Part shown: one piece after another, positions 1-64,000 of the stretch
How positions within the stretch are numbered: position 1 is the stretch's first letter
Layout of the letters: each line of letters begins with the position of its first letter
NCBI RefSeq assembly: GCF_900162665.1
Contig: NZ_LT727813.1
Span: 192,961 to 256,960 of the forward strand
Length of the DNA: 64,000 nt
Direction: 5' to 3'
Source of the DNA: Oceanobacillus sojae
GTDB taxonomy: Bacteria > Bacillota > Bacilli > Bacillales > Amphibacillaceae
Program-made: the position numbers and the translations under genes
Notes under the pieces: model-generated
What the model was told of the DNA's origin: nothing
What the model saw: only the letters and a program-made list of their open reading frames with translations
Databases searched by the model: none

Positions 1-1
1 A

Positions 2-271
2 CTTTCTGAAGGGATAAGAAAAATGACAGGAGCAGCTGCCCAATTATTAAGATTAAAGGATAGAGGATACTTGAGAGAAGGTTATTGGGCGGATATAGTT
101 ATTTTCAATCCAAATACAATTAAGGATACAGCTACCTATGAAGATCCAATACAATTACCGATTGGTATATCTTATGTTTTAGTAAATGGAAATCTTACTG
201 TAGAAGAAGGTAAATATACCAACGAAACTGCAGGCCAAGTAATACGAAGAGATTCGAAGATAGTAAAATAA
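2..271 (+). CDS. N-acyl-D-amino-acid deacylase (D-aminoacylase), C-terminal part
   Basis: Only the last 90 or so codons are present; the frame is open to the left edge, so the first visible ATG at 23 is internal. The residues match the end of the D-aminoacylase branch of the amidohydrolase superfamily: RLKDRGYLREGYWADIVIF followed by ATYEDP and YVLVNG, the usual closing beta-sandwich. These zinc enzymes release a D-amino acid from an N-acylated one in the cytoplasm. The catalytic barrel lies outside the window, so activity cannot be judged. The next gene on the same strand is a D-serine dehydratase, so the pair suggests D-amino-acid salvage. Confidence 0.85.
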   Translation, partial: LSEGIRKMTGAAAQLLRLKDRGYLREGYWADIVIFNPNTIKDTATYEDPIQLPIGISYVLVNGNLTVEEGKYTNETAGQVIRRDSKIVK

Positions 272-301
272 CTCTATAGTTTACCTAATATTTAATATAT
301 G

Positions 302-351
302 TCGTATAAAGAATCTTATTAACCTTTTTGTAATTAAGATTCTTTATACGA
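302..351. promoter_or_regulatory. 17-bp perfect inverted repeat before dsdA
   Basis: Arms 302-318 and 335-351 are exact reverse complements around a 16-nt loop. The right arm ends 4 nt before the AGGAG ribosome site of the D-serine dehydratase. There is no U-tract after either arm, so a simple intrinsic terminator is unlikely. It may be an operator or an mRNA stem-loop near the ribosome site; the choice is inference. Confidence 0.5.
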
Positions 352-367
352 AAAGGAGAGAACAGAA

Positions 368-1722
368 ATTTTCACACAAAAAGAAATTTCCATGTATCAA
401 AAACAATTTCCTTTTATAAGTAATATTCTTAATTTAAAGCCTTTATTATGGATAAATCCTAAATTAACAAAATTTAATCAACTTCCCCCTTTGTTACTAG
501 ATAAAGATGATATGTTAAAAGCTGAAGAGTTATGGAATCGGTTTGTACCATTTTTCAAAAAGGAATTTCCAGAAACAGAAAAAACTAATGGAGTTATTGA
601 ATCACCCTTAAAAAGAATCAATAATATGAAAGAAATATTATTGAAGCGAACTGGAATTAGAAATGTCGAAAATATGCTATTAAAATGTGATAATGAGTTA
701 CCAATTGCTGGATCTATTAAAGCCAGAGGAGGTATTTATGAAGTACTTTATCATGCAGAAAACTTGGCAAAAGAAGCAGATCTGATAGACCGTCATACTG
801 GTAATTACGAAATTTTTTCTAATAAAGTGTTTAAAGAATTATTTAAACAATACACCATTGGGGTTGGATCGACTGGTAATTTAGGGCTTAGTATAGGACT
901 AATGGGTGCAAAATTAGGTTTCAATGTTTCTGTATATATGTCTAGAGATGCAAAACAGTGGAAAAAGGATCTGCTGAGACAAAAAGGAGCTAAAGTTTTT
1001 GAGTTCGAGGGTGACTTCACCCAAGCTATAAATACTGGCAGGAAGAAAACACTTGAAAATCCAAATGGCTATTTTATAGATGATGAGAATTCAGAACATC
1101 TTTTCTTAGGGTATAGTACAGTCGCTTTTCGTTTAAAAAAACAACTTGAAGATAAAAATATTATTGTTGATCACAATCATCCTCTTTTTGTATATCTTCC
1201 TTGTGGCGTTGGAGGGGCACCAGGTGGAATTAGCTTTGGATTGAAGCAAGTATTTGGAGATAATGTTCATTGTTTTTTTGTAGAACCGATAAAATCTCCT
1301 TCTATGTTGTTAGGACTACTAACTGGAAAAAAAGATAATGTAAGTTTCAAGATTTTGGAATGGACAATAGAACGGAAGCTGACGGATTAGCTGTGGGGAG
1401 GCCCTCTAAATTTGCCAGCAGTTTTTGCGAAAAATTAGTTAGTGGTATATTTACTGTAGAAGATAAAACATTATTTAAGTTAATGACACTTCTTGCAGAT
1501 ATAGAAAAAATTCGCCTTGAACCTTCAGCGGCTGCTGGAATTATCGGTCCTTACAGGATTTCGGAGACGGACTATATTGCTAAAAATCATATAGAACCTA
1601 TGTCTATCACACATATAGCTTGGGCTACTGGTGGTGGGCTTGTTCCTAAGCATGAGATGGAATATTTTTATCATAAAGGTAAAAATATTTTAGGAAATGA
1701 TGATACAATTTCACTTGATTGA
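368..1722 (+). pseudogene. dsdA: D-serine dehydratase (D-serine ammonia-lyase), frameshifted
   Basis: Two overlapping frames together give a normal-length (about 440 residue) PLP-dependent D-serine ammonia-lyase, which converts D-serine to pyruvate and ammonia. Frame one (392-1390) has the PLP lysine in AGSIKARGG (K110 counting from the ATG at 392), the asparagine loop GSTGNLGLS (159-167) and the phosphate-binding CGVGGAPGG. After VSF the frame runs into KILEW and a stop. Frame two continues the family sequence as QDFGMDNRTEADGLAVGRPS and ends at 1722. One base is missing at about 1345-1347, in the T-run of agtttcaag. The ribosome site AAAGGAGAG (352-360) is too far from the first ATG (392); the only in-frame start at proper distance is ATT at 368. 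It follows a D-aminoacylase gene. A sequencing error at the T-run is the main alternative to a real lesion. Confidence 0.85.
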
Positions 1723-1881
1723 ATCAAAATTCTTTTAATAAACTTACTCCCGATCTAAACCCATTTTGAGGATTTAGCAAATCAAAAAACCAAAAGACTT
1801 TTTTCTCTTGCACATAATCCAATCATATTTCTTCAATCCTTTACAAAGTTAATTGCAGATACTTTTGCTGTCAATAAAACA

Positions 1882-1905
1882 GCAGGAGCAAACAGCTGCT
1901 CCTGC
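1882..1905 (-). terminator. Intrinsic terminator of the ABC-F gene
   Basis: GCAGGAGCA (1882-1890) and TGCTCCTGC (1897-1905) form a perfect 9-bp stem with a 6-nt loop just past the stop of the minus-strand ABC-F gene. On that strand it is followed by TGTTTTATT. Confidence 0.75.
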
Positions 1906-1913
1906 ATTCTTCT

Positions 1914-3365
1914 CTACTTCTCAATTATATTGTTATTTTTAATTTCATACACATGATCCGCTGCTTTTTCAATAAAGGCAGCATCATGTGAAACAAAAAT
2001 AATCGTTCCCGGATACCCTTCAAAAAATGATTCCAATGCTTTCGTTGTCTGGATATCCAAAAAGTTCGTCGGTTCATCTAATAATAATACATGATAGGAG
2101 CCAAGAAATAATCTGCACAACTGGAGCCGGATCGCCTCACCGCCGCTTAAATAACGAAGCTGTTTATAAATATCATTCCCCTTAAAATACATGGCGTGAA
2201 GAACACTTCGTAAAAAGCCTTCCTCATAATCAGTCGTTTTCTTTAAACTGTTCAATACCGTTTCATCCGACTTTTCCTGATAAGCAAGCTGTTCAAATAG
2301 ACCAAATTCTACTTTCGGAGAAATCTCCAGCCCTTCCCGCCGCTGATAAATTGCCTGAAGCAGGGTGCTTTTTCCAGAACCGTTCGCTCCTATAATTGCA
2401 ATTTTTTTGCCCAACGGCAATTGAAAACGGACCTCCTTTAAAAGTATTTTCTCGCCAGCTTTTAAGGTAAGCTGATTTCCCATAACCGGGAAGGAATGAT
2501 GCAGCTCTAATGCCTTAGAGCGGTGAAAAGAGATTGGCCGTTCATGCTGCACAGCATCGACCTTTTCCATTTGCTCCAGCCGTTTCTCCATTGCTTTGGC
2601 ACTTTTTTGCATCGATTTTTGCGAAACATCCTTAGGCTTTGTAGCAAACATCCGATTGACGCCCTGCTTTTTTCTTGCATTTGCTTTCTCACCCTTCATC
2701 ATCTTCGCAGCCTTTTGCATTTTATCCTGTGCTGCTGCTTCTAAACGGGCTTTCTCCTTCAGATATTGTTCATGTGCATCCTGCTGCTGATGCTCCTCTA
2801 ATAATTTCTGCTCTTCATAGTCCGTGTAGTTCCCGGAATAGACATGAATCTCTCCATCCCGTATTTCCCAAATTGTCGTGACCAGCTGATCTAGGAGTTT
2901 ACGGTCATGACTGATTAAAACAAGTGTCCCATAATAATTTTCCAATTCTCTGCGCAAATATCGTATTCCCTGCTGATCAAGATGTGTTGTTGGTTCATCA
3001 ATCAACAATGCTTCGTTATAATCTGCCAGGAGCTGTGCAATTTTTATTTTGGTCTGCTCTCCTCCACTGATGCCTTCTTCTAAATCAGGCACCTGAAGCT
3101 TGCCTAAAACCTTTGGATCCGGTGCTTCTTCACCAGGAGTTTCCATTTGCTTTAAATAGGCAAAGCCCGCATGACGGTGAATTTTTCCTTTTGCCGGTTC
3201 TAATTCACCAGCCAGCAGGCGGAGCAGGCTTGTTTTCCCTGATCCGTTTGGGCCGACAATTCCAATCCGGTCCATAAAATGAATAGCTAAACGGCCGATG
3301 GAAAAGATCTCCCTGTCTAAATACGTTAATTCTACATCTTTTATTTCAAATTGAATGTTTTGCAT
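1914..3365 (-). CDS. ABC-F ribosomal protection protein, Msr/Vga-like
   Basis: This 483-residue protein has two ABC domains in one chain and no membrane segment, the ABC-F layout. Domain one has Walker A GPNGSGKT (38-45), signature SGGEQ (100-104) and Walker B LLIDEPTTHLD (120-130). Domain two has Walker A GANGSGKS (326-333), signature LSGGE (406-410) and LLLDEPTNFLD (about 427-437). A charged Lys/Glu/Gln-rich linker (about 183-275) joins them. Length and motif context resemble staphylococcal Msr(A)/Vga proteins, which displace macrolide, lincosamide or streptogramin-type drugs from the ribosome. The drug range cannot be read from sequence. The start is set by GGAGGTAGC 3 nt upstream of ATG. 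The gene stands alone, with a leader peptide and hairpins upstream and its own terminator, as is typical of antibiotic-induced ABC-F genes. Housekeeping EttA-like proteins are longer and lack such a leader. Confidence 0.85.
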   Translation of the reverse strand: MQNIQFEIKDVELTYLDREIFSIGRLAIHFMDRIGIVGPNGSGKTSLLRLLAGELEPAKGKIHRHAGFAYLKQMETPGEEAPDPKVLGKLQVPDLEEGISGGEQTKIKIAQLLADYNEALLIDEPTTHLDQQGIRYLRRELENYYGTLVLISHDRKLLDQLVTTIWEIRDGEIHVYSGNYTDYEEQKLLEEHQQQDAHEQYLKEKARLEAAAQDKMQKAAKMMKGEKANARKKQGVNRMFATKPKDVSQKSMQKSAKAMEKRLEQMEKVDAVQHERPISFHRSKALELHHSFPVMGNQLTLKAGEKILLKEVRFQLPLGKKIAIIGANGSGKSTLLQAIYQRREGLEISPKVEFGLFEQLAYQEKSDETVLNSLKKTTDYEEGFLRSVLHAMYFKGNDIYKQLRYLSGGEAIRLQLCRLFLGSYHVLLLDEPTNFLDIQTTKALESFFEGYPGTIIFVSHDAAFIEKAADHVYEIKNNNIIEK

Positions 3366-3391
3366 TTTGCTACCTCCGAGATTTTGAATTT

Positions 3392-3455
3392 CCCGTATCG
3401 ATAGCTGTAACTGCTCCGATACGAGCTTGTTTTTTTCTTATGACAAGCCCGTATC
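3392..3455 (-). promoter_or_regulatory. Alternative-hairpin attenuator of the ABC-F gene
   Basis: In the minus-strand RNA, segment 3455-3443 pairs with 3430-3418 (13 bp, one G-U). It begins 2 nt after the leader-peptide stop. The same 3' arm can instead pair with 3400-3392 (CUCGUAUCG with CGAUACGGG, 9 bp with one U-G). A third pairing, GCUAUC (3406-3401) with GGUAGC (3374-3369), would cover part of the ribosome site. These pairings exclude one another. The pattern fits ribosome-stalling attenuation: a ribosome stalled on the leader blocks the first hairpin, lets the second form and frees the ribosome site. There is no U-tract, which favours translational over transcriptional control. The pairings are seen; the mechanism is inferred. 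Confidence 0.6.
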
Positions 3456-3457
3456 AA

Positions 3458-3481
3458 TTAAAAGAACAATAGCATCTGCAT
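3458..3481 (-). CDS. Seven-residue leader peptide (MQMLLFF)
   Basis: A short reading frame ATG CAG ATG CTA TTG TTC TTT TAA lies about 90 nt upstream of the ABC-F gene on the same strand. It is preceded by a strong ribosome site GAGGGGAGA (3495-3487), 8 nt from the start. Its stop is followed 2 nt later by the first attenuator hairpin. Resistance ABC-F and erm genes commonly have such peptides, on which drug-bound ribosomes stall. The peptide is too short for family comparison; position, ribosome site and hairpins are the evidence. Confidence 0.6.
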   Translation of the reverse strand: MQMLLFF

Positions 3482-3495
3482 AAAAATCTCCCCTC

Positions 3496-3875
3496 ACTTT
3501 TATTTTTTTCATCAGAACGAATACCCTGCTTTCCCTTTAAAAGAAATAGAAGTTTTCACTATACCTGTATTTAAACTCATAAAAAAAAGAACAGCAATGG
3601 ACTGCTGTCCTTTTCATAATGCATTCAGGAAAAAAGATATACCTTATGTATACCTTTTTATTATAATAGCTGAAAAAAGACAGACGGCTCCTATTTCTCT
3701 GCAGGCGCAAAAAGCACAGGCAGAGCTTGAACATATTATCAAATTAGTTGTTCAAGTCAAGGAATCGAAATCTCATCTTCAGCACATTTCCCTTCCGTTC
3801 TTAAGTTTACTTTTTCATTATAAGACAGTTTGAAGGAATACGTCAAATGGTTCTCTTTTCCAGAAATCAAGTATT
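3496..3875. other. Intergenic stretch with no convincing gene
   Basis: Between the ABC-F leader and the glutamate-synthase-like gene no reading frame has both a ribosome site and recognisable sequence. A 78-codon frame on + (3597-3833) and a 65-codon frame on - (3537-3734) overlap each other and look accidental. It does contain a terminator-like stem-loop near 3585-3615. Confidence 0.5.
3585..3615 (-). terminator. Probable terminator downstream of the FMN glutamate-synthase-like gene
   Basis: ACAGCA and TGCTGT form a short GC-containing stem with loop ATGGAC. A run of A on its left reads as a U-tract on the minus strand, giving GGACAGCAG, then GCTGTTC and TTTTTTT. It lies about 260 nt beyond the gene stop, so assignment to that gene is tentative. 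Confidence 0.5.
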
Positions 3876-5306
3876 TTACAGCTCAATCATTGGCTCCTGT
3901 TTATTCTGTTTAGCAGCCTCTTCTTCATAAGAATGTGCACTAAACGGAACGCCAATATCACGGGCGACTGCTTCATCATAGGAAACAAGATCATCCTTTT
4001 TCACCTCGGACAAGGCGGTTTTTCCCATAATTCGAATCCCCTCTTCCATTTCTTTTGTGGAAGCATTTATGAAATTAACCAATGCCTTTGTCCCTTCCTG
4101 TCTATTAAAATCATCCTTGTATTTGCCGTCATACCAGACAACCTGCGTAGGCGGTTCAAAGGGTACAGCTTTTAAAACCTGTTTATGAGACAGAGTAAAT
4201 AATATTACGGATCCTAAATAAACAGCATCGGCTCCTAATGCAATTGCTTTTAAAAATTGACCTGCGTTAAACATACCGCCGGAAATAACCAGACTGACAT
4301 CCTCCCTTGCATTCCTTTTTTTCAGATGCTGATGGGCGCGTTGTAAGCCATGAATAGTCGGGATGCCAAAATCCTCTGATAAGATTGGCGGTGCTCCATG
4401 TGTTGCTGCCTGTGCTCCGTCCACAGCAATATAATCTACACCTATTTCTAACAGCGCATCTATATCTTCTTCAATTTTCCCGCCGGCGCCAATCTTCGCT
4501 CCGATCGGAACACCATCTGTCATTTCTCTTAGCTCCTGAACAAGATTTTTAAAATCCTCCAGGGTTTGATTCTCAAAGAAATGATTATGGATAATCGCTT
4601 CTTCGCCATCGCCTAAATTTAATACCTTCCGTATATCACCCTGCAAGTCTTCGGCAGGTATGACAACACCTGAGCTCATTAAAGCTCCTTGTCCAAATTT
4701 TATTTCAATCATGGAAGCTCTCTTAATCAGCTCTTTTTCCTTCGACCAGCTTGTCTTGGAAAATTGCAATATATAATTATCTGTACCGTCAATTTCTTCC
4801 TCCATTACTCCGCCTTCTCCGGAATTAAGTGCTGTGCCAAGCTGGTTCACCGCATCAACCAGTGCCAGTCTAACTTCTTTACTTAATGCGATACCATATG
4901 CCATTCCGCTGATCATTAATGGAATATCTAATTGCATCGGCTTCTTGGCTTTTGGGCCGATAGTTACTTTCATATTTATTTTCTCCGTGTACTCCGTAGG
5001 AAATTTAGCAGCTTGAGCTGGTATAAAGGTCAGCTTTTCAAAATCCGGCCATGTTTTTGCAGAACCAAGTGGACGATGCAGGACATCTCCAGATTCTGCC
5101 CGCAGAATATTCTCAAAGGTCCGTTGGAATCCCATATGCTTAAAGCCTGTTACCATTTCAAATATATTCTCCTGATAACGGTCCTCCATCAGAATTTTTC
5201 CGAATTTATAAACCATCCTTTTTATCAGACGCCGTCGCATGAGAAACATCAATAACCAGCCAATTATAAACAGGATTAGCAGAATAAGAATAATAATGTC
5301 AAGCAT
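3876..5306 (-). CDS. FMN-binding glutamate synthase-like protein (GltB domain 2 family)
   Basis: This 476-residue protein begins with a hydrophobic anchor (about 1-24, LDIIILILLILFIIGWLLMFL) followed by basic RRRLIKR, so it is probably membrane-tethered with a cytoplasmic barrel. The rest matches the FMN/Fe-S central domain of glutamate synthase: IPLMISGMAYGIALSKEVR, the GEGGV loop, FGQGA, GAKIGAGGKIEEDI, YIAVDGAQAATHGAPP and ISGGMFNAGQFLKAIALGADAVYLG. Stand-alone proteins of this type, such as YerD of B. subtilis, lack the glutaminase and NADPH domains of true GltAB, and their substrate is not established. The start has AAAGGAGTG upstream. The gene follows a small membrane-protein gene by 15 nt and may be co-transcribed with the ger cluster. 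Confidence 0.8.
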   Translation of the reverse strand: MLDIIILILLILFIIGWLLMFLMRRRLIKRMVYKFGKILMEDRYQENIFEMVTGFKHMGFQRTFENILRAESGDVLHRPLGSAKTWPDFEKLTFIPAQAAKFPTEYTEKINMKVTIGPKAKKPMQLDIPLMISGMAYGIALSKEVRLALVDAVNQLGTALNSGEGGVMEEEIDGTDNYILQFSKTSWSKEKELIKRASMIEIKFGQGALMSSGVVIPAEDLQGDIRKVLNLGDGEEAIIHNHFFENQTLEDFKNLVQELREMTDGVPIGAKIGAGGKIEEDIDALLEIGVDYIAVDGAQAATHGAPPILSEDFGIPTIHGLQRAHQHLKKRNAREDVSLVISGGMFNAGQFLKAIALGADAVYLGSVILFTLSHKQVLKAVPFEPPTQVVWYDGKYKDDFNRQEGTKALVNFINASTKEMEEGIRIMGKTALSEVKKDDLVSYDEAVARDIGVPFSAHSYEEEAAKQNKQEPMIEL

Positions 5307-5321
5307 CTTCAGTACACTCCT

Positions 5322-5507
5322 TTACACCTTACTTTCTGGATTGTCATTTTGTATCTTCTGTTTTCTTTCTTTCTTCCATATAGGGTCTGTCGATTCATGA
5401 TATTTCCGGTTCATCCAGTAAATTGTGATAGGGACAACAATAGATAATATTAGGCCAATTATCGCCAGTGTAGAAATTCTATTTTCAATAAAATTCATCC
5501 ACATCAT
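5322..5507 (-). CDS. Small single-span membrane protein at the end of the ger operon
   Basis: This 61-residue product has one hydrophobic segment (about residues 11-31, STLAIIGLILSIVVPITIYW) and a highly charged C-terminal tail (YHESTDPIWKKERKQKIQ). AGGTG lies about 7 nt before the ATG, and the gene starts 20 nt after the gerAC stop, so it is very likely translated in the same transcript. It resembles no enzyme I recognise. Some gerA-type operons carry a fourth small membrane subunit (D subunit); those described usually have two spans, so the comparison is only contextual. Confidence 0.65.
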   Translation of the reverse strand: MMWMNFIENRISTLAIIGLILSIVVPITIYWMNRKYHESTDPIWKKERKQKIQNDNPESKV

Positions 5508-5527
5508 TCTTTTTCACCTGCTCTGCA

Positions 5528-6676
5528 TCAATTTGTATTTCCCGGTTCACGGATCATCACATCAATATTCAATGTTACATCGGCATCGGAAAAATAGTTT
5601 TTCCCACTGTCCCAATTGTTTTCTACCTGCTTCCAGATATCAGGATGCTTTCTAAACAAAAATTCATGAAATTCCAATATATCTACACCATAGTCGTTCT
5701 GTAACTTCGAGATTGTCTTTGACATCACTTTTTCTGCTTCTAGCCTGAACTGTTTTTTTAGATTCTCTATATTCTCTTCCTTGATAAAGTCCAGACCTTC
5801 AGAGGCTTCGACAAGTTCTCCAGTTAAAAATACATCAAATTGAAAATGAAGGTTTTCCGGATCATTATTAAGAAGTTTTATTTCGGTCCGTCCATCAGGA
5901 ATGGTGAATGATGCCTTTTGTCCATTATGATCTACTATCAACGTTTCGCTAAAACTGGGGCGCGTTAATGCTAAACCAGTTATTTCATCTCCTTTTAGTA
6001 TACCCGCCATTTTTCCGTTCTCTCCTTTAAAAACTGCTACACCTCCTAACTGAATCCCCGTTGTCGAAGGTGTATTTTCTAAATAAGGAAGATAATAGCC
6101 TCTATTCTTAATAAAAAAATATTGCATATCTCCTGCAGTTTCCGGTTCTAAATCTGCTAATTTATAATTGGATTTAATGAGCTCTGTAATGTATTGAGAA
6201 GGAAGTTTTACATTTTCTGGATCTATATTTAACAGCTCCTCTGAGCTTCCATTGGCTACTGCCAAAATAATATCCCGGTTCATTCTGCTTTCCCGCATAA
6301 ACACATCTATAATATCTGATATTTTATATTCACTTTTTACCAGCTCATCTGAAATAATTACAATTTCAATATGACTGTTATCAAGATCTCCATCTTCTTT
6401 TTCCTCAATGGACGATTTCACTTCAAAAATAGTTTTACCAATACTTGAGACATTACGGAAGCTTTTTTCTCCTCCACTACTGTTATTTGGCAGTGAAACA
6501 AGGCCGTTTGGAATAACAACCTGTGTCATCATTTTTAAGTTTTTATCACCATTATCCTTAACTGGATCAATTGCCACTCCAGACACAAAAGCCCTATTCT
6601 CTATTTCCAAGCTGTCCCAGCATCCTGCCAATAATAACAATAATGGAACAAAAAATAAGAAAAAAAGATATCTCAT
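5528..6676 (-). CDS. gerAC: Spore germination lipoprotein, GerAC family
   Basis: This 382-residue C subunit of a gerA-type nutrient germinant receptor carries a lipoprotein signal peptide with lipobox LLAGC, followed at once by the family-typical WDSLEIENRAFVSGVAIDP. It ends in the Ger C-terminal domain, which includes NDYGVDILEFHEFLFRKHPDIWK. In spores these lipoproteins sit on the inner membrane with the A and B subunits and are needed for response to amino acids or sugars. Its start overlaps the end of the B-subunit gene by 4 nt, so translation is coupled. Which of the GerA, GerB, GerK or other receptor groups it belongs to cannot be fixed from sequence alone. Confidence 0.93.
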   Translation of the reverse strand: MRYLFFLFFVPLLLLLAGCWDSLEIENRAFVSGVAIDPVKDNGDKNLKMMTQVVIPNGLVSLPNNSSGGEKSFRNVSSIGKTIFEVKSSIEEKEDGDLDNSHIEIVIISDELVKSEYKISDIIDVFMRESRMNRDIILAVANGSSEELLNIDPENVKLPSQYITELIKSNYKLADLEPETAGDMQYFFIKNRGYYLPYLENTPSTTGIQLGGVAVFKGENGKMAGILKGDEITGLALTRPSFSETLIVDHNGQKASFTIPDGRTEIKLLNNDPENLHFQFDVFLTGELVEASEGLDFIKEENIENLKKQFRLEAEKVMSKTISKLQNDYGVDILEFHEFLFRKHPDIWKQVENNWDSGKNYFSDADVTLNIDVMIREPGNTN

Positions 6677-7785
6677 GATTTACCCCTCTTTCCTTTTCTG
6701 CCTTTTCCCCAATACATTATCCATAAGAAAACTAAGGTGATTATAGTTAAACATTTAGCTGCATATCCGATTATCATACCTAAATCAGACACTTGATAAT
6801 AATCAGTCGGCAGAAGCGATATAAAATATACAAACGGTAATAAACAAAAAGCTATAAATATCTTATTTGCTTTCGGAAAAATATCTGTAATGATTAACAC
6901 ACTGATATCATAAGCAATGACAGTTGTCATAAATACAGTTGTAATCCAGATAACAAAATATAAGGATTCAATTCTATCCAGAAAACCTATAGATCGCACC
7001 ATATTTGCCAATTCAACCAGTGGATAAACAGTATTAGCTGTTGATACATTTCCAAGTACAGCGATACACATTAGATAAACGGTGATATAAAATCCTGTCA
7101 CGGCTATCGCACCAATCACTGCAGATTTTACGCTTTTCGATGGTGTTCTGGTCAGCTTCATATAAAAGAATAGGACGAAGACTCCAGAATAAGATAAAAT
7201 GCTATTTGGCAGTTCACCTAAATAAGACTTGAAATCAGTAGTAAAGGTCGGGAGCATCCGATTCCAATCCGCGGAAGGGAGAGCCGTAATAACTAAAACA
7301 ATTGTTGCGACAGCAGTCAAAACAATTATTCCAAAACCAGTCCGAAAAATTGCTACACGCTCTCCGCATACGGCATACAAAACCACAAATAAGAATGCGA
7401 GATTGATGGCTTCCGATGGAGTTTTTTCAAACAAATAATGATGTGATATATTGGCAATAAAAGCTGTCTCATAGCTGACAATGGTTATTGTTAATAAAAA
7501 AAATAACATACTTAACAGAATCGCAATTGGCTTCGTCAGCATTGAGGAAGTATACGTATAAAAAGACTGTCCGGGAAATAAAGAGGCAATTTTAGCAATC
7601 AGAAAAGTAGAACATGCACAAACTGCCCCCCCAATTAATAATGTAATCCAGCCATCTGCTCCCTCCGTCTGGCTAGCTAGTGTACGCGGATAAGTCAAGA
7701 TCCCGACAGCAATAACAATACTGGGAACAATAGTTAATATGGTTATATTTGATATTTTACCGTCTGCATATCCTACTGTTCGCAT
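6673..7785 (-). CDS. gerAB: Spore germination permease-like subunit, GerAB family
   Basis: This 370-residue integral membrane protein has about ten hydrophobic segments and the fold of APC-superfamily amino acid transporters. It opens with KISNITILTIVPSIVIAVGILTYPR, the family's first helix. The GerAB subunit is the part of the receptor thought to bind the germinant. It starts 3 nt after the stop of the A subunit gene and overlaps the C subunit gene, giving the standard A-B-C order. The tail KGRKGKRGK is basic and faces the inside. Forespore-specific sigma-G control is expected for the family, but no convincing sigma-G promoter was identified here. Confidence 0.92.
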   Translation of the reverse strand: MRTVGYADGKISNITILTIVPSIVIAVGILTYPRTLASQTEGADGWITLLIGGAVCACSTFLIAKIASLFPGQSFYTYTSSMLTKPIAILLSMLFFLLTITIVSYETAFIANISHHYLFEKTPSEAINLAFLFVVLYAVCGERVAIFRTGFGIIVLTAVATIVLVITALPSADWNRMLPTFTTDFKSYLGELPNSILSYSGVFVLFFYMKLTRTPSKSVKSAVIGAIAVTGFYITVYLMCIAVLGNVSTANTVYPLVELANMVRSIGFLDRIESLYFVIWITTVFMTTVIAYDISVLIITDIFPKANKIFIAFCLLPFVYFISLLPTDYYQVSDLGMIIGYAAKCLTIITLVFLWIMYWGKGRKGKRGKS

Positions 7786-7788
7786 CTA

Positions 7789-9348
7789 TTATTCATTCCT
7801 TTGTTTGTTGGGATCTTTTAACTCGTCTTGTAAAAAGATATACTGTTCTTCCACTTTCGTTATTGGTCCTCTGATAATATTATCCATCATGTCTTGCTTT
7901 ACAGCTGGCAAAACCGTAAAGCTGTATGGAACACCAAAACTTTTTAAATTCGTAACGTGAATAATAAGGACTAGTAACGCAAGAATCAGTCCAAATAATC
8001 CAAGAAGAGCACAAATCAACATAACACCAAATCGGACAGCTCGAAAGCTGATAGCTACACTGTAATAAGGAGAACAAAAGCTGGCAATGGCAGTTAATGC
8101 GGTAATGATGACAATAATGGGACTTGCTATTCCTGCACTGACCGCAGCTTCTCCAATCACAATACCGCCAACAATACCAATTGTTTGTCCAATGATCCGT
8201 GGCAATCGGATGGCAGCTTCCTGCAGCATTTCAAAGGTTGCTGCCATTAAAAATATCTCTGCTATCGCAGAAAACGGCATTCCTTCACGACTTGCTGCAA
8301 TGGAGAACACCAATGTTGTTGGCAGCATTCCTGGGTGAAATAAAACCATCGCTATATAAACCCCTGGCAGGAATAATGCAATCAAGCTCGCAATGACACG
8401 GAGAATTCGTAACAGAGAAGCCGTAATCCATCTTTGGTTATAATCTTCCATAGATTTGTTAATATCACTAAGAACAACTGGCCCTATTGCCGAAAAAGGA
8501 GTCCCATCTACCAAAACGGCAAAACGCCCATGTAAAACTTCAAAGGCAACTTTATCTGGCCTTTCCGTACCTAACATTTGCGGAAATGGAGAAAGAGAGC
8601 TGTCCTCAATCCACTGTTCAATTTGTGAAACATCTGTAATATATTCCAGTTCAATCGATTCCAGACGATAAATGACTTCTTCCAGAATTTGAGGGTTAAT
8701 CACATCTTCTACATAACAAAGTACGAGCTTCTGCTTTGACCTTGTACCGACTTCATATGCTTTAAAGCGCAGATTGGGATCACGAATATTACGGCGAATC
8801 AACGCTAAATTTACTTCTAAACTCTCCACAAATCCTTCTCTTGGCCCCTGGATTAAATTTTCCGATTGCGGCTGCTCAATAGCACGTTTGTCTCCACCAG
8901 ATGTCCCAATTACTAACGCATTTTCTTCTTCCTCCAGAAAGAATACCGTTTGTCCGTTTAGCACAAGGTTAATGATTTCCTTCATATCATTCAATTCTGC
9001 CACGGAGGAAACTGCAATCATTTCGAGCTTTACATTTTCTAAAGGGCTACCTTCCATTTCTTTTAAATTCTGCTGCAAGGTCTGGATAATATCCTGATTA
9101 ATCATATTTGTATCTGTTATTCCCGATAAATAAGCAATTCCACATTTCTTTTGCAGTTTTCCAATGGAGATATAACGGAGATTTAAATCTTCTGGATTAC
9201 CAATCGCGTTCTTTAATGTATCGAGGTTATCGCTGACTTTATTCGAAAGCTTCGAACGTACTTTTGGCTGGACAGGATGACTGCCTAGTTGCTTTTCTTC
9301 TTCCTTTTTTTCCTGCTGTTTTAATTTTGTAAATACAGATTGGCTCAT
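7789..9348 (-). CDS. gerAA: Spore germination protein, GerAA family
   Basis: This 519-residue A subunit has a soluble N-terminal domain of about 290 residues, including DPNLRFKAYEVGTRSKQKLVLCYVEDVINP and FPQMLGTERPDKVAFEVLHGRFAVLVDGTPF. Several membrane segments follow (LLRILRVIASLIALFLPGVYIAMVLFHP onward). The first 40 residues are Lys/Glu/Gln-rich and unstructured, as in many A subunits. AGGAGGTAACC stands 4 nt before the ATG. It heads the A-B-C-small protein operon. The conserved ASREGMPF and EAAIRLP motifs are present, so the receptor looks intact. Confidence 0.93.
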   Translation of the reverse strand: MSQSVFTKLKQQEKKEEEKQLGSHPVQPKVRSKLSNKVSDNLDTLKNAIGNPEDLNLRYISIGKLQKKCGIAYLSGITDTNMINQDIIQTLQQNLKEMEGSPLENVKLEMIAVSSVAELNDMKEIINLVLNGQTVFFLEEEENALVIGTSGGDKRAIEQPQSENLIQGPREGFVESLEVNLALIRRNIRDPNLRFKAYEVGTRSKQKLVLCYVEDVINPQILEEVIYRLESIELEYITDVSQIEQWIEDSSLSPFPQMLGTERPDKVAFEVLHGRFAVLVDGTPFSAIGPVVLSDINKSMEDYNQRWITASLLRILRVIASLIALFLPGVYIAMVLFHPGMLPTTLVFSIAASREGMPFSAIAEIFLMAATFEMLQEAAIRLPRIIGQTIGIVGGIVIGEAAVSAGIASPIIVIITALTAIASFCSPYYSVAISFRAVRFGVMLICALLGLFGLILALLVLIIHVTNLKSFGVPYSFTVLPAVKQDMMDNIIRGPITKVEEQYIFLQDELKDPNKQRNE

Positions 9349-9376
9349 TCCAGGTTACCTCCTTCCCCAAGAACCG

Positions 9377-9400
9377 CCTATATTCCAAGTGAAATATAGG
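9377..9400. promoter_or_regulatory. Inverted repeat in the gerAA leader
   Basis: CCTATATT (9377-9384) and AATATAGG (9393-9400) are exact reverse complements with 8 nt between, lying 29 nt upstream of the gerAA start. It could be an operator or a small mRNA hairpin. Confidence 0.35.
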
Positions 9401-9481
9401 GGATAATTTTAACAATAAATAAGCTTATAAAATCCTTATTTACGTTTCCACAAAATCAAATATTTATACTTGGTTCAATCA

Positions 9482-9520
9482 AAAAATCCCCTTTGCATCT
9501 TCCATTGATACAAAGAGGGT
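9482..9520 (-). terminator. Terminator of the AbgB-like hydrolase gene
   Basis: On the minus strand CCCTCTTTG pairs with CAAAGGGG (one bulged base) and is followed by ATTTTTTG. It stands 32 nt beyond the stop at 9552. Confidence 0.7.
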
Positions 9521-9551
9521 TTTAGCTTATATTTGTTATATAGTTATATAT

Positions 9552-11009
9552 TTATTTTTTCAGTATATACGGCATATCCTGATCTTCAGGAAGCAGCGAA
9601 TCATAATTTTCCGGCCCTGCCTCACGATCACGAAGCTCTTTCGCGGCATCCTCCAGCACCTCTGGATTTTGCAGAATATCAATAATCGTGCTCGCAATCG
9701 CTTTTCCTGCAAAAAGCATTCCTTTTTTAGCGTAGGAAGTCTTTCCTTGAGATACAACCTGCCACGTATGGAATGGTGTACCGAAAGTCCATGTTGCTGC
9801 CATCAACTGTGCAGTAGGTGTCACCCAGCTGACAGCGCCTACATCGGTAGAGCCTGATCCCTTCACGTATTCCGGTGCCTCGCGGTAAGCATCCACTTCA
9901 TGAATAAGCGGGCGTCCTGCAAGCTCCTTCGCCTTCTTCTTGCCAACCAGTGATGCAGCAAAAGCGATATCATCTTCATTTAATGTTTGATAGTATTTCT
10001 TGCTTAATTCCAGTTCTTCCTCTGTAAAATGCGGGCGTTCTAATGCTTTCATATTTTTATGAAGCAGTTTATCTAATGTCGCATTTTGTACCAGATTAGA
10101 GCATACGCCTTCGATGCGGTAATCCATGGAGGTTTCTGTCATTAAAGCAGCGCCTTCCGCAATTTTTATCAGACGTTTAAACAAAGCACGGGCCTGATCT
10201 GCATGAGGAGCACGGACAAAATAAGAAACCTCTGCTTCTTTTTGGACCACGTTTGGAGACATTCCTCCAGAGTTAGTGATTGCGTAATGGACACGTGCTT
10301 CGTCAATCATGTGCTCCCGCATATAGTTTGCACCGACATTCATTAGTTCCACAGCATCTAATGCGCTCCGCCCCAGTTCTGGAGAAGCAGCTGCGTGCGA
10401 GCTTATCCCGTTAAAGGTAAAGGTAGAGTGAATAACCGCCAGCGATGGTCCATGAAATAAGCTGTTTGTATAATACGGATGCCAGGAAAAAGATGCAGCC
10501 ACATCATCGAACAACCCTGCTTTAACCATATATGTTTTTGCATAACCGCTTTCTTCTGCCGGACAGCCATAATAACGGATCGTTCCTTCTAAATTATTTT
10601 TCTCTAAGTATTCTTTTACAGCAACAGCCGCAGACATGGAACCCACGCCGATCAAATTATGACCGCAGCCATGTCCCGGACCATATGGTACTGCCGGATC
10701 AAATTCAGTGACACCGGCTTTTTGGCTTAAACCAGGCAGCGCATCATATTCTCCTAAAATCGCAATCACCGGACCATTGCTTCCAAAGGCTGCAGTGAAT
10801 GCAGTGGGGATATTGGCTACTCCACGCTCTACCTGAAAGCCTTGTTCTTCCATAAAATCGGCTGAGCATTTAAATGACTGTTTTTCTTCATAACGAATTT
10901 CTGGTGTTTCCCAAATTTGATCACTTACTTTAAAAAAAGCTTCCCGCTTCTGTTCGATTATTTCTTCGATTTGATTGATAGTATCCTGTTGACTCATTGT
11001 TTTCAACAT
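9552..11009 (-). CDS. M20-family amidohydrolase, p-aminobenzoyl-glutamate hydrolase subunit B-like
   Basis: This 485-residue metal-dependent peptidase/amidase belongs to the AbgB group. Metal ligands appear in GHGCGHN (112-118) and PAEESG (150-155), with FSWHPY and the closing GTPFHTW also conserved. An inserted dimerisation domain (about 195-320) contains GISSHAAASPELGRSALDAVELMNVG. Length and the long C-terminal extension match AbgB rather than the roughly 390-residue amino-acid aminoacylases. Family members cleave amide bonds of aminobenzoyl-glutamate or N-acyl amino acids; the substrate here is open. A second ATG at 10997 is also possible, since AAAGGG is very close to the first. It has no operon partner and its own terminator. 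Confidence 0.85.
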   Translation of the reverse strand: MLKTMSQQDTINQIEEIIEQKREAFFKVSDQIWETPEIRYEEKQSFKCSADFMEEQGFQVERGVANIPTAFTAAFGSNGPVIAILGEYDALPGLSQKAGVTEFDPAVPYGPGHGCGHNLIGVGSMSAAVAVKEYLEKNNLEGTIRYYGCPAEESGYAKTYMVKAGLFDDVAASFSWHPYYTNSLFHGPSLAVIHSTFTFNGISSHAAASPELGRSALDAVELMNVGANYMREHMIDEARVHYAITNSGGMSPNVVQKEAEVSYFVRAPHADQARALFKRLIKIAEGAALMTETSMDYRIEGVCSNLVQNATLDKLLHKNMKALERPHFTEEELELSKKYYQTLNEDDIAFAASLVGKKKAKELAGRPLIHEVDAYREAPEYVKGSGSTDVGAVSWVTPTAQLMAATWTFGTPFHTWQVVSQGKTSYAKKGMLFAGKAIASTIIDILQNPEVLEDAAKELRDREAGPENYDSLLPEDQDMPYILKK

Positions 11010-11170
11010 CCCTTTCTGCTATGTCTTCATTATTTATTTTATAGTAAAACAGGAAGGATTGTATAATGTTTGGTGCTTTTAATGTTTTACAGAACATATT
11101 ACCAATAAATTCAGACAGAGAAATAATGAGATACCTTCTCATCATTATCAATATCTACATAATGATTCCC

Positions 11171-11593
11171 CTATTTTTCCGGATATCTCTCCTGTAAAAA
11201 ACGAACAGACTGCTTAATTAATTCCTTTAATACCTCTTCATCAATATCCGCAACTTTATTAATATAAACACAAGACTTACCCGTTGTATGCTTGCCGAAT
11301 TTAGCAAGTAAGTGTTCGCGTTCTGTATCACCAGTTGCAAAATAAAGACTTATTTTTGCTTTTCTTGGAGAAAAGCCGACCAACGGCGCGTCTCCCTCAT
11401 GACCTGAATCATATTTATAATGGTACTTGCCAAAGCCGATAATGCTCGGTCCCCACATAGCTGCCTCATAACCGGTTGTCTCTGTGAATATATCCAGCAG
11501 GCGGTAGGCATCCTCCCGCTTCTTTGGCTGCTCTGCCTGCTCGATAAATTCAATCACGCTGTTATCTGTTTCTTTTGTTTTTAATTTGTACAT
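11171..11593 (-). CDS. DUF1801-domain protein
   Basis: This 140-residue soluble protein contains the DUF1801 pattern: a helical start, MWGPSIIGFGKYHYKYDSGHEGD, then SPRKAKISLYFA and a LLAKFGKHTTGKSCVYINKVADIDEEVLKELI tail. The fold resembles small iron-chaperone/frataxin-like proteins, but no firm biochemical role is known to me. The start lies 5 nt after the stop of the upstream VOC gene, whose last codons (GAGGGG) act as its ribosome site, so the two genes form a unit. Confidence 0.75.
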   Translation of the reverse strand: MYKLKTKETDNSVIEFIEQAEQPKKREDAYRLLDIFTETTGYEAAMWGPSIIGFGKYHYKYDSGHEGDAPLVGFSPRKAKISLYFATGDTEREHLLAKFGKHTTGKSCVYINKVADIDEEVLKELIKQSVRFLQERYPEK

Positions 11594-11598
11594 TTAAT

Positions 11599-12516
11599 TT
11601 ACCCCTCATATGCCTTTCGCAATGTTTCTATATCTAATTTTTTCATTGGCATCATTGCCTTATTCACCCTGTCAATTTGTTCCTGCGTTGCCTTCTCACT
11701 CATCATTTCATCCATAGCTTTCGGCGAAATTTGCCAGGATACACCATACTTGTCCTTCAGCCAGCCGCACTGCTCTGCTCCAGGAACTGCTGATAGTTTC
11801 TCAAAATAATCATCTATTTCTTCCTGGGTATCACAATTCACCAGCAAAGAGACAGCTTCATTAAATTGAAAACCATGATTCAGTGCACTATCCATTGCTG
11901 TCAGCCAGACATTTTCAAGCATAAAATCAGAAAACATTACAGTACCTTCCTGATTAGGTTCCATCCCGGCTGAGTATTTAGCTGATACGCCTTCTTTACT
12001 ATTTTTGAAAACAGACAAGTAAAATTGCACCGCTTCTTCCGCTTTACCGACATTCTCTCCAATAAACATCATGGATGGTAATATTGGCGGTCTTTCTTCC
12101 CCTTCCGGATTTGTCAGAATAAGCTGCCAGGAAAGCCCATATTTATCCTGAATCCATCCGTATTTTTCACTGAATGGATAGGTATCCAACGGCATAAGCA
12201 CCTGCCCGCTATCAGACAGCTTCTCCCAAACCGCTTCCATTTGACTTGACGCATTTTTATCCCGTGCCGGATCAAAGTTTACCATAAAGGAGATTGACGG
12301 ATTAATTGAAAAATATGGCCCGGCACTAATTGCCATAAAACGCTGTCCCCATAAATCAAAGGAAACCAGATCACAATCTCCTGACGGTGTATCCTTAATA
12401 ACAATTTCACTGCTTATCTGTGAATCCGGAAAGACGGATGTATAAAATGCTGCAGCTTCCTTTGCCTCCTTATCAAACCAAAGATGCGGAACAATTTTTT
12501 GCGTAATCATTGTCAT
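11599..12516 (-). CDS. Tandem VOC/PhnB-like (3-demethylubiquinone-9 3-methyltransferase-type) protein
   Basis: This 305-residue protein has two copies of the PhnB-type glyoxalase fold, about 1-145 and 150-290. Repeat one opens with KIVPHLWFDKEAKEAAAFYTSVFPDS. Repeat two opens with PPILPSMMFIGENVGKAEEAVQFYLSVFKNS. Both end in a WLKDKYGVSWQ/WIQDKYGLSWQ motif (residues about 113 and 252). Single-domain relatives are about 150 residues, so this is a fused duplication. Despite the domain name these proteins are not methyltransferases, and their substrate is unknown. It shares a transcript with the DUF1801 gene downstream. Confidence 0.8.
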   Translation of the reverse strand: MTMITQKIVPHLWFDKEAKEAAAFYTSVFPDSQISSEIVIKDTPSGDCDLVSFDLWGQRFMAISAGPYFSINPSISFMVNFDPARDKNASSQMEAVWEKLSDSGQVLMPLDTYPFSEKYGWIQDKYGLSWQLILTNPEGEERPPILPSMMFIGENVGKAEEAVQFYLSVFKNSKEGVSAKYSAGMEPNQEGTVMFSDFMLENVWLTAMDSALNHGFQFNEAVSLLVNCDTQEEIDDYFEKLSAVPGAEQCGWLKDKYGVSWQISPKAMDEMMSEKATQEQIDRVNKAMMPMKKLDIETLRKAYEG

Positions 12517-12768
12517 TATTCTAACCTCCTATAGGTATTAAGATACTTTTACTATACCATTTCTCTTTTCAACCTGCTTCTTCTAATTTGCTCTTTTTTT
12601 CCCCTTTATTAAACTCCTTTACCTTTGTATCACTTCAATGATTCACACTTTCATTAATCTGAAAATTATTTCTTTCATTTTCTTAAACAGATGCCTAGAC
12701 ACTGAACCTCTCTTCCACTATGATGTTACTATTGTTTTTTTAGATAGAAGGAAAGGAAGTGTTACCTC

Positions 12769-13962
12769 GTGACTTTGAAATTCTCCCGTAATATGATTTT
12801 ATCTGTATTTATGATTGGTACATTTGCGATCGGAATGACGGAATATGCAGTTACCGGATTATTAACGCAATTTGCTGCTGATTTGGACGTAGCCGTTTCA
12901 ACAACAGGATTATTGCTCAGCGTTTATGCCATCAGTGTTGCTATCTGCGGCCCCCTGCTTCGAATATTAACGGTTAAATATTCACCGAAGCCATTACTAA
13001 TCGCACTTATGTCCATCTTTATAATAAGTAATATTGTTGCAGCTGCTGCACCAAGCTTTGAAATACTGCTTCTCTCCAGACTGCTGTCAGCAACGATGCA
13101 TGCTCCATTTTTTGGACTATGCATGAGTATGGCAGTTGATATTTCACAGCCTCATAAACGTACCAGCGCAATTGCTGCTGTGCAGGGAGGCCTCACAATT
13201 GCAATTATGCTTGGGGTTCCTTTTGGGTCATATATCGGCGGTATGCTGGATTGGAGACTCGTATTCTGGTTTATTGCGTTGATGGGTATTATCAATTTAA
13301 TTGGACTTATGATCGTTACACCGGATATCAAACAAAAAGAAGTTCCTAAATTAAGAAATGAAATGGCTATATTAAAAAATAAAAATGTCTGGATGCTGAT
13401 TGCAGTCATTGTCTTTGGCTTTTCCGGTGTATTTACCGCCTATACGTTCACAGAGCCGATGCTCAGAGAAATTGCTGGTTTTGATGTAACGAGTATCACG
13501 ATTGGATTATTTTTATTTGGACTTGGTGCTGTTATAGGAAATTTTGTTTCAGGAAGTATTCAGCCTGAGGTACTCACAGAGCGTTTAATTGTAGCAATGG
13601 CTATTTTAGGCACGGTGCTGATCAGCTTTACTTTCTTCCTTGCAAATCCATTCTTCACTTATGTCGCCTGCTTCTTATTTGGTGCTGGAACATTTGGAAC
13701 AACACCAATATTAAATGCAAAGATTATTCTCGCTGCCACAGAAGCTCCTGCTTTATCCGGAACAATTGCCGCTTCTGTGTTCAACTTAGCAAACTCTATT
13801 GGTGCAACTTTAGGAAGTCTCTTATTGACCAATCATTTTTCATTCAGAGAAATTACTTTTGTCGCTGGGGGCATGATTTTCTTTGGGGTGATTTTGATGT
13901 TTGTTACGCATAAAATAGAGGATAAGTCTTTGTTCAGATCTGCTGAACAGGCTTATGATTAA
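12769..13962 (+). CDS. Major facilitator superfamily efflux transporter (DHA1/AraJ type)
   Basis: This 397-residue protein has twelve predicted membrane helices. The N-terminal sequence FMIGTFAIGMTEYAVTGLLTQFAADLDVAVSTTGLLLSVYAI is typical of AraJ/YdhP-like drug:H+ antiporters of the DHA1 family. The loop between helices 2 and 3 and motif C-like GLTIAIMLGVPFGSYIGG support an exporter. The start is GTG with AAAGGAAGTG upstream. It is the only plus-strand gene in this part and is closed by a bidirectional terminator shared with the cytidine deaminase gene. The substrate cannot be named. Confidence 0.8.
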   Translation: MTLKFSRNMILSVFMIGTFAIGMTEYAVTGLLTQFAADLDVAVSTTGLLLSVYAISVAICGPLLRILTVKYSPKPLLIALMSIFIISNIVAAAAPSFEILLLSRLLSATMHAPFFGLCMSMAVDISQPHKRTSAIAAVQGGLTIAIMLGVPFGSYIGGMLDWRLVFWFIALMGIINLIGLMIVTPDIKQKEVPKLRNEMAILKNKNVWMLIAVIVFGFSGVFTAYTFTEPMLREIAGFDVTSITIGLFLFGLGAVIGNFVSGSIQPEVLTERLIVAMAILGTVLISFTFFLANPFFTYVACFLFGAGTFGTTPILNAKIILAATEAPALSGTIAASVFNLANSIGATLGSLLLTNHFSFREITFVAGGMIFFGVILMFVTHKIEDKSLFRSAEQAYD

Positions 13963-13980
13963 GTTTGTAAAGAAACAGAG

Positions 13981-14010
13981 AAAAAACGGCTATGTATTTG
14001 GCCGTTTTTT
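13981..14010. terminator. Bidirectional terminator between MFS and cytidine deaminase genes
   Basis: AAAAAACGGC (13981-13990) and GCCGTTTTTT (14001-14010) form a perfect 10-bp stem with A/T flanks suitable for both convergent genes. Confidence 0.85.
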
Positions 14011-14024
14011 TATTCTCTTTAATT

Positions 14025-14432
14025 TTAGTTTCCATTCTCATATGCTTTATACCAATGAAATGGCTGCAGTTCCTTCAATGTTTTAAATACAAGCTCATTA
14101 TCCGGATTTGTGACAGCTGCTTTTACATCCTCTCCCCAATAAAAAAGACGCTCCTGACAAACTCCGCATGGCGTTAAAATAAGCAGCGGAGATTTTTCAT
14201 CCTCTCTGGCAACACAAATGGAATGTGTTACTTTGGTATTTAGCTTATGTGCTTCCAGGATAGCACCTGTTTCCATACATAATTCCGTAGAGGCATTAAT
14301 TACTTCAGGAGCAACACTTGTTAATATTTGACCTGTTTCTGTATACATCGCTGACGCACCACCCCAGCCAGATGGGTATCTCTCTTTAACTAAATCCACA
14401 GCTGCATTGTATAGCTGCTGTTCTATATCCAT
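14025..14432 (-). CDS. Cytidine deaminase-family protein
   Basis: This 135-residue zinc deaminase contains STELCMETGAI (C52 as zinc ligand and E54 as the proton shuttle) and TPCGVCQE (C89 and C92 as the other zinc ligands). This is the all-cysteine tetrameric CDA arrangement. The family converts cytidine or deoxycytidine to uridine for pyrimidine salvage. The spacing is canonical, but the N-terminus departs from housekeeping Cdd (no FPVGAA motif; it has GWGGASAMYTETG instead). A related deaminase such as a blasticidin-S-deaminase-like enzyme is therefore possible. It stands alone. Confidence 0.75.
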   Translation of the reverse strand: MDIEQQLYNAAVDLVKERYPSGWGGASAMYTETGQILTSVAPEVINASTELCMETGAILEAHKLNTKVTHSICVAREDEKSPLLILTPCGVCQERLFYWGEDVKAAVTNPDNELVFKTLKELQPFHWYKAYENGN

Positions 14433-14490
14433 ATGAATCGCTCCAATTTTAACTTTTAATTTATTTGAATAACATTATGCTTCTATCCAC

Positions 14491-15408
14491 CTAAACAGGA
14501 TAATCTTTTATATGAAACAGTATTTCTGTAACACTGACAAACAAGTCTCTTTGTTCCTTCCGCTTCCAATCCTCTTCCACCTCTGCCATCAGCCACATTA
14601 CTTCATCCAAAAACACATGCAAAACAGTTTCTTCCCAAGCTGTTATTTCTGCATTTGTTAAAGTCTGATGCTTGAAATAGCCTTCTAAAAACAGTTTCCA
14701 TTCCTTTGGTGTAAAAGTACGGTTGGGAGCAGAAGAAAATTCATTATGAAATAATAATAATGCCAATGCTAAATCAAACGTACGCGGAATCCATTTGGCA
14801 TTATCCGGATCAATCAGAACAGGCTTATTTTGAAATACCAGATTATTTGCTTTATAATCATGTGGTGTTTCTACCCATTGTAAAGAAGCGTTTTTTAATT
14901 TTTCCTGGTTCTCCACTGCTTTATGTAATAAGTCTTTCAGCTTCTGAACAGGGATGTTGACTTGATAGCTCCTGACAAAATCGCTAATCTTTTTCATATC
15001 ACGATCTACTTCATGATGATAAAAATCAAAAACATCGTATCCGCTTAAATGAAATGTATTTTCGAAAGTGGAAAGTGCATGTATGCGTCCAAGAAGCTCT
15101 CCTGCCTGCATAATTTCTTTCTCTGTCCCCCGATAATTGCTTCCATTTATATACGGGTAACAAACATAGCATGCGTCATCTATTTGTTTTGGATTGCTGC
15201 TGTTTATGTTTACTGGTGTAACAATAGATATACCGTTTTCTTTCAGGTACGTAGTATATCTGATGAGATTCCTGGCTCTTTCTATTGGATACTGTGTTTT
15301 CTTGATAATATAATTATGAATCTTATAAACTGGTGAGAATGGATAAATGCTTTTCTGTTCTTCAGCTGCATTAAATCCAAATTCTTTTAAAATGGCAATG
15401 CTGTTCAT
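14491..15408 (-). CDS. Phosphotransferase of the aminoglycoside phosphotransferase (APH) fold
   Basis: This 305-residue protein has the kinase signature in its C-terminal half: TPHDYKANNLV (H183, D184, N189 as catalytic loop) and LIDPDNAKW (D200/D202 as metal ligand). CYPYINGSNY in the hinge region is also APH-like. Such enzymes phosphorylate small molecules such as aminoglycosides, choline, homoserine or methylthioribose. Nothing in the sequence picks a substrate, and resistance should not be assumed. The start has GGGAGTG upstream. No operon partner is close. Confidence 0.65.
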   Translation of the reverse strand: MNSIAILKEFGFNAAEEQKSIYPFSPVYKIHNYIIKKTQYPIERARNLIRYTTYLKENGISIVTPVNINSSNPKQIDDACYVCYPYINGSNYRGTEKEIMQAGELLGRIHALSTFENTFHLSGYDVFDFYHHEVDRDMKKISDFVRSYQVNIPVQKLKDLLHKAVENQEKLKNASLQWVETPHDYKANNLVFQNKPVLIDPDNAKWIPRTFDLALALLLFHNEFSSAPNRTFTPKEWKLFLEGYFKHQTLTNAEITAWEETVLHVFLDEVMWLMAEVEEDWKRKEQRDLFVSVTEILFHIKDYPV

Positions 15409-15525
15409 ACTCGTTCACTCCCTTCTTTAGAAATCTTCTGATATTAATAAATTTATAATTCTCTTTAACACAATGATTATAACCTAAGTTCTCTCAAAAT
15501 TGAATTAAATCAATATAAATAAAAA

Positions 15526-15553
15526 CACTCTCCTCTGATAATAAGTGAGAGTG
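15526..15553 (-). terminator. Terminator of the galactonate-type operon
   Basis: CACTCTC (15526-15532) and GAGAGTG (15547-15553) form the stem; on the minus strand it is followed by TTTTTATTTAT. It lies 22 nt past the GntP permease stop. Confidence 0.75.
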
Positions 15554-15574
15554 CTCTATAGATAAAACTGTTCA

Positions 15575-16933
15575 TTATGAAATGAAAAAGCTTATGATAA
15601 ACACAACCAGGAACCCGACTCCTCCAATTATCGTTTCCATCACTGTCCATGACTTAAGCGTATCTTTTTCCGACATTGCGAATAGACGATTAACAAGCCA
15701 GAATCCGGAATCGTTCACATGAGATAGTACAGTTGATCCAGAAGCAATAGCAATTGTAATCAATGCCAGCATTGGCTGAGAAGGATTGGCCATTTCAAGG
15801 ATTGGTGAGACTAAGCCTGCCGCTGTAATCATTGCTACGGTTGCTGACCCCTGAGCAACACGGACAAATGTCGCAATAAGAAATGCGAGCAGCACAAGAG
15901 GGAAGCCGGAAGCAGCCATTATTTCTCCCATCACATCACCGACACCGCTTTCAATAAGTACCTCTTTGAAAACACCGCCTGCTCCTGTAATCAGAATAAC
16001 GATTCCTGCAGGTTCAAGTGCTTTCGTTGTCATTGATTGCATTTCATTTTTCGTCATACCTCGTCTTTTACCAAGGAAATACATAGATAAAAGTGTTGCA
16101 ATGATTAGAGCTACAAATGGGTGTCCAATAAACGTAATTACCTCTTTGAAAACACTATCATCCAGCAAAACGTCACCTGCTGTATTGAATAAAATTAAAA
16201 CTAACGGCGAAAGAACAAGAAAGCAAATTAAACCAAAGCTGGGGAGAGACCTTTTCTCCCCACCTGCTTCTTTTCTTGTTGCTTCTTCTTCCAGAATGTG
16301 TTCAGGAACATCAACATAAACTCTTTTTCCAATATAGCGGCCAAATAATGGTCCTGCTATAACCATTGCTGGAATACCAGCAATGATACCAAATAACATT
16401 ACCCAGCCTAAGTCTACGCCAAGTACAGATGCAACTGCAATTGGGCCAGGTGTAGGAGGGATAAATGCATGAGCAACTGCCAGGCCGGCTAACAAAGGTA
16501 CCCCATAATAAAGCAATGACTTTTTTGTACGCATTGACAAACTATAAAGAATAGGAATCAGAATAACAAGCGCAACATCTAAAAATACTGGAATTGCCAC
16601 GATAAACCCTGTTAAGCCTAGTGCCCACTGTGCACGTTTTTCACCGAACTTATCAACAAGTGTAAAAGCCAGGCGCTCTGCTCCCCCGGATGCTCTGAGC
16701 ACTTCCCCAAACATCGCACCAAGACCGACCACAATAGCTATAAATCCTAAAGTACCTCCCATTCCATCTTCCATTACTTCTAACAGAAAACTTGGTTCCA
16801 TTCCTGCAAAAAGACCGATAAGGATACTAACTATTAATAATGCTAGAAATGCCTGCATTTTTGAATGCATAATTAAATATAATAGAACAGCTATACCTAA
16901 AATGGTTATTATTATTAATCCCATTGAAGACAT
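15575..16933 (-). CDS. GntP-family gluconate/galactonate:H+ symporter
   Basis: This 452-residue membrane protein has about 12-14 hydrophobic helices and GntP signatures: LGAMFGEVLRASGGAERLAFTLVDKFGEKRAQWALGLTG and AFIPPTPGPIAVASVLGVDLG near the middle, and RVAQGSATVAMITAAGL and LSHVNDSGFWLVNRLF near the end. GntP proteins import gluconate-like sugar acids with protons. As the last gene of the regulator-kinase-aldolase-dehydratase set, it probably imports the operon's hexonate substrate, most likely galactonate or gluconate. It begins 27 nt after the broken dehydratase gene. Confidence 0.88.
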   Translation of the reverse strand: MSSMGLIIITILGIAVLLYLIMHSKMQAFLALLIVSILIGLFAGMEPSFLLEVMEDGMGGTLGFIAIVVGLGAMFGEVLRASGGAERLAFTLVDKFGEKRAQWALGLTGFIVAIPVFLDVALVILIPILYSLSMRTKKSLLYYGVPLLAGLAVAHAFIPPTPGPIAVASVLGVDLGWVMLFGIIAGIPAMVIAGPLFGRYIGKRVYVDVPEHILEEEATRKEAGGEKRSLPSFGLICFLVLSPLVLILFNTAGDVLLDDSVFKEVITFIGHPFVALIIATLLSMYFLGKRRGMTKNEMQSMTTKALEPAGIVILITGAGGVFKEVLIESGVGDVMGEIMAASGFPLVLLAFLIATFVRVAQGSATVAMITAAGLVSPILEMANPSQPMLALITIAIASGSTVLSHVNDSGFWLVNRLFAMSEKDTLKSWTVMETIIGGVGFLVVFIISFFIS

Positions 16934-16960
16934 TTATTTCCCTCCTTTTGTATTTTCTTT

Positions 16961-18121
16961 TTACCACTCTGCTACGCTATTATCTTTATGACGCCATACT
17001 GGATTTCTCCAATTATGACCTTTTCCTGCCATTTCCCGGACATGCTCCTCATTGATTTCAATTCCTAAACCTGGACGATTTGGAATATCAACATATCCAT
17101 CTTTATATTTGAATACGCTGTCATCTTTTAAATAATCCAGTAAGTCAGAGCCCTGATTATAATGGATACCTAGGCTTTGCTCCTGTATAAAAGCATTATG
17201 GCATGTTGCATCTACCTGCAGACAAGCCGCTAAAGCGATCGGACCTAAAGGACAATGAGGTGCAGCTGCTACGTCAAACGCTTCTGCCATAGATAGGATT
17301 TTTTTATTTTCTGTAATTCCGCCAGCATGTGATAAATCAGGTTGGATAATGTCCACATAACCATCCTTTAATTAATTTTTAAAGTCCCATTTAGAATACA
17401 TTCTTTCTCCTGTTGCTATCGGAATTACCGTATGATTGGCTATATCGCGCAATGCTTCATTATTTTCTGGTAAAACTGGTTCTTCAATAAACATTGGACG
17501 GAATTGTTCCAGCTCTTTTGCCAATACCTTTGCCATCGGTTTATGAACACGCCCATGAAAATCAATTCCTATTCCGATATAAGGACCTACTGCATCACGA
17601 ATAGCTGAAACATTAGCTAATACACGATCTATCTTTTCATAGGAGTCAATGTATTGCAGTTCATCGGTACCGTTCATTTTAATAGCTGTAAATCCTTTAT
17701 CAACTACTTCTTTAGCAGCTGCTCCAACGTCAGATGGGCGGTCCCCGCCAATCCAGGAGTATACTTTAATAGATTCTCTCGCCTTTCCTCCAAGCAGCTG
17801 ATGAATTGGAACGTTTAAATATTTCCCTTTAATATCCCAAAGTGCCTGGTCAATACCTGAAATAGCACTCATTAAAATAGGACCGCCACGATAAAATCCG
17901 CCACGATACATTACATTCCAATGATCTTCTATCTGCAATGGATCTTTCCCTATTAAATACTCCATCAGTTCAATAACTGCAGCTTTTACGGTAGCAGCTC
18001 GCCCTTCAATAACCGGCTCTCCCCATCCAGTTATTCCTTCATCCGTCTCTATTTTTAAAAATAACCATCTTGGTTGTACTTGGAATAATTCATAGTTTGT
18101 AATTTTCATAGCTTTTATCAT
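16961..18121 (-). pseudogene. dgoD: Galactonate dehydratase (enolase superfamily), interrupted by an in-frame stop
   Basis: Two pieces in the same frame make a full-length (about 380 residue) mandelate racemase/galactonate dehydratase-group enzyme. The first 249 codons hold the metal ligands D187 (GIDFHGR), E213 or E214 (FIEEPV) and E239 (ATGER). They end at WDFKN followed by TAA at 17374-17372. Reading on without a shift gives [20 protein letters not shown] and [16 protein letters not shown] with the catalytic histidine, ending ..HKDNSVAEW. The lesion is therefore one nonsense codon, not a frameshift. It separates the metal site from the catalytic base, so the short product should be inactive. 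The enzyme would turn galactonate into 2-keto-3-deoxygalactonate for the kinase and aldolase next door. Sequencing error or readthrough are alternatives. Confidence 0.85.
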
Positions 18122-18159
18122 CCTTTTTTATTAAATTCTTAAAATCAGAAGGTATTTAT

Positions 18160-18789
18160 CTATTTAACAGAAACTGCCTGAACAAATGCTTGTGCATTTT
18201 CTGTTAATTTTGACAAGTATGCTTCATCTACGTCTTTCTTTATATTTACCAGTGAGCTTCCAATCCCGAACGCTGCCGCTCCAGCCTTTTGGAAGTCAAT
18301 AATATTATCCAGACCTACTCCCCCTGTTGGAACTAAAGGAATATGAGAAAGAGGTCCACGTATATCCTTAATATAGGATGCTCCGATACTCGCTGGAAAA
18401 ACCTTTACTAAATCTGCTCCTTCTTCATAAGCTGTCAATATCTCTGTCGGCGTAAAAGCTCCGGGAATACTCACTTTCCCATAGCGTTTTGTTATTTTTA
18501 TTGTTTCTTTACTTACCGTTGGCGATAAAATAAAATCTGCACCTGCATCTATGGCTGCTTTAGCAGACTCTGGATCTAAAACCGTCCCGGCACCAACCCT
18601 CATTTCTTCTCCAAATGCTTCCTTCAACTGTTTAATTCCTTCTATTGCACCTGGAGAATTTAATGTCACCTCAATAAGACGGACACTTCCCTCTTTTAAA
18701 GCTGCTCCAATTTCCAGCAAATCTTCTTTCTTCGCTCCACGGATAATCGCAATAATTTTATGCTGATAAATAGCTTCAAGTGTATTCAA
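18160..18789 (-). CDS. 2-keto-3-deoxy-6-phosphogluconate/galactonate aldolase
   Basis: This 209-residue class I aldolase of the KDPG/KDPGal family has the Schiff-base lysine in ADLVKVFPAS (K129). The general base glutamate is E40 in RLIEVTLNSPGA, and the glycine-rich phosphate site reads VPTGGVGLDNI and FGIGSSL. It splits 2-keto-3-deoxy-6-phospho-hexonate into pyruvate and glyceraldehyde 3-phosphate. It lies between the kinase and the dehydratase genes (11 and 38 nt gaps), so KDPGal from the galactonate route is the likely substrate, though such enzymes often accept both epimers. Confidence 0.9.
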   Translation of the reverse strand: MNTLEAIYQHKIIAIIRGAKKEDLLEIGAALKEGSVRLIEVTLNSPGAIEGIKQLKEAFGEEMRVGAGTVLDPESAKAAIDAGADFILSPTVSKETIKITKRYGKVSIPGAFTPTEILTAYEEGADLVKVFPASIGASYIKDIRGPLSHIPLVPTGGVGLDNIIDFQKAGAAAFGIGSSLVNIKKDVDEAYLSKLTENAQAFVQAVSVK

Positions 18790-18800
18790 AAAAACCCTCC

Positions 18801-19754
18801 TTATCGATTTACATCATCCTGATTATCTGATTCCATGAATGCCTGTAATTGCTCTTGAGTGGGCAGCCCTTCGATATCGCCATCAACCTGAGTTACTAAA
18901 GCTCCCATAGCACAGGCTCGTTTCACAGCATCCTTCCAAGCTAATCCATCCAATAATCCTGATAATAATCCTGCTGCAAAACCATCTCCTGCACCAACAG
19001 GGTCCACAACATAAGGAACGGAATAAGCATCTACAAATCCATTTTGATCTTTATTTTCATAGTAAGCTCCCTTTTCCCCAAGCTTGACTACCACTGCCCC
19101 AGTTCCAAGATTTCTGCAGTACTTGCTAATTTCTGCTGCATCGGTTGTATCAAATAAAAAATCACCTTCTGACTTTCCCGGAAGCACAATATCAGAGAAG
19201 CTGATTATCTTCTTTATCAGTTCTACACCATTGTTTTTATCTAGTAATTTTTTCCTTATATTAGGATCAAAAACAACTGTTACTTTTTCTTTTTTTGCCT
19301 TATGCAGAAGTGCAAAAATCATCTCTTCACAGGATTTGCTCAACGCAGGAGTAATCCCTGTTAAATAGAGGTATTTTGTATCGGAAAGATCTATGTTTTT
19401 AATATCCTCTGAAGTCATTTTACTGGCAGCAGAGCCTTCTCTATAATAAAAAATCGAATTTGTTTGCGCATTTGTTTTTTCTTTCAGGAAAAGCCCGGTA
19501 ACTGCTTCCTTATCGTGTTTTACATGTGTTGTATCTACTCCTTCTCCTCTTACAGCGCTTACAATTTTTGCGCCAAGTTCATCGTTACCCACTCTGCTGA
19601 TCCAGCTGGTCTCGTGCCCAAGCTTTGCTAAGCCTATTAATGTATTCGTTTCTGCACCGGCAATTCTTGCTGAAAAGTCATTTGCATATCGCAATTGTCC
19701 ATTTATCTTTGGAGAAAATAGAACCATTGTCTCTCCAACACTTAAAACATCCAT
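18801..19754 (-). CDS. 2-keto-3-deoxygluconate/galactonate kinase (PfkB family)
   Basis: This 317-residue ribokinase-fold sugar kinase has the N-terminal MDVLSVGETMVLFSP, the NTLIGLAKLGHETSWISRVGNDELG substrate region, FDPNIRKKL, and the PfkB signature DPVGAGDGFAAG with catalytic aspartate (about 252-263). It resembles KdgK and would phosphorylate 2-keto-3-deoxy-hexonate at C6 for the aldolase gene 11 nt downstream. The start abuts the stop of the IclR regulator gene, suggesting tight co-transcription. Confidence 0.88.
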   Translation of the reverse strand: MDVLSVGETMVLFSPKINGQLRYANDFSARIAGAETNTLIGLAKLGHETSWISRVGNDELGAKIVSAVRGEGVDTTHVKHDKEAVTGLFLKEKTNAQTNSIFYYREGSAASKMTSEDIKNIDLSDTKYLYLTGITPALSKSCEEMIFALLHKAKKEKVTVVFDPNIRKKLLDKNNGVELIKKIISFSDIVLPGKSEGDFLFDTTDAAEISKYCRNLGTGAVVVKLGEKGAYYENKDQNGFVDAYSVPYVVDPVGAGDGFAAGLLSGLLDGLAWKDAVKRACAMGALVTQVDGDIEGLPTQEQLQAFMESDNQDDVNR

Positions 19755-20516
19755 TTACACACCTTCCTTACTTACATACCCAAGCTTTGCAGATATATCA
19801 TTTGCTTTTTTCTTTAAATGCTTAATAATAGCGTCTCTCTGTCTTAGCATTCTTTCTTTAGGTCCGGCCACACTAACCGCAGCCTGGATAACGCCATTCA
19901 TATCAAAGATTGGAGCTGCCAAACAGTAAAGACCATCTTCATTTTCCTCATCATCAATGGAATAGCCTTGCTGTTTATACTGTTGAAGTTCCCTCTCTAA
20001 TTCTTTCTTATCCGTAATTGTCTGCTTTGTAATCGGTTTTAAGTCAATAGTATTCAAATACTCAGCCTGATCATCCTCATTCATAAATGCCAGATAAGCT
20101 TTTCCAAGTCCTGTGCAATATAGAGGCTTCTGTCCCCCTGGGTATGCTGAAGTTCTGATTGAACGGTTACTGTCAATTTTAGCTACATAAACCAGCTCTT
20201 GATCTGCCAACACTGCCATAAACACAGTTTCTTCAACTAATTCCATTAATTCTTTTAAAGACGAATATCCTAAAGAAGAAATATCTAAGGATTCCATCGC
20301 TGCGTTTCCCACCGGAATAAGTTTCGGACCTAAAATAAAACGATTCTGCTGATTAACTGATAAGTAATTTTCATTAAGCAGAGTTTTTATTAATCCTGAT
20401 GTACTGCTTTGTGGCAACTGCAAAGTTTCACTAATTTCTTTAATTGTCATCCCATCAATATTTGCACTTAATAATTCAAAAATCCTTAAAACACGTTCTG
20501 CGGATTTAACTGACAT
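19755..20516 (-). CDS. IclR-family regulator of the galactonate-type operon
   Basis: This protein of about 253 residues has an N-terminal winged helix (AERVLRIFELLSANIDGMTIKEISETLQLPQSSTSGLIKTL) and a C-terminal IclR effector domain (YPGGQKPLYCTGLGKAYLA). ATG at 20516 is chosen as the start because GGAGGAGA (20528-20521) precedes it. A TTG at 20546 would add 10 residues but has no ribosome site. A perfect 14-bp palindrome lies directly upstream of the ribosome site, a likely autoregulatory operator. It heads the kinase-aldolase-dehydratase-permease operon and probably senses the sugar acid or its keto-deoxy product. Confidence 0.88.
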   Translation of the reverse strand: MSVKSAERVLRIFELLSANIDGMTIKEISETLQLPQSSTSGLIKTLLNENYLSVNQQNRFILGPKLIPVGNAAMESLDISSLGYSSLKELMELVEETVFMAVLADQELVYVAKIDSNRSIRTSAYPGGQKPLYCTGLGKAYLAFMNEDDQAEYLNTIDLKPITKQTITDKKELERELQQYKQQGYSIDDEENEDGLYCLAAPIFDMNGVIQAAVSVAGPKERMLRQRDAIIKHLKKKANDISAKLGYVSKEGV

Positions 20517-20528
20517 AAAATCTCCTCC

Positions 20529-20542
20529 ATCACATATGTGAT
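20529..20542. promoter_or_regulatory. Perfect palindrome, candidate IclR operator
   Basis: ATCACATATGTGAT is its own reverse complement and sits immediately upstream of the ribosome site of the IclR gene that heads the operon. This is a typical place for autorepression. Assignment to this regulator is inferred from position. Confidence 0.55.
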
Positions 20543-20833
20543 TCAATATCTTGTATATGATTTTATAGTTAGAACTTTAACATGTATTTTTTTAAATGAC
20601 AACCGTAAAGGGAAAAATAATAAAACAAGTTGTATCTATTTATCGTTCACAACCATCTGTAATAAAATAGATAAGCACTCTCAAAAGCTGCATGGTACCT
20701 GAGCTATACAAAGAAACCAGGTGGCTGCGATGTGATGCTGCTATGATTAGTAAAAAAGAATATAAAAAGCGCCATCCTGTTATTTTCAGGAAAGCACCTT
20801 GTAAAATGGTAATTATTTATAAAAAATAAGTAT
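20543..20833. other. Intergenic stretch between IclR and GNAT genes
   Basis: No gene is supported here. It holds the promoter region of the IclR operon, a 9-bp inverted repeat (TATCTATTT near 20635 and AAATAGATA near 20667) and the GNAT gene terminator at its right end. The stretch about 20690-20760 can form an imperfect hairpin (TGGTACCTG with CAGGTGGC) of no assigned function. Confidence 0.5.
20764..20799 (-). terminator. Terminator of the GNAT gene
   Basis: On the minus strand GUGCU-U-UCCUG pairs with CAGGA-U-GGCGC around an AAAATAA loop, followed by TTTTTA. It stands 35 nt past the stop at 20834. Confidence 0.6.
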
Positions 20834-21787
20834 TTAAATCTCTTTTTTATGCGCAGCATATGTTTTCCAAATGTCATACCCTAATAAACTATAAAACTCC
20901 ACCAGCCCCGTCCAGTCAATCACAATACGAGAAATACCACGCTGCCTTAAAAAAGAAATAGCCGCTTCAACTATTGCCAGGCCATATCCTTGTCCACGTT
21001 CCCTCTCATCCACCCCTAAAGGTCCGATACCGCCTAAGCTCTCTTTGAACAAAGGCGCCCAGTATACATTTTGAGCAATTAACAATGATTTTTCATCATT
21101 CATGCGACAGAAACCAATGATTCTTTCCTCTTTCTTTAAAATAGCAAATTCTCTTCCTGTACCGCCTTTTTGAAAATAATGAATCGCTTCATATTCCCAT
21201 CTTCCCGGGAAACAGTGATGTAAAAAATCAAGAAATAATTCCTTATCCTTAAGCTCTAAAACGCTAAATTCTACCCCGCCTATTTTTGGGATTTTTACTT
21301 CATCATTAACGTTATACTTTCTAATCATGTCATGCTCAGTACCATTATTTTCATATCCTTTATGCGCAAACCAGGCTTTTGTTTCCTCCATTTTATCCGG
21401 AATACCAGGGAAATAATGCCATGGATCGCGCCCCAAGAGAATTTGATTTGCACCAGCGGCCTTTAAATATGTTTCAGCGTTTGCTAATAATTTTGAGCCT
21501 ATGCCCTGGTTTCTGTGCTTCCGGCTGACAAGAAGCACCTGAATCCATCCGGTCGTCCTGCTCATATCAATCTTCTCTATTTCTTGATATATTTTTGCGA
21601 CAACAAATCCGATAACATGACCTTCATTGTCCACGGCAATCATTGAGGCTGGACTGCATATATTTTCGTCAGTGAAACTATTTTGTTTAAATAACTCTTT
21701 TCGCATTGGGAAGCTGGCCCCAATTTCCTGATTCCATAATTGAACAATATCTTCTATCCGTTCTTCATTCCATGGTTCTAACCTCAT
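20834..21787 (-). CDS. Tandem GNAT-family N-acetyltransferase
   Basis: This 317-residue protein has two GNAT folds. The first (about 1-155) contains the acetyl-CoA loop VLLVSRKHRNQGIGSKLLANAE. The second (about 170-317) contains GIGPLGVDERERGQGYGLAIVEAAI, ending with IDWTGLVEFYSLLGYDIWK. Both pyrophosphate-binding loops (RxxGxG/A) are intact, so both halves may bind acetyl-CoA. Such double GNAT proteins acetylate varied small molecules or peptides; the substrate is unknown. It is monocistronic with its own terminator. Confidence 0.8.
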   Translation of the reverse strand: MRLEPWNEERIEDIVQLWNQEIGASFPMRKELFKQNSFTDENICSPASMIAVDNEGHVIGFVVAKIYQEIEKIDMSRTTGWIQVLLVSRKHRNQGIGSKLLANAETYLKAAGANQILLGRDPWHYFPGIPDKMEETKAWFAHKGYENNGTEHDMIRKYNVNDEVKIPKIGGVEFSVLELKDKELFLDFLHHCFPGRWEYEAIHYFQKGGTGREFAILKKEERIIGFCRMNDEKSLLIAQNVYWAPLFKESLGGIGPLGVDERERGQGYGLAIVEAAISFLRQRGISRIVIDWTGLVEFYSLLGYDIWKTYAAHKKEI

Positions 21788-21889
21788 GATTGATTATCCC
21801 TTCTTTTTTTGGATGGGTGTTGATATTAAAATTTATTTGTTCCTCTTATCATAAATAAAATCTAACCGAAAACGCATTCATTATCTTCC

Positions 21890-22735
21890 TTATTTTTTTA
21901 TCTTTTCATATCCTTGTTTAAAGAAATCGACAGCAGCCCTTGTTTCATCCAGGTGCTTCACCGTAACAGGATACTGCAATGCTGCCACACTCATAAATAA
22001 AATATCCATAACCTGCAGCTGCGCTATCCGGGAGGATGTAGCTCCGCTTCGGAAAATAGGCTCTCTTGTCGTAGACGTATACAGCTTTATGTCTGCATGT
22101 TCTGTAACGGGCCATTTCCCGTATTTTGTCAGGCTGATTGTCTTCACTCCTCTTTTTTTAGCAAGGTGAAGCATATTTGCTATTTCAATGGTTTCTCCAG
22201 AAAAAGAAATACCCACAACAACATCATTTTCACTCATATTGGCCAATACTAATGCTGCTGTATGCATATCTTCAAAGGCATAGGCATTTTTATTAATCCG
22301 GATAAATTTTTGTACTGCGTCCTGAGCAATCATTCCCGACGCGCCAATACCGACAAATAATATTTTTGATGCAGCATTCATCGATTGTATACCTGCCTGC
22401 AGCTGATCCATATCAATTAATTGTGCTGTTTCCCGTATGGTTTGTATACTGTTATTCGTCATTTTATCAATAATGGATAAAGAGGTCTCACCGGGATTAA
22501 TGTCGCGGAAGCCGTATTCTTCTTTGCTTTGCAGATCACCTGCGATGCGGATTTTTAAATCATGGAAGCCTTTCAGATTCAAAGACTTGCATAACCGGAT
22601 TACTGCTGCTCCGCTTGTTTCACTGCGTTTCCCAAGCTCCTTGGCAGTTAATGAAATGGCTGTTTCCGGATTCTTCAAAATATAATCAGCAATCTTTTTT
22701 TCAGATGGCGGGAGACTGGGCAGCATCTCATTCAT
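21890..22735 (-). CDS. RpiR-family regulator, MurR-like, of the amino-sugar locus
   Basis: This protein of about 281 residues has an N-terminal HTH (PSEKKIADYILKNPETAISLTAKELGKRSETSGAAVIRLCKSLNLKGFHDLKIRI) and a C-terminal SIS sugar-phosphate domain (ILFVGIGASGMIAQDAVQKFIRI through VVVGISFSGETIEIANML). ATG at 22735 is preferred because GGTGGA lies 9 nt upstream. A TTG at 22774 would add 13 residues without a ribosome site. B. subtilis MurR regulates N-acetylmuramic acid use next to namZ and nagZ, and the same companions occur here, so an amino-sugar 6-phosphate effector is a reasonable inference. It is the last gene of the nine-gene unit. Confidence 0.82.
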   Translation of the reverse strand: MNEMLPSLPPSEKKIADYILKNPETAISLTAKELGKRSETSGAAVIRLCKSLNLKGFHDLKIRIAGDLQSKEEYGFRDINPGETSLSIIDKMTNNSIQTIRETAQLIDMDQLQAGIQSMNAASKILFVGIGASGMIAQDAVQKFIRINKNAYAFEDMHTAALVLANMSENDVVVGISFSGETIEIANMLHLAKKRGVKTISLTKYGKWPVTEHADIKLYTSTTREPIFRSGATSSRIAQLQVMDILFMSVAALQYPVTVKHLDETRAAVDFFKQGYEKIKK

Positions 22736-22810
22736 TCTTGTTATTCCACCGTTCATAAAAGGCAATATGATCAACTCATTTCTTTTTCTCTCATCGAAGC
22801 TGTATTTCTT

Positions 22811-23962
22811 CTAACGATATAAAAGATATTTTTTCCTCATGTTTTTAAATACTTCCAGCTCTCGTTTACTTTCCTCCAAATAGCTTTCCGCTTCCCCGTC
22901 TAAAATATATTTTCTTAAGCTTTTTGTTCCCGCCAGTAAATCAAAGAAATACTTTCCATTTTCATTTTTGATAAACTGAAATTGGTTGGGATATAAATTT
23001 GCGATGGTTTCAACCAAGGTTACACCTGCCTGCAAGGAATGCAGTTTATCACGGTTTTCAATATGAAGCTGCACGCCGCTGCAGGGTTCACCTTCATATT
23101 TTTGATAGGCAGGAACAAAAGAAACAGGACGGGCCAGGACGCCGGGTATTTTTTTATGGTTATATCCCTTCGCCAGCTTCTGCCCATCAATATATGGAGC
23201 TCCAATCCATTCAAACGGTTTTGCAGTTCCTCTCCCCTCGGATACATTGGTTCCTTCGATAAGGCAGGTGCCCGGGTATAAAACAGCTGTGTCGATAACA
23301 GGTGTATTCGGTGATGGCGGAACCCAAAATAAATCCGTATCGTCAAAATACATACTGCGCTTCCAGCCTTCCATCGGTATGATAGAGAGATCACAAGTGT
23401 AAGCAAACTCATTTTTGAATAATAATGCCAATTCCCCTATCGTCATACCGTGGCGATTCGGGATTGGAAGTAAACCGACAAAAGAACGTAATTCCTTTTC
23501 TACCAGATTGCCCTCCATATTCAGTCCGGAAACAGGGTTGGGCCGGTCAAGGACAATCAGTTTTTTTCCATATTCCATACAGGCTTCCATAACATAAGCC
23601 ATTGTATAAATATACGTGTAGTATCTGGAGCCGATATCCTGTAAATCGAATAGGAGGACGTCCACATCTGCCAGCATTTCTTTACTCGGTTTTCTCATTT
23701 CTCCATACAAGCTGTAAACAGGTAATCCTGTGGCGTCATCAATTGAAGATGTTACTTTCTGCCCTTCTTTCGCATCTCCGCGAATACCATGTTCAGGACC
23801 GTATAAGGCAACAAGGTTAATTCCCGGGTGTTCAGCAAATAAATCAACAGCAGGCTGAAGCCTTCCATTCACACCTGTCATATTGGTAACGAGACCAATC
23901 CGCAGACCCTCCACCCGCTTATATCCTTTTTCTAAAAAAATATCCAGACCTGATCGTACCAA
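22811..23962 (-). CDS. namZ: Exo-beta-N-acetylmuramidase, NamZ family (DUF1343)
   Basis: This protein of about 383 residues matches the DUF1343/GH171 family of exo-muramidases, which release MurNAc-type units from the non-reducing end of peptidoglycan glycans. Family motifs are GLVTNMTGVN, ALYGPEHGIRGDA, FDLQDIGSRYYTYIYTM, VLDRPNPVSGLNMEGN, WVPPSPNTP and EGTNVSEGRGTAKPFEWIGAPYIDG. TTG at 23962 is chosen as start because GGAGGTG (23976-23970) precedes it by 7 nt; the upstream ATG (23980) has none. No signal peptide is visible, whereas the B. subtilis homologue is exported. Cytoplasmic action on imported saccharides is therefore inferred. The neighbours are YesL and ABC permeases upstream and a MurR-like regulator downstream. 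Confidence 0.88.
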   Translation of the reverse strand: MVRSGLDIFLEKGYKRVEGLRIGLVTNMTGVNGRLQPAVDLFAEHPGINLVALYGPEHGIRGDAKEGQKVTSSIDDATGLPVYSLYGEMRKPSKEMLADVDVLLFDLQDIGSRYYTYIYTMAYVMEACMEYGKKLIVLDRPNPVSGLNMEGNLVEKELRSFVGLLPIPNRHGMTIGELALLFKNEFAYTCDLSIIPMEGWKRSMYFDDTDLFWVPPSPNTPVIDTAVLYPGTCLIEGTNVSEGRGTAKPFEWIGAPYIDGQKLAKGYNHKKIPGVLARPVSFVPAYQKYEGEPCSGVQLHIENRDKLHSLQAGVTLVETIANLYPNQFQFIKNENGKYFFDLLAGTKSLRKYILDGEAESYLEESKRELEVFKNMRKKYLLYR

Positions 23963-23985
23963 TCCTGTACACCTCCACATCTATT

Positions 23986-24603
23986 TCACGCAAGACCTTC
24001 TTCCATTTTGGAGAAGGTTAAATGAACACCCCACATGATGATATATGCAAATACACTTCCCCCGAAGAAAAATAACAATGCAGGGATTGTCATAAACGAA
24101 AGATATGTTAAAGCAATAATAATTCCAAGCAGAAACACTGTTAATAAAGGATGTCCAATTCCGATGAGTAATGCCCATTTAATATAATCCAATGTCCGTA
24201 ATTGGAAATGTGCAAAAATCGGAAAGAGAAAAAGAGCAATCACTGATAATAACAAAAACAATCCAACAACCGCAAAACTTGCCACCGTGTATGCGATATG
24301 CTCCTGCGTCCGTAAAATTTGAAATTCCATTGTCATCAAATAGCCTGCTCCAGCCAAAATGTATCCTAAAACATTTATTCTCAGAAATTCTTTTTTATAG
24401 GACTTCCAAAAAACATTAAATACGGATATATCCTTTTCGCCATTAACCCATTTTCTTACGACCGCAAACATTGCTGCCGTCGCAGGAAATAAACCGAATA
24501 AACCAAGACCGAGCAGCGTGAATGCAATCCATAGTAAATTCAGACAGGCAAATCTTGTCACCCATACAGCAAAGCGATAATACCCCTCAACAAAACCACT
24601 CAT
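23986..24603 (-). CDS. YesL-family (DUF624) membrane protein
   Basis: This product of about 205 residues has five hydrophobic segments and the family opening MSGFVEGYYRFAVWVTRFACLNLLWIAFTLLGLGLFGLFPATAAMFAVVRKW. ATG at 24603 is favoured because GGGAGG lies 8 nt upstream; an in-frame ATG at 24639 would add 12 charged residues. YesL proteins are almost always encoded beside polysaccharide-type ABC transporters (LplB/LplC class), but their role is unsettled. Here it sits between the permeases and the exo-muramidase gene. Confidence 0.82.
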   Translation of the reverse strand: MSGFVEGYYRFAVWVTRFACLNLLWIAFTLLGLGLFGLFPATAAMFAVVRKWVNGEKDISVFNVFWKSYKKEFLRINVLGYILAGAGYLMTMEFQILRTQEHIAYTVASFAVVGLFLLLSVIALFLFPIFAHFQLRTLDYIKWALLIGIGHPLLTVFLLGIIIALTYLSFMTIPALLFFFGGSVFAYIIMWGVHLTFSKMEEGLA

Positions 24604-24656
24604 CACCTTTCCCTCCCGTTCTCTCCGGACTCCTTTCATATCTGCCGGCTGCTCTC

Positions 24657-25544
24657 TTATTCTTTAATAGAACCTATTAAAACGCCCTGGACAAAAAAAC
24701 GTTGGACAAATGGGTAAACTAATAATAATGGCAATGATGATACAATAATCACTGCATACTTGATCAGACCGGCTGTTTTCACCTGATCTACCAGCGATTC
24801 TGCTGATCCGCCCGGGTCATTCAGCTGCATCTGGTTTACCACCAGAATCTCTCTTAAAATTAATTGCAGCGGGTACTTATCTCGATCTGATAAATAAATT
24901 AAAGCGTTAAAGTACTGGTTCCATAAATTTACTGCATGAAACAGCGCCATTACCGCAATAATCGGCAGAGACAGCGGTAATACCATCCGGATAAAAATAT
25001 AGAAATCCGAGGCACCATCAATTTTAGATGCTTCCACTAATTGATCCGGGATACTTTGCTGAAAAAAAGCTCTTGCCACAAGAATGGACCAGGCCCCTAC
25101 CACGTTCGGAATAATAATCGCCCACATCGTATCCAGCATTCCCATTGATTTCACAACGAGGTAAGTTGGAATTAAACCTCCGTTGAACAGCATTGTAAAC
25201 AACACAAACCAGAGGATAAGCTTCTTCGCCATTAATTCTTTACGTGATAAAGCATAGGCGCATGGTAATAAAACAAATAAATGAATGGCAGTTCCTACGA
25301 TGGTATAAATAATGGTATTTCTGTATCCGAGCCAGATGGCATCATTGGCAAATACACGCTCATACCCTTTAAACGTAATATCGACCGGCCAGAGCCACAT
25401 TTTCCCTGAGCTGACTGCCTGCGGATCACTGATAGAGGCACTTAGAACAAAGATTAATGGGTAGACAATTAATACTAAAATGATGAGAAGAAATATTGTA
25501 TTTATCAAATCAAAGCCTTTATCCGACAGCGTAAACCTTTTCAT
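24657..25544 (-). CDS. Carbohydrate ABC transporter permease, LplC/YtcP type
   Basis: This protein of about 295 residues has six membrane helices and the inner-membrane EAA loop (LVEASKIDGASDFYIFIRMVLPLSLPIIAVMALFHAVNLWNQYFNALIYL). It ends in the family-typical YPFVQRFFVQGVLIGSIKE. ATG at 25544 is preferred because AAGGAGG lies 7 nt upstream; the ORF could extend to 25577. It pairs with the LplB-like permease just upstream. No ATPase gene is present in the locus; this transporter class commonly borrows an MsmX-type ATPase encoded elsewhere. Confidence 0.9.
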   Translation of the reverse strand: MKRFTLSDKGFDLINTIFLLIILVLIVYPLIFVLSASISDPQAVSSGKMWLWPVDITFKGYERVFANDAIWLGYRNTIIYTIVGTAIHLFVLLPCAYALSRKELMAKKLILWFVLFTMLFNGGLIPTYLVVKSMGMLDTMWAIIIPNVVGAWSILVARAFFQQSIPDQLVEASKIDGASDFYIFIRMVLPLSLPIIAVMALFHAVNLWNQYFNALIYLSDRDKYPLQLILREILVVNQMQLNDPGGSAESLVDQVKTAGLIKYAVIIVSSLPLLLVYPFVQRFFVQGVLIGSIKE

Positions 25545-25557
25545 CTTCCAAACCTCC

Positions 25558-26505
25558 TTACCATAGACTGTTGTCACTTACTTTTCTGGCTACAGAGTTA
25601 AATAGGACGAGTAGTGCGATGTTGATTGCCGAGTCGAACAGTCCAATTGCCGCTGCAAAGCTGTACTGCCCTTCCAAGAGACCCGTCTGATAGACAAATG
25701 TCTGAATCACATCAGATGTTTTGGCATTCAGATTATTTTGCATCAGCAGTACTTTCTCAAAGCCGACTGTCATAAAGCTGCCAATGTTTAGAATAAATAG
25801 CACAACAATCGTCGGCAGAATGCTTGGGATATTAATATGGAAAATACGCTGAAGCCGGGATGCGCCATCCACTTTTGCTGCTTCATGCAATTCCGGATTA
25901 ACACCGGATAATGCTGCCAGATAAATGATGGAGCCCCAACCGAGCGTCTGCCAGACCCCAGACCATGTAAAAACGTGTCTGAACCAGCCCGGGCTTGTCA
26001 GGAAATTTACTGGATCTCCGCCAAAGAACAAAATAAGACGGTTCACTAAGCCGGTTGTAGGGTCTAAAAAGATTACAATCATTCCTACTACAACAACGAC
26101 AGAAATAAAATGCGGAGCATAGGTTAATGTTTGTGCCCATCTCTTAAATATACTATTTTTCACTTCATGCAGAGAGAGTGCCAGAATAATAGGCAATGGG
26201 AATAAGATTAATTGATACGCACTTAAAATCAGCGTATTTTTAAGCAGTCTCCAAAAATAGTATGAATTGAAAAAGCGCTCGAAGTGATCAAACCCGACCC
26301 AGGGACTGCCCCAGATCCCCAGGTTGGCAAAAAAGTTTTTGAAAGCAATCTGTACGCCATACATCGGGATATAATGTAATAAGATAAAATACGCAACCGC
26401 CGGAAGTAAGAAAACATATATTTGCCAATTTCGGGCAAAGTTCTTTCTCACTTGATCGAATTTACTTTGGGCAGGTACAGAAATATCATTTTTTACTCCC
26501 TTCAT
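25558..26505 (-). CDS. Carbohydrate ABC transporter permease, LplB/YteP type
   Basis: This 315-residue protein has six membrane helices, beginning after a charged cytoplasmic start (NFARNWQIYVFLLPAVAYFILLHYIPMYGVQIAFKNF). The EAA loop ELHEAAKVDGASRLQRIFHINIPSILPTIVVLFILNIGSFMTVGFEKVLLMQN and YQTGLLEGQYSFAAAIGLFDSAINIALL are typical of the polysaccharide/aldotetraouronic acid transporter class. GGAGGTTAGAGA precedes the ATG. It forms a heterodimer with the downstream permease and is separated from the binding-protein genes by a strong hairpin. Confidence 0.92.
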   Translation of the reverse strand: MKGVKNDISVPAQSKFDQVRKNFARNWQIYVFLLPAVAYFILLHYIPMYGVQIAFKNFFANLGIWGSPWVGFDHFERFFNSYYFWRLLKNTLILSAYQLILFPLPIILALSLHEVKNSIFKRWAQTLTYAPHFISVVVVVGMIVIFLDPTTGLVNRLILFFGGDPVNFLTSPGWFRHVFTWSGVWQTLGWGSIIYLAALSGVNPELHEAAKVDGASRLQRIFHINIPSILPTIVVLFILNIGSFMTVGFEKVLLMQNNLNAKTSDVIQTFVYQTGLLEGQYSFAAAIGLFDSAINIALLVLFNSVARKVSDNSLW

Positions 26506-26519
26506 TCTCTAACCTCCTG

Positions 26520-26557
26520 TTTATCAACGGCTGGGCATAAATCCAGCCGTTGATAAA
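26520..26557 (-). promoter_or_regulatory. Intercistronic stem-loop between binding-protein and permease genes
   Basis: Arms 26520-26534 and 26543-26557 are perfect 15-bp reverse complements with an 8-nt loop. The gap lies between the lipoprotein stop and the permease ribosome site. There is no U-tract, so it more likely stabilises the upstream mRNA or causes partial termination. Confidence 0.65.
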
Positions 26558-26585
26558 TTCAACTTCTATTCAGGATGAGAAGCTT

Positions 26586-28205
26586 TTAATTTTCCTTATA
26601 GCGTTCATAAGCTGCTTGCTGGATTTCCATGTACTCGTCATAGCCCATGTTCTTAACAGTTTCCACATACGCATCCCATTCAGCGAAATCATTCTCTCCT
26701 GTAATAAAACTGGCCTGCATCTCTTCTACATATTTTTGCAAGTCTGTTTCCAATACAGCAATACGGTCATTTTCTTCTGCTGTATACGTAAACGCCGGCC
26801 AAATTTCTTCAATTAAATACGGTTCTAATTGCTCTGCAGCTTCTACATCAGTTGGCGCATTCTCTGAGCCGGTGAAGAAGTCATCTGTGATAATAACCGG
26901 ATGATTTCCGCCCGGATTAATAATATATTCTGCCAGTGCCTGCGTCAGCGTTAGTCCATCCGGATTATCCGTTATTTCCTCTGTCAGCTTCGGACCTTCC
27001 TCTGTTTCTTCATAGGTCACACCTTCAATACCCATAAAGAACATTTTTTGTCCTTCCTCGCTCCAGAAATAATCAATCCATCTCAACGCAGCTTCCGGAT
27101 TTTCATTTTCGCTTGTGATCAGGAAATTCCCCAATGAAAGGACAGGAGAGGTAATTCCTGTATACATTTTCGTACCATCCGGACCTTCAAGTGCATTCCC
27201 CGGAATAAACTGGCCGCCTACTTCATTTCCGTATAATTCCATCGGATTATAAAACTGTACCGCTCCATAAAGATCATCTGCTGCATTTGCCAAGTGCTGA
27301 TCAACCTCTAAGGAATAAATATTCTGCTCAATCAGCTCTTCCTCATAAAGCTTATTCAGATATGTCAACATTTCTTTATATTGGTCATCAATAGGGTAGA
27401 ACCGGAGATCCCCTGAATCCGGATTACTATCAATTAAGGTATGAAGCTGACCACGATTTTGCACGCCGAATGCTCCTGATATCCAGTGAATAATACGGGA
27501 CATTTCCGCTACACTGCTTAATGGAATTTCATCATTTTTTCCATTCCCGTTCAAATCTGTTTCTTTCACTGCTTTCAAATACTCATAGAATTCATCTGTC
27601 GTCTCCGGATTATCCATGTCGAGCTGCTCTAACCAGTCTCCATTCACCCATCCTTTGGCACCGATTAATAAGGATGAAAAATCTGGTGAGTAGACGGTCG
27701 GAATAGAATAAATATTTCCATCCGGGAACGTAATTCCTTTTCGGATATCCGGGTTTTCATCCAGTACTTTTTTGATATTTGGCGCATATTCTTCAATCAA
27801 ATCATTTAAAGGGATAAATGTGCCCTGACCGCCATACTTTTGAACATCGGAAACTGGCAGGTTGGCAGCGTAAAAAACATCCGGCAAATCCCCGCTTGCA
27901 AGTGCAAGGTTTCGTTTTTCTTCTAACCCGTCTGCCGGCACCATATTCCACGTAATATCCATATTTGTCATTTCTTCATATTCATTTAAAAGTAAAACGT
28001 CATTCCAATCGTCCGCTGTTGTTGCTGCTTTGCCGGCAAAGATTTCTAGTTCAACTGTATCATCCACAATTGGCATGCCTTCTGTATTTAAATTATTTAA
28101 AGCCTCTTCACTGCCGCCGACATCCTCGTTGTTTTCTTTATTACATGCGGCTAATGCGATGAACGGCACCGCCGCCATGATAATAAATTTCTTCTTGATA
28201 TTCAC
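26586..28205 (-). CDS. Sugar ABC transporter substrate-binding lipoprotein 1 (LplA/YtcQ type)
   Basis: This 539-residue lipoprotein has a lipobox ALAAC after MNIKKKFIIMAAVPFI, then a long extracytoplasmic domain of the large extracellular solute-binding class. Markers are ETTDEFYEYLKAVKETDLNGNGKNDEIPLSSV, AALRWIDYFWSEEGQKMFFMGIEGVTYEETEEGPKLT and INPGGNHPVI. The DLNGNGKNDE segment looks like a calcium-binding loop. The start is GTG with GGGGGT upstream. It is closely similar along its whole length to the next upstream gene, so the two are tandem duplicates. Confidence 0.9.
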   Translation of the reverse strand: MNIKKKFIIMAAVPFIALAACNKENNEDVGGSEEALNNLNTEGMPIVDDTVELEIFAGKAATTADDWNDVLLLNEYEEMTNMDITWNMVPADGLEEKRNLALASGDLPDVFYAANLPVSDVQKYGGQGTFIPLNDLIEEYAPNIKKVLDENPDIRKGITFPDGNIYSIPTVYSPDFSSLLIGAKGWVNGDWLEQLDMDNPETTDEFYEYLKAVKETDLNGNGKNDEIPLSSVAEMSRIIHWISGAFGVQNRGQLHTLIDSNPDSGDLRFYPIDDQYKEMLTYLNKLYEEELIEQNIYSLEVDQHLANAADDLYGAVQFYNPMELYGNEVGGQFIPGNALEGPDGTKMYTGITSPVLSLGNFLITSENENPEAALRWIDYFWSEEGQKMFFMGIEGVTYEETEEGPKLTEEITDNPDGLTLTQALAEYIINPGGNHPVIITDDFFTGSENAPTDVEAAEQLEPYLIEEIWPAFTYTAEENDRIAVLETDLQKYVEEMQASFITGENDFAEWDAYVETVKNMGYDEYMEIQQAAYERYKEN

Positions 28206-28283
28206 AAGAAATACCCCCAGGCTTTTTATTCTATTATAAGGCGGAAAAAGGAAGAGTCCTCCTTCTCTCCACCTGCGAGGCTA

Positions 28284-29897
28284 TTACTGACCTTCTTCAT
28301 AACGTTCCAGTGCTTTCTCCTGAATTTCCATATACTCATCAAGTCCCATTTCTTCCAGTGTCTTCACATAGTTATCCCACTCATTAAACGACGTTTCTCC
28401 TGTAACAAATTGCGCTTCCATCTCAGCAACATACTTTTGAATATCTGCTCCCAAAGACTCTAATGTTGCCTGTTCCTCTTCTTCATAGAAGAAAAACGGC
28501 CAAGGCTCTTCAATCAGATAAGGAGCCATATTTTCTGCATTTTCAAGATCTTCAGGCTGAAACTCCGGCGCTGTCGAATATTCCGGATTCTCAATAACCG
28601 GGTGTCCTCCGCCTGGATTAATGATATACTGTGCCAATGCTTCCTGAACGGTTAAGCCATCAGGATTATTTGTAATTTCCTCTGTCAGCTCCGGTCCGTC
28701 CGGTGTTTCTTCATAGGTTTCTCCTTCTAATCCCATAAAGAACATCTTCGCCCCTTCATCACTCCAGAAATAATCAATCCAGCGAATCGTTGCTTCCGGA
28801 TTCTCATTGACATTTGTAATAGAGAAGTGTCCCAGGCTATTTACAGGTGAAATAACGGAAGTAAACAGTTTATCTCCATTCGGGCCTTCCAGCGCATTCC
28901 CCGGAATATACCGGCCTCCCACTTCTTCTCCAAAATAATCTTTCGGATTGAAAAAGTTCATTGCAGCATATTTTCCTTCAGCACCATTTGCGAGAAAATG
29001 ATCCACTTCAATAGAGTAGATATTTTGTTCAATCAAGCCTTCTGTATACAGTTTGTTCATGTATTCCAGCAATTGTTTGTATTCATCTGCTGCCCGGTAA
29101 AAGCGTAATTCCCCAGTTTCCGGATTTTCATCAATCGAACCATGCAGAATTCCTTTATTCGAAACACCAAATGAACCAGTCAGCCAATGAAATAAGCGAT
29201 CCATAGAGACACTGCTGAACGGGATAACATCATTGCCATCAACGGATAATTCTTTTGCTGCTTTTAAATATTCATAAAATTCATCTGTCGTTTCCGGGTT
29301 ATCCATCCCTAATTCATCTAAAATTTCTTTGTTAATCCAAGGTTTATCATCCATCAGTGAGGTTGGAGAATCCGGATCTCTCAATCTTGGAATTGCATAA
29401 ATATTCCCATCTGGAAAGGTGATACCTTTTTTAATTTCCGGATATTTCTCCAGGTATGCTTTAATATTCGGAGCGTACTCATCGATTAAATCATTCAGAG
29501 GAATAAAGATACCCTGCTCACCGTACTTATATAAATCTGAATTTGGCATATAAGATCCATAGAAAAGGTCTGGTAAATCACCGCTTGCAAGGGCGAGATT
29601 TCTTTTTTCCTGCAACCCGTCAACAGGAACCTGATTCCAGTTCATGTCTATATTCGTCATTTTTTCATACGCATTTAAAACAGGGACATCATTCCAATCT
29701 TCCGCAGTTGAAGCCGCATGCCCGGCAAAGACATCCAATGTTATTTCATTCTCTACAATTGGCATGCCTTCCTGATTCAGATTCTCAAGTGCTTCCTCAC
29801 TTCCGCCCGCCTCCTCTTTTTTATCATTGCTGCATGCAGTAAGCATAAATAAAAAGGAAACGCATAATAGAAACAGGACTTTTTTCTGGAATTTCAT
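28284..29897 (-). CDS. Sugar ABC transporter substrate-binding lipoprotein 2 (LplA/YtcQ type)
   Basis: This 537-residue paralogue of the neighbouring lipoprotein has a signal peptide MKFQKKVLFLLCVSFLFM and lipobox LTAC. It shares blocks such as GGSEEALxNLNxEGMPIV, RNLALASGDLPDxFY, IFIPLNDLI(D/E)EYAPNIK and the (A)IRWIDYFWS(D/E)EG region. It lacks the full calcium-loop-like DLNGNGKNDE of the paralogue, having only a short SVDGNDVIP. The pair may bind different oligosaccharides for one permease complex. GGGGGGGATTTT precedes the ATG. It follows the NagZ-like gene. Confidence 0.9.
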   Translation of the reverse strand: MKFQKKVLFLLCVSFLFMLTACSNDKKEEAGGSEEALENLNQEGMPIVENEITLDVFAGHAASTAEDWNDVPVLNAYEKMTNIDMNWNQVPVDGLQEKRNLALASGDLPDLFYGSYMPNSDLYKYGEQGIFIPLNDLIDEYAPNIKAYLEKYPEIKKGITFPDGNIYAIPRLRDPDSPTSLMDDKPWINKEILDELGMDNPETTDEFYEYLKAAKELSVDGNDVIPFSSVSMDRLFHWLTGSFGVSNKGILHGSIDENPETGELRFYRAADEYKQLLEYMNKLYTEGLIEQNIYSIEVDHFLANGAEGKYAAMNFFNPKDYFGEEVGGRYIPGNALEGPNGDKLFTSVISPVNSLGHFSITNVNENPEATIRWIDYFWSDEGAKMFFMGLEGETYEETPDGPELTEEITNNPDGLTVQEALAQYIINPGGGHPVIENPEYSTAPEFQPEDLENAENMAPYLIEEPWPFFFYEEEEQATLESLGADIQKYVAEMEAQFVTGETSFNEWDNYVKTLEEMGLDEYMEIQEKALERYEEGQ

Positions 29898-29983
29898 TCT
29901 AAAATCCCCCCCAAATTTTCTTTATCAGTTTATTAGCCTCTGTTACACATTTTTTCCTCCCTCCCTTTGCAGATGAAAGTAAA

Positions 29984-31573
29984 TCAAATGTTGACCGGTA
30001 ATGTTCCTTTTGCCTCTTCTTCACCAAAAATTGCACCTGCAGCAATTTGCAAGGCAGGATAGCTGAATTCATATGTGTTGATAAATGCTTGCGCTTTTTG
30101 CAGAAAATGAAAATCATACGGATTCCGCATGCCAACTCCAATAATCTTCTTATTTTCTTTCAATAATTGATTAACAAGTGTAATCACTGGACTATGTTCA
30201 GTTACGGTCAGAGTGCCTAAGATGATATAATCATAATTTGTGGCCCGGGCAGTAATTCCTTCCACAGCCTTTTCAAGCTTATTCAAATCATATACCTCTA
30301 CAGGTGCATCTGGAATATATTCTCTTACCGCAGAACCGAGTGATTTATGATTTCCTTTATTATCTTCTACCTGCATCCTTGCTCCCTGCAGCGGCTCCAA
30401 CACGAAGATTTTCGGTTGTTTCTCTTTGTTCAACGGCAGCAGCTGATGGTTATGAACTATCGTTACACTTTCCCGATAAACTGTTTGTGCCAGTTGATGA
30501 TGTTTTTGGGATCCGACAACTTGCAGGGCACCTTTTGCTTCCGGAAAACGGGGATCTCCCCAGCTCGTGTATTTTTCTTTCAACAGCTGGATGCGCTGGA
30601 TGGATTCTTCTATACGTGAAAGTGACAGCTCTCCATTTTCAACGGCACTTGCGATTTCCTGTATAGCTCCTTCCTGAACAGCATGTGTATGAGAAATCAT
30701 GACAAAATCTGTACCTGCCTGCAGCGCCTTCACAGCTCCTTTTTCAGTTCCAATCGAATTCGATATCGCTTTCATTTCCATACAGTCTGTTGTAATTGCT
30801 CCTGTAAATCCAAGCTTTTCACGTAAAAGATCAACATAAACCCGTTTGGATAAAGTCGCCGGTGTATTTTCCTCCGGTTCAATCGCCGGGAAATACACAT
30901 GAGCAGCCATCACAGAATCTGCACCTGCTTCGATACAAGCTTTAAACGGTACCAGTTCGATATTTTCCAATCGCTCCACCTCATGTGAAATCACCGGCAG
31001 ATCCAGGTGCGAATCTACATTGGTATCCCCATGGCCGGGAAAATGCTTTAAAGATGTCATCACTCCGGCATCCTGCAGCCCTTTCATCATGGCTTCACCA
31101 AATGCAGCAACTTTTTCAGCATCTTCGCCAAAGGAGCGAACACCAATGACAGGATTATCGGAATTATTGTTCACATCTAAAACAGGTGCCAGATTCCAAT
31201 TAATTCCGAGTGCTTTTAATTCTTTCCCTGTTGCCAAACCTATTTTATAAGCATATTGTGGATTATCTGTTGCTCCCAATGCCATCGATCCGGGAAAAGA
31301 AGTTAATCCTTTATGAATTCTGCTGACAACGCCGTTCTCCTGATCCAGACAAATAAGCAATGGTTTTTCATATCCGGCTTTTTTAGCTTCCTTTTGTAAA
31401 TCAGAAGTTAATTGCAGAACCTCTTCCGGCTCTCCAATATTCCGGCTAAATAAAATAATAGAACCGACATGATAATCATGAATTAATTTTTTTATTTTCG
31501 GGCTCACTGTCGTCCCATCAAATCCAGCAACGAGCAGCTGACCAATTTTTCTTTCTAATTCTTTCTTGCTCAT
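29984..31573 (-). CDS. nagZ: Beta-N-acetylhexosaminidase, GH3 NagZ type
   Basis: This 529-residue glycoside hydrolase family 3 enzyme has the NagZ signature SLKHFPGHGDTNVDSHLDLP (175-194), with the catalytic Asp-His dyad, and the nucleophile D263 in GAITTDCMEM. It also has LDQENGVVSRI near residue 80 and a C-terminal GH3-C-like domain (about 370-529), as in the two-domain B. subtilis enzyme. NagZ removes non-reducing GlcNAc from muropeptides or chitooligosaccharides. There is no signal peptide, unlike the exported B. subtilis enzyme, so it should act inside on imported substrate. It lies 41 nt after the GH20 gene in the same operon. Confidence 0.9.
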   Translation of the reverse strand: MSKKELERKIGQLLVAGFDGTTVSPKIKKLIHDYHVGSIILFSRNIGEPEEVLQLTSDLQKEAKKAGYEKPLLICLDQENGVVSRIHKGLTSFPGSMALGATDNPQYAYKIGLATGKELKALGINWNLAPVLDVNNNSDNPVIGVRSFGEDAEKVAAFGEAMMKGLQDAGVMTSLKHFPGHGDTNVDSHLDLPVISHEVERLENIELVPFKACIEAGADSVMAAHVYFPAIEPEENTPATLSKRVYVDLLREKLGFTGAITTDCMEMKAISNSIGTEKGAVKALQAGTDFVMISHTHAVQEGAIQEIASAVENGELSLSRIEESIQRIQLLKEKYTSWGDPRFPEAKGALQVVGSQKHHQLAQTVYRESVTIVHNHQLLPLNKEKQPKIFVLEPLQGARMQVEDNKGNHKSLGSAVREYIPDAPVEVYDLNKLEKAVEGITARATNYDYIILGTLTVTEHSPVITLVNQLLKENKKIIGVGMRNPYDFHFLQKAQAFINTYEFSYPALQIAAGAIFGEEEAKGTLPVNI

Positions 31574-31614
31574 GGAGCAGCCTCCTTCACTCTATTTCCT
31601 TTTGAATATCCTCT

Positions 31615-33492
31615 TTAAGATAAATTCCCTGCTGTCACAATACGATGATATAAATTTCTTCCTAAGGAACCTTCCGACATAGGATACGGACCTTCGAAAT
31701 GCAGCCGCTCCTCTTCAAGCTCCTCGATTTTGCTGATTTCTCCTTCGATATATTGCTGCACACGGTACATCACCGTATCTACCCGTGCCAGCACACCGCC
31801 ATAACGAATCTCAATAATTTCCCAGCCAAAGGGTTTATTGAATGAAAACCATAGATTGCGATGGACCTTTCTTAATGTATCGACACGATTTTTCACTTCC
31901 TCTAAAGCAGGCATCATATTCTCGAGCTTACTTCGATCCTGTTTATCGTATATCTCTTTCATGCGTCTTCCTAATTCAGCTTTCACACTTAGAACATGCG
32001 ATAGCTGTTTATAGAAATCAAATAATAGATTCCAATTTGTATTTCTTTCCACTGCTTTCTCAAGCTTAGCTGTCAGCTCTGTATAATGTTTGTTCAGCGG
32101 CAAATTTTTAATATTCGCATCGTATAAACCAATCAAAATATCTTGCCATAGTAAAAGCTTGGAAGGATTGGAGGTCTGCAGATTATTCTTAGCTACACCA
32201 GGTGTTTCATCTAATTGATTGAAAAGCATAAAGTCATTAAAATCGGCTCCTGTACAAAAATGAAAACGCCGGTGCAAGTGTTCTTCTGAGATAGATTTAT
32301 GATAGGAATGTTCGGCAAATAACTGTAAAACAGGCAAAGCTGTCATCATTGGTGTTTCTGCGCCATTATCTCCCCACATGGTGAAAAAGACCTCTTTAAG
32401 CTTCTCTTTTTTACAAGCACGTAAAGCTGCTTCACTCGCTGCAAAGGCTTTTCCATAGTTAGGAGAGATTCCATTCCACGTCCACACACCCCCTGCAAAC
32501 ACAGGATCAGCTTTTAATGCTTTATGCTTTTGAATAAAGCTGCGGTAAAATTCTTCATCGTCATGATAATAATCCCAATAAACAAGCTGTGTTTCCGGAA
32601 TAGACGCTATGACGGATGCCGGAATCTCAGCATCTAAGTCATAATAACCTCCATGCTTGGAGCCGAGGCGGAAATACATATCACTCCAAATCATCGGCTT
32701 TAACTTCTTCTTATCTGTAATGGCTACAACCTCTTTAAGATGTTTGTTCATAATATCGAACCTCTTTTGGTAACCATGTTTATCAAGATATTTTCCTAAG
32801 CCAAGCTGATGTGCTTCATCCATTCCGATATGAATCCGCTTCGATTGAAATGGACAGCTTGCAGCTTCAATGAGGTGCTCTAAAAAGGTATATGTTGCCT
32901 CTGAGCCAGCCAATAAAATGTCTGCGGTATCCCTTATATCGATTGCATAATTCCATTTTAAAGCTTCTGTTAAATGAGCCAATGTCTGAATACAGGGAAT
33001 CATTTCAATTCCTAATTCTGCAGCATACTGATCACATTCCTTCAGCTCTTCCTTTGTGTATCTTCCACGCATATAACCGAAATAAGGATATTCTTTTACT
33101 TCGTATGTATCCTCTGTATATACCATCAATGTATTGAGTCCCATTAATGCTATTTTACGCAATAAATCCTTTATCCCTTCTACCTTCATTACTGCATTGC
33201 GTGAAGCATCCAGCATCGCACCATTCATTGTAAACTTTGGCTTCTCTATAAAATCAAAATCCGTTTCTGCATAAAAATGCTCCAGCCATAATCCAAGTCC
33301 CCTGAAAAAATGAATCTTCTCCTGAAATACAATTTCACCTTTTCCATTATGATTTTTCACCAAAAGAGGACCTTCTCTTTGCGTCACATGGATCCGATAA
33401 CCCTCCTGTACCAATTCAATATCCAATTCGTTCAACAGATGATTCAGTCCTTTTTTCACCTGCGCCAGCTCTCCTGTTAAGTGAAGCTTCAT
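31615..33492 (-). CDS. GH20-family beta-N-acetylhexosaminidase
   Basis: This 625-residue protein has a small N-terminal domain (1-85) and then a GH20 barrel: KFTMNGAMLDASRNAVMKVEGIKDLLRKIALMGLNTLMVYTED, the catalytic pair in RIHIGMDEAHQLGLG (D225, E226), WSDMYFRLG, and the aromatic sites VYWDYY and VWTWNG. It then has a helical C-terminal region of about 200 residues. GH20 enzymes use substrate-assisted catalysis on terminal GlcNAc or GalNAc. No signal peptide is present. It is the first gene of the nine-gene locus and adds a second exo-hexosaminidase to NagZ. Confidence 0.85.
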   Translation of the reverse strand: MKLHLTGELAQVKKGLNHLLNELDIELVQEGYRIHVTQREGPLLVKNHNGKGEIVFQEKIHFFRGLGLWLEHFYAETDFDFIEKPKFTMNGAMLDASRNAVMKVEGIKDLLRKIALMGLNTLMVYTEDTYEVKEYPYFGYMRGRYTKEELKECDQYAAELGIEMIPCIQTLAHLTEALKWNYAIDIRDTADILLAGSEATYTFLEHLIEAASCPFQSKRIHIGMDEAHQLGLGKYLDKHGYQKRFDIMNKHLKEVVAITDKKKLKPMIWSDMYFRLGSKHGGYYDLDAEIPASVIASIPETQLVYWDYYHDDEEFYRSFIQKHKALKADPVFAGGVWTWNGISPNYGKAFAASEAALRACKKEKLKEVFFTMWGDNGAETPMMTALPVLQLFAEHSYHKSISEEHLHRRFHFCTGADFNDFMLFNQLDETPGVAKNNLQTSNPSKLLLWQDILIGLYDANIKNLPLNKHYTELTAKLEKAVERNTNWNLLFDFYKQLSHVLSVKAELGRRMKEIYDKQDRSKLENMMPALEEVKNRVDTLRKVHRNLWFSFNKPFGWEIIEIRYGGVLARVDTVMYRVQQYIEGEISKIEELEEERLHFEGPYPMSEGSLGRNLYHRIVTAGNLS

Positions 33493-33897
33493 ATATTATC
33501 TGCCCCCGCTTTTCAGTCATTAGATTTTATCAGCTTTCACATAGTGGGTTTCTCGTATGAGAATTCTGACATGCTTTTGGTTTGTATTAGGATATGCTTC
33601 TTAAAATTGAAATAGAATATCAGATTTACATCGGAAAATTTGTTATTATGTTTTATGATTGAATGGAAAGGCAATATAAAAACACCCCAAGTATTAGTTT
33701 TTTACTCTAACATTTGGGGTGCGGTACCAATCTTTAAGTTTTTATTTCCACTTTGTAAAGACAATTATAACGTAATTACCTATATTCAAAACGGACGGCG
33801 TGAGCCTCTTCCCAAAGAATAACTCCTGCCGCCCGTATAAACTTATTTCAACGGAATTTATTACAATTACTATTTAAACTCTTTTATGCCTGCTCAT
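33493..33897. other. Intergenic stretch: promoter region and tandem stem-loops
   Basis: No gene is supported. The right half carries two stem-loops that end the minus-strand 33898 operon, listed separately. The left half should hold the promoter of the GH20 operon. TTCTCGTATGAGAA at 33550-33563 (5-bp arms, 4-nt spacer) is a weak operator candidate. Confidence 0.45.
33676..33721 (-). terminator. Intrinsic terminator of the DUF1177/opp minus-strand operon
   Basis: CACCCCAA (33683-33690) and TTGGGGTG (33714-33721) form a perfect 8-bp stem; on the minus strand it runs into TTTTTATATTG. A second stem-loop (ACGGGCGGC with GCCGTCCGT, about 33790-33832) stands between it and the aminopeptidase stop. 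Confidence 0.7.
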
Positions 33898-34845
33898 TTA
33901 ATTAAATTGTATTTCCTTATTATCAATAGATACAATCGGTTTTTTGATAACACAGTCAATATGTACATTTGCTTCTGTTTCTCCACCAAAGGATTTATTA
34001 CTGCCAAAAGCTATATGTACGGTCCCAAAAACTTTCTCATCTTCTAAAACATTTCCAATCAGCCGTGCCTTGCTATTTGTTCCAATTCCAAATTCAGCAA
34101 TTTTTCTCCCGGCTCCATCACCTAATAATTCAAGCAGCTCTTTACCCTTATCCCCACTAGCAGCAATTAATCTGCCATTTTCGATTTCTAAAGTTAAAGG
34201 CTCTTTTATCACACCTATGCCGGCAATGGAGCCATCAATAATTATTGTTCCATTAGCTGAGTCTTCTATTGGTGCAATATAGGCTTCACCAGAAGGGAGA
34301 TTTCCCGCCTCTCCTTTTTCTTTAAAAACACCAGTACTTTCAATTCCAGCTCTGTTTTTTATTGAAAAAGATAAGCAAGTATTTCCTTTTTTTATTTCAA
34401 CTTGATTACCCTGATTTAGTAATTCACAATATTTTGTTGTGCGTTCAACAACCTCATGATAGTCTGCTGATATAGCGCCATTCTTTAGCATATCCAAGGT
34501 AACACCTGGCATCGTTGCAACTCGTGCCCCGGCACTTGAGGCATTTTTTCTTGCATTTGTATGGGTAAGAGAATGTTTTGTGATACATAGTACAACCTCC
34601 GCTGCCTTCATTGCTTCACTTATAACCTGTGGAGGTTCTTCTCCTGATTTCAATCTGGGAGTCATTTCCATGAGCACTGTTTCATTTCTTCTTTTTAGAC
34701 CAGCCTGGTAGAATATATTGGCGATTTCTTTTAACTCTGTATCGGTAATAATTAATATTTGTTCATCCTGCTTCACAAATAAATTATTCGTTAACACACT
34801 CTCTGCCACATTTATATAATCTTGCATCCATAAACTTCCTCTCAC
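33898..34845 (-). CDS. M29-like aminopeptidase family protein
   Basis: This 315-residue protein belongs to the leucyl-aminopeptidase (M29)-like/NicX-like family. It has an N-terminal Rossmann-type half (VAESVLTNNLFVKQDEQILIITDTELKEIANIFYQAGLKRR) and a C-terminal half with the ligand-rich motifs GEAYIAPIEDSANGTIIIDGSI, AEFGIGTNSKARLIGNVLEDEKVFGTVHIAFGSN and NVHIDCVIKKP. The conserved E, H and D residues of these motifs form the metal site in the family. It probably removes an amino acid from small peptides or opens an amide ring. As the last gene of the opp-DUF1177 operon, it likely processes the imported compound. Confidence 0.75.
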   Translation of the reverse strand: MRGSLWMQDYINVAESVLTNNLFVKQDEQILIITDTELKEIANIFYQAGLKRRNETVLMEMTPRLKSGEEPPQVISEAMKAAEVVLCITKHSLTHTNARKNASSAGARVATMPGVTLDMLKNGAISADYHEVVERTTKYCELLNQGNQVEIKKGNTCLSFSIKNRAGIESTGVFKEKGEAGNLPSGEAYIAPIEDSANGTIIIDGSIAGIGVIKEPLTLEIENGRLIAASGDKGKELLELLGDGAGRKIAEFGIGTNSKARLIGNVLEDEKVFGTVHIAFGSNKSFGGETEANVHIDCVIKKPIVSIDNKEIQFN

Positions 34846-34857
34846 AAGTATATCTTT

Positions 34858-35640
34858 TTAATTACTGCTATTTAACTGTAATTGATACTTATCGATTACT
34901 TCTGCAACTTCATTTCTTGCTTCTATTAAAAGAGATAAATAATTCATTATTTTTTCATCCTGCATACGATAGACTGGCCCAGATACAGTAATAGAACCGA
35001 TAATTCCTTTATTGCTGAACAGTGGAACGGCAATCGCAATAATATCTTCCGTATATTCACTCTGGCTTCTCGCCCACCCTTGTTCACGAATCTTATCCAG
35101 CTCTGCTCTTAATTCATCCGGCTCGGTCATCGTATCGTTCGTATATTTTATTAATCTTTCAGGTGTTAAAATTCTGTCAATGATTTCTTGATCCAGATAC
35201 GCCAAAATAGATCGATAGGAAGCACCAACATACAAAGGGGCCCGGCTGCCTACAGAAACGGAAAATTTTACTTTATTTTCCGGCTCAAGCACATCAAGAG
35301 TAACAGCCTCTTCTTTGTCTAATAAGGTAAGAAATACAGATTCCCCTGTTTGACGGCTCAGCTCTTTTAAGATTGGCCGTATCAGCTGTTTGACATTAAG
35401 CCCTTCGTACATTACCGTTCCCAGCTCCCAAACAGCAAATCCCAATGAATATTTCTTCGTCACTGGATCTTTAAAAAGAAAATTATTGTTTTCCAAGGTT
35501 TCTAAAATACGATAGATTTTTGTATGATTTATCTGCATCTCATTAGCAAGCTCTCTGCCGCCCCACTTGGGCTTTTCTCTTGTAAACATTTTAAGCACTT
35601 CTAGTGCACTGTTTAACGTTTTTAACATAAGCATCCCCAA
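34858..35640 (-). CDS. IclR-family regulator of the opp/DUF1177 locus
   Basis: This 260-residue protein has an N-terminal winged helix (LNSALEVLKMFTREKPKWGGRELANEMQINHTKIYRILETLENNNF) and a C-terminal IclR effector domain (SVGSRAPLYVGASYRSILAYLDQEIIDRIL, and YTEDIIAIAVPLFSNKGIIGSITVSGPVYRM). TTG at 35640 or in-frame ATGs 6 or 12 nt later could all start it; GGGG precedes the ATGs. It stands inside the minus-strand cluster, 12 nt before the aminopeptidase gene. It is the obvious candidate to bind the two palindromes at the divergent oppB/oppA promoters. Confidence 0.88.
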   Translation of the reverse strand: MGMLMLKTLNSALEVLKMFTREKPKWGGRELANEMQINHTKIYRILETLENNNFLFKDPVTKKYSLGFAVWELGTVMYEGLNVKQLIRPILKELSRQTGESVFLTLLDKEEAVTLDVLEPENKVKFSVSVGSRAPLYVGASYRSILAYLDQEIIDRILTPERLIKYTNDTMTEPDELRAELDKIREQGWARSQSEYTEDIIAIAVPLFSNKGIIGSITVSGPVYRMQDEKIMNYLSLLIEARNEVAEVIDKYQLQLNSSN

Positions 35641-35729
35641 CTTATCATCTAGAGTCTAAAAGCATTTAGCCCTATCTTAACATATAATTTTTAATAAACA
35701 GAGTAATTACATATTTTCACACTTTTTTA

Positions 35730-36998
35730 TTACTCCGCATAAAGAAAATCTATCACAGCTGCTGCATATACCTTTGCACAAGTTATAATTTGTTCAACCT
35801 GTACTCTCTCATTGTAGCCATGAATTGTTGGCAGAAATGCCGGGCCATACTGGAGAACAGGAATATTGTAATCTCTGAAATGTCTTGCATCACTGCTGGC
35901 CCACTGCATCACTCCATATGCCTCATGCCCGGTTACAGAGGAAATATTATCTACAATCGCTTTACACACTGGATCATTGGAGTCTGTAAAATTGGCGTTG
36001 CTTCTGAATCCAAAGGGGCGAATTTTATAATCAATCCCCAGTTCTCCCAGTTTTTCATGTAAAAAGTCAGTTACTTCTTTCTCTGTAATACCAAATGGCA
36101 GCCTGCAGTCTACTTTTACTTTACAATTTTCTGGAATCACGTTTGATTTTGTTCCGCCTTCAATTGTTCCTATATTTACTGTAATATGCTCAAGAACCGG
36201 CATAAATGCTTCTCTATCCTTTTCAACTTCCCTCATATATTTTTGTGATACATGAATTAATTGCTCCACTTCATCTGGTATTGTGATTTGAATATCCCAT
36301 AATTTCTGAATTTCTCTTATAGCACGTACTGCATCTGTGATCGCATTTTTTCCGGCTAAAGGGGATAAACTTCCGTGTCCCGGTTCACCAAATACTTCCA
36401 GTTCAAACCAATAAGAGCCTTTTTGTCCAACAGTTGGATTGTATGGTGATGATGGTTCAGCAATCAAACAGCCGTCTCCATGTATGATTTCGTTTTTAAG
36501 TAACCATGGTACACCATAATCTCCTCCAGTTTCTTCATCTGGGACAATAGCAAGGGAAAGCTTTCCCGGTAATTTAATTTGAAGACGCTTTAATATGGTA
36601 AAGGCAAATATGATCCCGGAAAGACCTGCCTTCATGTCACTGGCTCCTCTTCCTAACATCCAGCCATCTTTTACTTCTCCGGAAAACGGATCGAAGTCCC
36701 ATTTTTCCAGATTTCCTGCTGGGACAACATCTGTATGGCCACAGTAGATTAAGTGCTTCCCTTCTTCCGAACCAATGCTGGAAACGAGATTATACATTTT
36801 ATCAGCCGATTCATAAAAATCTACCTCTGTTCCGAATTTTTCCAGGTAATTTTCAATGAACCTGCTTATTTCCGTGGAATCTCCGGGAGGATTTTCACTG
36901 GGAATCTTAATTAAAGAGCTGCATAAATCAATTAACTCTTCTTTACATGCTTCTACTTCATGAATAACCTTATCTTTTAATTCTTGTTTATTTACCAT
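35730..36998 (-). CDS. M20-family deacylase (ArgE/DapE type)
   Basis: This 422-residue zinc peptidase/deacylase has metal-site motifs LIYCGHTDVVPAG (about 83-95), GRGASDMKAGL, PDEETGGDYG and the closing GPAFLPTIHGYNERV with the last histidine ligand. A dimerisation domain (about 195-310) contains GEPGHGSLSPLAGKNAI. The family hydrolyses N-acyl bonds of amino acids or dipeptides (ArgE, DapE, CPG2). It starts 1 nt after the DUF1177 gene stop and precedes the IclR gene. It may deacylate the product imported by the Opp-type transporter. Confidence 0.88.
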   Translation of the reverse strand: MVNKQELKDKVIHEVEACKEELIDLCSSLIKIPSENPPGDSTEISRFIENYLEKFGTEVDFYESADKMYNLVSSIGSEEGKHLIYCGHTDVVPAGNLEKWDFDPFSGEVKDGWMLGRGASDMKAGLSGIIFAFTILKRLQIKLPGKLSLAIVPDEETGGDYGVPWLLKNEIIHGDGCLIAEPSSPYNPTVGQKGSYWFELEVFGEPGHGSLSPLAGKNAITDAVRAIREIQKLWDIQITIPDEVEQLIHVSQKYMREVEKDREAFMPVLEHITVNIGTIEGGTKSNVIPENCKVKVDCRLPFGITEKEVTDFLHEKLGELGIDYKIRPFGFRSNANFTDSNDPVCKAIVDNISSVTGHEAYGVMQWASSDARHFRDYNIPVLQYGPAFLPTIHGYNERVQVEQIITCAKVYAAAVIDFLYAE

Positions 36999-36999
36999 A

Positions 37000-37950
37000 C
37001 TATTTGATTACCTCCTTTTTACCAGGTGTTTGCAGCTGTGTCATTTTTCCATATAAGCTTTCTAAATGAGCAAACTCCTTCTTATCATAAAAAGAGCATT
37101 TATTTTCACCAAAAAGCTTTGCCACTTCTATAACAAATCTGACTGCCTGTTCTACATCGATTAAGTGGGTAGCTCCAGTACCACATCCAGCAACTGCTGT
37201 TTCCGTTGTGATCGCAATTCCAACAACCGGACTCGATGTAGCAACTGCTGGCTGAAGAATACTATTCACATGATAGACGCCATTACCATATGGAGTGATG
37301 TCCTGCGTAGTAATCGGCATGGTTACTGGAAGAATTCCGGCAGACTGGGTATAAATATGTAACAAATCATCGCTTACCTTTAGAATATAGCCTTCCTTTA
37401 TAGTAGGTGTCAGGGCAAATCCGCGATGATTTGTAATCATATTACCTTTGGTAGTATCTATTGATAGAATTCCATCCATTTCTTTTGCAACTTCATGCTT
37501 GTTCATCGTTAAAATATCCACCGGCGAATTCATAAATGGAACGGGATCGTGCGGCAAGGTTGGAGCTGTTGGACAAATATGTGTAGTTAAAATAATATCT
37601 CCATTTAAAATATCACCCTTATTTTGCATATCCAGCAATTTAGCAGCCGCCGAAATACAGGATAGTGCACCATCGCCATCGGAAACAAATCCTTTTAGCT
37701 CAGGACGTGCCCCAATTCCTCCGAGCCTACCAATAATCCCTAAAGTTGGTGCATTACCTCCTTTTAATTTACCGTTTTCTCCAGGGATGGTTATTTTAAC
37801 AAAATCAGTAGAGCCTTCATCCCCTTCTACTGTTTTTACTTCTACCTGGCTATCACCGTTTACTTTCCATAAAAATTCTTTCACATCTTCTCCTGTAACA
37901 TTTAAACTATCCATTAATTCATACACTTCCATAACATATTTTAATGACAT
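37000..37950 (-). CDS. DUF1177-family protein
   Basis: This 316-residue protein matches the DUF1177 family along its length. It shows GIIGRLGGIGARPELKGFVSDGDGALSCISAAAKL, DIILTTHICPTAPTLPHDPVPFMNSPVDI (with conserved His, Cys, Asp), ILSIDTTKGN, LHIYTQSAGILPVTMPITTQDITPYGNGVYH and ITTETAVAGCGTGATHLIDVEQAVRFVIE. Members occur beside Opp transporters, AroM and M20 genes; no reaction is known to me. The conserved THxCP and AGCGTGATH motifs look like a catalytic or metal site. GAGGAGG precedes the ATG, and the gene overlaps the oppF-type gene by 10 nt. Confidence 0.82.
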   Translation of the reverse strand: MSLKYVMEVYELMDSLNVTGEDVKEFLWKVNGDSQVEVKTVEGDEGSTDFVKITIPGENGKLKGGNAPTLGIIGRLGGIGARPELKGFVSDGDGALSCISAAAKLLDMQNKGDILNGDIILTTHICPTAPTLPHDPVPFMNSPVDILTMNKHEVAKEMDGILSIDTTKGNMITNHRGFALTPTIKEGYILKVSDDLLHIYTQSAGILPVTMPITTQDITPYGNGVYHVNSILQPAVATSSPVVGIAITTETAVAGCGTGATHLIDVEQAVRFVIEVAKLFGENKCSFYDKKEFAHLESLYGKMTQLQTPGKKEVIK

Positions 37951-38975
37951 TTTAGTTCCTCCTCTTTTTTCTTTGTTGGTATAGCTTCCAATGGATTATT
38001 TTCCAATTCTAATAAATGGCAGGATGATTGATGACCATTGCCGACATCAATTAATTTTGGAGATTTTATTTTACAAATTTCCATTGCAAATGGACATCTT
38101 TCATGAAAATGACAACCAGATGGCGGATTAATAGGACTTGGAACAGAACCGCTCAAAATAATTCTTTCTTTCACTTCATTCGGGCTCTCTTTCGGAATAG
38201 AGGATAAAAGTGCCCTTGTATAAGGGTGCTTGGAATCTTCATAAATTTCTTTATAAGTCCCCATCTCAACAATTTTTCCTAAATACATGACTGCAATCCG
38301 GTCACACATATAGCGAACTACATTAAGATCGTGTGAAATAAAAATATAAGTCAGGTTAAAATCTTTTTGTAATTTCTTTAAAAGATTAATAACTTGTGCT
38401 TGAACGGATACATCTAACGCTGAAACCGGCTCATCGCAAATAATGACATCCGGGTTCAGTGCAAGTGCCCGGGCAATATTTATCCTTTGTCTTTGACCTC
38501 CTGAAAACTCATGCGGGTATCTCCCTGAATGAGAACCTCTCAGTCCGACAACTTCTAATAATTCTTTCACACGTTCTTTTCGGGAAGTTTTATTTCCAAT
38601 TTTATGAATAACCAACGGCTCTGCAATTAACTCTCCGACTGTTTTTCTTGGGTCTAATGACGCGAATGGATCTTGAAACACCATCTGAATCGTTTTTCTG
38701 AAAACTCTTAATCGCTCTTTATTCATATCCACTAAGTTTTCTCCATTCAGCTCTACAGTACCTTTTGTCGGTGCGATCAGTTGGTTAACTAATCGGGCCA
38801 TTGTTGATTTCCCACATCCCGATTCACCAACAACACCGAGTGTCTCTCCCTGAAATACATCAAAGCTGACTCCATCTACAGCTTTTACACTTTGATCGGA
38901 CTTTTTAAAAGGGATCGGACTATCAAGATGAAAGTGTTTGGTTAAATTTCTAACTTTTAATATTGCTTCTGTCAT
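37941..38975 (-). CDS. Peptide-type ABC transporter ATPase, OppF/DppF
   Basis: This 344-residue ATPase has Walker A GVVGESGCGKST, signature FSGGQRQRINIARALAL and Walker B VIICDEPVSALDVS. It has the cysteine-rich C-terminal oligopeptide-transporter domain (NPPSGCHFHERCPFAMEICK..SCH), which in the family can hold an iron-sulfur cluster. AGGAGG lies before the ATG. It forms a heterodimer with the OppD-like product, whose gene overlaps by 26 nt, and drives the OppBC channel from the cytoplasmic side. Confidence 0.93.
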   Translation of the reverse strand: MTEAILKVRNLTKHFHLDSPIPFKKSDQSVKAVDGVSFDVFQGETLGVVGESGCGKSTMARLVNQLIAPTKGTVELNGENLVDMNKERLRVFRKTIQMVFQDPFASLDPRKTVGELIAEPLVIHKIGNKTSRKERVKELLEVVGLRGSHSGRYPHEFSGGQRQRINIARALALNPDVIICDEPVSALDVSVQAQVINLLKKLQKDFNLTYIFISHDLNVVRYMCDRIAVMYLGKIVEMGTYKEIYEDSKHPYTRALLSSIPKESPNEVKERIILSGSVPSPINPPSGCHFHERCPFAMEICKIKSPKLIDVGNGHQSSCHLLELENNPLEAIPTKKKEEELKCH

Positions 38976-39981
38976 CGACCTTCTCCTCCTTTCTATCTAA
39001 TCGATGTTCCTTCGTCTGAAAATGACAGGCTGTAAAATGTCCTTCCGCTGCTTCTATCATTTCAGGTGTCTTTTTCAAACATATTTCCTCTGCAAATGGA
39101 CACCTTGCCGCAAAAGGACATCCAGAAATGTCTAAGCTTAAATCTGGAGGACTCCCGGGGATAGTGCTTAATTCTTCCTCGCTGGATACACTTTCTGTAA
39201 TCTGTGAATCTAATAACCCCCATGTATAAGGGTGCAATGGATTATCATAGATTTCTTGAACAGTTCCTGACTCAACTACATTCCCTGCGTACATAACAAG
39301 CACTTTGTCGCAGGTTTCCCAAATCACCCCAAGGTCATGTGTAATCATGATGATAGAAGTATCAATAGAATGCTGTAAATCCTTCATTAAATTTAAAATT
39401 TGCGCTTGCACCGTTACATCCAATGCCGTTGTAGGCTCATCGGCAATTAATAGTTTAGGATTACAAGCTAAAGCAATTGCAATCATTACTCGTTGCCGCA
39501 TTCCTCCCGAAAATTCATGCGGGTACATGCTGAATCTTTTTCTTGCTTCAGGTATGCCAACTAATTCAAGCATATGGACAGCTTTTTCTTTTGCTTCTTT
39601 TCTATTCAGATGCTGGTGCGTTTTTATCGATTCTACAATTTGATTTCCAACTGTATAAACTGGGTTTAAGCTTGTAGAAGGATCCTGAAAAATCATTGAA
39701 ATCTCATTTCCGCGTATCTTTCTCATTGCCTTATCAGACAGCTTCAGCAGATCCTTATCTTCAAAAATTATTTTACCGCCTGTTATTTTTCCTGGAGGAT
39801 CCGGAATGAGCCGCAGCAATGAAGTTGCTGTTACGCTTTTTCCAGATCCGGATTCACCGACTATTCCAATATTTTCTTTTCTGTTTAATGAAAAACTGAC
39901 TCCGTTCACAGCCTTTGTTAAAGTTGAGCCTGAACGAAACTGAACCTCTAAGTTTTCCACGGTTAGCAGCATATCTGACAT
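38950..39981 (-). CDS. Peptide-type ABC transporter ATPase, OppD/DppD
   Basis: This 343-residue ATPase has Walker A GIVGESGSGKSV, signature FSGGMRQRVMIAIAL, Walker B LLIADEPTTALDVT and the OppD switch histidine (MITHDLG). The C-terminal domain has ISGCPFAARCPFAEEICLKK..CHF cysteines. It overlaps the OppF gene and follows OppC by 18 nt. Substrate choice lies with the binding protein, so dipeptides, oligopeptides or unusual amides are all possible. Confidence 0.93.
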   Translation of the reverse strand: MSDMLLTVENLEVQFRSGSTLTKAVNGVSFSLNRKENIGIVGESGSGKSVTATSLLRLIPDPPGKITGGKIIFEDKDLLKLSDKAMRKIRGNEISMIFQDPSTSLNPVYTVGNQIVESIKTHQHLNRKEAKEKAVHMLELVGIPEARKRFSMYPHEFSGGMRQRVMIAIALACNPKLLIADEPTTALDVTVQAQILNLMKDLQHSIDTSIIMITHDLGVIWETCDKVLVMYAGNVVESGTVQEIYDNPLHPYTWGLLDSQITESVSSEEELSTIPGSPPDLSLDISGCPFAARCPFAEEICLKKTPEMIEAAEGHFTACHFQTKEHRLDRKEEKVDDRSNIKS

Positions 39982-39999
39982 TCAAGTATCCTCCCTTAG

Positions 40000-40893
40000 T
40001 TATACTTTCATTTTAGGATCCAGAGCATCACGTAAACCATCGCCAAATAAATTAATGCTAAGAACGGTTATTAAAATTGACAGGCCTGAAAAGGTGGCCA
40101 TGTTTGGATTTAATACAAGAAAATCTTTTCCATCCTTCAATATGCTTCCCCACGAAGCTGTCGGCGGCTGCACTCCTAACCCCAGAAAGCTTAAAGCTGC
40201 TTCAGAAATAATGGCACCGGCAACGCTCATGGTGGCATAAACAATAATTGGGGCGAGGCTATTTGGTAATACATGCTGAAAAATAATTCTTCTATGTTTA
40301 GCTCCTAATGACCGGGTAACTTCTATAAATTCTGATTCTTTCACCCCTAGCACTTGACCACGTACAACCCTTGCAAACCCTGGTACATTCGCAATTCCTA
40401 TCGCTATAATGACATTGATGAGGCCTTGTCCCAAAACTGTCATTAATGTAATTGCCAGCAGGATAAATGGAAAAGCAAATAATCCATCCATAAATCGCAT
40501 AATAACAGAGTCTAATTTCCCGCCAAAGTATCCGGCCACTACTCCTAATAAAGACCCAATTACTGCCCCAAATAAAACGGCAGCAATTCCAACAATCAAA
40601 GAAATTCTGGAACCATAAACAATTCTGCTGAATATATCTCTCCCAAAGTTATCCGTTCCTAATAAATATCCCTGCTCACCCACACCAAGAAGTGCTTTCG
40701 TTACATCCATTGTATTTGGATTATGTGTGGCTATTAACGGTGCAAAAATAGCAGTAATGATTAATAGAAAAATAACGATTAACCCAAACGCAGCAAGTCT
40801 ATTTTTAATTAGTTTTCTAAATAAAGATTGTTCTTTTTTCCTTTTGTCTTCCATTGTTTTAACAATCTCTTCTTCAGCTTGTATTGAGGTCAT
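40000..40893 (-). CDS. Peptide-type ABC transporter permease, OppC/DppC
   Basis: This 297-residue permease has a charged N-terminal tail and the OppC opening (RKLIKNRLAAFGLIVIFLLIITAIFAPLIA). GTDNFGRDIFSRIVYGSRISLIVGI and the EAA loop EFIEVTRSLGAKHRRIIFQHVLPNSLAPIIVYA follow, then SFLGLGVQPPTASWG. Its start overlaps the OppB stop by one base (TAATG), giving translational coupling. Confidence 0.93.
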   Translation of the reverse strand: MTSIQAEEEIVKTMEDKRKKEQSLFRKLIKNRLAAFGLIVIFLLIITAIFAPLIATHNPNTMDVTKALLGVGEQGYLLGTDNFGRDIFSRIVYGSRISLIVGIAAVLFGAVIGSLLGVVAGYFGGKLDSVIMRFMDGLFAFPFILLAITLMTVLGQGLINVIIAIGIANVPGFARVVRGQVLGVKESEFIEVTRSLGAKHRRIIFQHVLPNSLAPIIVYATMSVAGAIISEAALSFLGLGVQPPTASWGSILKDGKDFLVLNPNMATFSGLSILITVLSINLFGDGLRDALDPKMKV

Positions 40894-41858
40894 TATTTTG
40901 TACCTCCTTTATTTGTAGAGTAGCTAATTTTCGGATTGACAACTTTATATAAAATATCTACAACTAAATTGACAATTACAAAAATTAAAGCAATAAATAG
41001 TACGGTGCTCTGCACTACTACAAAATCTCTTTTTTCGATGGCATCAATGATTAGAAGCCCCATCCCCGGCCAACTGAATATCGTTTCCGTCAATACAGCT
41101 CCTCCAAGTAACGAGGAAATTTGCAGACCTAATACTGTCAACAGAGGGTTAAATGCATTCTTAAAGGCATGCTTAAAAATAACAATAAATTCACTGATTC
41201 CTTTCGAACGTGCAGTTTTAATATAATCCTGTGTAATTACCTCCAGCATGCTTGATCGTGTTATCCGTGCAAATGTTGCCGTCGGTATGGTGGCAAGCGT
41301 AATACTTGGCAGGATTAAATGCTTTAGATAGCTGATAAATCCGTCTGCCATGGACCCCATCCCGGTTGCAGGAAACCAGCCTAAATTGACACTAAAATAT
41401 AGAACAAGCATGACCCCCAGCCAAAAAATTGGCATGGATACTCCGATTAAAGAGATAGTAGTAATGGAATAATCGATAAGAGAATTTTGCTTTGAAGCAG
41501 AAATTATCCCAGCCGGAACGCCTATCATAAAAGCAATGATTAATGCACTTACCGCTAAAATAACTGTATTGGGGAACCGATTGATAATTAAGTCTGTAAT
41601 TGGCTGGTTATAAGATAGTGAAACCCCAAAATCTCCTTTCAATAAATTCCCAATGTACTGCATAAATTGAATATGAATTGGTTCATTTAATCCTAAAGCT
41701 TCAGTTAGCGCCTCAACATCTTCTCTGCTCGCCTGCGGTCCAAGCATAACGGAAGCGGGGTCTCCAGGAATCATTCTCGTAATTAAAAATACGATAATGG
41801 CTACAACAAATAATGTTGGAATCATATTTATCAGTCTGCTGAAAATGTACTTTCCCAA
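40893..41858 (-). CDS. Peptide-type ABC transporter permease, OppB/DppB
   Basis: This 321-residue permease has six helices and the DppB marks FLITRMIPGDPASVMLGPQASREDVEALTEALGLNEPIHIQFMQYIGNLLKGDFGVSL. Its EAA-like loop is ITQDYIKTARSKGISEFIVIFKHAFKNAFNPLLTVLGLQI, with GMGLLIIDAIEKRD near the end. It is the first gene of the minus-strand operon (B-C-D-F-DUF1177-M20, then IclR and the aminopeptidase). It is divergent from the binding-protein gene, with palindromic operator candidates between the two. Confidence 0.93.
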   Translation of the reverse strand: MGKYIFSRLINMIPTLFVVAIIVFLITRMIPGDPASVMLGPQASREDVEALTEALGLNEPIHIQFMQYIGNLLKGDFGVSLSYNQPITDLIINRFPNTVILAVSALIIAFMIGVPAGIISASKQNSLIDYSITTISLIGVSMPIFWLGVMLVLYFSVNLGWFPATGMGSMADGFISYLKHLILPSITLATIPTATFARITRSSMLEVITQDYIKTARSKGISEFIVIFKHAFKNAFNPLLTVLGLQISSLLGGAVLTETIFSWPGMGLLIIDAIEKRDFVVVQSTVLFIALIFVIVNLVVDILYKVVNPKISYSTNKGGTK

Positions 41859-41877
41859 TTTTTATCCCTCCAATTTT

Positions 41878-41893
41878 ATTCATTATGTGAATC
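41878..41893. promoter_or_regulatory. Candidate IclR operator, oppB side
   Basis: ATTCATTATGTGAATC reads on the other strand as GATTCACATAATGAAT, nearly the same as the site at 42055. It lies 20 nt upstream of the oppB-type start, inside the expected leader. The repetition of the same palindrome at both divergent starts suggests one regulator. Confidence 0.6.
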
Positions 41894-42054
41894 AATGGTT
41901 TGGTATATGAATTAAAAAACAGTTTAGCACTTGAAAATATATTTGTAAATATAAATTTGTCAAATTAATTTATTTAATTAGAATTTACAAAAAACTATTT
42001 ACATTATATTACTAGTTATGCTAGATTTATTATTAATTCTTTATTCGAATTACT

Positions 42055-42071
42055 GATTCACATTATGAATC
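42055..42071. promoter_or_regulatory. Candidate IclR operator, oppA side
   Basis: GATTCACATTATGAATC has perfect 5-bp arms (GATTC/GAATC) around ACATTAT and ends 25 nt before the binding-protein gene start. It matches the oppB-side site at 15 of 16 positions when that site is read on the other strand. Confidence 0.6.
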
Positions 42072-42096
42072 AAATAAACCAAAAAGGAGAGAAAAA

Positions 42097-43710
42097 ATGA
42101 AATTGCTCAATTTAAAGTCGTTGCTTTTAGTCTTTGGGTTTATATGTATCCTTTTTACTTTAGGAGCTTGTTCCTCTAATGGGGATGCAGACTCTTCAAA
42201 AAATGGCAATGCCGAAGATGAGTCAGGGGAACCGGTAGACGGAGGAACCTTAAACATCGGACTTTCTTCCAATCCTAATACATTAGACCCTGTACGCTAT
42301 ACAGGTGTTTATGAATCTCAAATTATGAGATCAATTGGAGATACACTTATCGTTTATAATAAAGATTTTAGTGATTTTGAACCGTCCATCGCTACAGAAT
42401 GGGAAACCTCAGAAGATTTGAAATCATACACCTTCAAGTTAAGAGACGATGTCTATTTTCAACCTGGGGAATATCAAGATGGCAGACAGATGACAGCTGA
42501 GGATGTGAAATACAGCCTTGAACGATCAGCTAATGAATCTGTTATGAACAGGTTGACTGGAGTAGATAGTGTAGAAGTAAATGATGAATTTGAAATAACC
42601 ATTCACCTGACAGAACCAAATGCCGCATTACTCGCTATGTTGACAGATAAAGGAAATATTATTGTTCCGAAAGAAGAAGTGGAAGGCTGGGGAGAGCAAT
42701 TTGGTTCTCATTTAGTGGGCACCGGGCCATTTCAATTGAAAGATTGGCAAACAGATCAGAAAGTTGATCTGGAAAGACACGATAATTATTGGGGAGAAAA
42801 ACCGCACCTTGATAGTGTTGTTTATACCATCATTTCAGACCCTAATATGATGACAAACGCGCTCCGATCAGGTGATATTGATATTGCTACAGATATTAAA
42901 GGACAAAGCAGAGAAGTTATTGAGCAGGATCCAGAACTCGAACTACTTTCTGAGCCAGGCTTGTCAATTACTTATCTTGATCTGAATAACCAGAAAGGGC
43001 CGACTGCTGATCCAAAAGTCCGGGAAGCAATCTACAAGGCTACAAATGTAGAAGAGCTTGTTTCCGGAGCAAATCAATATGGAGGTGCTTCAGTTTCCTA
43101 CGCACCTATCCCTCAAGAATCATGGGGATATACAGAAGAACTGGAGCAATACAAACCGGAATATAATCCTGAAGAAGCGAAAGAAATTTTAGCTGAAACC
43201 GAATATGCAGATGGATTTAGTACAGAAATCTATGTTGGTGAAGCCCGTGTTCCAACTGCTACTATTTTCCAGAATCAAATGAAAGAAAATTTAAATATAG
43301 ATGTAGAAATTAAAGTAGTTGAATGGGGAACACTTAGTGACACAGTTTCCAAGAATAATGCTCCTATGTCTATTGGCGGCTGGTCCTGGTATCCAGACCC
43401 GTACTTCTTCCTGAATCAGCTGTTCCATTCTGATCAAATCGGCTCGTTAGGTAATGGAAGAGGATATTCTAATGAAGAAGTAGACAAGTTATTGAATCAG
43501 GCACTTACAGAAAGTGTCGATCAGGGTGAAAGAGCAGAGCTCTATCAAGAAGCAATAAAAATTATCATGGGAGACTATTCCCGAATTGAAATTGACAATC
43601 AAGATTCAACTGCAGCTATCAGCCCTAAAGTGAAAGGCTTTGAAATATCTGCTGACATGTCCATTAATGTAGTAAGTCCAAATGGCGCAAATGTTTGGCT
43701 GGAGGAATAA
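42097..43710 (+). CDS. Peptide-type ABC transporter substrate-binding lipoprotein, OppA/DppA family
   Basis: This 537-residue lipoprotein has signal peptide MKLLNLKSLLLVFGFICILFT, lipobox LGAC, then an acidic Ser/Asp/Gly linker (24-48). The family-5 solute-binding domain includes DGGTLNIGLSSNPNTLDPVRYTGVYESQIMRSIGDTLI, YTFKLRDDVYFQPGEYQDGRQMTAEDVKYSLER and GTGPFQLKDWQTDQKVDLERHDNYWGEKPHLDSVVYTI. AAGGAGAG precedes the ATG. It heads the plus-strand arm of the divergent locus and brings substrate to the OppBCDF-type complex. A possible stem-loop with one mismatch (43731-43765) follows the stop. Confidence 0.92.
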   Translation: MKLLNLKSLLLVFGFICILFTLGACSSNGDADSSKNGNAEDESGEPVDGGTLNIGLSSNPNTLDPVRYTGVYESQIMRSIGDTLIVYNKDFSDFEPSIATEWETSEDLKSYTFKLRDDVYFQPGEYQDGRQMTAEDVKYSLERSANESVMNRLTGVDSVEVNDEFEITIHLTEPNAALLAMLTDKGNIIVPKEEVEGWGEQFGSHLVGTGPFQLKDWQTDQKVDLERHDNYWGEKPHLDSVVYTIISDPNMMTNALRSGDIDIATDIKGQSREVIEQDPELELLSEPGLSITYLDLNNQKGPTADPKVREAIYKATNVEELVSGANQYGGASVSYAPIPQESWGYTEELEQYKPEYNPEEAKEILAETEYADGFSTEIYVGEARVPTATIFQNQMKENLNIDVEIKVVEWGTLSDTVSKNNAPMSIGGWSWYPDPYFFLNQLFHSDQIGSLGNGRGYSNEEVDKLLNQALTESVDQGERAELYQEAIKIIMGDYSRIEIDNQDSTAAISPKVKGFEISADMSINVVSPNGANVWLEE

Positions 43711-43730
43711 TATTCAAGAATAAAATTACA

Positions 43731-43765
43731 AAAGAAAAGTAGAGTTTATTTCTCTGCTTTTCTTT
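43731..43765 (+). terminator. Stem-loop after the binding-protein gene
   Basis: AAAGAAAAGTAGAG (43731-43744) and CTCTGCTTTTCTTT (43752-43765) pair over 14 positions with one G-U. The 3' arm is T-rich but lacks a separate U-tract. It may attenuate reading into the amidohydrolase genes. Confidence 0.45.
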
Positions 43766-43776
43766 CGTATAGTGTG

Positions 43777-43859
43777 TGTTCAAAAAGGCTGATAAATAGG
43801 ACCAAGAAGCTCATCAACGAAGAAATTCGCCGTGTCATCTTTATTGGACTTTTTGAACA
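43777..43859. repeat. Palindromic MITE-like repeat, short copy (83 bp)
   Basis: It begins TGTTCAAAAAGGCTGATAAA and ends TTATTGGACTTTTTGAACA, so the ends are inverted repeats. It shares TAGGACCAAGAAG, AGAAATTCGCCG and CTTTATTGGACTTTTTGAAC with the 147-bp copy at 53388, but lacks that copy's central palindrome. No open reading frame is inside. It resembles non-autonomous palindromic elements of Bacillaceae genomes. Confidence 0.7.
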
Positions 43860-43895
43860 TCCTCTTATATAAAACTTTGAAAGCAGGTGTAAAAA

Positions 43896-45005
43896 ATGAC
43901 CCAAACAGCTATTACAAATATTAATACTTATTCCTCTGAATCAGGCAGTTTTTCCAAAAAGACACTCATTATAAAAGATGAGAAAATCGATGCTATTTTG
44001 CCTGGAAACCATATTCCTAACCATACTACTGTTATTAATGGCTCCGATTTGTTTCTGACTCCCGGTTTTATTGATACTTGTTCGCAAATTGGATTGACAG
44101 AAAAAGGAATTCGCTGGGAGGGTAACGACAGCACAGAGCCAGATGAAATTAAAAGCGAAAAACTGCATGTATTGGATGGTATTTATCCATTCGATAAAGC
44201 CTTTAACGATGCTGTTTCTTCTGGTGTTACAGCTGCTCACATTGTTTCTTCAGCAGAAAGTATTGTCGGAGCACGCACTGCTGTCATTCATACCAATGGT
44301 CCTACCGTTGAAGATATGGTTCTCCATAAAAAACTGGGGTATTCCTATTCCATGGGAGATGTCCCCAAGAAGACATTTTGGGAACGGACCCGTACTCCCT
44401 TAACCCGCATGGGGATTGCTCATAAAATCCGGCGATCTTTAACTGATTTACAAAAAGAAAAGAACCTTAAAGAGGAACTCTTATTTATTCGCTGTCATCG
44501 CGCAGATGACATTGCCACTGCCTATAGAATTGCAGAGGAATTTGGCATAGATTTTGTATTTATCCATGCTACGGAATACAGAAAATTAAGAAATCCGATA
44601 TTAAACTATCCTAAAACAATTGTTGCAGGTCCTTATTTTCAGCCAATTGAAAGGGCAGAGCTAAAAACTCTGGATCCGGCTGACTACTATTTCTTCCATA
44701 AACAAGCAATAAACTATACATTTTCTACAGACCACCCTACTAATTCTGTAACCCATCTGCAATTAGAGGGCTCTCTTGCTGTAAAAAATGGTGTCCCGGA
44801 ACAGCAGGTATTAAACGCTTTAACAAAAGATGCTGCCAAACTATTAAATATCGAGCACAAAACTGGTGATATTCAGAAAGGTTTATTTGCTGACCTTGTT
44901 TTATGGAATGGGCATCCTTTAAGTCTGACTTCAAGAGCAGTTCGTACGTTTATAAAAGGAAAAGAAGTTTACAGGGAGGGAGAAAAAAATGCTTCATATA
45001 TTTAA
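43896..45005 (+). CDS. Amidohydrolase-superfamily protein with altered metal motif
   Basis: This 369-residue protein has the amidohydrolase fold (imidazolonepropionase/allantoinase-like branch) and is a paralogue of the next gene. Where active members have HxH after strand 1, it reads PGFIDTCSQIGL, giving C62 and Q64. Other metal-site segments survive: LFIRCHRADDIA, FIHATEY and FSTDHPTNS. It keeps family residues GIRWEGNDSTEP. Loss of both strand-1 histidines suggests altered or no hydrolase activity, or a regulatory partner for the second amidohydrolase. The start has AGCAGGTG upstream. It overlaps the next gene by 17 nt. Confidence 0.8.
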   Translation: MTQTAITNINTYSSESGSFSKKTLIIKDEKIDAILPGNHIPNHTTVINGSDLFLTPGFIDTCSQIGLTEKGIRWEGNDSTEPDEIKSEKLHVLDGIYPFDKAFNDAVSSGVTAAHIVSSAESIVGARTAVIHTNGPTVEDMVLHKKLGYSYSMGDVPKKTFWERTRTPLTRMGIAHKIRRSLTDLQKEKNLKEELLFIRCHRADDIATAYRIAEEFGIDFVFIHATEYRKLRNPILNYPKTIVAGPYFQPIERAELKTLDPADYYFFHKQAINYTFSTDHPTNSVTHLQLEGSLAVKNGVPEQQVLNALTKDAAKLLNIEHKTGDIQKGLFADLVLWNGHPLSLTSRAVRTFIKGKEVYREGEKNASYI

Positions 45006-46164
45006 AAACGCAACAATTTATACAATGAATGAAAAGAATACCATATTAGAGCACGCAGATTTATGGATTAAGAATGGAAAAATTATTAAAGTTGGAGTGA
45101 ACACAGACATCCCTGAAGAAGCAACGGTAAGAGATTTGGATGGCCTACCAATTACTCCTGGATTAATTGATATTCATACACATGTTGGAATTTGGGGAGA
45201 AATTAATGAACGAATCAATGATGCCAATGAATACTCTGAGCCCTATACCCCCATGATGTCTGCAATAGATGGCATTGATATTAATCATTTTTCATTTGAT
45301 CTGGCAAGAAAAGGAGGCGTAACTACTGTTCAAACAGGGGCTGGCAGTGCTAATCCTATTGGCGGTGTATGGACCATTTTAAAAACAGGCGGAAATTACC
45401 TGGAGGAAATGCTAGTTACAAGGAAAAGCGGGCTTAAAGGAGCTCTTGGAGAAAATCCTAAAAATACATTTGGTCAGAATTATCATAAAAAGCCGTATAC
45501 CAGAATGTCAATTGCCAATATCATTCGTGAAGGGTTTGAAAAAGCAAGTCAACTGACAAACGAAGAAAAAAAAGAAGCATTAAATAACTATTCAGAGTTA
45601 TCGCCATTTATAGAAGTACTCGATCATCAAATGCCATTGCATTTGCATGCCCACCGGGCCGATGATATTGCTACAGCTATTCGAATAGCTAAGGAATTTA
45701 ATATTCAATTATCACTGGAGCATTGCACCGAAGGACACTTCATGCTGGAAGCTATTAAGAAAAGCGGTGCAAAAGTTACGCTAGGCCCATTTATGCTGCC
45801 TGCAACTAAATATGAAACCAGAAACCTTACTCCAGCAGCTCCCAAATTATTTCATGAAGCAGGAATACCCTTTGCAATTATGACAGATCATCCTTTCATT
45901 CCGATTAATTACTTAATTATATGTGCTGCAGAAGCAGTCAAATATGGTTTAGATGAGACGGCTGCGTTAAGAAGCATCACTATCGAAGCAGCAAAATTAA
46001 CTGGAATAGCGCATCGCGTCGGCTCACTGGAGGAACAAAAAGATGCAGATTTTGTTATATGGTCTCACCATCCGTTCCATACCTATGCCAATGTTTTAGA
46101 AACATATATCAACGGGGAAAACTATTACTCTAAGGAGACGGAAAAATCATGTATCCAACCATAG
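44989..46164 (+). CDS. Amidohydrolase (imidazolonepropionase-like branch)
   Basis: This 391-residue amidohydrolase has a complete metal set: GLIDIHTHVGIWGE (H63, H65), LHLHAHRADDIATAIRIA, LEHCTEGHF and IMTDHPFIP (aspartate). It resembles a group of uncharacterised bacterial cyclic-amide or dipeptide hydrolases rather than HutI or dihydroorotase. GGGAGGGAG precedes the ATG inside the upstream gene. It overlaps the AroM gene by 16 nt, so all three plus-strand enzymes are co-translated. With the transporter, it likely hydrolyses an imported amide. Confidence 0.85.
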   Translation: MLHIFKNATIYTMNEKNTILEHADLWIKNGKIIKVGVNTDIPEEATVRDLDGLPITPGLIDIHTHVGIWGEINERINDANEYSEPYTPMMSAIDGIDINHFSFDLARKGGVTTVQTGAGSANPIGGVWTILKTGGNYLEEMLVTRKSGLKGALGENPKNTFGQNYHKKPYTRMSIANIIREGFEKASQLTNEEKKEALNNYSELSPFIEVLDHQMPLHLHAHRADDIATAIRIAKEFNIQLSLEHCTEGHFMLEAIKKSGAKVTLGPFMLPATKYETRNLTPAAPKLFHEAGIPFAIMTDHPFIPINYLIICAAEAVKYGLDETAALRSITIEAAKLTGIAHRVGSLEEQKDADFVIWSHHPFHTYANVLETYINGENYYSKETEKSCIQP

Positions 46165-46835
46165 GCGTTATTACTATCGGGCAAACCCCAAGGGTGGATA
46201 TGATCCCGGCTATGCAAAATATTTTCCCCGATAATACAGCTATCGTGGAAAGAGGTGTACTTGATAATAAAACAGAAAAAGAAATATTAAATTTATCTCC
46301 AAATGAAAATCAGACTGTTTTAGTTTCTCGTTTATCGAATGGAGATAAAGCAGTTATTGCCAAGGAAAAAATACTTCCTTTTATACAAGATTTAATTAAT
46401 GAATTAAATCTGTCAGATACAACAATGATATTATTGGCTTGTACTGGTCAATTCCCTAAGTTCATCAGTAATGTTCCTTTAATTTATCCTGATTATCTGT
46501 TAAACCATGTAGTAAAAGGAGTCATCCAGGAGGGAATAATCGGAGTGGTTATCCCCCTTCCAGAACAAAAGAACTCCATCATCAAAAAATGGGAAACAAT
46601 AGGATTAACAGCTATTCCAAAAGCTTGTTCTCCTTATAATTTTAATAAGTCAGAGTTAATCAAAGCAGCAGATGAATTGGAAAAACTGCCAATAAAGGCT
46701 ATTGTACTTGATTGTATGGGTTATACAGAAGAAATGAAATCTATTGTTCAAGAAAATACCAATAAGATGGTTTTCTTGGCAAGAAACGTTATCTATCAAA
46801 CGATGGCTGAATTGTCTTCATTTCAAAGTGAATAA
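46149..46835 (+). CDS. AroM-family protein
   Basis: This 228-residue protein matches the AroM family: the opening TIGVITIGQTPRVDMIPAM, then ERGVLDN, MILLACTGQFP (C98), IGVVIPLPEQ and VLDCMGYTEEMK (C189). The two cysteines in ACTG and DCMGY resemble the catalytic pair of Asp/Glu/hydantoin racemases, suggesting a racemase-like role. AroM was named from its place beside aroL in E. coli, but its function is not established. Here it is the last gene of the amidohydrolase operon. Co-occurrence with DUF1177 and Opp genes points to catabolism, not aromatic synthesis. Confidence 0.82.
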   Translation: MYPTIGVITIGQTPRVDMIPAMQNIFPDNTAIVERGVLDNKTEKEILNLSPNENQTVLVSRLSNGDKAVIAKEKILPFIQDLINELNLSDTTMILLACTGQFPKFISNVPLIYPDYLLNHVVKGVIQEGIIGVVIPLPEQKNSIIKKWETIGLTAIPKACSPYNFNKSELIKAADELEKLPIKAIVLDCMGYTEEMKSIVQENTNKMVFLARNVIYQTMAELSSFQSE

Positions 46836-46848
46836 ACTAGTTTTTTTT

Positions 46849-46876
46849 AGTGGGAGTTGATTGATTTTCTCCCACT
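46849..46876 (+). terminator. Stem-loop after the AroM gene
   Basis: AGTGGGAG (46849-46856) and CTCCCACT (46869-46876) are perfect 8-bp arms 14 nt past the AroM stop. A run of eight T lies before, not after, the stem, so termination efficiency is uncertain. Confidence 0.45.
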
Positions 46877-47020
46877 TATTCAATACAGAATTTCATAAAT
46901 TTGGTTGTACAGCCCCTGACTGAAATAAATTTAGTTTATAGGCTCAGCTCACTACTACTCCTTTAATTCCCTTTCCCCTTTATATTATATTTTGCAGCTT
47001 TCCCTTCAAAATACAGATAA

Positions 47021-47842
47021 CTATCTTTGTTTACTAAAATCCGTTAAAGAATCTATTACCTTCAATCCGTCTCTCTCTTCATCATGACCATGCGGCTGAA
47101 TATAAACTGCATCCATGCCCAATGACAGTGCCGGAGCGATTTCATTAATAAAGTTATCCCCGACTGATACCCCCTCAGCCGGTTCAATTTCATACTGTTC
47201 AATCAGGTGCTCCATCCATTTCTTTGTGTATGCAGGTTTTTTCGCTGAGGTAATCATATGGTCAAAGATATTTGTTAAATCAAGTTCATTTAATAAACGT
47301 GTTACATCCTCCCGATCGCTGTTCGTCAACAATACAATCTGTGTTTTTTCTTTTAATTGCAATAAATAAGTGCGTAGGCCTTCCAGCTTCTCTATTGTAA
47401 AATCATCTGATACCATGAATTCTTTTGTTGCCAAATAACTGCTGTAGTTTTCTTCCACCCCATAATGCTTTGCACTGGCAAAAGGCAGCCACCAGCCATC
47501 TCCAATAGCAACCAAATGATTGAAATCAAATTGCTGCGGCCCGGGATAGTATTCTTGCGTCTCAGTCTCAGACAATTTTTCACCATTCCAGCGATATGCT
47601 GCGGAGACCTCAAAGGTTAAAGAATCTATAGTTAAAACCAAATCACGGGCAGCATCATACACCTTCCCAATAGAAACAAGGTGCTTTCCTGCCTTCATCG
47701 CTTCATACTCGCGCAAATAGTCGGCCTGATAGGCAGGCGCTACTTTTTCTTGCAGCAGCTTAGCATAATAATCAAAATGCTCTGTTCCTTCATATAGTGT
47801 GCCATCTAAATCGAAGATAACCAGCTTATAATCTTTTAACAT
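47021..47842 (-). CDS. HAD-superfamily hydrolase
   Basis: This 273-residue cytoplasmic phosphatase-type protein has motif I FDLDGTLYEG (10-19; nucleophile D11 and acid D13), motif II VLLTNSD and motif III/IV K..GVSVGDNFINEIAPALSLGMDAVYI. The large helical insertion after motif I marks a C1-cap HAD enzyme. HAD hydrolases dephosphorylate varied metabolites, and no substrate is evident. It lies alone on the minus strand between the AroM operon and the phosphonate transporter. Confidence 0.8.
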   Translation of the reverse strand: MLKDYKLVIFDLDGTLYEGTEHFDYYAKLLQEKVAPAYQADYLREYEAMKAGKHLVSIGKVYDAARDLVLTIDSLTFEVSAAYRWNGEKLSETETQEYYPGPQQFDFNHLVAIGDGWWLPFASAKHYGVEENYSSYLATKEFMVSDDFTIEKLEGLRTYLLQLKEKTQIVLLTNSDREDVTRLLNELDLTNIFDHMITSAKKPAYTKKWMEHLIEQYEIEPAEGVSVGDNFINEIAPALSLGMDAVYIQPHGHDEERDGLKVIDSLTDFSKQR

Positions 47843-48026
47843 TATATACGTCCCCCAATCCCTTTCATCATAGCATATGTTACATATCCGGAAGAGTAAA
47901 AATAATCTTTTAAATTACAAATAATTCCGCATTTTGATAAAATTCATCAAAATTCTGTAGATTTCTTCTATCCCAATCACTTATAATAAATATGAAATGA
48001 AATAAATTCACCGGGAGGGAAATAGA

Positions 48027-48917
48027 TTGTTCAAAAAAGGAATATTCTTATTTTTCACATTAATTTTGGCAGTTATGCTGGCCGCATGCGGCTCTGATTC
48101 AGGTGATGGGGATGACACGCTTATCTTAGGATTTGTTCCTTCAACCGATTCTGACAAGATTGCAGACAATATCGAGCCAATGGTAGAACGTCTGGAGGAA
48201 GAGCTTGACCGTGATGTGGAAGGCCGTGTAATGACAAATTTCAGCGGACTCGTAGAAGCTTTAGGCAATGACCAGGTTCATATTGGTTTTATTCCCGCTT
48301 TTGGTTATGTTCAGGCAACTGACCGCTACGATCAAGTAGAAGTTTTTGCAAAATCTATCCGTGACGGAGAATCATCTTATCGTGCTCAATATACTGTCCG
48401 TGCAGATTCAGATATTGACAGTTTAGAAGATTTGGAGGGTAAAATCTGGGCATTTGCTGACCAGGGATCTACATCCGCATATTTATTCCCGGCAGCACAG
48501 CTTATGGATGACTACGGTGTAGAAGATTTAGAGACATACTTCAGCAATCAAATCCAGACCGGCTCGCATGATGCGGCCCTGGTTACTGTCCTGGAGGGAG
48601 ATGCAGACTTTGCAACAACATTCGAGGATGCACGTACAAACATAGTAGAGGATTATCCGGAAGCAATGGACGACCTCGTACCATTAGATTTCACTGAACC
48701 AATTCCTAATGACACAATCAGTGCAAATACAAATCTGTTAAGCGAAGAAGAAGTAGAACAGATCAAAGAAATTTTCATGGGCTTTAATGACGATGAAGAA
48801 ATGATTAACGTAATGGATGAAGTGTATAACTGGACTGGCCTTGATGAAGCGACAGATGAAGAATATGATATCGTCCGCGATGTTTATAGTAAATTCCAGG
48901 ATCAGTTTGATGAGTAA
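48027..48917 (+). CDS. phnD: Phosphate/phosphite/phosphonate-binding lipoprotein, PhnD family
   Basis: This 296-residue lipoprotein has signal peptide MFKKGIFLFFTLILAVM, lipobox LAAC and an acidic linker (SDSGDGDD). The PhnD domain includes LILGFVPSTDSDKIADNIEPMVERLEEELDRDVEGRV, VHIGFIPAFGYV, IWAFADQGSTSAYLFPAAQLMDDYG and the ligand-type region around GSHDAALVTVLEGDADFATTFEDAR. The start is TTG, fixed by CGGGAGGGAAA 4-8 nt upstream. It is the first gene of phnD-phnC-phnE-phnE and is followed by a 14-bp perfect hairpin. Confidence 0.9.
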   Translation: MFKKGIFLFFTLILAVMLAACGSDSGDGDDTLILGFVPSTDSDKIADNIEPMVERLEEELDRDVEGRVMTNFSGLVEALGNDQVHIGFIPAFGYVQATDRYDQVEVFAKSIRDGESSYRAQYTVRADSDIDSLEDLEGKIWAFADQGSTSAYLFPAAQLMDDYGVEDLETYFSNQIQTGSHDAALVTVLEGDADFATTFEDARTNIVEDYPEAMDDLVPLDFTEPIPNDTISANTNLLSEEEVEQIKEIFMGFNDDEEMINVMDEVYNWTGLDEATDEEYDIVRDVYSKFQDQFDE

Positions 48918-48958
48918 ACCATACTGTAGTCAAAATGAAGATTAAGGTATTCCTGTCT

Positions 48959-48995
48959 GATTCTAAGAGGAATGAAAAATCTTCCTCTTAGAATC
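48959..48995 (+). promoter_or_regulatory. Intercistronic hairpin between phnD and phnC
   Basis: Arms 48959-48972 and 48982-48995 are exact 14-bp reverse complements with a 9-nt loop. TATAGG follows, not a U-tract. It probably protects phnD mRNA or limits reading into the transporter genes. Confidence 0.6.
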
Positions 48996-49059
48996 TATAG
49001 GACACACTTTATCTCCGCAGATTCCTGCTAATCCTTAAACAAAAAAGGAGATTTCCATT

Positions 49060-49836
49060 ATGATAGAGTTTAAAGATGTTTCCCTTGTTTATCCGAATGG
49101 AACGCAAGGTTTGAAAAATATCAATATCCAAATCAATCCCGGTGAATTTGTCGTTGTTGTCGGATTATCCGGTGCCGGGAAATCAACATTGATCCGCAGT
49201 ATAAATCGGCTGGTGAAGCCTACTGGCGGAGAACTGCTGATTGATAATGAGAATATTTTAAAATACGGCTCACGGGACCTTCGTAAACTGCGGACAAAAG
49301 TCGGTATGATCTTTCAAAATTATAATCTCGTGAAGCGCTCCTCCGTAATGAAAAATGTTATTTCCGGCCGCTTAGGTCATACAGGAACACTGAAAAGCTT
49401 GTTTAACCTTTACCCAAAAGAAGACCAGGCACTGGCTTACCGCAGTTTACAGCGGGTAAATATAGCTGATAAATTATATCAGCGTTCTGATCAATTAAGC
49501 GGTGGTCAACAGCAGAGGGTTGCCATAGCCCGTGTGCTTACCCAGCAGCCAAATATTATTCTTGCGGATGAACCGGTTGCATCACTCGATCCGCCGACAT
49601 CCCATCAGGTAATGACCTACTTGCGGAAAGTAAATAAAGAAGACAATATCACTACCATTGTCAATCTGCATTTTATTGATATGGCAATGGAATATGCGGA
49701 CCGAATTATCGGGATGAGAGCAGGTGAAGTCGTGTATGACGGGCCTGTCAGTGATGTAAATGAAGCAACATTCGAAGAGATTTACGGAAGAAAAATTCGT
49801 GATGAGGACCGGGTAGGAGGTTCTGATGATGAGTAA
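49060..49836 (+). CDS. phnC: Phosphonate-type ABC transporter ATPase, PhnC
   Basis: This 258-residue ATPase has Walker A GLSGAGKST (35-43), Q-loop IFQNYNL, signature LSGGQQQRVAIARVL, Walker B IILADEPVASLDPP and the switch histidine in NLHFID. NLVKRSSVMKNVISGRLGHT is typical of PhnC. AAAGGAGA precedes the ATG. It overlaps the first PhnE gene by 11 nt. Confidence 0.93.
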   Translation: MIEFKDVSLVYPNGTQGLKNINIQINPGEFVVVVGLSGAGKSTLIRSINRLVKPTGGELLIDNENILKYGSRDLRKLRTKVGMIFQNYNLVKRSSVMKNVISGRLGHTGTLKSLFNLYPKEDQALAYRSLQRVNIADKLYQRSDQLSGGQQQRVAIARVLTQQPNIILADEPVASLDPPTSHQVMTYLRKVNKEDNITTIVNLHFIDMAMEYADRIIGMRAGEVVYDGPVSDVNEATFEEIYGRKIRDEDRVGGSDDE

Positions 49837-50629
49837 AACAAATCAACCAACATTGCAGGGCATATCATCCAATAAAACGAAATTACGGATATCTGCTATT
49901 TTCATCATCATTGTTGGTTTTTATCTTTTTACTTCGATAAAAACAGAATCTTCTCTTCTTGATTTATGGAGTGGGAAAAATGGTTTTATTAATATTGCCA
50001 AAAGCCTGTTTCCACCACATTGGAGCTATGCATCAACTGTGATGCCGCAGTTGATCGAAACCTTACATATGGCAATTATTGCAACAACAGTCGCTGCCCT
50101 GATCAGTATTCCAATCAGTTTATTATCGGCTGCTAATCTTTTTCCAAATCCATTTATCCATCTGCCGGTGCGTTTTATTATGAACGTGTTACGTACTATC
50201 CCGGATATATTACTTGCATTGATCTTCGTGGGCATCTTTGGCGTTGGTGTCTTTCCGGGGATTATGGCGTTAATTATTTTCTCTTTAGGATTACTCGCTA
50301 AGTTATTGTACGAAACCATTGAATCCATTGATATGAATCCAATTGAGGCAATACGTGCTTCAGGCGGAAATACAATGCAGGTTATCGCATATGCAGTCAT
50401 ACCGCAAGTACTCCCTCAATTTGTTTCGTTTGGACTGTATGTATTTGAAGTAAACGTCCGCGCTTCCCTTGTGCTTGGTTTTGTAGGAGCGGGCGGTATC
50501 GGTCTTCTGTTAAACCAGCAGGTGAGCTGGGCCAACTATCCAAACGTAATGACAATTATTATTATTATCTTTATATCCGTTGTGATTATTGATTACATCA
50601 GTAACAAAATAAGGGAGCGACTAATATGA
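49826..50629 (+). CDS. phnE: Phosphonate-type ABC transporter permease, PhnE (first copy)
   Basis: This 267-residue permease has six helices and a PhnE-type EAA loop (ETIESIDMNPIEAIRASGGNTMQVIAYAVIPQVLPQFVSFGLYVFEVNVRASLVLGFVGAGGIGLLL). It is a paralogue of the next gene and probably forms a heterodimer with it. It overlaps phnC upstream and the second phnE by 4 nt (ATGA). No C-P lyase or phosphonatase genes follow in the window. Confidence 0.92.
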   Translation: MMSKTNQPTLQGISSNKTKLRISAIFIIIVGFYLFTSIKTESSLLDLWSGKNGFINIAKSLFPPHWSYASTVMPQLIETLHMAIIATTVAALISIPISLLSAANLFPNPFIHLPVRFIMNVLRTIPDILLALIFVGIFGVGVFPGIMALIIFSLGLLAKLLYETIESIDMNPIEAIRASGGNTMQVIAYAVIPQVLPQFVSFGLYVFEVNVRASLVLGFVGAGGIGLLLNQQVSWANYPNVMTIIIIIFISVVIIDYISNKIRERLI

Positions 50630-51429
50630 CAGAATTTACGTTACCTCCTAAACAGAAGAAAACACCTTGGCAAAAGATGAGACCTTATGTTATTGGCATC
50701 ATTCTTCTCGCCATCTATATCTGGACGTTTACAAGTATTGAAATCCGCTGGAGCCGTGTTTTCAGCCAGCATACTATTGAAAGTTTAACACGTGTTATAC
50801 CTCAGCTGTTTTCCCCCGACTGGTCTGCCTTCGGGAAAGTAATGGGGCTTATGTGGGAGACCTTGCTGATGGCTTATACAGGTACTCTGATGGCAGCAAT
50901 ATTAGCTATTCCTTTTGGCTTCTTTGCTGCACGTAATATGGTAAAAAACAAGTTTTTAAACACAGCCTCTAAATGGGCATTGAATGCTATTCGTGCTTTT
51001 CCGGAGCTTGTTTTAGCTTTAATGTTCGTAGCAGCAGTAGGCCCGAGACCTTTTGCCGGGGTTATTGCTATCGCAATCGGCTCCATCGGGATGCTCGGTA
51101 AACTTTATAGTGAGGTTATTGAATCCATCGATATGAATGTAGTTGAAGCATTGGAGGCAAATGGGGCAAATAAGATTCAGGTATTGTTTTATGGAATTAT
51201 CCCACAAATTATTCCTGAATTTTTATCCTATGCAATTTACCGGTTTGAAATTGACGTCCGCGCCTCCACCATTTTAGGTATTATCGGCGCCGGAGGTATT
51301 GGAACCCTGATTACCATAGCAACAACAAACCGGAACTGGTCTGAAGTTGGATTAATTTTACTGGTTATTATTGTTGTCGTTACGCTGATTGATATTATTA
51401 GTGCGCAGATCAGGAAGCGGCTCGTTTAG
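50626..51429 (+). CDS. phnE: Phosphonate-type ABC transporter permease, PhnE (second copy)
   Basis: This 267-residue permease has six helices and the loop EVIESIDMNVVEALEANGANKIQVLFYGIIPQIIPEFLSYAIYRFEIDVRASTILGIIGAGGIGTLI, equivalent to the same region of the first copy. GGGAGCG ahead of ATG overlaps the end of the first phnE. A strong terminator follows at 51461. Confidence 0.92.
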   Translation: MTEFTLPPKQKKTPWQKMRPYVIGIILLAIYIWTFTSIEIRWSRVFSQHTIESLTRVIPQLFSPDWSAFGKVMGLMWETLLMAYTGTLMAAILAIPFGFFAARNMVKNKFLNTASKWALNAIRAFPELVLALMFVAAVGPRPFAGVIAIAIGSIGMLGKLYSEVIESIDMNVVEALEANGANKIQVLFYGIIPQIIPEFLSYAIYRFEIDVRASTILGIIGAGGIGTLITIATTNRNWSEVGLILLVIIVVVTLIDIISAQIRKRLV

Positions 51430-51460
51430 TTTCAAAATGCTTTATAAAAAAGTAAATTTA

Positions 51461-51503
51461 GATTCCATGTAAGGTTTTGATCTGACATGGAATCTTATTT
51501 TTA
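51461..51503 (+). terminator. Terminator of the phnDCEE operon
   Basis: GATTCCATGT (51461-51470) and ACATGGAATC (51485-51494) make a perfect 10-bp stem followed by TTATTTTTATT, 31 nt past the last phnE stop. Confidence 0.85.
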
Positions 51504-51528
51504 TTAATAGAATTGCCAAAAAAGCTTC

Positions 51529-52245
51529 TCATTTTACTTTTTTAATTACTCCATTCAGCGCAACCTTAGAACTGGCATAATGTACTAATGGGGGTTCTCC
51601 GATAGTATTTTCCGGTAAAACTAAAGATTGTTTTTCTATATTTACCTCAGCATTTCTGATTTCCCATCGGTCATGCTGAATATCCCCGCGATATAACCTG
51701 CCATTTTTATAAGACCAGAAAATATACCGCTCCAGCAGCCAATAATCCAGACTCTGTTTTTCAGGATAGAAAGCATGTCCCACTGGAGAATAGCTTGTCT
51801 GAAATGCAGCAGACAACTTCCCTTTGCGGGTACTGTATATTCGATATGTGTTTGCATATTTTCTCATAACCATATCTGCATGAAGAAAAGGAGCGTTTAC
51901 TATCCTCCCTCCCAAAGCAGCAGATAATTTATTTGTATCCATTGTAAAGAAAAAAACGCCCATTTCTCCTTTCCTCTTTATATAAGTTCTTACATTTATT
52001 TGCAGCATTGGGTGTATATAAGGAACCCTTGGTAAATAACGAAGGCGATTTTTACTGACTTTAAAAGAGACAATACTGATCCACGCCTGCCCATTATATG
52101 TGTCCAGTTCTACTTCTTTTGGAAGGTACATTTTTATAGTTTCAGGTGATATCGGATAATGAAGGAATAAGATGTGTTCCCATTTTTGGAGCAGCACCCA
52201 GGGAAAAGAGTTATTTAATTTTTGAGTTATTTTTTCACTCATCAT
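51529..52245 (-). CDS. DUF2071-family protein (YqjF-like)
   Basis: This 238-residue soluble protein matches DUF2071: LLQKWEHILFLHYPISPETIKMYLPKEVELDTYNGQAWISIVSFKV, PYIHPMLQINVRTYIKRKGEMGVFFFTMDTNKLSAALGGRIVNAPFLHADM, SYSPVGHAFYPEKQSLDYWLLERYIFW and the closing VHYASSKVAL. The fold resembles acetoacetate decarboxylase, but the catalytic role in this family is unknown. It is a single gene without operon partners. Confidence 0.82.
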   Translation of the reverse strand: MMSEKITQKLNNSFPWVLLQKWEHILFLHYPISPETIKMYLPKEVELDTYNGQAWISIVSFKVSKNRLRYLPRVPYIHPMLQINVRTYIKRKGEMGVFFFTMDTNKLSAALGGRIVNAPFLHADMVMRKYANTYRIYSTRKGKLSAAFQTSYSPVGHAFYPEKQSLDYWLLERYIFWSYKNGRLYRGDIQHDRWEIRNAEVNIEKQSLVLPENTIGEPPLVHYASSKVALNGVIKKVK

Positions 52246-52354
52246 TTGAAGCCTTTCCTTTATCAGTATTTTTATTTAGGCTTGCTTCTTTCCTAGTATT
52301 CCACGTTCTTTGAATTTTTAAAATAAGTTCTGAAGGAATAGAGCTAGTTATCAT

Positions 52355-52398
52355 AAAAATAGTGCCCTCCCACTCAACAGCAGAAAGTCACTATTTTT
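52355..52398. terminator. Bidirectional stem-loop between the nagB remnant and the DUF2071 gene
   Basis: AAAAATAGTG (52355-52364) and CACTATTTTT (52389-52398) form a perfect 10-bp stem with T-runs on both strands. It would end the nanE transcript running left. Confidence 0.75.
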
Positions 52399-52456
52399 CG
52401 TTTTCGATATTTTCTCACAATCTCCAGCTTTTATAATTAAAAGCTTTTTAGAAAGG

Positions 52457-52686
52457 TTATTTATCTTCAGCATTACTTAATGCCGCTTCACCTGCAATAA
52501 TCCTTACATGCTCATGCTTTTTTAAAATGGATGCCGGGAAATCCTCAGACACTTCACCATTTAACCATTTTGCCGTTGCATCTGCTTTTGCTTCACCAGA
52601 AACGAGTAAAAGAATCCCTTTACTGCTTATAATTGTCTCAATTCCCTCAAATAGTCCTTGACATTCGTTATAAGTATCAGCCGATT
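52457..52686 (-). pseudogene. 5'-truncated glucosamine-6-phosphate deaminase (NagB)-like remnant
   Basis: Right after the nanE stop, the +2 frame reads SADTYNECQGLFEGIETII, SSKGILLLVSGEAKADATAK, WLNGEVSEDFPASILKKHEH and VRIIAGEAALSNAEDK, then a stop at 52457-52459. This is the C-terminal third of the NagB/AgaI sugar-phosphate deaminase-isomerase family (compare the LLVSGE.KADA and SEDFPAS blocks). It has no start codon or ribosome site, and the catalytic N-terminal two thirds are missing. The upstream part appears to have been lost at the junction with nanE. NanE makes GlcNAc-6-phosphate, so a NagB enzyme is what the pathway would use. Confidence 0.75.
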
Positions 52687-53373
52687 TTAAAGCAAATCTT
52701 TGATTTCATTAGCAAATCGGCTTGTAATGTCTTTTGGCCTTGTAATCGCACCGCCAACAACGGTTGCATGCACTCCTAATCCAAAGGATTTCTTCAGCAT
52801 ATCTGGTGTTATAATATTTCCTTCAGCAATTACTGGTTTTTTCACTGCTTGCAATACTTCTTTTAGAAAGGCAAAATCTTGATCATATATTTTTTTACCT
52901 TTAGTATGCTTGGTATAGCCATGCAATGTCGTTCCAATGTAATCAAACCCCAGCTTTTCAGCTGTAATTGCTTCCTCAATAGTGGATATATCCGCCATTA
53001 GTTCAATATGCGGGGCGTGCTCTCTCACATAGTTAACTAATTCCTTCAATGATTCTTTCGGTCTTTCACTAATCGTCGCGTCCATCGCAATCACTTCACA
53101 GCCGCTTTCCATTAATTCGTCTACTTCTTTACTCGTTGCAGTAATATAGACATCTGATCCTTGATAGTTTCGTTTTACAATTCCAATAACAGGAAGAGAA
53201 ACTTCTTTCTTTATCTCGATAATATCTTCTTTTGAATTAGCCCGTATTCCCTTTGCTCCACCTTGAGCAGCAGCCAGCGCCATCTTGCTCATGATAAAAG
53301 ATGAATGAAGCGGTTCATCTTCCAGCGCTTGACACGATACGATCAAATTATTTGGTAATTTCAAAACGTTCAA
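52687..53373 (-). CDS. nanE: N-acetylmannosamine-6-phosphate 2-epimerase, NanE
   Basis: This 228-residue TIM-barrel epimerase converts ManNAc-6-phosphate to GlcNAc-6-phosphate. Family motifs are [127 protein letters not shown]64 or so in GIVKRNY is the catalytic lysine and the glutamate in IAEGNI is conserved. GGAGTTG stands before the ATG. A 147-bp palindromic repeat separates it from the PTS gene upstream. Confidence 0.93.
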
Positions 53374-53387
53374 CTCCTATTATTATG

Positions 53388-53534
53388 TGTTCAAAAAGTC
53401 CGATAAATAGGACCAAGAAGTTCAAGGCGACGAATATTTTTCAAACGGAGCGTATGCTTTATAATACGTGAGTATTGAAAAATATTCGTCAACGCAGAAA
53501 TTCGCCGAGTCTTCTTTATTGGACTTTTTGAACA
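53388..53534. repeat. Palindromic MITE-like repeat, long copy (147 bp)
   Basis: It begins TGTTCAAAAAGTCCGATAAA and ends TTTATTGGACTTTTTGAACA. The inverted similarity extends inward to GACGAATATTTTTCAA on the left and TTGAAAAATATTCGTC on the right, so most of the element folds into one long hairpin. A shorter, internally deleted relative lies at 43777-43859. There is no coding capacity. It fills the gap between the PTS EIICB and nanE genes. Confidence 0.75.
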
Positions 53535-53541
53535 TCCTCTA

Positions 53542-55092
53542 TTATTTCTCTAGTTCTTCTTCAATTTCATTCTTTATAACAGAAACCTGGGGACCGTAGA
53601 TGACCTGTACTCCTTCACCCTTCACAATAACCCCTCTGCTGCCCGTTTCTTGCAGAGCTTCTTTATTTATCATTTCACCATCTTTAACCGTGACACGCAA
53701 TCTTGTTGCACAATTATCGACATCAACAAGGTTCTCTCTTCCACCCAACGCTTGGATAATCGCAGTTGGCCGTTCTGCGCCAGATACCTGAGCTGTTTGA
53801 ACCGTCGTATCATCTTCTGCTTTCTTGTCTTCGCGTCCAGGTGTTTTAAAATTAAACTTCTTAATTAAGAATGTGAACGTAAAGAAATATAAGAAGAACC
53901 AAATGATACCGATTGGGATAACGTACATCCAGTTAGTTAATGCTTCTCCTTGCAATACTCCAAACAATATGAAGTCAATAAATCCTCCAGAGAATGTTTG
54001 TCCAATCGTTATTTGGAAAATATGAGCCAGCATAAATGCCAAACCATCAAAAATCGCATGTACTACATAGAGTAATGGAGCAACAAACAAGAATGAGAAT
54101 TCCAATGGCTCTGTGATTCCAGTTAAAAAAGAAGTTAATGCAGCTGACAGCATTAATCCACCGACAACCTTCTTATTTTCTGGCTTCGCGGTACGATAAA
54201 TAGCATAAGCTGCACCTAATAAACCAAACATCATCGTAATAAATCGTCCAGACATAAAACGTGAGGTGCCTTCAAAGAATTTTGTCGTTTCCGGGTCACC
54301 TAACTGCGCAAAGAAGATGTTTTGTGTACCCTGTACTAATTGCCCGCCTATTTCTAAAGCTCCCCCAAGACCTGTTTGCCAGAAAGGAAGATAGAAAATA
54401 TGATGTAGCCCGAACGGTCCTAACATACGTAAAATAAATCCATAGAAAAATGTCCCAATATACCCGGTTGCATTAACGATATCTCCAAAGCTGAAAATGA
54501 CAGTTTGAATCATCGGCCATACATAATACATTATTGTTCCGAGTATAATTGCAGCAAAAGAAGTTACAATTGGTACAAATCGTGATCCGCCAAAGAATCC
54601 TAAGAATTGCGGCAACTCAATTTTATTAAACCGGTTATGCAATAAACCTGCCATAATCCCAACGATAATCCCGCCAAAAACGCCAGATTCTAATGTTTGA
54701 ATTCCTAAGGTAACACCCTGCCCAACTGCGGAAAGATTATCTGCAGCCAAATTATCGGTAATCAGTAAAATAGCATTTATCGTTGCATTCATTACTAAGT
54801 AACCAATTAAAGCAGCTAAACCAGCTGTACCTTTATCTGACCTTGCCATTCCAATGGCTACGCCAACTGCAAATATCACTGGTAAATTCGCAAACACAAT
54901 GTCCCCTGCAGAGCTCATTATCGTAAAAATCGCCTGGAGCAAGAATTGATCCAAGATTGGATACGCATTAATTGTATTTGGATTAGATAAAGCCCCCCCA
55001 ATTCCTAAAAAAAGACCTGCAGCAGGAAGAATTGCAATAGGTAACATAAATGATTTTCCAAATTGCTGCGCCTTACCGAAAAACTTTTTCAT
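53542..55092 (-). CDS. PTS EIICB, glucose/N-acetylglucosamine superfamily (probable N-acetylmannosamine-type)
   Basis: This 516-residue fused permease has an EIIC domain of ten or so helices (MKKFFGKAQQFGKSFMLPIAILPAAGLFLGIGGALSNP, MLGPFGLHHIFYLPFWQTGLGG, LTGITEPLEFSFLFVAPLLYVVHAIFDGLAFM) and a C-terminal EIIB domain with phosphocysteine C461 in VDNCATRLRV. No EIIA domain is attached, so a shared glucose-type EIIA must serve it. Co-location with nanE and a divergent RpiR gene makes N-acetylmannosamine a likely substrate, giving ManNAc-6-phosphate for NanE; glucosamine or another hexosamine is the alternative. A promoter with an embedded cre-like site lies upstream. Confidence 0.85.
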   Translation of the reverse strand: MKKFFGKAQQFGKSFMLPIAILPAAGLFLGIGGALSNPNTINAYPILDQFLLQAIFTIMSSAGDIVFANLPVIFAVGVAIGMARSDKGTAGLAALIGYLVMNATINAILLITDNLAADNLSAVGQGVTLGIQTLESGVFGGIIVGIMAGLLHNRFNKIELPQFLGFFGGSRFVPIVTSFAAIILGTIMYYVWPMIQTVIFSFGDIVNATGYIGTFFYGFILRMLGPFGLHHIFYLPFWQTGLGGALEIGGQLVQGTQNIFFAQLGDPETTKFFEGTSRFMSGRFITMMFGLLGAAYAIYRTAKPENKKVVGGLMLSAALTSFLTGITEPLEFSFLFVAPLLYVVHAIFDGLAFMLAHIFQITIGQTFSGGFIDFILFGVLQGEALTNWMYVIPIGIIWFFLYFFTFTFLIKKFNFKTPGREDKKAEDDTTVQTAQVSGAERPTAIIQALGGRENLVDVDNCATRLRVTVKDGEMINKEALQETGSRGVIVKGEGVQVIYGPQVSVIKNEIEEELEK

Positions 55093-55127
55093 ATACTTAA
55101 CCCCTAAAGAAAATTATTTTCACGATT

Positions 55128-55156
55128 ATATTAACAAACGCTTTCATCTATGTCAA
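55128..55156 (-). promoter_or_regulatory. Sigma-A promoter with cre-like site for the PTS/nanE operon
   Basis: On the minus strand TTGACA (55156-55151) and TAATAT (55133-55128) are separated by 17 nt. The spacer holds TGAAAGCGTTTGTT (55146-55133), which resembles a CcpA catabolite-response element around its CG centre. Repression in the presence of preferred sugars is inferred. Confidence 0.55.
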
Positions 55157-55212
55157 TATATTATTTGATGGTATGATGAAATTAGTCAGCGTTTAGAAAG
55201 GAGAGAAATCCG

Positions 55213-56010
55213 TTGAATTTTGAGAATAGGATTCAAAAATACAATTCTTCATTGACAGATATTGATAAAAAAATAACCAAATATTTACTTGCCAATAAAA
55301 CTTCCATTCGTGATAAAACCATTATTGAATTATCTGAAGCGATTCAGGTATCTCCAGCTAGTATAACCAGATTTTGCAAAAAAATTGATTTCAATACGTT
55401 TCAACAAATGAAATTTTCTTTGATTGGAGCCAGTACAGAAAATAAGAAAAGTGATCACACATTTGAAACAGTTTACAACTATTACCAAACAATTATTAAA
55501 TCCACGCAGCAGTTTTTTAGCGAGGAACAGACAAATAGAATTGTAAAACTCATTTCAAGTAAAAATAAGGTGTTATTTTGCGGGATTGGCAACTCTGGAT
55601 TGATTGCACATGAGTTCAACAGCAGAATATACCGAATGGGGATTTCCTCTGAATCTGTGACGGATGCACATGATTTATTAATGAAGAGCAGTCTGCTGCA
55701 AGAAAACGACTTAATCGTTTGTTTCTCTAATTCCGGTAAAACGAAGCCAGTTATCGACGCAGCAAAGATAGCAAAAAACAATAAAGCGACAGTGATCGTC
55801 GTAACGAATTTCGAACAAACTGTATTAACGAAGTTTGCTGACGAGGTTATTCTTATTTCAAGCTATAGATACATCGATGATCCTAATTTTATTAACTCTC
55901 AGTTACCCGGTCTCTTTTTGCTTGATCTACTAACATATAAATTGCTTAACAACGAAGAATTAATGCATGTACGGCAAAAAACATTAGATGCCATTAATAA
56001 ATATAGTTAA
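55213..56010 (+). CDS. RpiR-family regulator of the PTS/nanE operon
   Basis: This 265-residue protein has an N-terminal HTH (LTDIDKKITKYLLANKTSIRDKTIIELSEAIQVSPASITRFCKKIDFNTFQQMKFSLI) and a SIS domain (VLFCGIGNSGLIAHEFNSRIYRMG, LIVCFSNSGKTKPVIDAAKIA). The start is TTG, preceded by AAAGGAGAG. It is transcribed divergently from the PTS gene and probably responds to an amino-sugar phosphate. It ends at a bidirectional terminator. Confidence 0.9.
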   Translation: MNFENRIQKYNSSLTDIDKKITKYLLANKTSIRDKTIIELSEAIQVSPASITRFCKKIDFNTFQQMKFSLIGASTENKKSDHTFETVYNYYQTIIKSTQQFFSEEQTNRIVKLISSKNKVLFCGIGNSGLIAHEFNSRIYRMGISSESVTDAHDLLMKSSLLQENDLIVCFSNSGKTKPVIDAAKIAKNNKATVIVVTNFEQTVLTKFADEVILISSYRYIDDPNFINSQLPGLFLLDLLTYKLLNNEELMHVRQKTLDAINKYS

Positions 56011-56048
56011 TAAAAATTTACACGGGAAAAAGATAATTTCCTGCAATA

Positions 56049-56103
56049 AAAAAATAACATCCGTTTATCCTTGAATGATCGGGGTAAATGAATGTTATTT
56101 TTT
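56049..56103. terminator. Bidirectional terminator between the RpiR and transketolase genes
   Basis: AAAAAATAACAT and ATGTTATTTTTT are perfect 12-bp arms; inner bases add partial pairing. It lies between two convergent genes. Confidence 0.8.
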
Positions 56104-56170
56104 CGTTTTTAATTGTAAATATGCTAAACTGTTATTTCCTATTTAGACTATTTTTTGTTTCAGTCTTTCT

Positions 56171-58168
56171 TTAATATAATTTCTTATACGTATTAACTAC
56201 ATTTTCAACCGTGTAGCCATATCTTTCAATAACTTCATTTCCAGGTGCAGATGCGCCGAATGAATCAATACTCATAACGATTCCGCTATCCCCGACGTAT
56301 TCTCTCCAGCCAAGCTTAGAACCCATTTCAACGGATACCCGTTTTTTTATATTTTTGGGGAGAACACTCTCTTTATAAGCTTCCGATTGTTTTTCAAAAC
56401 GGTCCCAGCTTGGCATACTTACAACATTAACGAATATACCTTGCTTTTCTAATTCTTGTTGGGCTTCAACAGCTAAACTGACCTCTGATCCCACAGCAAT
56501 CAGCATTCCTTCAGGCGCTTGAGCTGCTTCAGAAATCACATAAGCACCTTTTTCAACCCCCTCTTTGGCAAGCTCTGCTGAACCTTTTAATGTAGGTAAA
56601 CCTTGTCTGCCAAGAACAAGCATCGTCGGTTGGGAAGTATTTTCTACAGCCAGCTTCCACGCCTCTTTCGTTTCGTTTGCATCTGCCGGACGAATCACAG
56701 ACAATCCCGGCATTGCCCGGAAGGATGCTAAATGCTCGATTGGCTGGTGGGTCGGACCATCCTGCCCTACCGCCACAGAATCATGTGTGAATACATACGT
56801 AACTGGCAGCTCCATTAAAGAGGCTAAACGGATTGCCGGACGCAGATAGTCCGAAAATACAAAGAATGTGCTGACAAATGGACGTAAATGATGAAGTGCT
56901 AAGCCATTGGCAATTGCCCCCATTGCAAACTCCCGAACACCAAAACGGAGGTTTCTTCCTTGATATTGACCTCTTTTAAAATCTGCTTCGTTCGTTAACC
57001 GTGTTTTCGTAGAGGAATCCAGATCAGCAGAACCGCCTATAAATTCAGGGAGTTTCTGTGCTAATTTATTCAATGTGTCCCCTGATGCTACTCGTGTTGC
57101 CAGTGTGTCTCTTGGAGAATATGCTGGGAGTTCTGTATCCCAGTCATCAGCCAGTTCGCCGTCAACAATTCGTTTTAATTGCTCTGCAAGTTCAGGATAA
57201 TCTGCTTTATAGGCTTCACACAAATGATGCCAGTTCTTCTCGGCAGATTTCCCTTTCTCTTTAATGGATGTGAAATCAGCATATACTTCTTCTGGTACAT
57301 GAAAAGGTTCATGCTCCCACCTATATGCTTTTTTCGTACGTTCCATTTCCTCTTTTCCTAATGGATCACTATGTGCATGATGCGTTCCTTGTAGACTGGG
57401 AGAGCCGTATCCGATGGTTGTTTTTATTTCAATAACAGTTGGATGTTCCTGATCTTGTTTCGCCTCTTCAATCGCTTTTGAAATTGCCTCTACATCATTA
57501 CCATCTTCCACTTTTAAATACTGCCAGCGGGCTGCTTCAAAACGTTTTTGAATATGGTCGCTAAAGGAAATATCTAAATCACCATCTAAACTGATATCAT
57601 TAGAATCATAGAGAACAATAAGCTTATCCAGCTGAAGATGTCCTGCAAGGGAGATAGCTTCATAGGAAACGCCTTCCATTAAATCACCGTCACCACAAAT
57701 CGTATACGTATAATGATCCACTATTTTATAGTTAGGCTTATTATAAACCTCAGCTAAATGTTTTTCAGCAATAGCCATCCCCACGCTGACCGGGATGCCT
57801 TGACCTAATGGACCTGTAGTTGCCTCTACTCCGGGAGTAATTCCGTATTCTGGATGCCCAGGTGTTTTACTTCCCCACTGTCTTGTCTGCTTTAAATCAT
57901 CAATAGTAACAGGATAACCGGACAGATGTAATAAATTATAAAGAAGATTAGACCCATGCCCTGCCGAGAGTACAAATCGATCTCTATTAAACCAGCTTGG
58001 ATTTTCCGGACTAATCGTTAAATGCTTTTTCCATAAAGCATAAGCCATTGCCGCTGCTCCCATTGGCATTCCAGCATGTCCATGCTGCGCTTTCTCTACA
58101 CTGTCAATTGTCAGTGTTCGAATTGTATTAATGGATAGTTCTGAAATAGTGTAATTCTTCGTAGTCAT
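56171..58168 (-). CDS. tkt: Transketolase
   Basis: This 665-residue thiamine-diphosphate enzyme moves two-carbon ketol units in the pentose phosphate pathway. Motifs are GHAGMPMGAAAMAYALW and LSAGHGSNLLYNLLHLSGY near the start, the ThDP-binding GDGDLMEGVSYEAISLAGHLQLDKLIVLYDSNDISLDG, GTHHAHSDPLG, the central FVFSDYLRPAIRLASLMELPVTYVFTHDSVAVGQDGPTHQPIEHL and the C-terminal domain. Length is that of a complete bacterial enzyme. It lies downstream of a Ula-type PTS in one operon, so it may be a dedicated copy feeding the PTS product into central metabolism; a housekeeping copy may exist elsewhere. Confidence 0.93.
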   Translation of the reverse strand: MTTKNYTISELSINTIRTLTIDSVEKAQHGHAGMPMGAAAMAYALWKKHLTISPENPSWFNRDRFVLSAGHGSNLLYNLLHLSGYPVTIDDLKQTRQWGSKTPGHPEYGITPGVEATTGPLGQGIPVSVGMAIAEKHLAEVYNKPNYKIVDHYTYTICGDGDLMEGVSYEAISLAGHLQLDKLIVLYDSNDISLDGDLDISFSDHIQKRFEAARWQYLKVEDGNDVEAISKAIEEAKQDQEHPTVIEIKTTIGYGSPSLQGTHHAHSDPLGKEEMERTKKAYRWEHEPFHVPEEVYADFTSIKEKGKSAEKNWHHLCEAYKADYPELAEQLKRIVDGELADDWDTELPAYSPRDTLATRVASGDTLNKLAQKLPEFIGGSADLDSSTKTRLTNEADFKRGQYQGRNLRFGVREFAMGAIANGLALHHLRPFVSTFFVFSDYLRPAIRLASLMELPVTYVFTHDSVAVGQDGPTHQPIEHLASFRAMPGLSVIRPADANETKEAWKLAVENTSQPTMLVLGRQGLPTLKGSAELAKEGVEKGAYVISEAAQAPEGMLIAVGSEVSLAVEAQQELEKQGIFVNVVSMPSWDRFEKQSEAYKESVLPKNIKKRVSVEMGSKLGWREYVGDSGIVMSIDSFGASAPGNEVIERYGYTVENVVNTYKKLY

Positions 58169-58214
58169 AAAAATTTACCTCCAATATAAGATGAAATTCG
58201 TTTGATAATATGAC

Positions 58215-58259
58215 AGAACAAGTGCATATAAATATTTCTCACTTATATGTACTTGTTCT
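58215..58259 (-). promoter_or_regulatory. Intercistronic hairpin between EIIC and transketolase genes
   Basis: Arms 58215-58231 and 58243-58259 pair over 17 positions with one mismatch around an 11-nt loop. No U-tract follows on the minus strand. It may adjust the ratio of PTS to transketolase mRNA. Confidence 0.55.
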
Positions 58260-58276
58260 CTATCTTCCCTTTCTGC

Positions 58277-59632
58277 TTAACCTACTTTCGACTGCTGCGA
58301 TTGATTCTTCTTCTTTTTCCCTGGAATAATCATCAGCAGAATAATTACTGCTAAGCTAATCGTAATGGCAATTGGTCCGCCATAGTTTGCCAGACTTCCA
58401 AAGAAGATACCTGATACACCGAAGTCAGCATCCGAGAAGGTTGTATTTGCAAAGCCTAAATCTCCAAGTACCGGCATTAAGAAAACTGGTAAGAAGGAAA
58501 TTATAATCCCGTTGACAAATGCACCGGCGACAGACCCTTTAAACCCTCCGGTAGCATTACCAAACACTCCGGCTGCTGCTCCGGTAAAAAAGTGAGGAAC
58601 TACCCCTGGAAGAATAATTACTCCTCCTAAGAAAATCATAGCTACCATACTTGCAATACCTCCAAGAAAACTGGCAAAAAAGCCAATTAATACAGCATTC
58701 GGTGCATAAGTGAAAATAATAGGAACATCCAATGCCGGTTTGGCGTTTGGAACCAGTTTTGTAGAGATACCTTTAAATGCTGGTACAATTTCAGCAAGTA
58801 CAAGACGTACCCCAGAAAGGATGACAAATACCCCTGCAGCAAATGTCCCCGCCTGAATTAATGAAAATACCAGAAAGTTTGTACCTCCGCTTAATTCCGC
58901 TTCAATAAATGTCGGACCGGCAAATAAAGCAACAATTAAATACATTACTATCATCGTTAAAGCAATACTTACTGTGCTATCCCGCAAAAATCCTAACCCA
59001 TTCGGAAATTTAATATTCTCTGTAGACGTTTCTTTACTTCCTTTAAATAGTTTTCCAACTAATCCGCTTGCTGCATAGCCAACAGCGCTGAAATGACCAA
59101 GCGCAACATTATCATTTCCTGTTAATTGACGCATAAAAGGCTGTAAGCTTGCTGGAGATAATGTCATTACAATCCCCAAAGCAACTGATCCTGCCGCAAT
59201 TAACCCGAATGTATTAAAGCCGGCAACTGCCATAATAACAGCCAGCATACAAGCTAAATAAAGCGTGTGATGTCCTGTTAAGAAGATATATTTATATCTG
59301 GTAAAACGGGCAATTAATATATTGACAATCATCCCAAAAAACATAATCAGGGCTGTTGTTGTTCCATAATCCGTTAAAGCTAAAGCAACTACTGCTTCAT
59401 TATTCGGCACGACACCAGATACATTAAAAGCCTCTTCAAACATCGATCCAAATGGTGTTAAAGATCCAGACAAAATGCCGGCACCAGCTGCAATAACAAG
59501 GAAACCGACAAAAGTTTTTGTTGTTCCCTTAACGGTATCTGCAATACCTTTCTTCTGAGCAATTAAACCAATTAAAGCGATTAAAGCTACAAGTATCGCC
59601 GGTTCACTTAAAATATCAATCATTGTACTCAC
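58277..59632 (-). CDS. PTS EIIC of the ascorbate/Ula (SgaT) family
   Basis: This 451-residue membrane protein has about 11 hydrophobic helices and UlaA-type sequence: ALIGLIAQKKGIADTVKGTTKTFVGFLVIAAGAGILSGSLTPFG, TGHHTLYLACMLAVIMAV, NDNVALGHFSAVGYAASGLVG and GGVIILPGVVPHFFTGAAAGVFGNATGGFKG. The family transports L-ascorbate or related sugar acids/pentitols; the true substrate is unknown. It follows the EIIB gene by 33 nt and precedes transketolase. The C-terminal KKKKNQSQQSK tail is cytoplasmic. Confidence 0.9.
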   Translation of the reverse strand: MSTMIDILSEPAILVALIALIGLIAQKKGIADTVKGTTKTFVGFLVIAAGAGILSGSLTPFGSMFEEAFNVSGVVPNNEAVVALALTDYGTTTALIMFFGMIVNILIARFTRYKYIFLTGHHTLYLACMLAVIMAVAGFNTFGLIAAGSVALGIVMTLSPASLQPFMRQLTGNDNVALGHFSAVGYAASGLVGKLFKGSKETSTENIKFPNGLGFLRDSTVSIALTMIVMYLIVALFAGPTFIEAELSGGTNFLVFSLIQAGTFAAGVFVILSGVRLVLAEIVPAFKGISTKLVPNAKPALDVPIIFTYAPNAVLIGFFASFLGGIASMVAMIFLGGVIILPGVVPHFFTGAAAGVFGNATGGFKGSVAGAFVNGIIISFLPVFLMPVLGDLGFANTTFSDADFGVSGIFFGSLANYGGPIAITISLAVIILLMIIPGKKKKNQSQQSKVG

Positions 59633-59665
59633 ATGGAAAACCTCCCTTTTCAGTTAAGTGACTTT

Positions 59666-59947
59666 TTATAGATAACCTTTTTCACGTACCAATTTCTCTA
59701 CCTTTTCACGCAGTTCATCCATATCAATAATACTTTCCATAACAATCACTTCACCTAAATGACTTCCACCGTCAGCAATATCCTTCGCTAAGAAAAAGAC
59801 ATCCGCATCACCCGGAGTTGCTGAACTCAAATCTGAATGTGCAACCTCTATCCCCGTTACGCCTAATTCTTGTAAAATTTGATTAATATTCATTTCTACC
59901 ATAAAACTCGTACCTAACCCTGATCCACACACTGTTAAAATTTTCAT
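59666..59947 (-). CDS. PTS EIIB of the ascorbate/Ula family
   Basis: This 93-residue cytoplasmic phosphocarrier has MKILTVCGSGLGTSFMVEMNINQIL with the phosphocysteine C7 and the P-loop-like CGSGLGTS. It takes phosphate from an EIIA domain and passes it to the sugar in the EIIC. It overlaps the upstream regulator gene by 4 nt (ATGA), so the EIIA-bearing regulator and EIIB are made together. Confidence 0.92.
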   Translation of the reverse strand: MKILTVCGSGLGTSFMVEMNINQILQELGVTGIEVAHSDLSSATPGDADVFFLAKDIADGGSHLGEVIVMESIIDMDELREKVEKLVREKGYL

Positions 59948-61995
59948 AACACCTTTTCCCCCTCTTGAATAATAGATATCATTTCGTCTATTGAAGCTGT
60001 TTCTTTCAAACGGTTGATAAAAGAAGCACTTCCTAATATTTTGGTTAATTGAGCCAAAGCTTTTAAATGCGCTTCATTATCCACTGCTGCTAAGCAAATG
60101 ATTAAATCAATCTGGTGCTCTTTTTTTCCTAATAATGCAGTTGGTCTTTTTAATTTAAGCATGGACATACCCAACTTATTTACACCATTCTCAGGTCTTG
60201 CATGGGGGATACCTACACCTTTTCCAACGTGGATATAAGTCCCCAATTCTTTCACATTGTTAATCATGGCTTCTACATAGGATTCTTGAATATTATTTTG
60301 GTCAAGTAATGGAATAGAAGCTTTACGGATTGCTTCTTCCCATTCCAGCTGCTCTTCTGTGATTTGAATCATATCTTTTGTCAATAACTCGGATAACATA
60401 GGTTTATACACCTCTTTTTGATTACTTGTTGCATAAAACAATTGAACGAGACTTCCATAAAGCTTTTCTTCATTGGTAACTGTTGCATTATTTTTAATCA
60501 CAGTCATAATCTCATCAATCATTAAATGCTTTGAATGGCTCGATAATTTAGGAAAATGTTTATAAACGGACTGCAGCAAATGCTTCTTCTCCACCTGCGT
60601 CATCAATGGCTTCACTACAAATGTCGGCTTGGAAGATTCTACCTGTATGGTGGAAAATACTAAATCATAGTTTTGCACAGATATATCAGCAAATTGATCT
60701 CCATTAAACACCTCTGAAAAATAGATTTCCGGAAATAATTCTTTCAGTTGAGAAGCGAGCATCATTGACGAACTAATTCCATTTGCACAAACAATTAACC
60801 CCGTAACCCGTCCAATTTCCATTGTATTTTGACGATCAATAATACTGCCAAAATGCATGGTGAAGAATCCAATTTCATCCTCGCTTATTTCTTTTCCTGT
60901 CCAACTCTCCAGTGGTGATAAGGAGCGTTTTACAAATTGGAACAGCTCAGCATACTCCGATTGGATAGTTGTTGATAAAGGATTATGAAAAGGAATTTCA
61001 AATAAAATTCGGAAGTAGGCAGGAACTAAGTGATTAAATAAACTTTCTTTCAAGAGCTGTTTATTCTTCACAGGAAGCAGTGTATTTTTTTCAAATTCCT
61101 CAATAATCTCCTCTGATAATGCTAATAGCTCAGGGGTGTCCACCCGTTGAATATGTTCTATTGCTGTTAACAACAAAATTGTTACAAGATATACTTCTTG
61201 TGCTGCTCTCTGCTCTCCATATAACTGTTCAGAAAGAGAATCTGCCAAGGGAAGTAAAGATTGTTTTAACAGCAAATCCTTCTCTTCCTCCAAAAAGAAT
61301 AATTCCTCTTTTCCGCCTGCCTGGAAAAATGTAAAATAATAAATCAGTTCCATTTTTCTTGTTTTAACTAATTGCACCCCATGCTCTGCAAGCCATCTTT
61401 GCATGACATCCCTTGTCTGTTTTAGAGACTCCTCCTCATTCCATGCTCTGAGAATATAAATGATAAATTCCTCTCCCATGGATTGGCCTAACAATTGGTG
61501 GATACATGAAATAACACTTCTTCGTTTCCCCATCTCATTTCCTTCAATACAGTATCCTTCATTTCGGCTGTACCTGAAGATCAGTCCCTTCTCCTGACAA
61601 TTCTTTTTTAACCTGCGCACATCACTTAGAGCGGTGTTTTTACTTACTTTAAACAGAGATTGCAAGTGGAAATTAGACACAGGCTCTTTTCTTATATAAA
61701 TGTAAAGATAAATCATATAAATTCGATTATCCTCTGAAAAGTTATATCGCCCTATGCTCCTGTCAGAATGTAATTTTTCCCTTAAAACTTCTTTCGCTTC
61801 TGCCGAAATCCGAAAGTATCGATGATTGATTTCTAACTTCGGAATATTGAAATCTTCCAATATTCCGTTCACCTTCTCAAAGTCATACATCAGCTGTCGG
61901 TCGGATAATTTTAACTGCTGCATCAGCTCCAGCTTTGTAATCTGTTCATGGTTCATTATTTCTTCAACTAGTCGAATGGAGCGCTGATCTAACAT
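59944..61995 (-). CDS. BglG/MtlR-type PRD regulator with C-terminal EIIA domain
   Basis: This protein of about 683 residues has N-terminal winged helices (MNHEQITKLELMQQLKLSDRQLMYDFEKVN and VSNFHLQSLFKVSKNTALSDVRRLKK). Two PRD regions follow (about 180-400), then an EIIB-like domain (VTGLIVCANGISSSMMLASQLKELFP, with cysteine) and an EIIA of the mannitol/fructose/Ula type with HVGKGVGIPHARPENG. The phospho-histidine is about residue 598. ATG at 61995 is chosen as the start: GAGAGGTGAG precedes it, and a promoter -10 at 62023-62018 excludes the in-frame GTG at 62013. No other EIIA is encoded in the operon, so this domain may serve the transporter as well as regulation. Confidence 0.88.
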   Translation of the reverse strand: MLDQRSIRLVEEIMNHEQITKLELMQQLKLSDRQLMYDFEKVNGILEDFNIPKLEINHRYFRISAEAKEVLREKLHSDRSIGRYNFSEDNRIYMIYLYIYIRKEPVSNFHLQSLFKVSKNTALSDVRRLKKNCQEKGLIFRYSRNEGYCIEGNEMGKRRSVISCIHQLLGQSMGEEFIIYILRAWNEEESLKQTRDVMQRWLAEHGVQLVKTRKMELIYYFTFFQAGGKEELFFLEEEKDLLLKQSLLPLADSLSEQLYGEQRAAQEVYLVTILLLTAIEHIQRVDTPELLALSEEIIEEFEKNTLLPVKNKQLLKESLFNHLVPAYFRILFEIPFHNPLSTTIQSEYAELFQFVKRSLSPLESWTGKEISEDEIGFFTMHFGSIIDRQNTMEIGRVTGLIVCANGISSSMMLASQLKELFPEIYFSEVFNGDQFADISVQNYDLVFSTIQVESSKPTFVVKPLMTQVEKKHLLQSVYKHFPKLSSHSKHLMIDEIMTVIKNNATVTNEEKLYGSLVQLFYATSNQKEVYKPMLSELLTKDMIQITEEQLEWEEAIRKASIPLLDQNNIQESYVEAMINNVKELGTYIHVGKGVGIPHARPENGVNKLGMSMLKLKRPTALLGKKEHQIDLIICLAAVDNEAHLKALAQLTKILGSASFINRLKETASIDEMISIIQEGEKVL

Positions 61996-62013
61996 GTTAC
62001 TCTCACCTCTCAC

Positions 62014-62323
62014 TATAATTATAAAACGCTTACAACGCTGTCACAACAACGTTTAGGCACAACTTATGGCGGGATAGATTACATAGATTGTGCTTTCCTT
62101 TTCTTGTTAAAATTGTACTTTAATTAGCAGACAGACTCGGTATAGTTTTACACTGATACTTCAGGAGATCTTCTTAAGACTTGTAAAATATGGATAGTAT
62201 TCATTGAGTAAACTATTCGGTTATCATTATGTATTTTAGAAGACCGCAGGATATAACCTTTCTTTAAGTAAAAGTTGTTTAAGCCTAATCTTTTATTTAT
62301 ATAAATTATAAGAGCTCGATTTT
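62014..62323. other. Divergent intergenic stretch with promoter of the Ula-type operon
   Basis: No gene is supported between the regulator and the small lipoprotein frame. The left end holds the promoter and cre-like site listed separately. The rest is AT-rich and I see no further clear signal. Confidence 0.5.
62018..62046 (-). promoter_or_regulatory. Sigma-A promoter with cre-like site for the Ula-type operon
   Basis: On the minus strand TTGTGA (62046-62041), 17 nt, then TATAAT (62023-62018). TGTAAGCGTTTTAT (62034-62021) overlaps the spacer and -10 and matches 12 of 14 positions of the usual CcpA site. This implies carbon catabolite repression and a leader of only about 16 nt. Confidence 0.6.
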
Positions 62324-62476
62324 TTGAAGAAATTATTAGTTTTATTAGCAGGTATGATGTTGTTCTTAGCAGCTTGTAGTGATGAAAGCTGTTTCCAAAT
62401 GTATTGTCTAATTCTTAATGTGGAAATTATGGATGCGCTGGATTCGTATGGTAAAATAAAATGCAAGGAAAAATAA
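62324..62476 (+). CDS. Short lipoprotein-like reading frame (50 codons)
   Basis: From a TTG the frame reads MKKLLVLLAGMMLFLAACSD, a textbook lipoprotein signal with lipobox LAAC, then about 30 residues with three cysteines, ending in KCKEK. The stop overlaps the ribosome site of the next gene. There is no good ribosome site of its own (only AGAG at 62311). It is either a very small lipoprotein or the remains of a longer one that lost its body. Confidence 0.45.
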   Translation: MKKLLVLLAGMMLFLAACSDESCFQMYCLILNVEIMDALDSYGKIKCKEK

Positions 62477-62488
62477 AGGAGAATAAGG

Positions 62489-62974
62489 ATGGAAAACGGG
62501 AAACTTAGAGATACGGCAAGCGCCTATGCAATTTTTGCTTTGCTATATTTGATATATGGAATGTATAGAATCTTTGAACGAAATTTTATTTTAACTATTA
62601 ATCTTGAATTAGATGTCTCAAATTTTCGTTGGGTTAGTTTTTTAAGTGATGTAGCTAGTGCCGGATTTAGGGTAGTAGTTTTGCTTGGGATTAGTCTAGT
62701 CCTCTACAAACTTATTAATGTTTTGAGAAAAAGTAATGAAAAGACAAACAAGCTCTTAGCAAATATAGCGAACGTCTTCACAGTTCTCGCAACTATATAT
62801 TTAATTTATTATATTGGAGATATCGTATATAGGTATGTTACTGTTATGCTTGCTAATCCTCATCTCAGTGTAAACCAGATGGTCAACTTTTATATTTTGA
62901 TAGGTGATATAGCTAACAATGTGTTTAAAGTATTAGTTTTACTTGGATTTGGTGCAATACTTCGCAGGCTATAG
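62489..62974 (+). CDS. Four-helix membrane protein of unknown function (DUF2975-like)
   Basis: This 161-residue protein has four predicted membrane segments (about 12-30, 50-74, 88-112 and 130-158) and short charged loops; LYKLINVLRKSNEKTNKLLANIANVFT connects helices 2 and 3. The layout resembles DUF2975 proteins, which usually sit beside a small HTH regulator, but none is seen here, so the family call is tentative. AAAGGAGAATAAGG precedes the ATG. It lies 12 nt after the short lipoprotein frame. Confidence 0.6.
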   Translation: MENGKLRDTASAYAIFALLYLIYGMYRIFERNFILTINLELDVSNFRWVSFLSDVASAGFRVVVLLGISLVLYKLINVLRKSNEKTNKLLANIANVFTVLATIYLIYYIGDIVYRYVTVMLANPHLSVNQMVNFYILIGDIANNVFKVLVLLGFGAILRRL

Positions 62975-62986
62975 GATTGAATGTAA

Positions 62987-63011
62987 AGCCCTCACAATCA
63001 AGTGAAGGGCT
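62987..63011 (+). terminator. Stem-loop after the four-helix membrane protein
   Basis: AGCCCTCAC (62987-62995) pairs with GTGAAGGGCT (63002-63011) with one bulge, followed by GAATTTCATTTTA. It is a weak terminator for the plus-strand gene. Confidence 0.5.
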
Positions 63012-63024
63012 GAATTTCATTTTA

Positions 63025-63073
63025 TTAATGTTCTTGAACCCCCCTGCTATGCAGGGGGGTTCAAGAACATTAA
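63025..63073. repeat. 23-bp perfect inverted repeat with 3-nt loop
   Basis: Arms 63025-63047 and 63051-63073 are exact reverse complements around TAT; the centre is CCCCCCTGC/GCAGGGGGG. It lies between two convergent genes and touches the groEL terminator. Such a long perfect hairpin is unusual and could be a bidirectional terminator core or a palindromic insertion. Confidence 0.7.
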
Positions 63074-63102
63074 AAAGAGACTCCGAAAAATTCGGAAGTC
63101 TC
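63072..63102 (-). terminator. Terminator of groEL
   Basis: GAGACTCCGAA (63077-63087) pairs with TTCGGAAGTCTC (63091-63102) with one bulge; on the minus strand TTTTT follows. It stands about 100 nt past the groEL stop. Confidence 0.75.
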
Positions 63103-63204
63103 ATGAATAACTTGCTTAATTTTTAATGAAATGCGGTTAAAATGCGGTCATTTAATTCATTAGACCGCTCAAACCGTTGTTGTATCAACGTTCAAGCGAA
63201 TGAC

Positions 63205-64000
63205 TTACATCATTCCGCCCATTCCACCCATGCCGCCCATATCAGGCATTGCAGGAGCTCCGCCTTCTTCAGGCTTATCTGCTACTACAGCCTCAGTAGT
63301 CAGAAACATAGCTGCTACAGATGCTGCGTTTTGAAGTGCAGAACGAGTTACTTTTGTTGGGTCAACAATACCAGCTTCAACCATGTTTACCCACTCATCC
63401 GTAGCTGCATTGTAACCAATACCAACTTTTTCACCTTTTAGACGCTCTACAATAATAGAACCTTCTAATCCAGCGTTGTGAACGATTTGACGAACCGGCT
63501 CTTCTAAAGCACGTAATACGATGCTTGCGCCAGTTGCTTCATCGCCTTCAAGGTTAAGATCGCTTACTTTACCGTGAATATTTACAAGTGCTGTACCGCC
63601 TCCTGGTACCATTCCTTCTTCGACACCTGCGCGGGTAGAGTTAAGCGCATCTTCAATACGAAGTTTACGTTCTTTTAACTCTGTTTCTGTAGCTGCACCA
63701 ACTTTGATTACTGCTACACCGCCAGATAATTTAGCCAGGCGCTCCTGTAATTTTTCTTTGTCGAAATCAGAAGTTGTTTCTTCAGCTTGTGCACGGATTT
63801 GAGCAACACGGCCGGAAATTGCTTGTGGATCACCGGAACCTTCAACAATTGTAGTGTCTTCTTTTGTTACAACTACTTTTGAAGCACGACCTAATTGTTC
63901 GATTGTTGCTGATTTAAGATCCAGACCAAGATCTTCTGTAATTACCTCTGCACCTGTAAGAACAGCGATATCTTCAAGCATTGCTTTACGACGGTCACCG
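63205..64000 (-). CDS. groEL: Chaperonin GroEL, C-terminal part
   Basis: The last 265 or so residues of the 60-kDa chaperonin are present; the gene runs off the right edge ([20 protein letters not shown] is near the left end of the visible protein). Visible marks are [83 protein letters not shown] and the Gly-Met tail [13 protein letters not shown]. GroEL folds proteins in the cytoplasm with GroES, whose gene is expected just beyond the edge. CIRCE and promoter lie outside the window. Confidence 0.97.

Follow-up and report, generated by a model that had tools for sequence, protein, structure and literature searches.

The described systems closest to the locus analysed here are the non-CDPS cyclodipeptide-oxidase clusters. 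In the parts of PMC11055893 (2024) consulted, PF01177, DUF917, AroM and Opp/OPT transporters are enriched in cyclodipeptide-oxidase neighbourhoods, many of which also contain peptidases, AroM is presented as experimentally uncharacterised, and the authors propose purine metabolism or secondary metabolites for the non-CDPS clusters. Our locus shares with these clusters AroM, a peptide-type ABC/OPT transporter and peptidases, as well as PF01177 and DUF917 in its clostridial relatives, but it differs in the absence of the oxidase: the genome of the window (the whole 64,000-nucleotide stretch of DNA analysed) has no PF19585 match, and no CDOA/CDOB was found at the Bacilli-type DUF1177 loci. The amidohydrolase pair and the M29-like gene are not named for these clusters in the consulted parts of that paper. 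In the literature searched on DUF1177, AroM, DUF917, cyclic-dipeptide hydrolases, cyclodipeptide oxidase and thiohydantoin/ergothioneine desulfurase, only PMC11055893 bears on the neighbourhood; DUF1177 is almost absent, with one occurrence in one paper among 5.39 million, and the consulted parts of PMC11760959, another cyclodipeptide-oxidase paper, contain nothing on catabolic neighbourhoods. The first-pass annotation had called the system undescribed, which is only partly right because PMC11055893 reported overlapping neighbourhoods in the parts consulted, although its text nowhere contains the word DUF1177.

Positions 33898-46835 of the window hold twelve intact ORFs in two divergent arms, eight on the minus strand and four on the plus strand, which diverge at 41859-42096 (Table 1). 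The ORFs and Pfam matches confirm the annotated combination of an Opp transporter with DUF1177, AroM, M20, M29-like, amidohydrolase and IclR proteins; the Pfam search covered 10 of the 12 proteins, OppD and DppB being named from homologues and position. The heavy gene overlap claimed earlier is equally real, as genes overlap at 5 of the 10 junctions inside the arms (DppB/DppC by 1 nt, OppD/OppF by 26, OppF/DUF1177 by 10, AH1 with the downstream AH2 by 17, and AH2/AroM by 16). The DUF1177 and M20 genes are 1 nt apart, and the widest within-arm gap, between the binding-protein gene and AH1, is 185 bp.

Table 1 Features of the divergent locus, in window coordinates.
Feature	Position	Strand	Basis
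M29L, short M29-like protein, 315 aa	33898..34845	-	PF02073 E 9.7e-15, residues 127-285
IclR-family regulator	34858..35640	-	PF01614/PF09339
M20 ArgE/DapE-family deacylase/peptidase	35730..36998	-	TIGR01910 280.2 bits
DUF1177 protein	37000..37950	-	PF06675 E 9e-137
OppF/DppF ATPase	37941..38975	-	PF00005 + PF08352 (oligo_HPY)
OppD ATPase	38950..39981	-	ORF; homologue at matching place in related loci
DppC permease	40000..40893	-	PF00528 + PF12911
DppB permease	40893..41858	-	ORF; homologue at matching place in related loci
Operator-like tandem palindromes TTCAnATnnTGAA, 20 bp apart	41879..41911		before dppB; 41879-41891 exact, 41899-41911 <=2 mismatches
Promoter-like TTTACA-17-TAAACT with TG, minus arm	41921..41949	-	conserved in intergenic alignment
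Promoter-like TTTACA-18-TAGATT with TG, plus arm	41998..42027	+	conserved in intergenic alignment
Operator-like tandem palindromes, 20 bp apart	42037..42069		before binding-protein gene; 42057-42069 exact, 42037-42049 <=2 mismatches
SBP_bac_5, family 5 solute-binding lipoprotein	42097..43710	+	PF00496 E 3e-88
AH1, degenerate amidohydrolase	43896..45005	+	3ooq E 9e-51; HxH replaced
AH2, amidohydrolase	44989..46164	+	3ooq E 3e-77; HxH kept
AroM-family protein, cysteines 98 and 189	46149..46835	+	PF07302 E 4e-67

Operator-like palindromes occur at both arms of the divergent promoter region, and a shared control region for the two arms is supported. Promoter-like matches were not enriched over shuffles in the control region as a whole. 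The operator motif has 54 exact matches genome-wide over both strands, compared to 10 for the reversed control, which is too many for a regulon to be called from it. The IclR regulator, which lies below every NCBIfam cut-off, is presumably the protein that pairs with the palindromes.

The divergon recurs with the same gene order in several Bacillaceae genera. Among 398 Bacillota genomes, DUF1177 is present in 46 and any AroM in 45, each about one in nine; strong AroM matches occur in 40, and 35 genomes from 23 families have both DUF1177 and strong AroM, where 4.6 would be expected (Fisher p 3.7e-35), so that the check on co-occurrence suggested with the first annotation came out clearly for these two families. 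They are often neighbours where both occur. Within nine genes of DUF1177 at 33 seeded loci, Opp permeases, M20, IclR and M29L are each found 26 times, AroM 24, AH2 16 and AH1 15 times. The 40 phylum loci carry a PF01177 racemase (20), DUF917 (16) or OPT (14), and Opp or OPT is close to DUF1177 at 29 of the seeded and 24 of the phylum loci. No tracked partner was found at 10 phylum loci, two of which (L071, L099) are on short contigs, or at one seeded locus (L034). Clostridial DUF1177-AroM loci also hold PF01177 racemases, DUF917 and OPT transporters; no PF01177 or DUF917 was seen at the Bacilli-type divergon loci, only in other relatives, the window having AroM and Opp. PucR-type regulators lie near DUF1177 in some loci. 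DUF1177 occurs in 1 of 299 Pseudomonadota genomes, namely the centre genome itself.

The set is not invariant. Ten of the 25 Bacilli-type loci (L002-L024, L028, L033) have no AH pair, and AroM and M29L, like AH1/AH2, can each be lacking at Bacilli loci that are similar in other respects, so that a fixed linear pathway is not established. The earlier proposal of one pathway thus retains the conserved set and the shared control region in its favour, but not a fixed series of steps.

AroM probably belongs with the Asp/Glu racemase superfamily (arylmalonate decarboxylase, Asp/Glu racemase, maleate isomerase, allantoin racemase), whose fold and two cysteines it is predicted to share. Its model (pLDDT 94) matches arylmalonate decarboxylase and Asp/Glu racemases in Foldseek (best E 3e-7, TM ~0.6-0.7), as well as maleate isomerases; of the 50 matches listed, 48 are racemases, decarboxylases or isomerases of the Asp/Glu-racemase fold or proteins of unknown function (4ix1, 2dgd), and two are others. 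The racemase-like cysteine pair noted in the first annotation holds: C98 and C189 are identical in 51/51 aligned sequences, and they align with the cysteines of the local PF01177 neighbour family. We therefore regard AroM as a predicted two-domain, two-cysteine protein of this fold. It differs from the superfamily in forming a separate Pfam family with its own invariant N-terminal TIGQxPRxD motif, and no activity is known for it.

For DUF1177, sequence searches found no relative in the PDB, and its profile did not match the local PF01177, DUF917, AroM, M20 (two groups), M29L, AH2 or unnamed 280-aa families. The model (pLDDT 80, pTM 0.85) nevertheless resembles the co-catalytic metallopeptidases M17, M28 and M20, which are the top Foldseek matches (best E 9e-9, probability 1.00), although TM is only ~0.5. 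The titles of the best 50 of 906 matches name aminopeptidases, DapE, glutaminyl cyclases or 'protease 1/3/4', the last of which we take to be the malaria M17 enzyme. Structure prediction, the check proposed for both families, therefore points to a racemase fold in AroM and a co-catalytic aminopeptidase-type fold in DUF1177. D93, H124, D165 and H227 of DUF1177 are invariant candidate metal ligands; several invariant-rich loops of the model have pLDDT below 50.

The nearest solved sequence relative of both AH1 and AH2 is 3ooq, titled only 'amidohydrolase' and presumably T. maritima protein TM0814; here, in contrast, there is a gene pair of which one member lacks HxH. AH2 keeps HxH after strand 1 (H63, H65) in 17/17 sequences (window and 16 loci, two partial or weak hits dropped) and has the later His and Asp residues of the superfamily (H220/H222, H245, D300), whereas HxH is absent from AH1 in 16/16 sequences (window and 15 loci), D-[TAS]-C-S-[QS] being found instead. 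The annotation of two ordinary amidohydrolases thus holds for AH2 and is overstated for AH1. Its view of the other enzymes as amide-bond-breaking now extends to DUF1177 by predicted fold. The conservation of this enzyme/pseudoenzyme pair raises a distinct and well-defined question.

The M29 aminopeptidases and the 2,5-dihydroxypyridine dioxygenase NicX both align with M29L over their later part. The PF02073 match of M29L covers the later part of the profile, and the N-terminal part of M29L is shorter. Its nearest solved sequences are NicX (7cn3, E 6e-5), then AmpS. E187, E251, H277, H295 and D297 are identical in 41/41 sequences (the window and the 40 of 53 locus hits with at least 400 bits, the 13 weaker hits being left out) and correspond to E, E, H, H, D, which we take to be the metal ligand set of M29 aminopeptidases. 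E187, E251 and H277 align with E, E and H in AmpS and with F, H and L in NicX; the NicX histidine in the E251 column, presumably part of its H/H/D iron triad, is Glu in all 41 M29L sequences, and M29L therefore keeps a peptidase-type ligand set. One difference from AmpS is K284, which occupies the column of a tyrosine that we assume to be the ligand tyrosine of M29 aminopeptidases.

The M20 protein exceeds the TIGR01910 cut-off of 217.6 bits (ArgE/DapE deacylase), and its nearest solved sequences are a putative acetylornithine deacetylase and DapE; neither NCBIfam nor the solved-sequence comparison gave a carbamoylase assignment. At E<=1e-20 the binding protein has 54 solved relatives, whose names refer to dipeptides, haem, nickel, opines and other ligands. 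This mixture is too broad for a substrate to be assigned from homology.

Cyclodipeptide oxidase genes occur at 3 of 74 DUF1177 loci. At L025 and L083 they (nitroreductase and PF19585) lie in the same gene run as DUF1177, and at L124 they share a contig with a DUF1177 fragment, which lies at the contig end ~7.6 kb away. At genome level, 3 of 10 oxidase genomes have DUF1177, an association that falls short of significance (p 0.097). The cyclic or modified dipeptide proposed as substrate in the first annotation gains outside support because clostridial DUF1177-AroM loci carry PF01177, DUF917, peptide transporters and, at the three loci above, the oxidase; for the window, it is still something that we infer.

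We tentatively propose that the locus is a substrate-inducible catabolic divergon whose products take up a dipeptide-like compound that is cyclic or D-configured, invert its stereochemistry and hydrolyse its amide bonds step by step. The most likely candidate is a 2,5-diketopiperazine (cyclic dipeptide), or a closely related molecule whose α-carbon is D-configured or epimerisable, that is poorly handled by ordinary peptidases. The family 5 binding protein and OppBCDF-type permease would import the compound; either DUF1177 or AH2, the latter together with the degenerate AH1 at loci that have it, would open the ring amide or cleave the first amide; AroM would invert the α-carbon by two-cysteine acid/base chemistry, making both epimers usable; and M20 and the M29-like protein would convert the linear product into amino acids. 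The order of these steps is as conjectural as the reactions. IclR would repress both arms through the tandem palindromes just downstream of both promoters, and the substrate or an intermediate would lift this repression. Cyclic dipeptides are common both as microbial signals and as compounds in food, and to our knowledge few bacterial genes for their degradation have been described, so such a pathway would be useful. New here are the predicted fold and invariant cysteines of AroM, the predicted fold of DUF1177, the loss of HxH in AH1, the operator-like palindromes and the clostridial DUF1177-AroM neighbourhoods. DUF1177 and AroM are now linked with one another, with peptide-type uptake, with racemase and aminopeptidase folds and, through gene neighbourhood, with cyclodipeptide oxidase, which makes testable enzymes of two blank families.

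Chance adjacency, or a loose relation in function, is very improbable, because the gene order recurs in other genera and AroM and DUF1177 co-occur so strongly across families; the common control region also speaks against it, and in its favour are the phylum loci without tracked partners and the close M29L relatives present in genomes without DUF1177. We give as little credence to degradation of a pyridine-like aromatic, with M29L as a NicX-type ring-cleaving dioxygenase and AroM as a maleate-isomerase analogue: NicX is indeed the best solved match of M29L, and the AroM model does match maleate isomerases, but NicX-like ring cleavage by M29L was rejected because of its ligand residues.

A linear modified dipeptide (with a D-residue, isoaspartyl, N-acylated or cross-linked), processed by unusual dipeptidases, deacylases and an epimerase with no ring opening, is possible though on the unlikely side. 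Opp and OPT are peptide-type transporters, a peptidase-like character is shared by M20, M29L and the fold of DUF1177, the Zobellella DUF1177 gene is accompanied by genes for an OPT transporter and an S51 peptidase, and the AH pair, the best candidate for ring opening, is lacking at the ten loci mentioned; the recurrent PF01177 (Asp/Glu/hydantoin racemase) and DUF917 and the occasional cyclodipeptide oxidase nevertheless point to heterocyclic amides. PF01177 and DUF917, the latter S-Me-THD-like in Pfam, together with the PucR-type regulators and a weak similarity of AH2 to imidazolonepropionase, would suit a hydantoin, thiohydantoin or purine-derived heterocycle, which AroM/PF01177 would racemise, DUF917 or AH2 would open and M20 would relieve of an N-carbamoyl group. 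We consider this quite unlikely for the window, whose divergon lacks DUF917 and PF01177, has IclR rather than PucR and a peptide-type transporter, and encodes an M20 protein of ArgE/DapE type. Returning to the cyclic dipeptide, a bolder version seems doubtful to us as a whole: DUF1177 would found a new metal-dependent hydrolase of M17/M28 fold opening cyclic dipeptides or related cyclic amides, with AroM as its stereo-inverting partner and, in Bacilli, an obligate heteromer of AH2 and the pseudoenzyme AH1, in a nutrient pathway widespread in Bacillota.

M29L relatives outside DUF1177 loci (10 neighbourhoods, 5 of them Pfam-sampled) have mostly unrelated genes nearby. In one of these neighbourhoods (L133) a PucR gene adjoins M29L, and another (L138) contains DUF917-like genes.

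The ORF map confirms the twelve genes in two divergent arms described by the first-pass annotation: all twelve are intact in the window, and ORF coordinates place overlaps at five of the ten within-arm junctions. Pfam and NCBIfam searches covered 10 of the 12 proteins, OppD and DppB being named by homologues and position. Pfam assigns the DUF1177 protein (E 9e-137) and AroM (E 4e-67) without ambiguity. In NCBIfam, the M20 protein reaches 280.2 bits and so passes the 217.6-bit threshold of the ArgE/DapE subfamily, AroM scores slightly below its own (187.8 vs 198), and none of the ten proteins reaches the cut-off of a substrate-naming equivalog. The divergon is flanked on the left by GH3 and GH20 glycosidases and on the right by a HAD hydrolase and phosphonate-type ABC genes; judged by ORF sizes and order, these flanking genes were not seen around the divergon in other genera. 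ORFs matching the glycosidase genes in size also follow the divergon in O. neutriphilus and O. sojae.

Coordinates of the features discussed. M29L, short M29-like protein; AH1 and AH2, upstream and downstream amidohydrolase; CDO, cyclodipeptide oxidase.
Feature	Sequence	Position	Strand	Content
Divergon	window	33898-46835	-/+	twelve ORFs
Minus arm	window	leftwards from 41858	-	DppB, DppC, OppD, OppF, DUF1177, M20, IclR, M29L
Plus arm	window	from 42097	+	family 5 binding protein, AH1, AH2, AroM
Palindrome pair	window	41879-41891 and 41899-41911		TTCAnATnnTGAA
Palindrome pair	window	42037-42049 and 42057-42069		TTCAnATnnTGAA
Left flank	window	29984-33492		GH3 and GH20 (family 20C) glycosidase genes, directly left of the divergon
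Right flank	window	48027-49836		phosphonate-type ABC binding protein, ABC ATPase
280-aa family	L080	8422-9282		gene adjoining DUF1177
Alphaproteobacterial locus	L034	1167-5835		DUF1177 and neighbours
Zobellella locus	L032	5628-10963		DUF1177 and neighbours
Fused CDO	L025 (Blautia)	13276-14148		nitroreductase and PF19585, 290 aa
Weaker AroM match	G406, contig 1	near 2049384		E 8.5e-30

We rate the divergon as a probable catabolic locus. Part of this neighbourhood had already been described around CDO in PMC11055893, and our search of open-licence papers found no account of the divergon with DUF1177, the region controlling it, the DUF1177 fold or the AH1/AH2 pair.

The same divergon occurs in O. 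neutriphilus and O. sojae with protein identities of 90-99%. With the DUF1177 protein as query, 33 loci were retrieved, in genera including Neobacillus, Psychrobacillus, Sporosarcina, Metasolibacillus, Amphibacillus and Robertmurraya. Counted separately, M20, IclR, M29L and the Opp permeases each lie within nine genes of DUF1177 in 26 of these loci, AroM in 24, AH2 in 16 and AH1 in 15, at bit-score thresholds of our choosing. These seeded loci are mostly close relatives by construction, and we therefore also sampled 398 Bacillota genomes, in which DUF1177 is present in 46 and AroM (E<=0.001) in 45. Strong AroM matches (E<1e-50) are accompanied by DUF1177 in 35 of 40 genomes vs 4.6 expected (p 3.7e-35, the genomes being phylogenetically non-independent), and the 35 are spread over 23 families; with the five weak AroM genomes included, the figure is 37 of 45. 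For DUF1177 and AroM, the co-occurrence check that the first-pass annotation had called for is positive, and its claim that the twelve genes form one pathway is well supported. Among the control genomes, E. coli has AroM without DUF1177, and the archaea Haloferax volcanii and Sulfolobus acidocaldarius have DUF1177. The mapped divergon of Neobacillus mesonae (L013) has no AroM gene; a weaker AroM match of this genome, G406, lies outside it.

Phylum-wide neighbourhoods were mapped for 40 of the 46 DUF1177 genomes, omitting the window genome (G000), G013, G114, G145, G215 (later mapped as L124) and G374; named families were counted within nine genes and newly clustered families within six. AroM is near DUF1177 in 26 of these 40 loci, followed by a PF01177 racemase (20), a PucR regulator (17), DUF917 (16), an OPT transporter (14), M29L (14), Opp permeases (10) and a family of about 280 residues (8), while 10 loci have no tracked partner. 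The 280-aa family has no Pfam match and adjoins DUF1177 in 8 of all 73 mapped loci (L064, L065, L068, L069, L076, L080, L082 and L084). The usual partners are missing from L034, where an alphaproteobacterial DUF1177 adjoins a GntR regulator and two luciferase-like monooxygenases. Three Bacillota loci (L095, L096 and L099) place DUF1177 beside genes resembling, by eye, PHP-type hydrolases and RapZ, with no transporter or racemase partners around it, and DUF1177 perhaps has a different role there.

The AlphaFold2 model of AroM (pLDDT 94, pTM 0.89) matches, among the Foldseek matches listed, arylmalonate decarboxylase, Asp and Glu racemases, maleate isomerase and allantoin racemase (best E 3e-7, TM about 0.6-0.7), in agreement with the racemase-like predicted structures reported for AroM in PMC11055893. 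C98 and C189 are identical in 51 of 51 sequences (the window and all 50 locus hits), and both align with cysteines of the clostridial PF01177 proteins near DUF1177 in a profile comparison (96.8% probability). The structure prediction suggested by the first-pass annotation gave racemase-type matches for AroM; for DUF1177 it supports the fold class and not the metal site. For DUF1177, no sequence relative turned up among solved structures. Its model (pLDDT 80, pTM 0.85) matches, among the best 50 of 906 Foldseek matches, co-catalytic zinc aminopeptidases and deacylases (M17, M28, DapE) and M28-fold glutaminyl cyclases (probability 1.00, best E 9e-9, TM about 0.5), which supports a predicted fold of the co-catalytic aminopeptidase type. 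We propose D93, H124, D165 and H227, which are among the invariant residues, as putative stand-ins for the usual ligand set, but several invariant-rich loops are modelled at pLDDT <50.

The best solved match of M29L is NicX, a ring-cleaving dioxygenase. E187, E251, H277, H295 and D297 are kept in 41 of 41 M29L sequences, a count that excludes 13 weaker hits. At the first three positions NicX has F, H and L, whereas AmpS has E, E and H, with the AmpS tyrosine aligning with K284; M29L is therefore read, from these alignments, as a probable aminopeptidase-type hydrolase with a changed site. DUF1177 is present in 16 of the 20 highest-scoring M29L genomes (p 2.5e-13), a figure favoured by a profile built from DUF1177 loci, and in 6 of the 65 genomes one score band lower, where there is no association. 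The M29L family extends more widely than DUF1177 loci.

AH1 and AH2 share the amidohydrolase 3ooq as nearest solved relative. The HxH motif is kept in AH2 (17/17) and is replaced by D-[TAS]-C-S-[QS] in AH1 (16/16), which retains H201, H224 and D279; in alignments to 3ooq, AH1 R199 falls at AH2 H220, the residue with which the second HxH begins. Among the 73 mapped loci AH1 never occurs without AH2, and AH2 occurs once without AH1, at L027, where a second AH2-like fragment lies at the contig end; both are absent from all 40 phylum loci. An enzyme overlapping and paired with a degenerate paralogue suggests a heteromer.

The arms are separated by 238 bp in which either strand has a promoter-like site that is conserved (TTTACA and an extended -10), and between each site and its start codon lies a pair of palindromes whose members are 20 bp apart. 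Across 26 intergenics, the window and 25 related loci that are akin, the palindrome has 59 matches with <=1 mismatch vs 1.4 in dinucleotide shuffles, an enrichment that is partly circular because the motif was drawn from the same alignment. The 20-bp phasing played no part in defining the motif, and this exact spacing recurs in 25 of 60 neighbouring pairs (<=2 mismatches). The short intergenics L020, L021 and L028 have none or one palindrome, perhaps due to ORF start calls. The palindrome is not enriched over the whole window (18 vs 14.0 expected) and is genome-wide too common for defining a regulon. The placement of these candidate operators would suit repression by the IclR protein.

The cyclic or modified dipeptide proposed as substrate by the first-pass annotation remains plausible and has gained from clostridial neighbours. 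A peptide-type transporter (Opp or OPT) is near DUF1177 in 53 of 73 loci, and the clostridial partners are the PF01177 racemase, DUF917 and AroM. CDO genes (nitroreductase and PF19585) follow in the same gene run in L025 and L083; in L124 they lie on a contig whose end bears a DUF1177 fragment. Other CDO loci in the sample have relatives of M29L, DUF917, PF01177, Opp and PucR without DUF1177, and the enrichment of such partners around CDO, described in PMC11055893, gives the idea of a cyclic-dipeptide-like substrate support from outside. Points against this idea are the rarity of CDO near DUF1177 (3 of 74 loci), its absence from the window genome and the non-significant genome-level association (p 0.097 with DUF1177, 0.069 with AroM). 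A linear D- or iso-dipeptide is still a rival to be taken seriously, and the S51 peptidase that adjoins DUF1177 in Zobellella speaks for it.

This Zobellella locus (L032) also has an IclR regulator, an OPT transporter and a class V aminotransferase, and DUF1177 occurs in two copies in that genome. In Blautia, the DUF1177-AroM-M29L locus is closed by a CDO whose two parts are fused in one protein.
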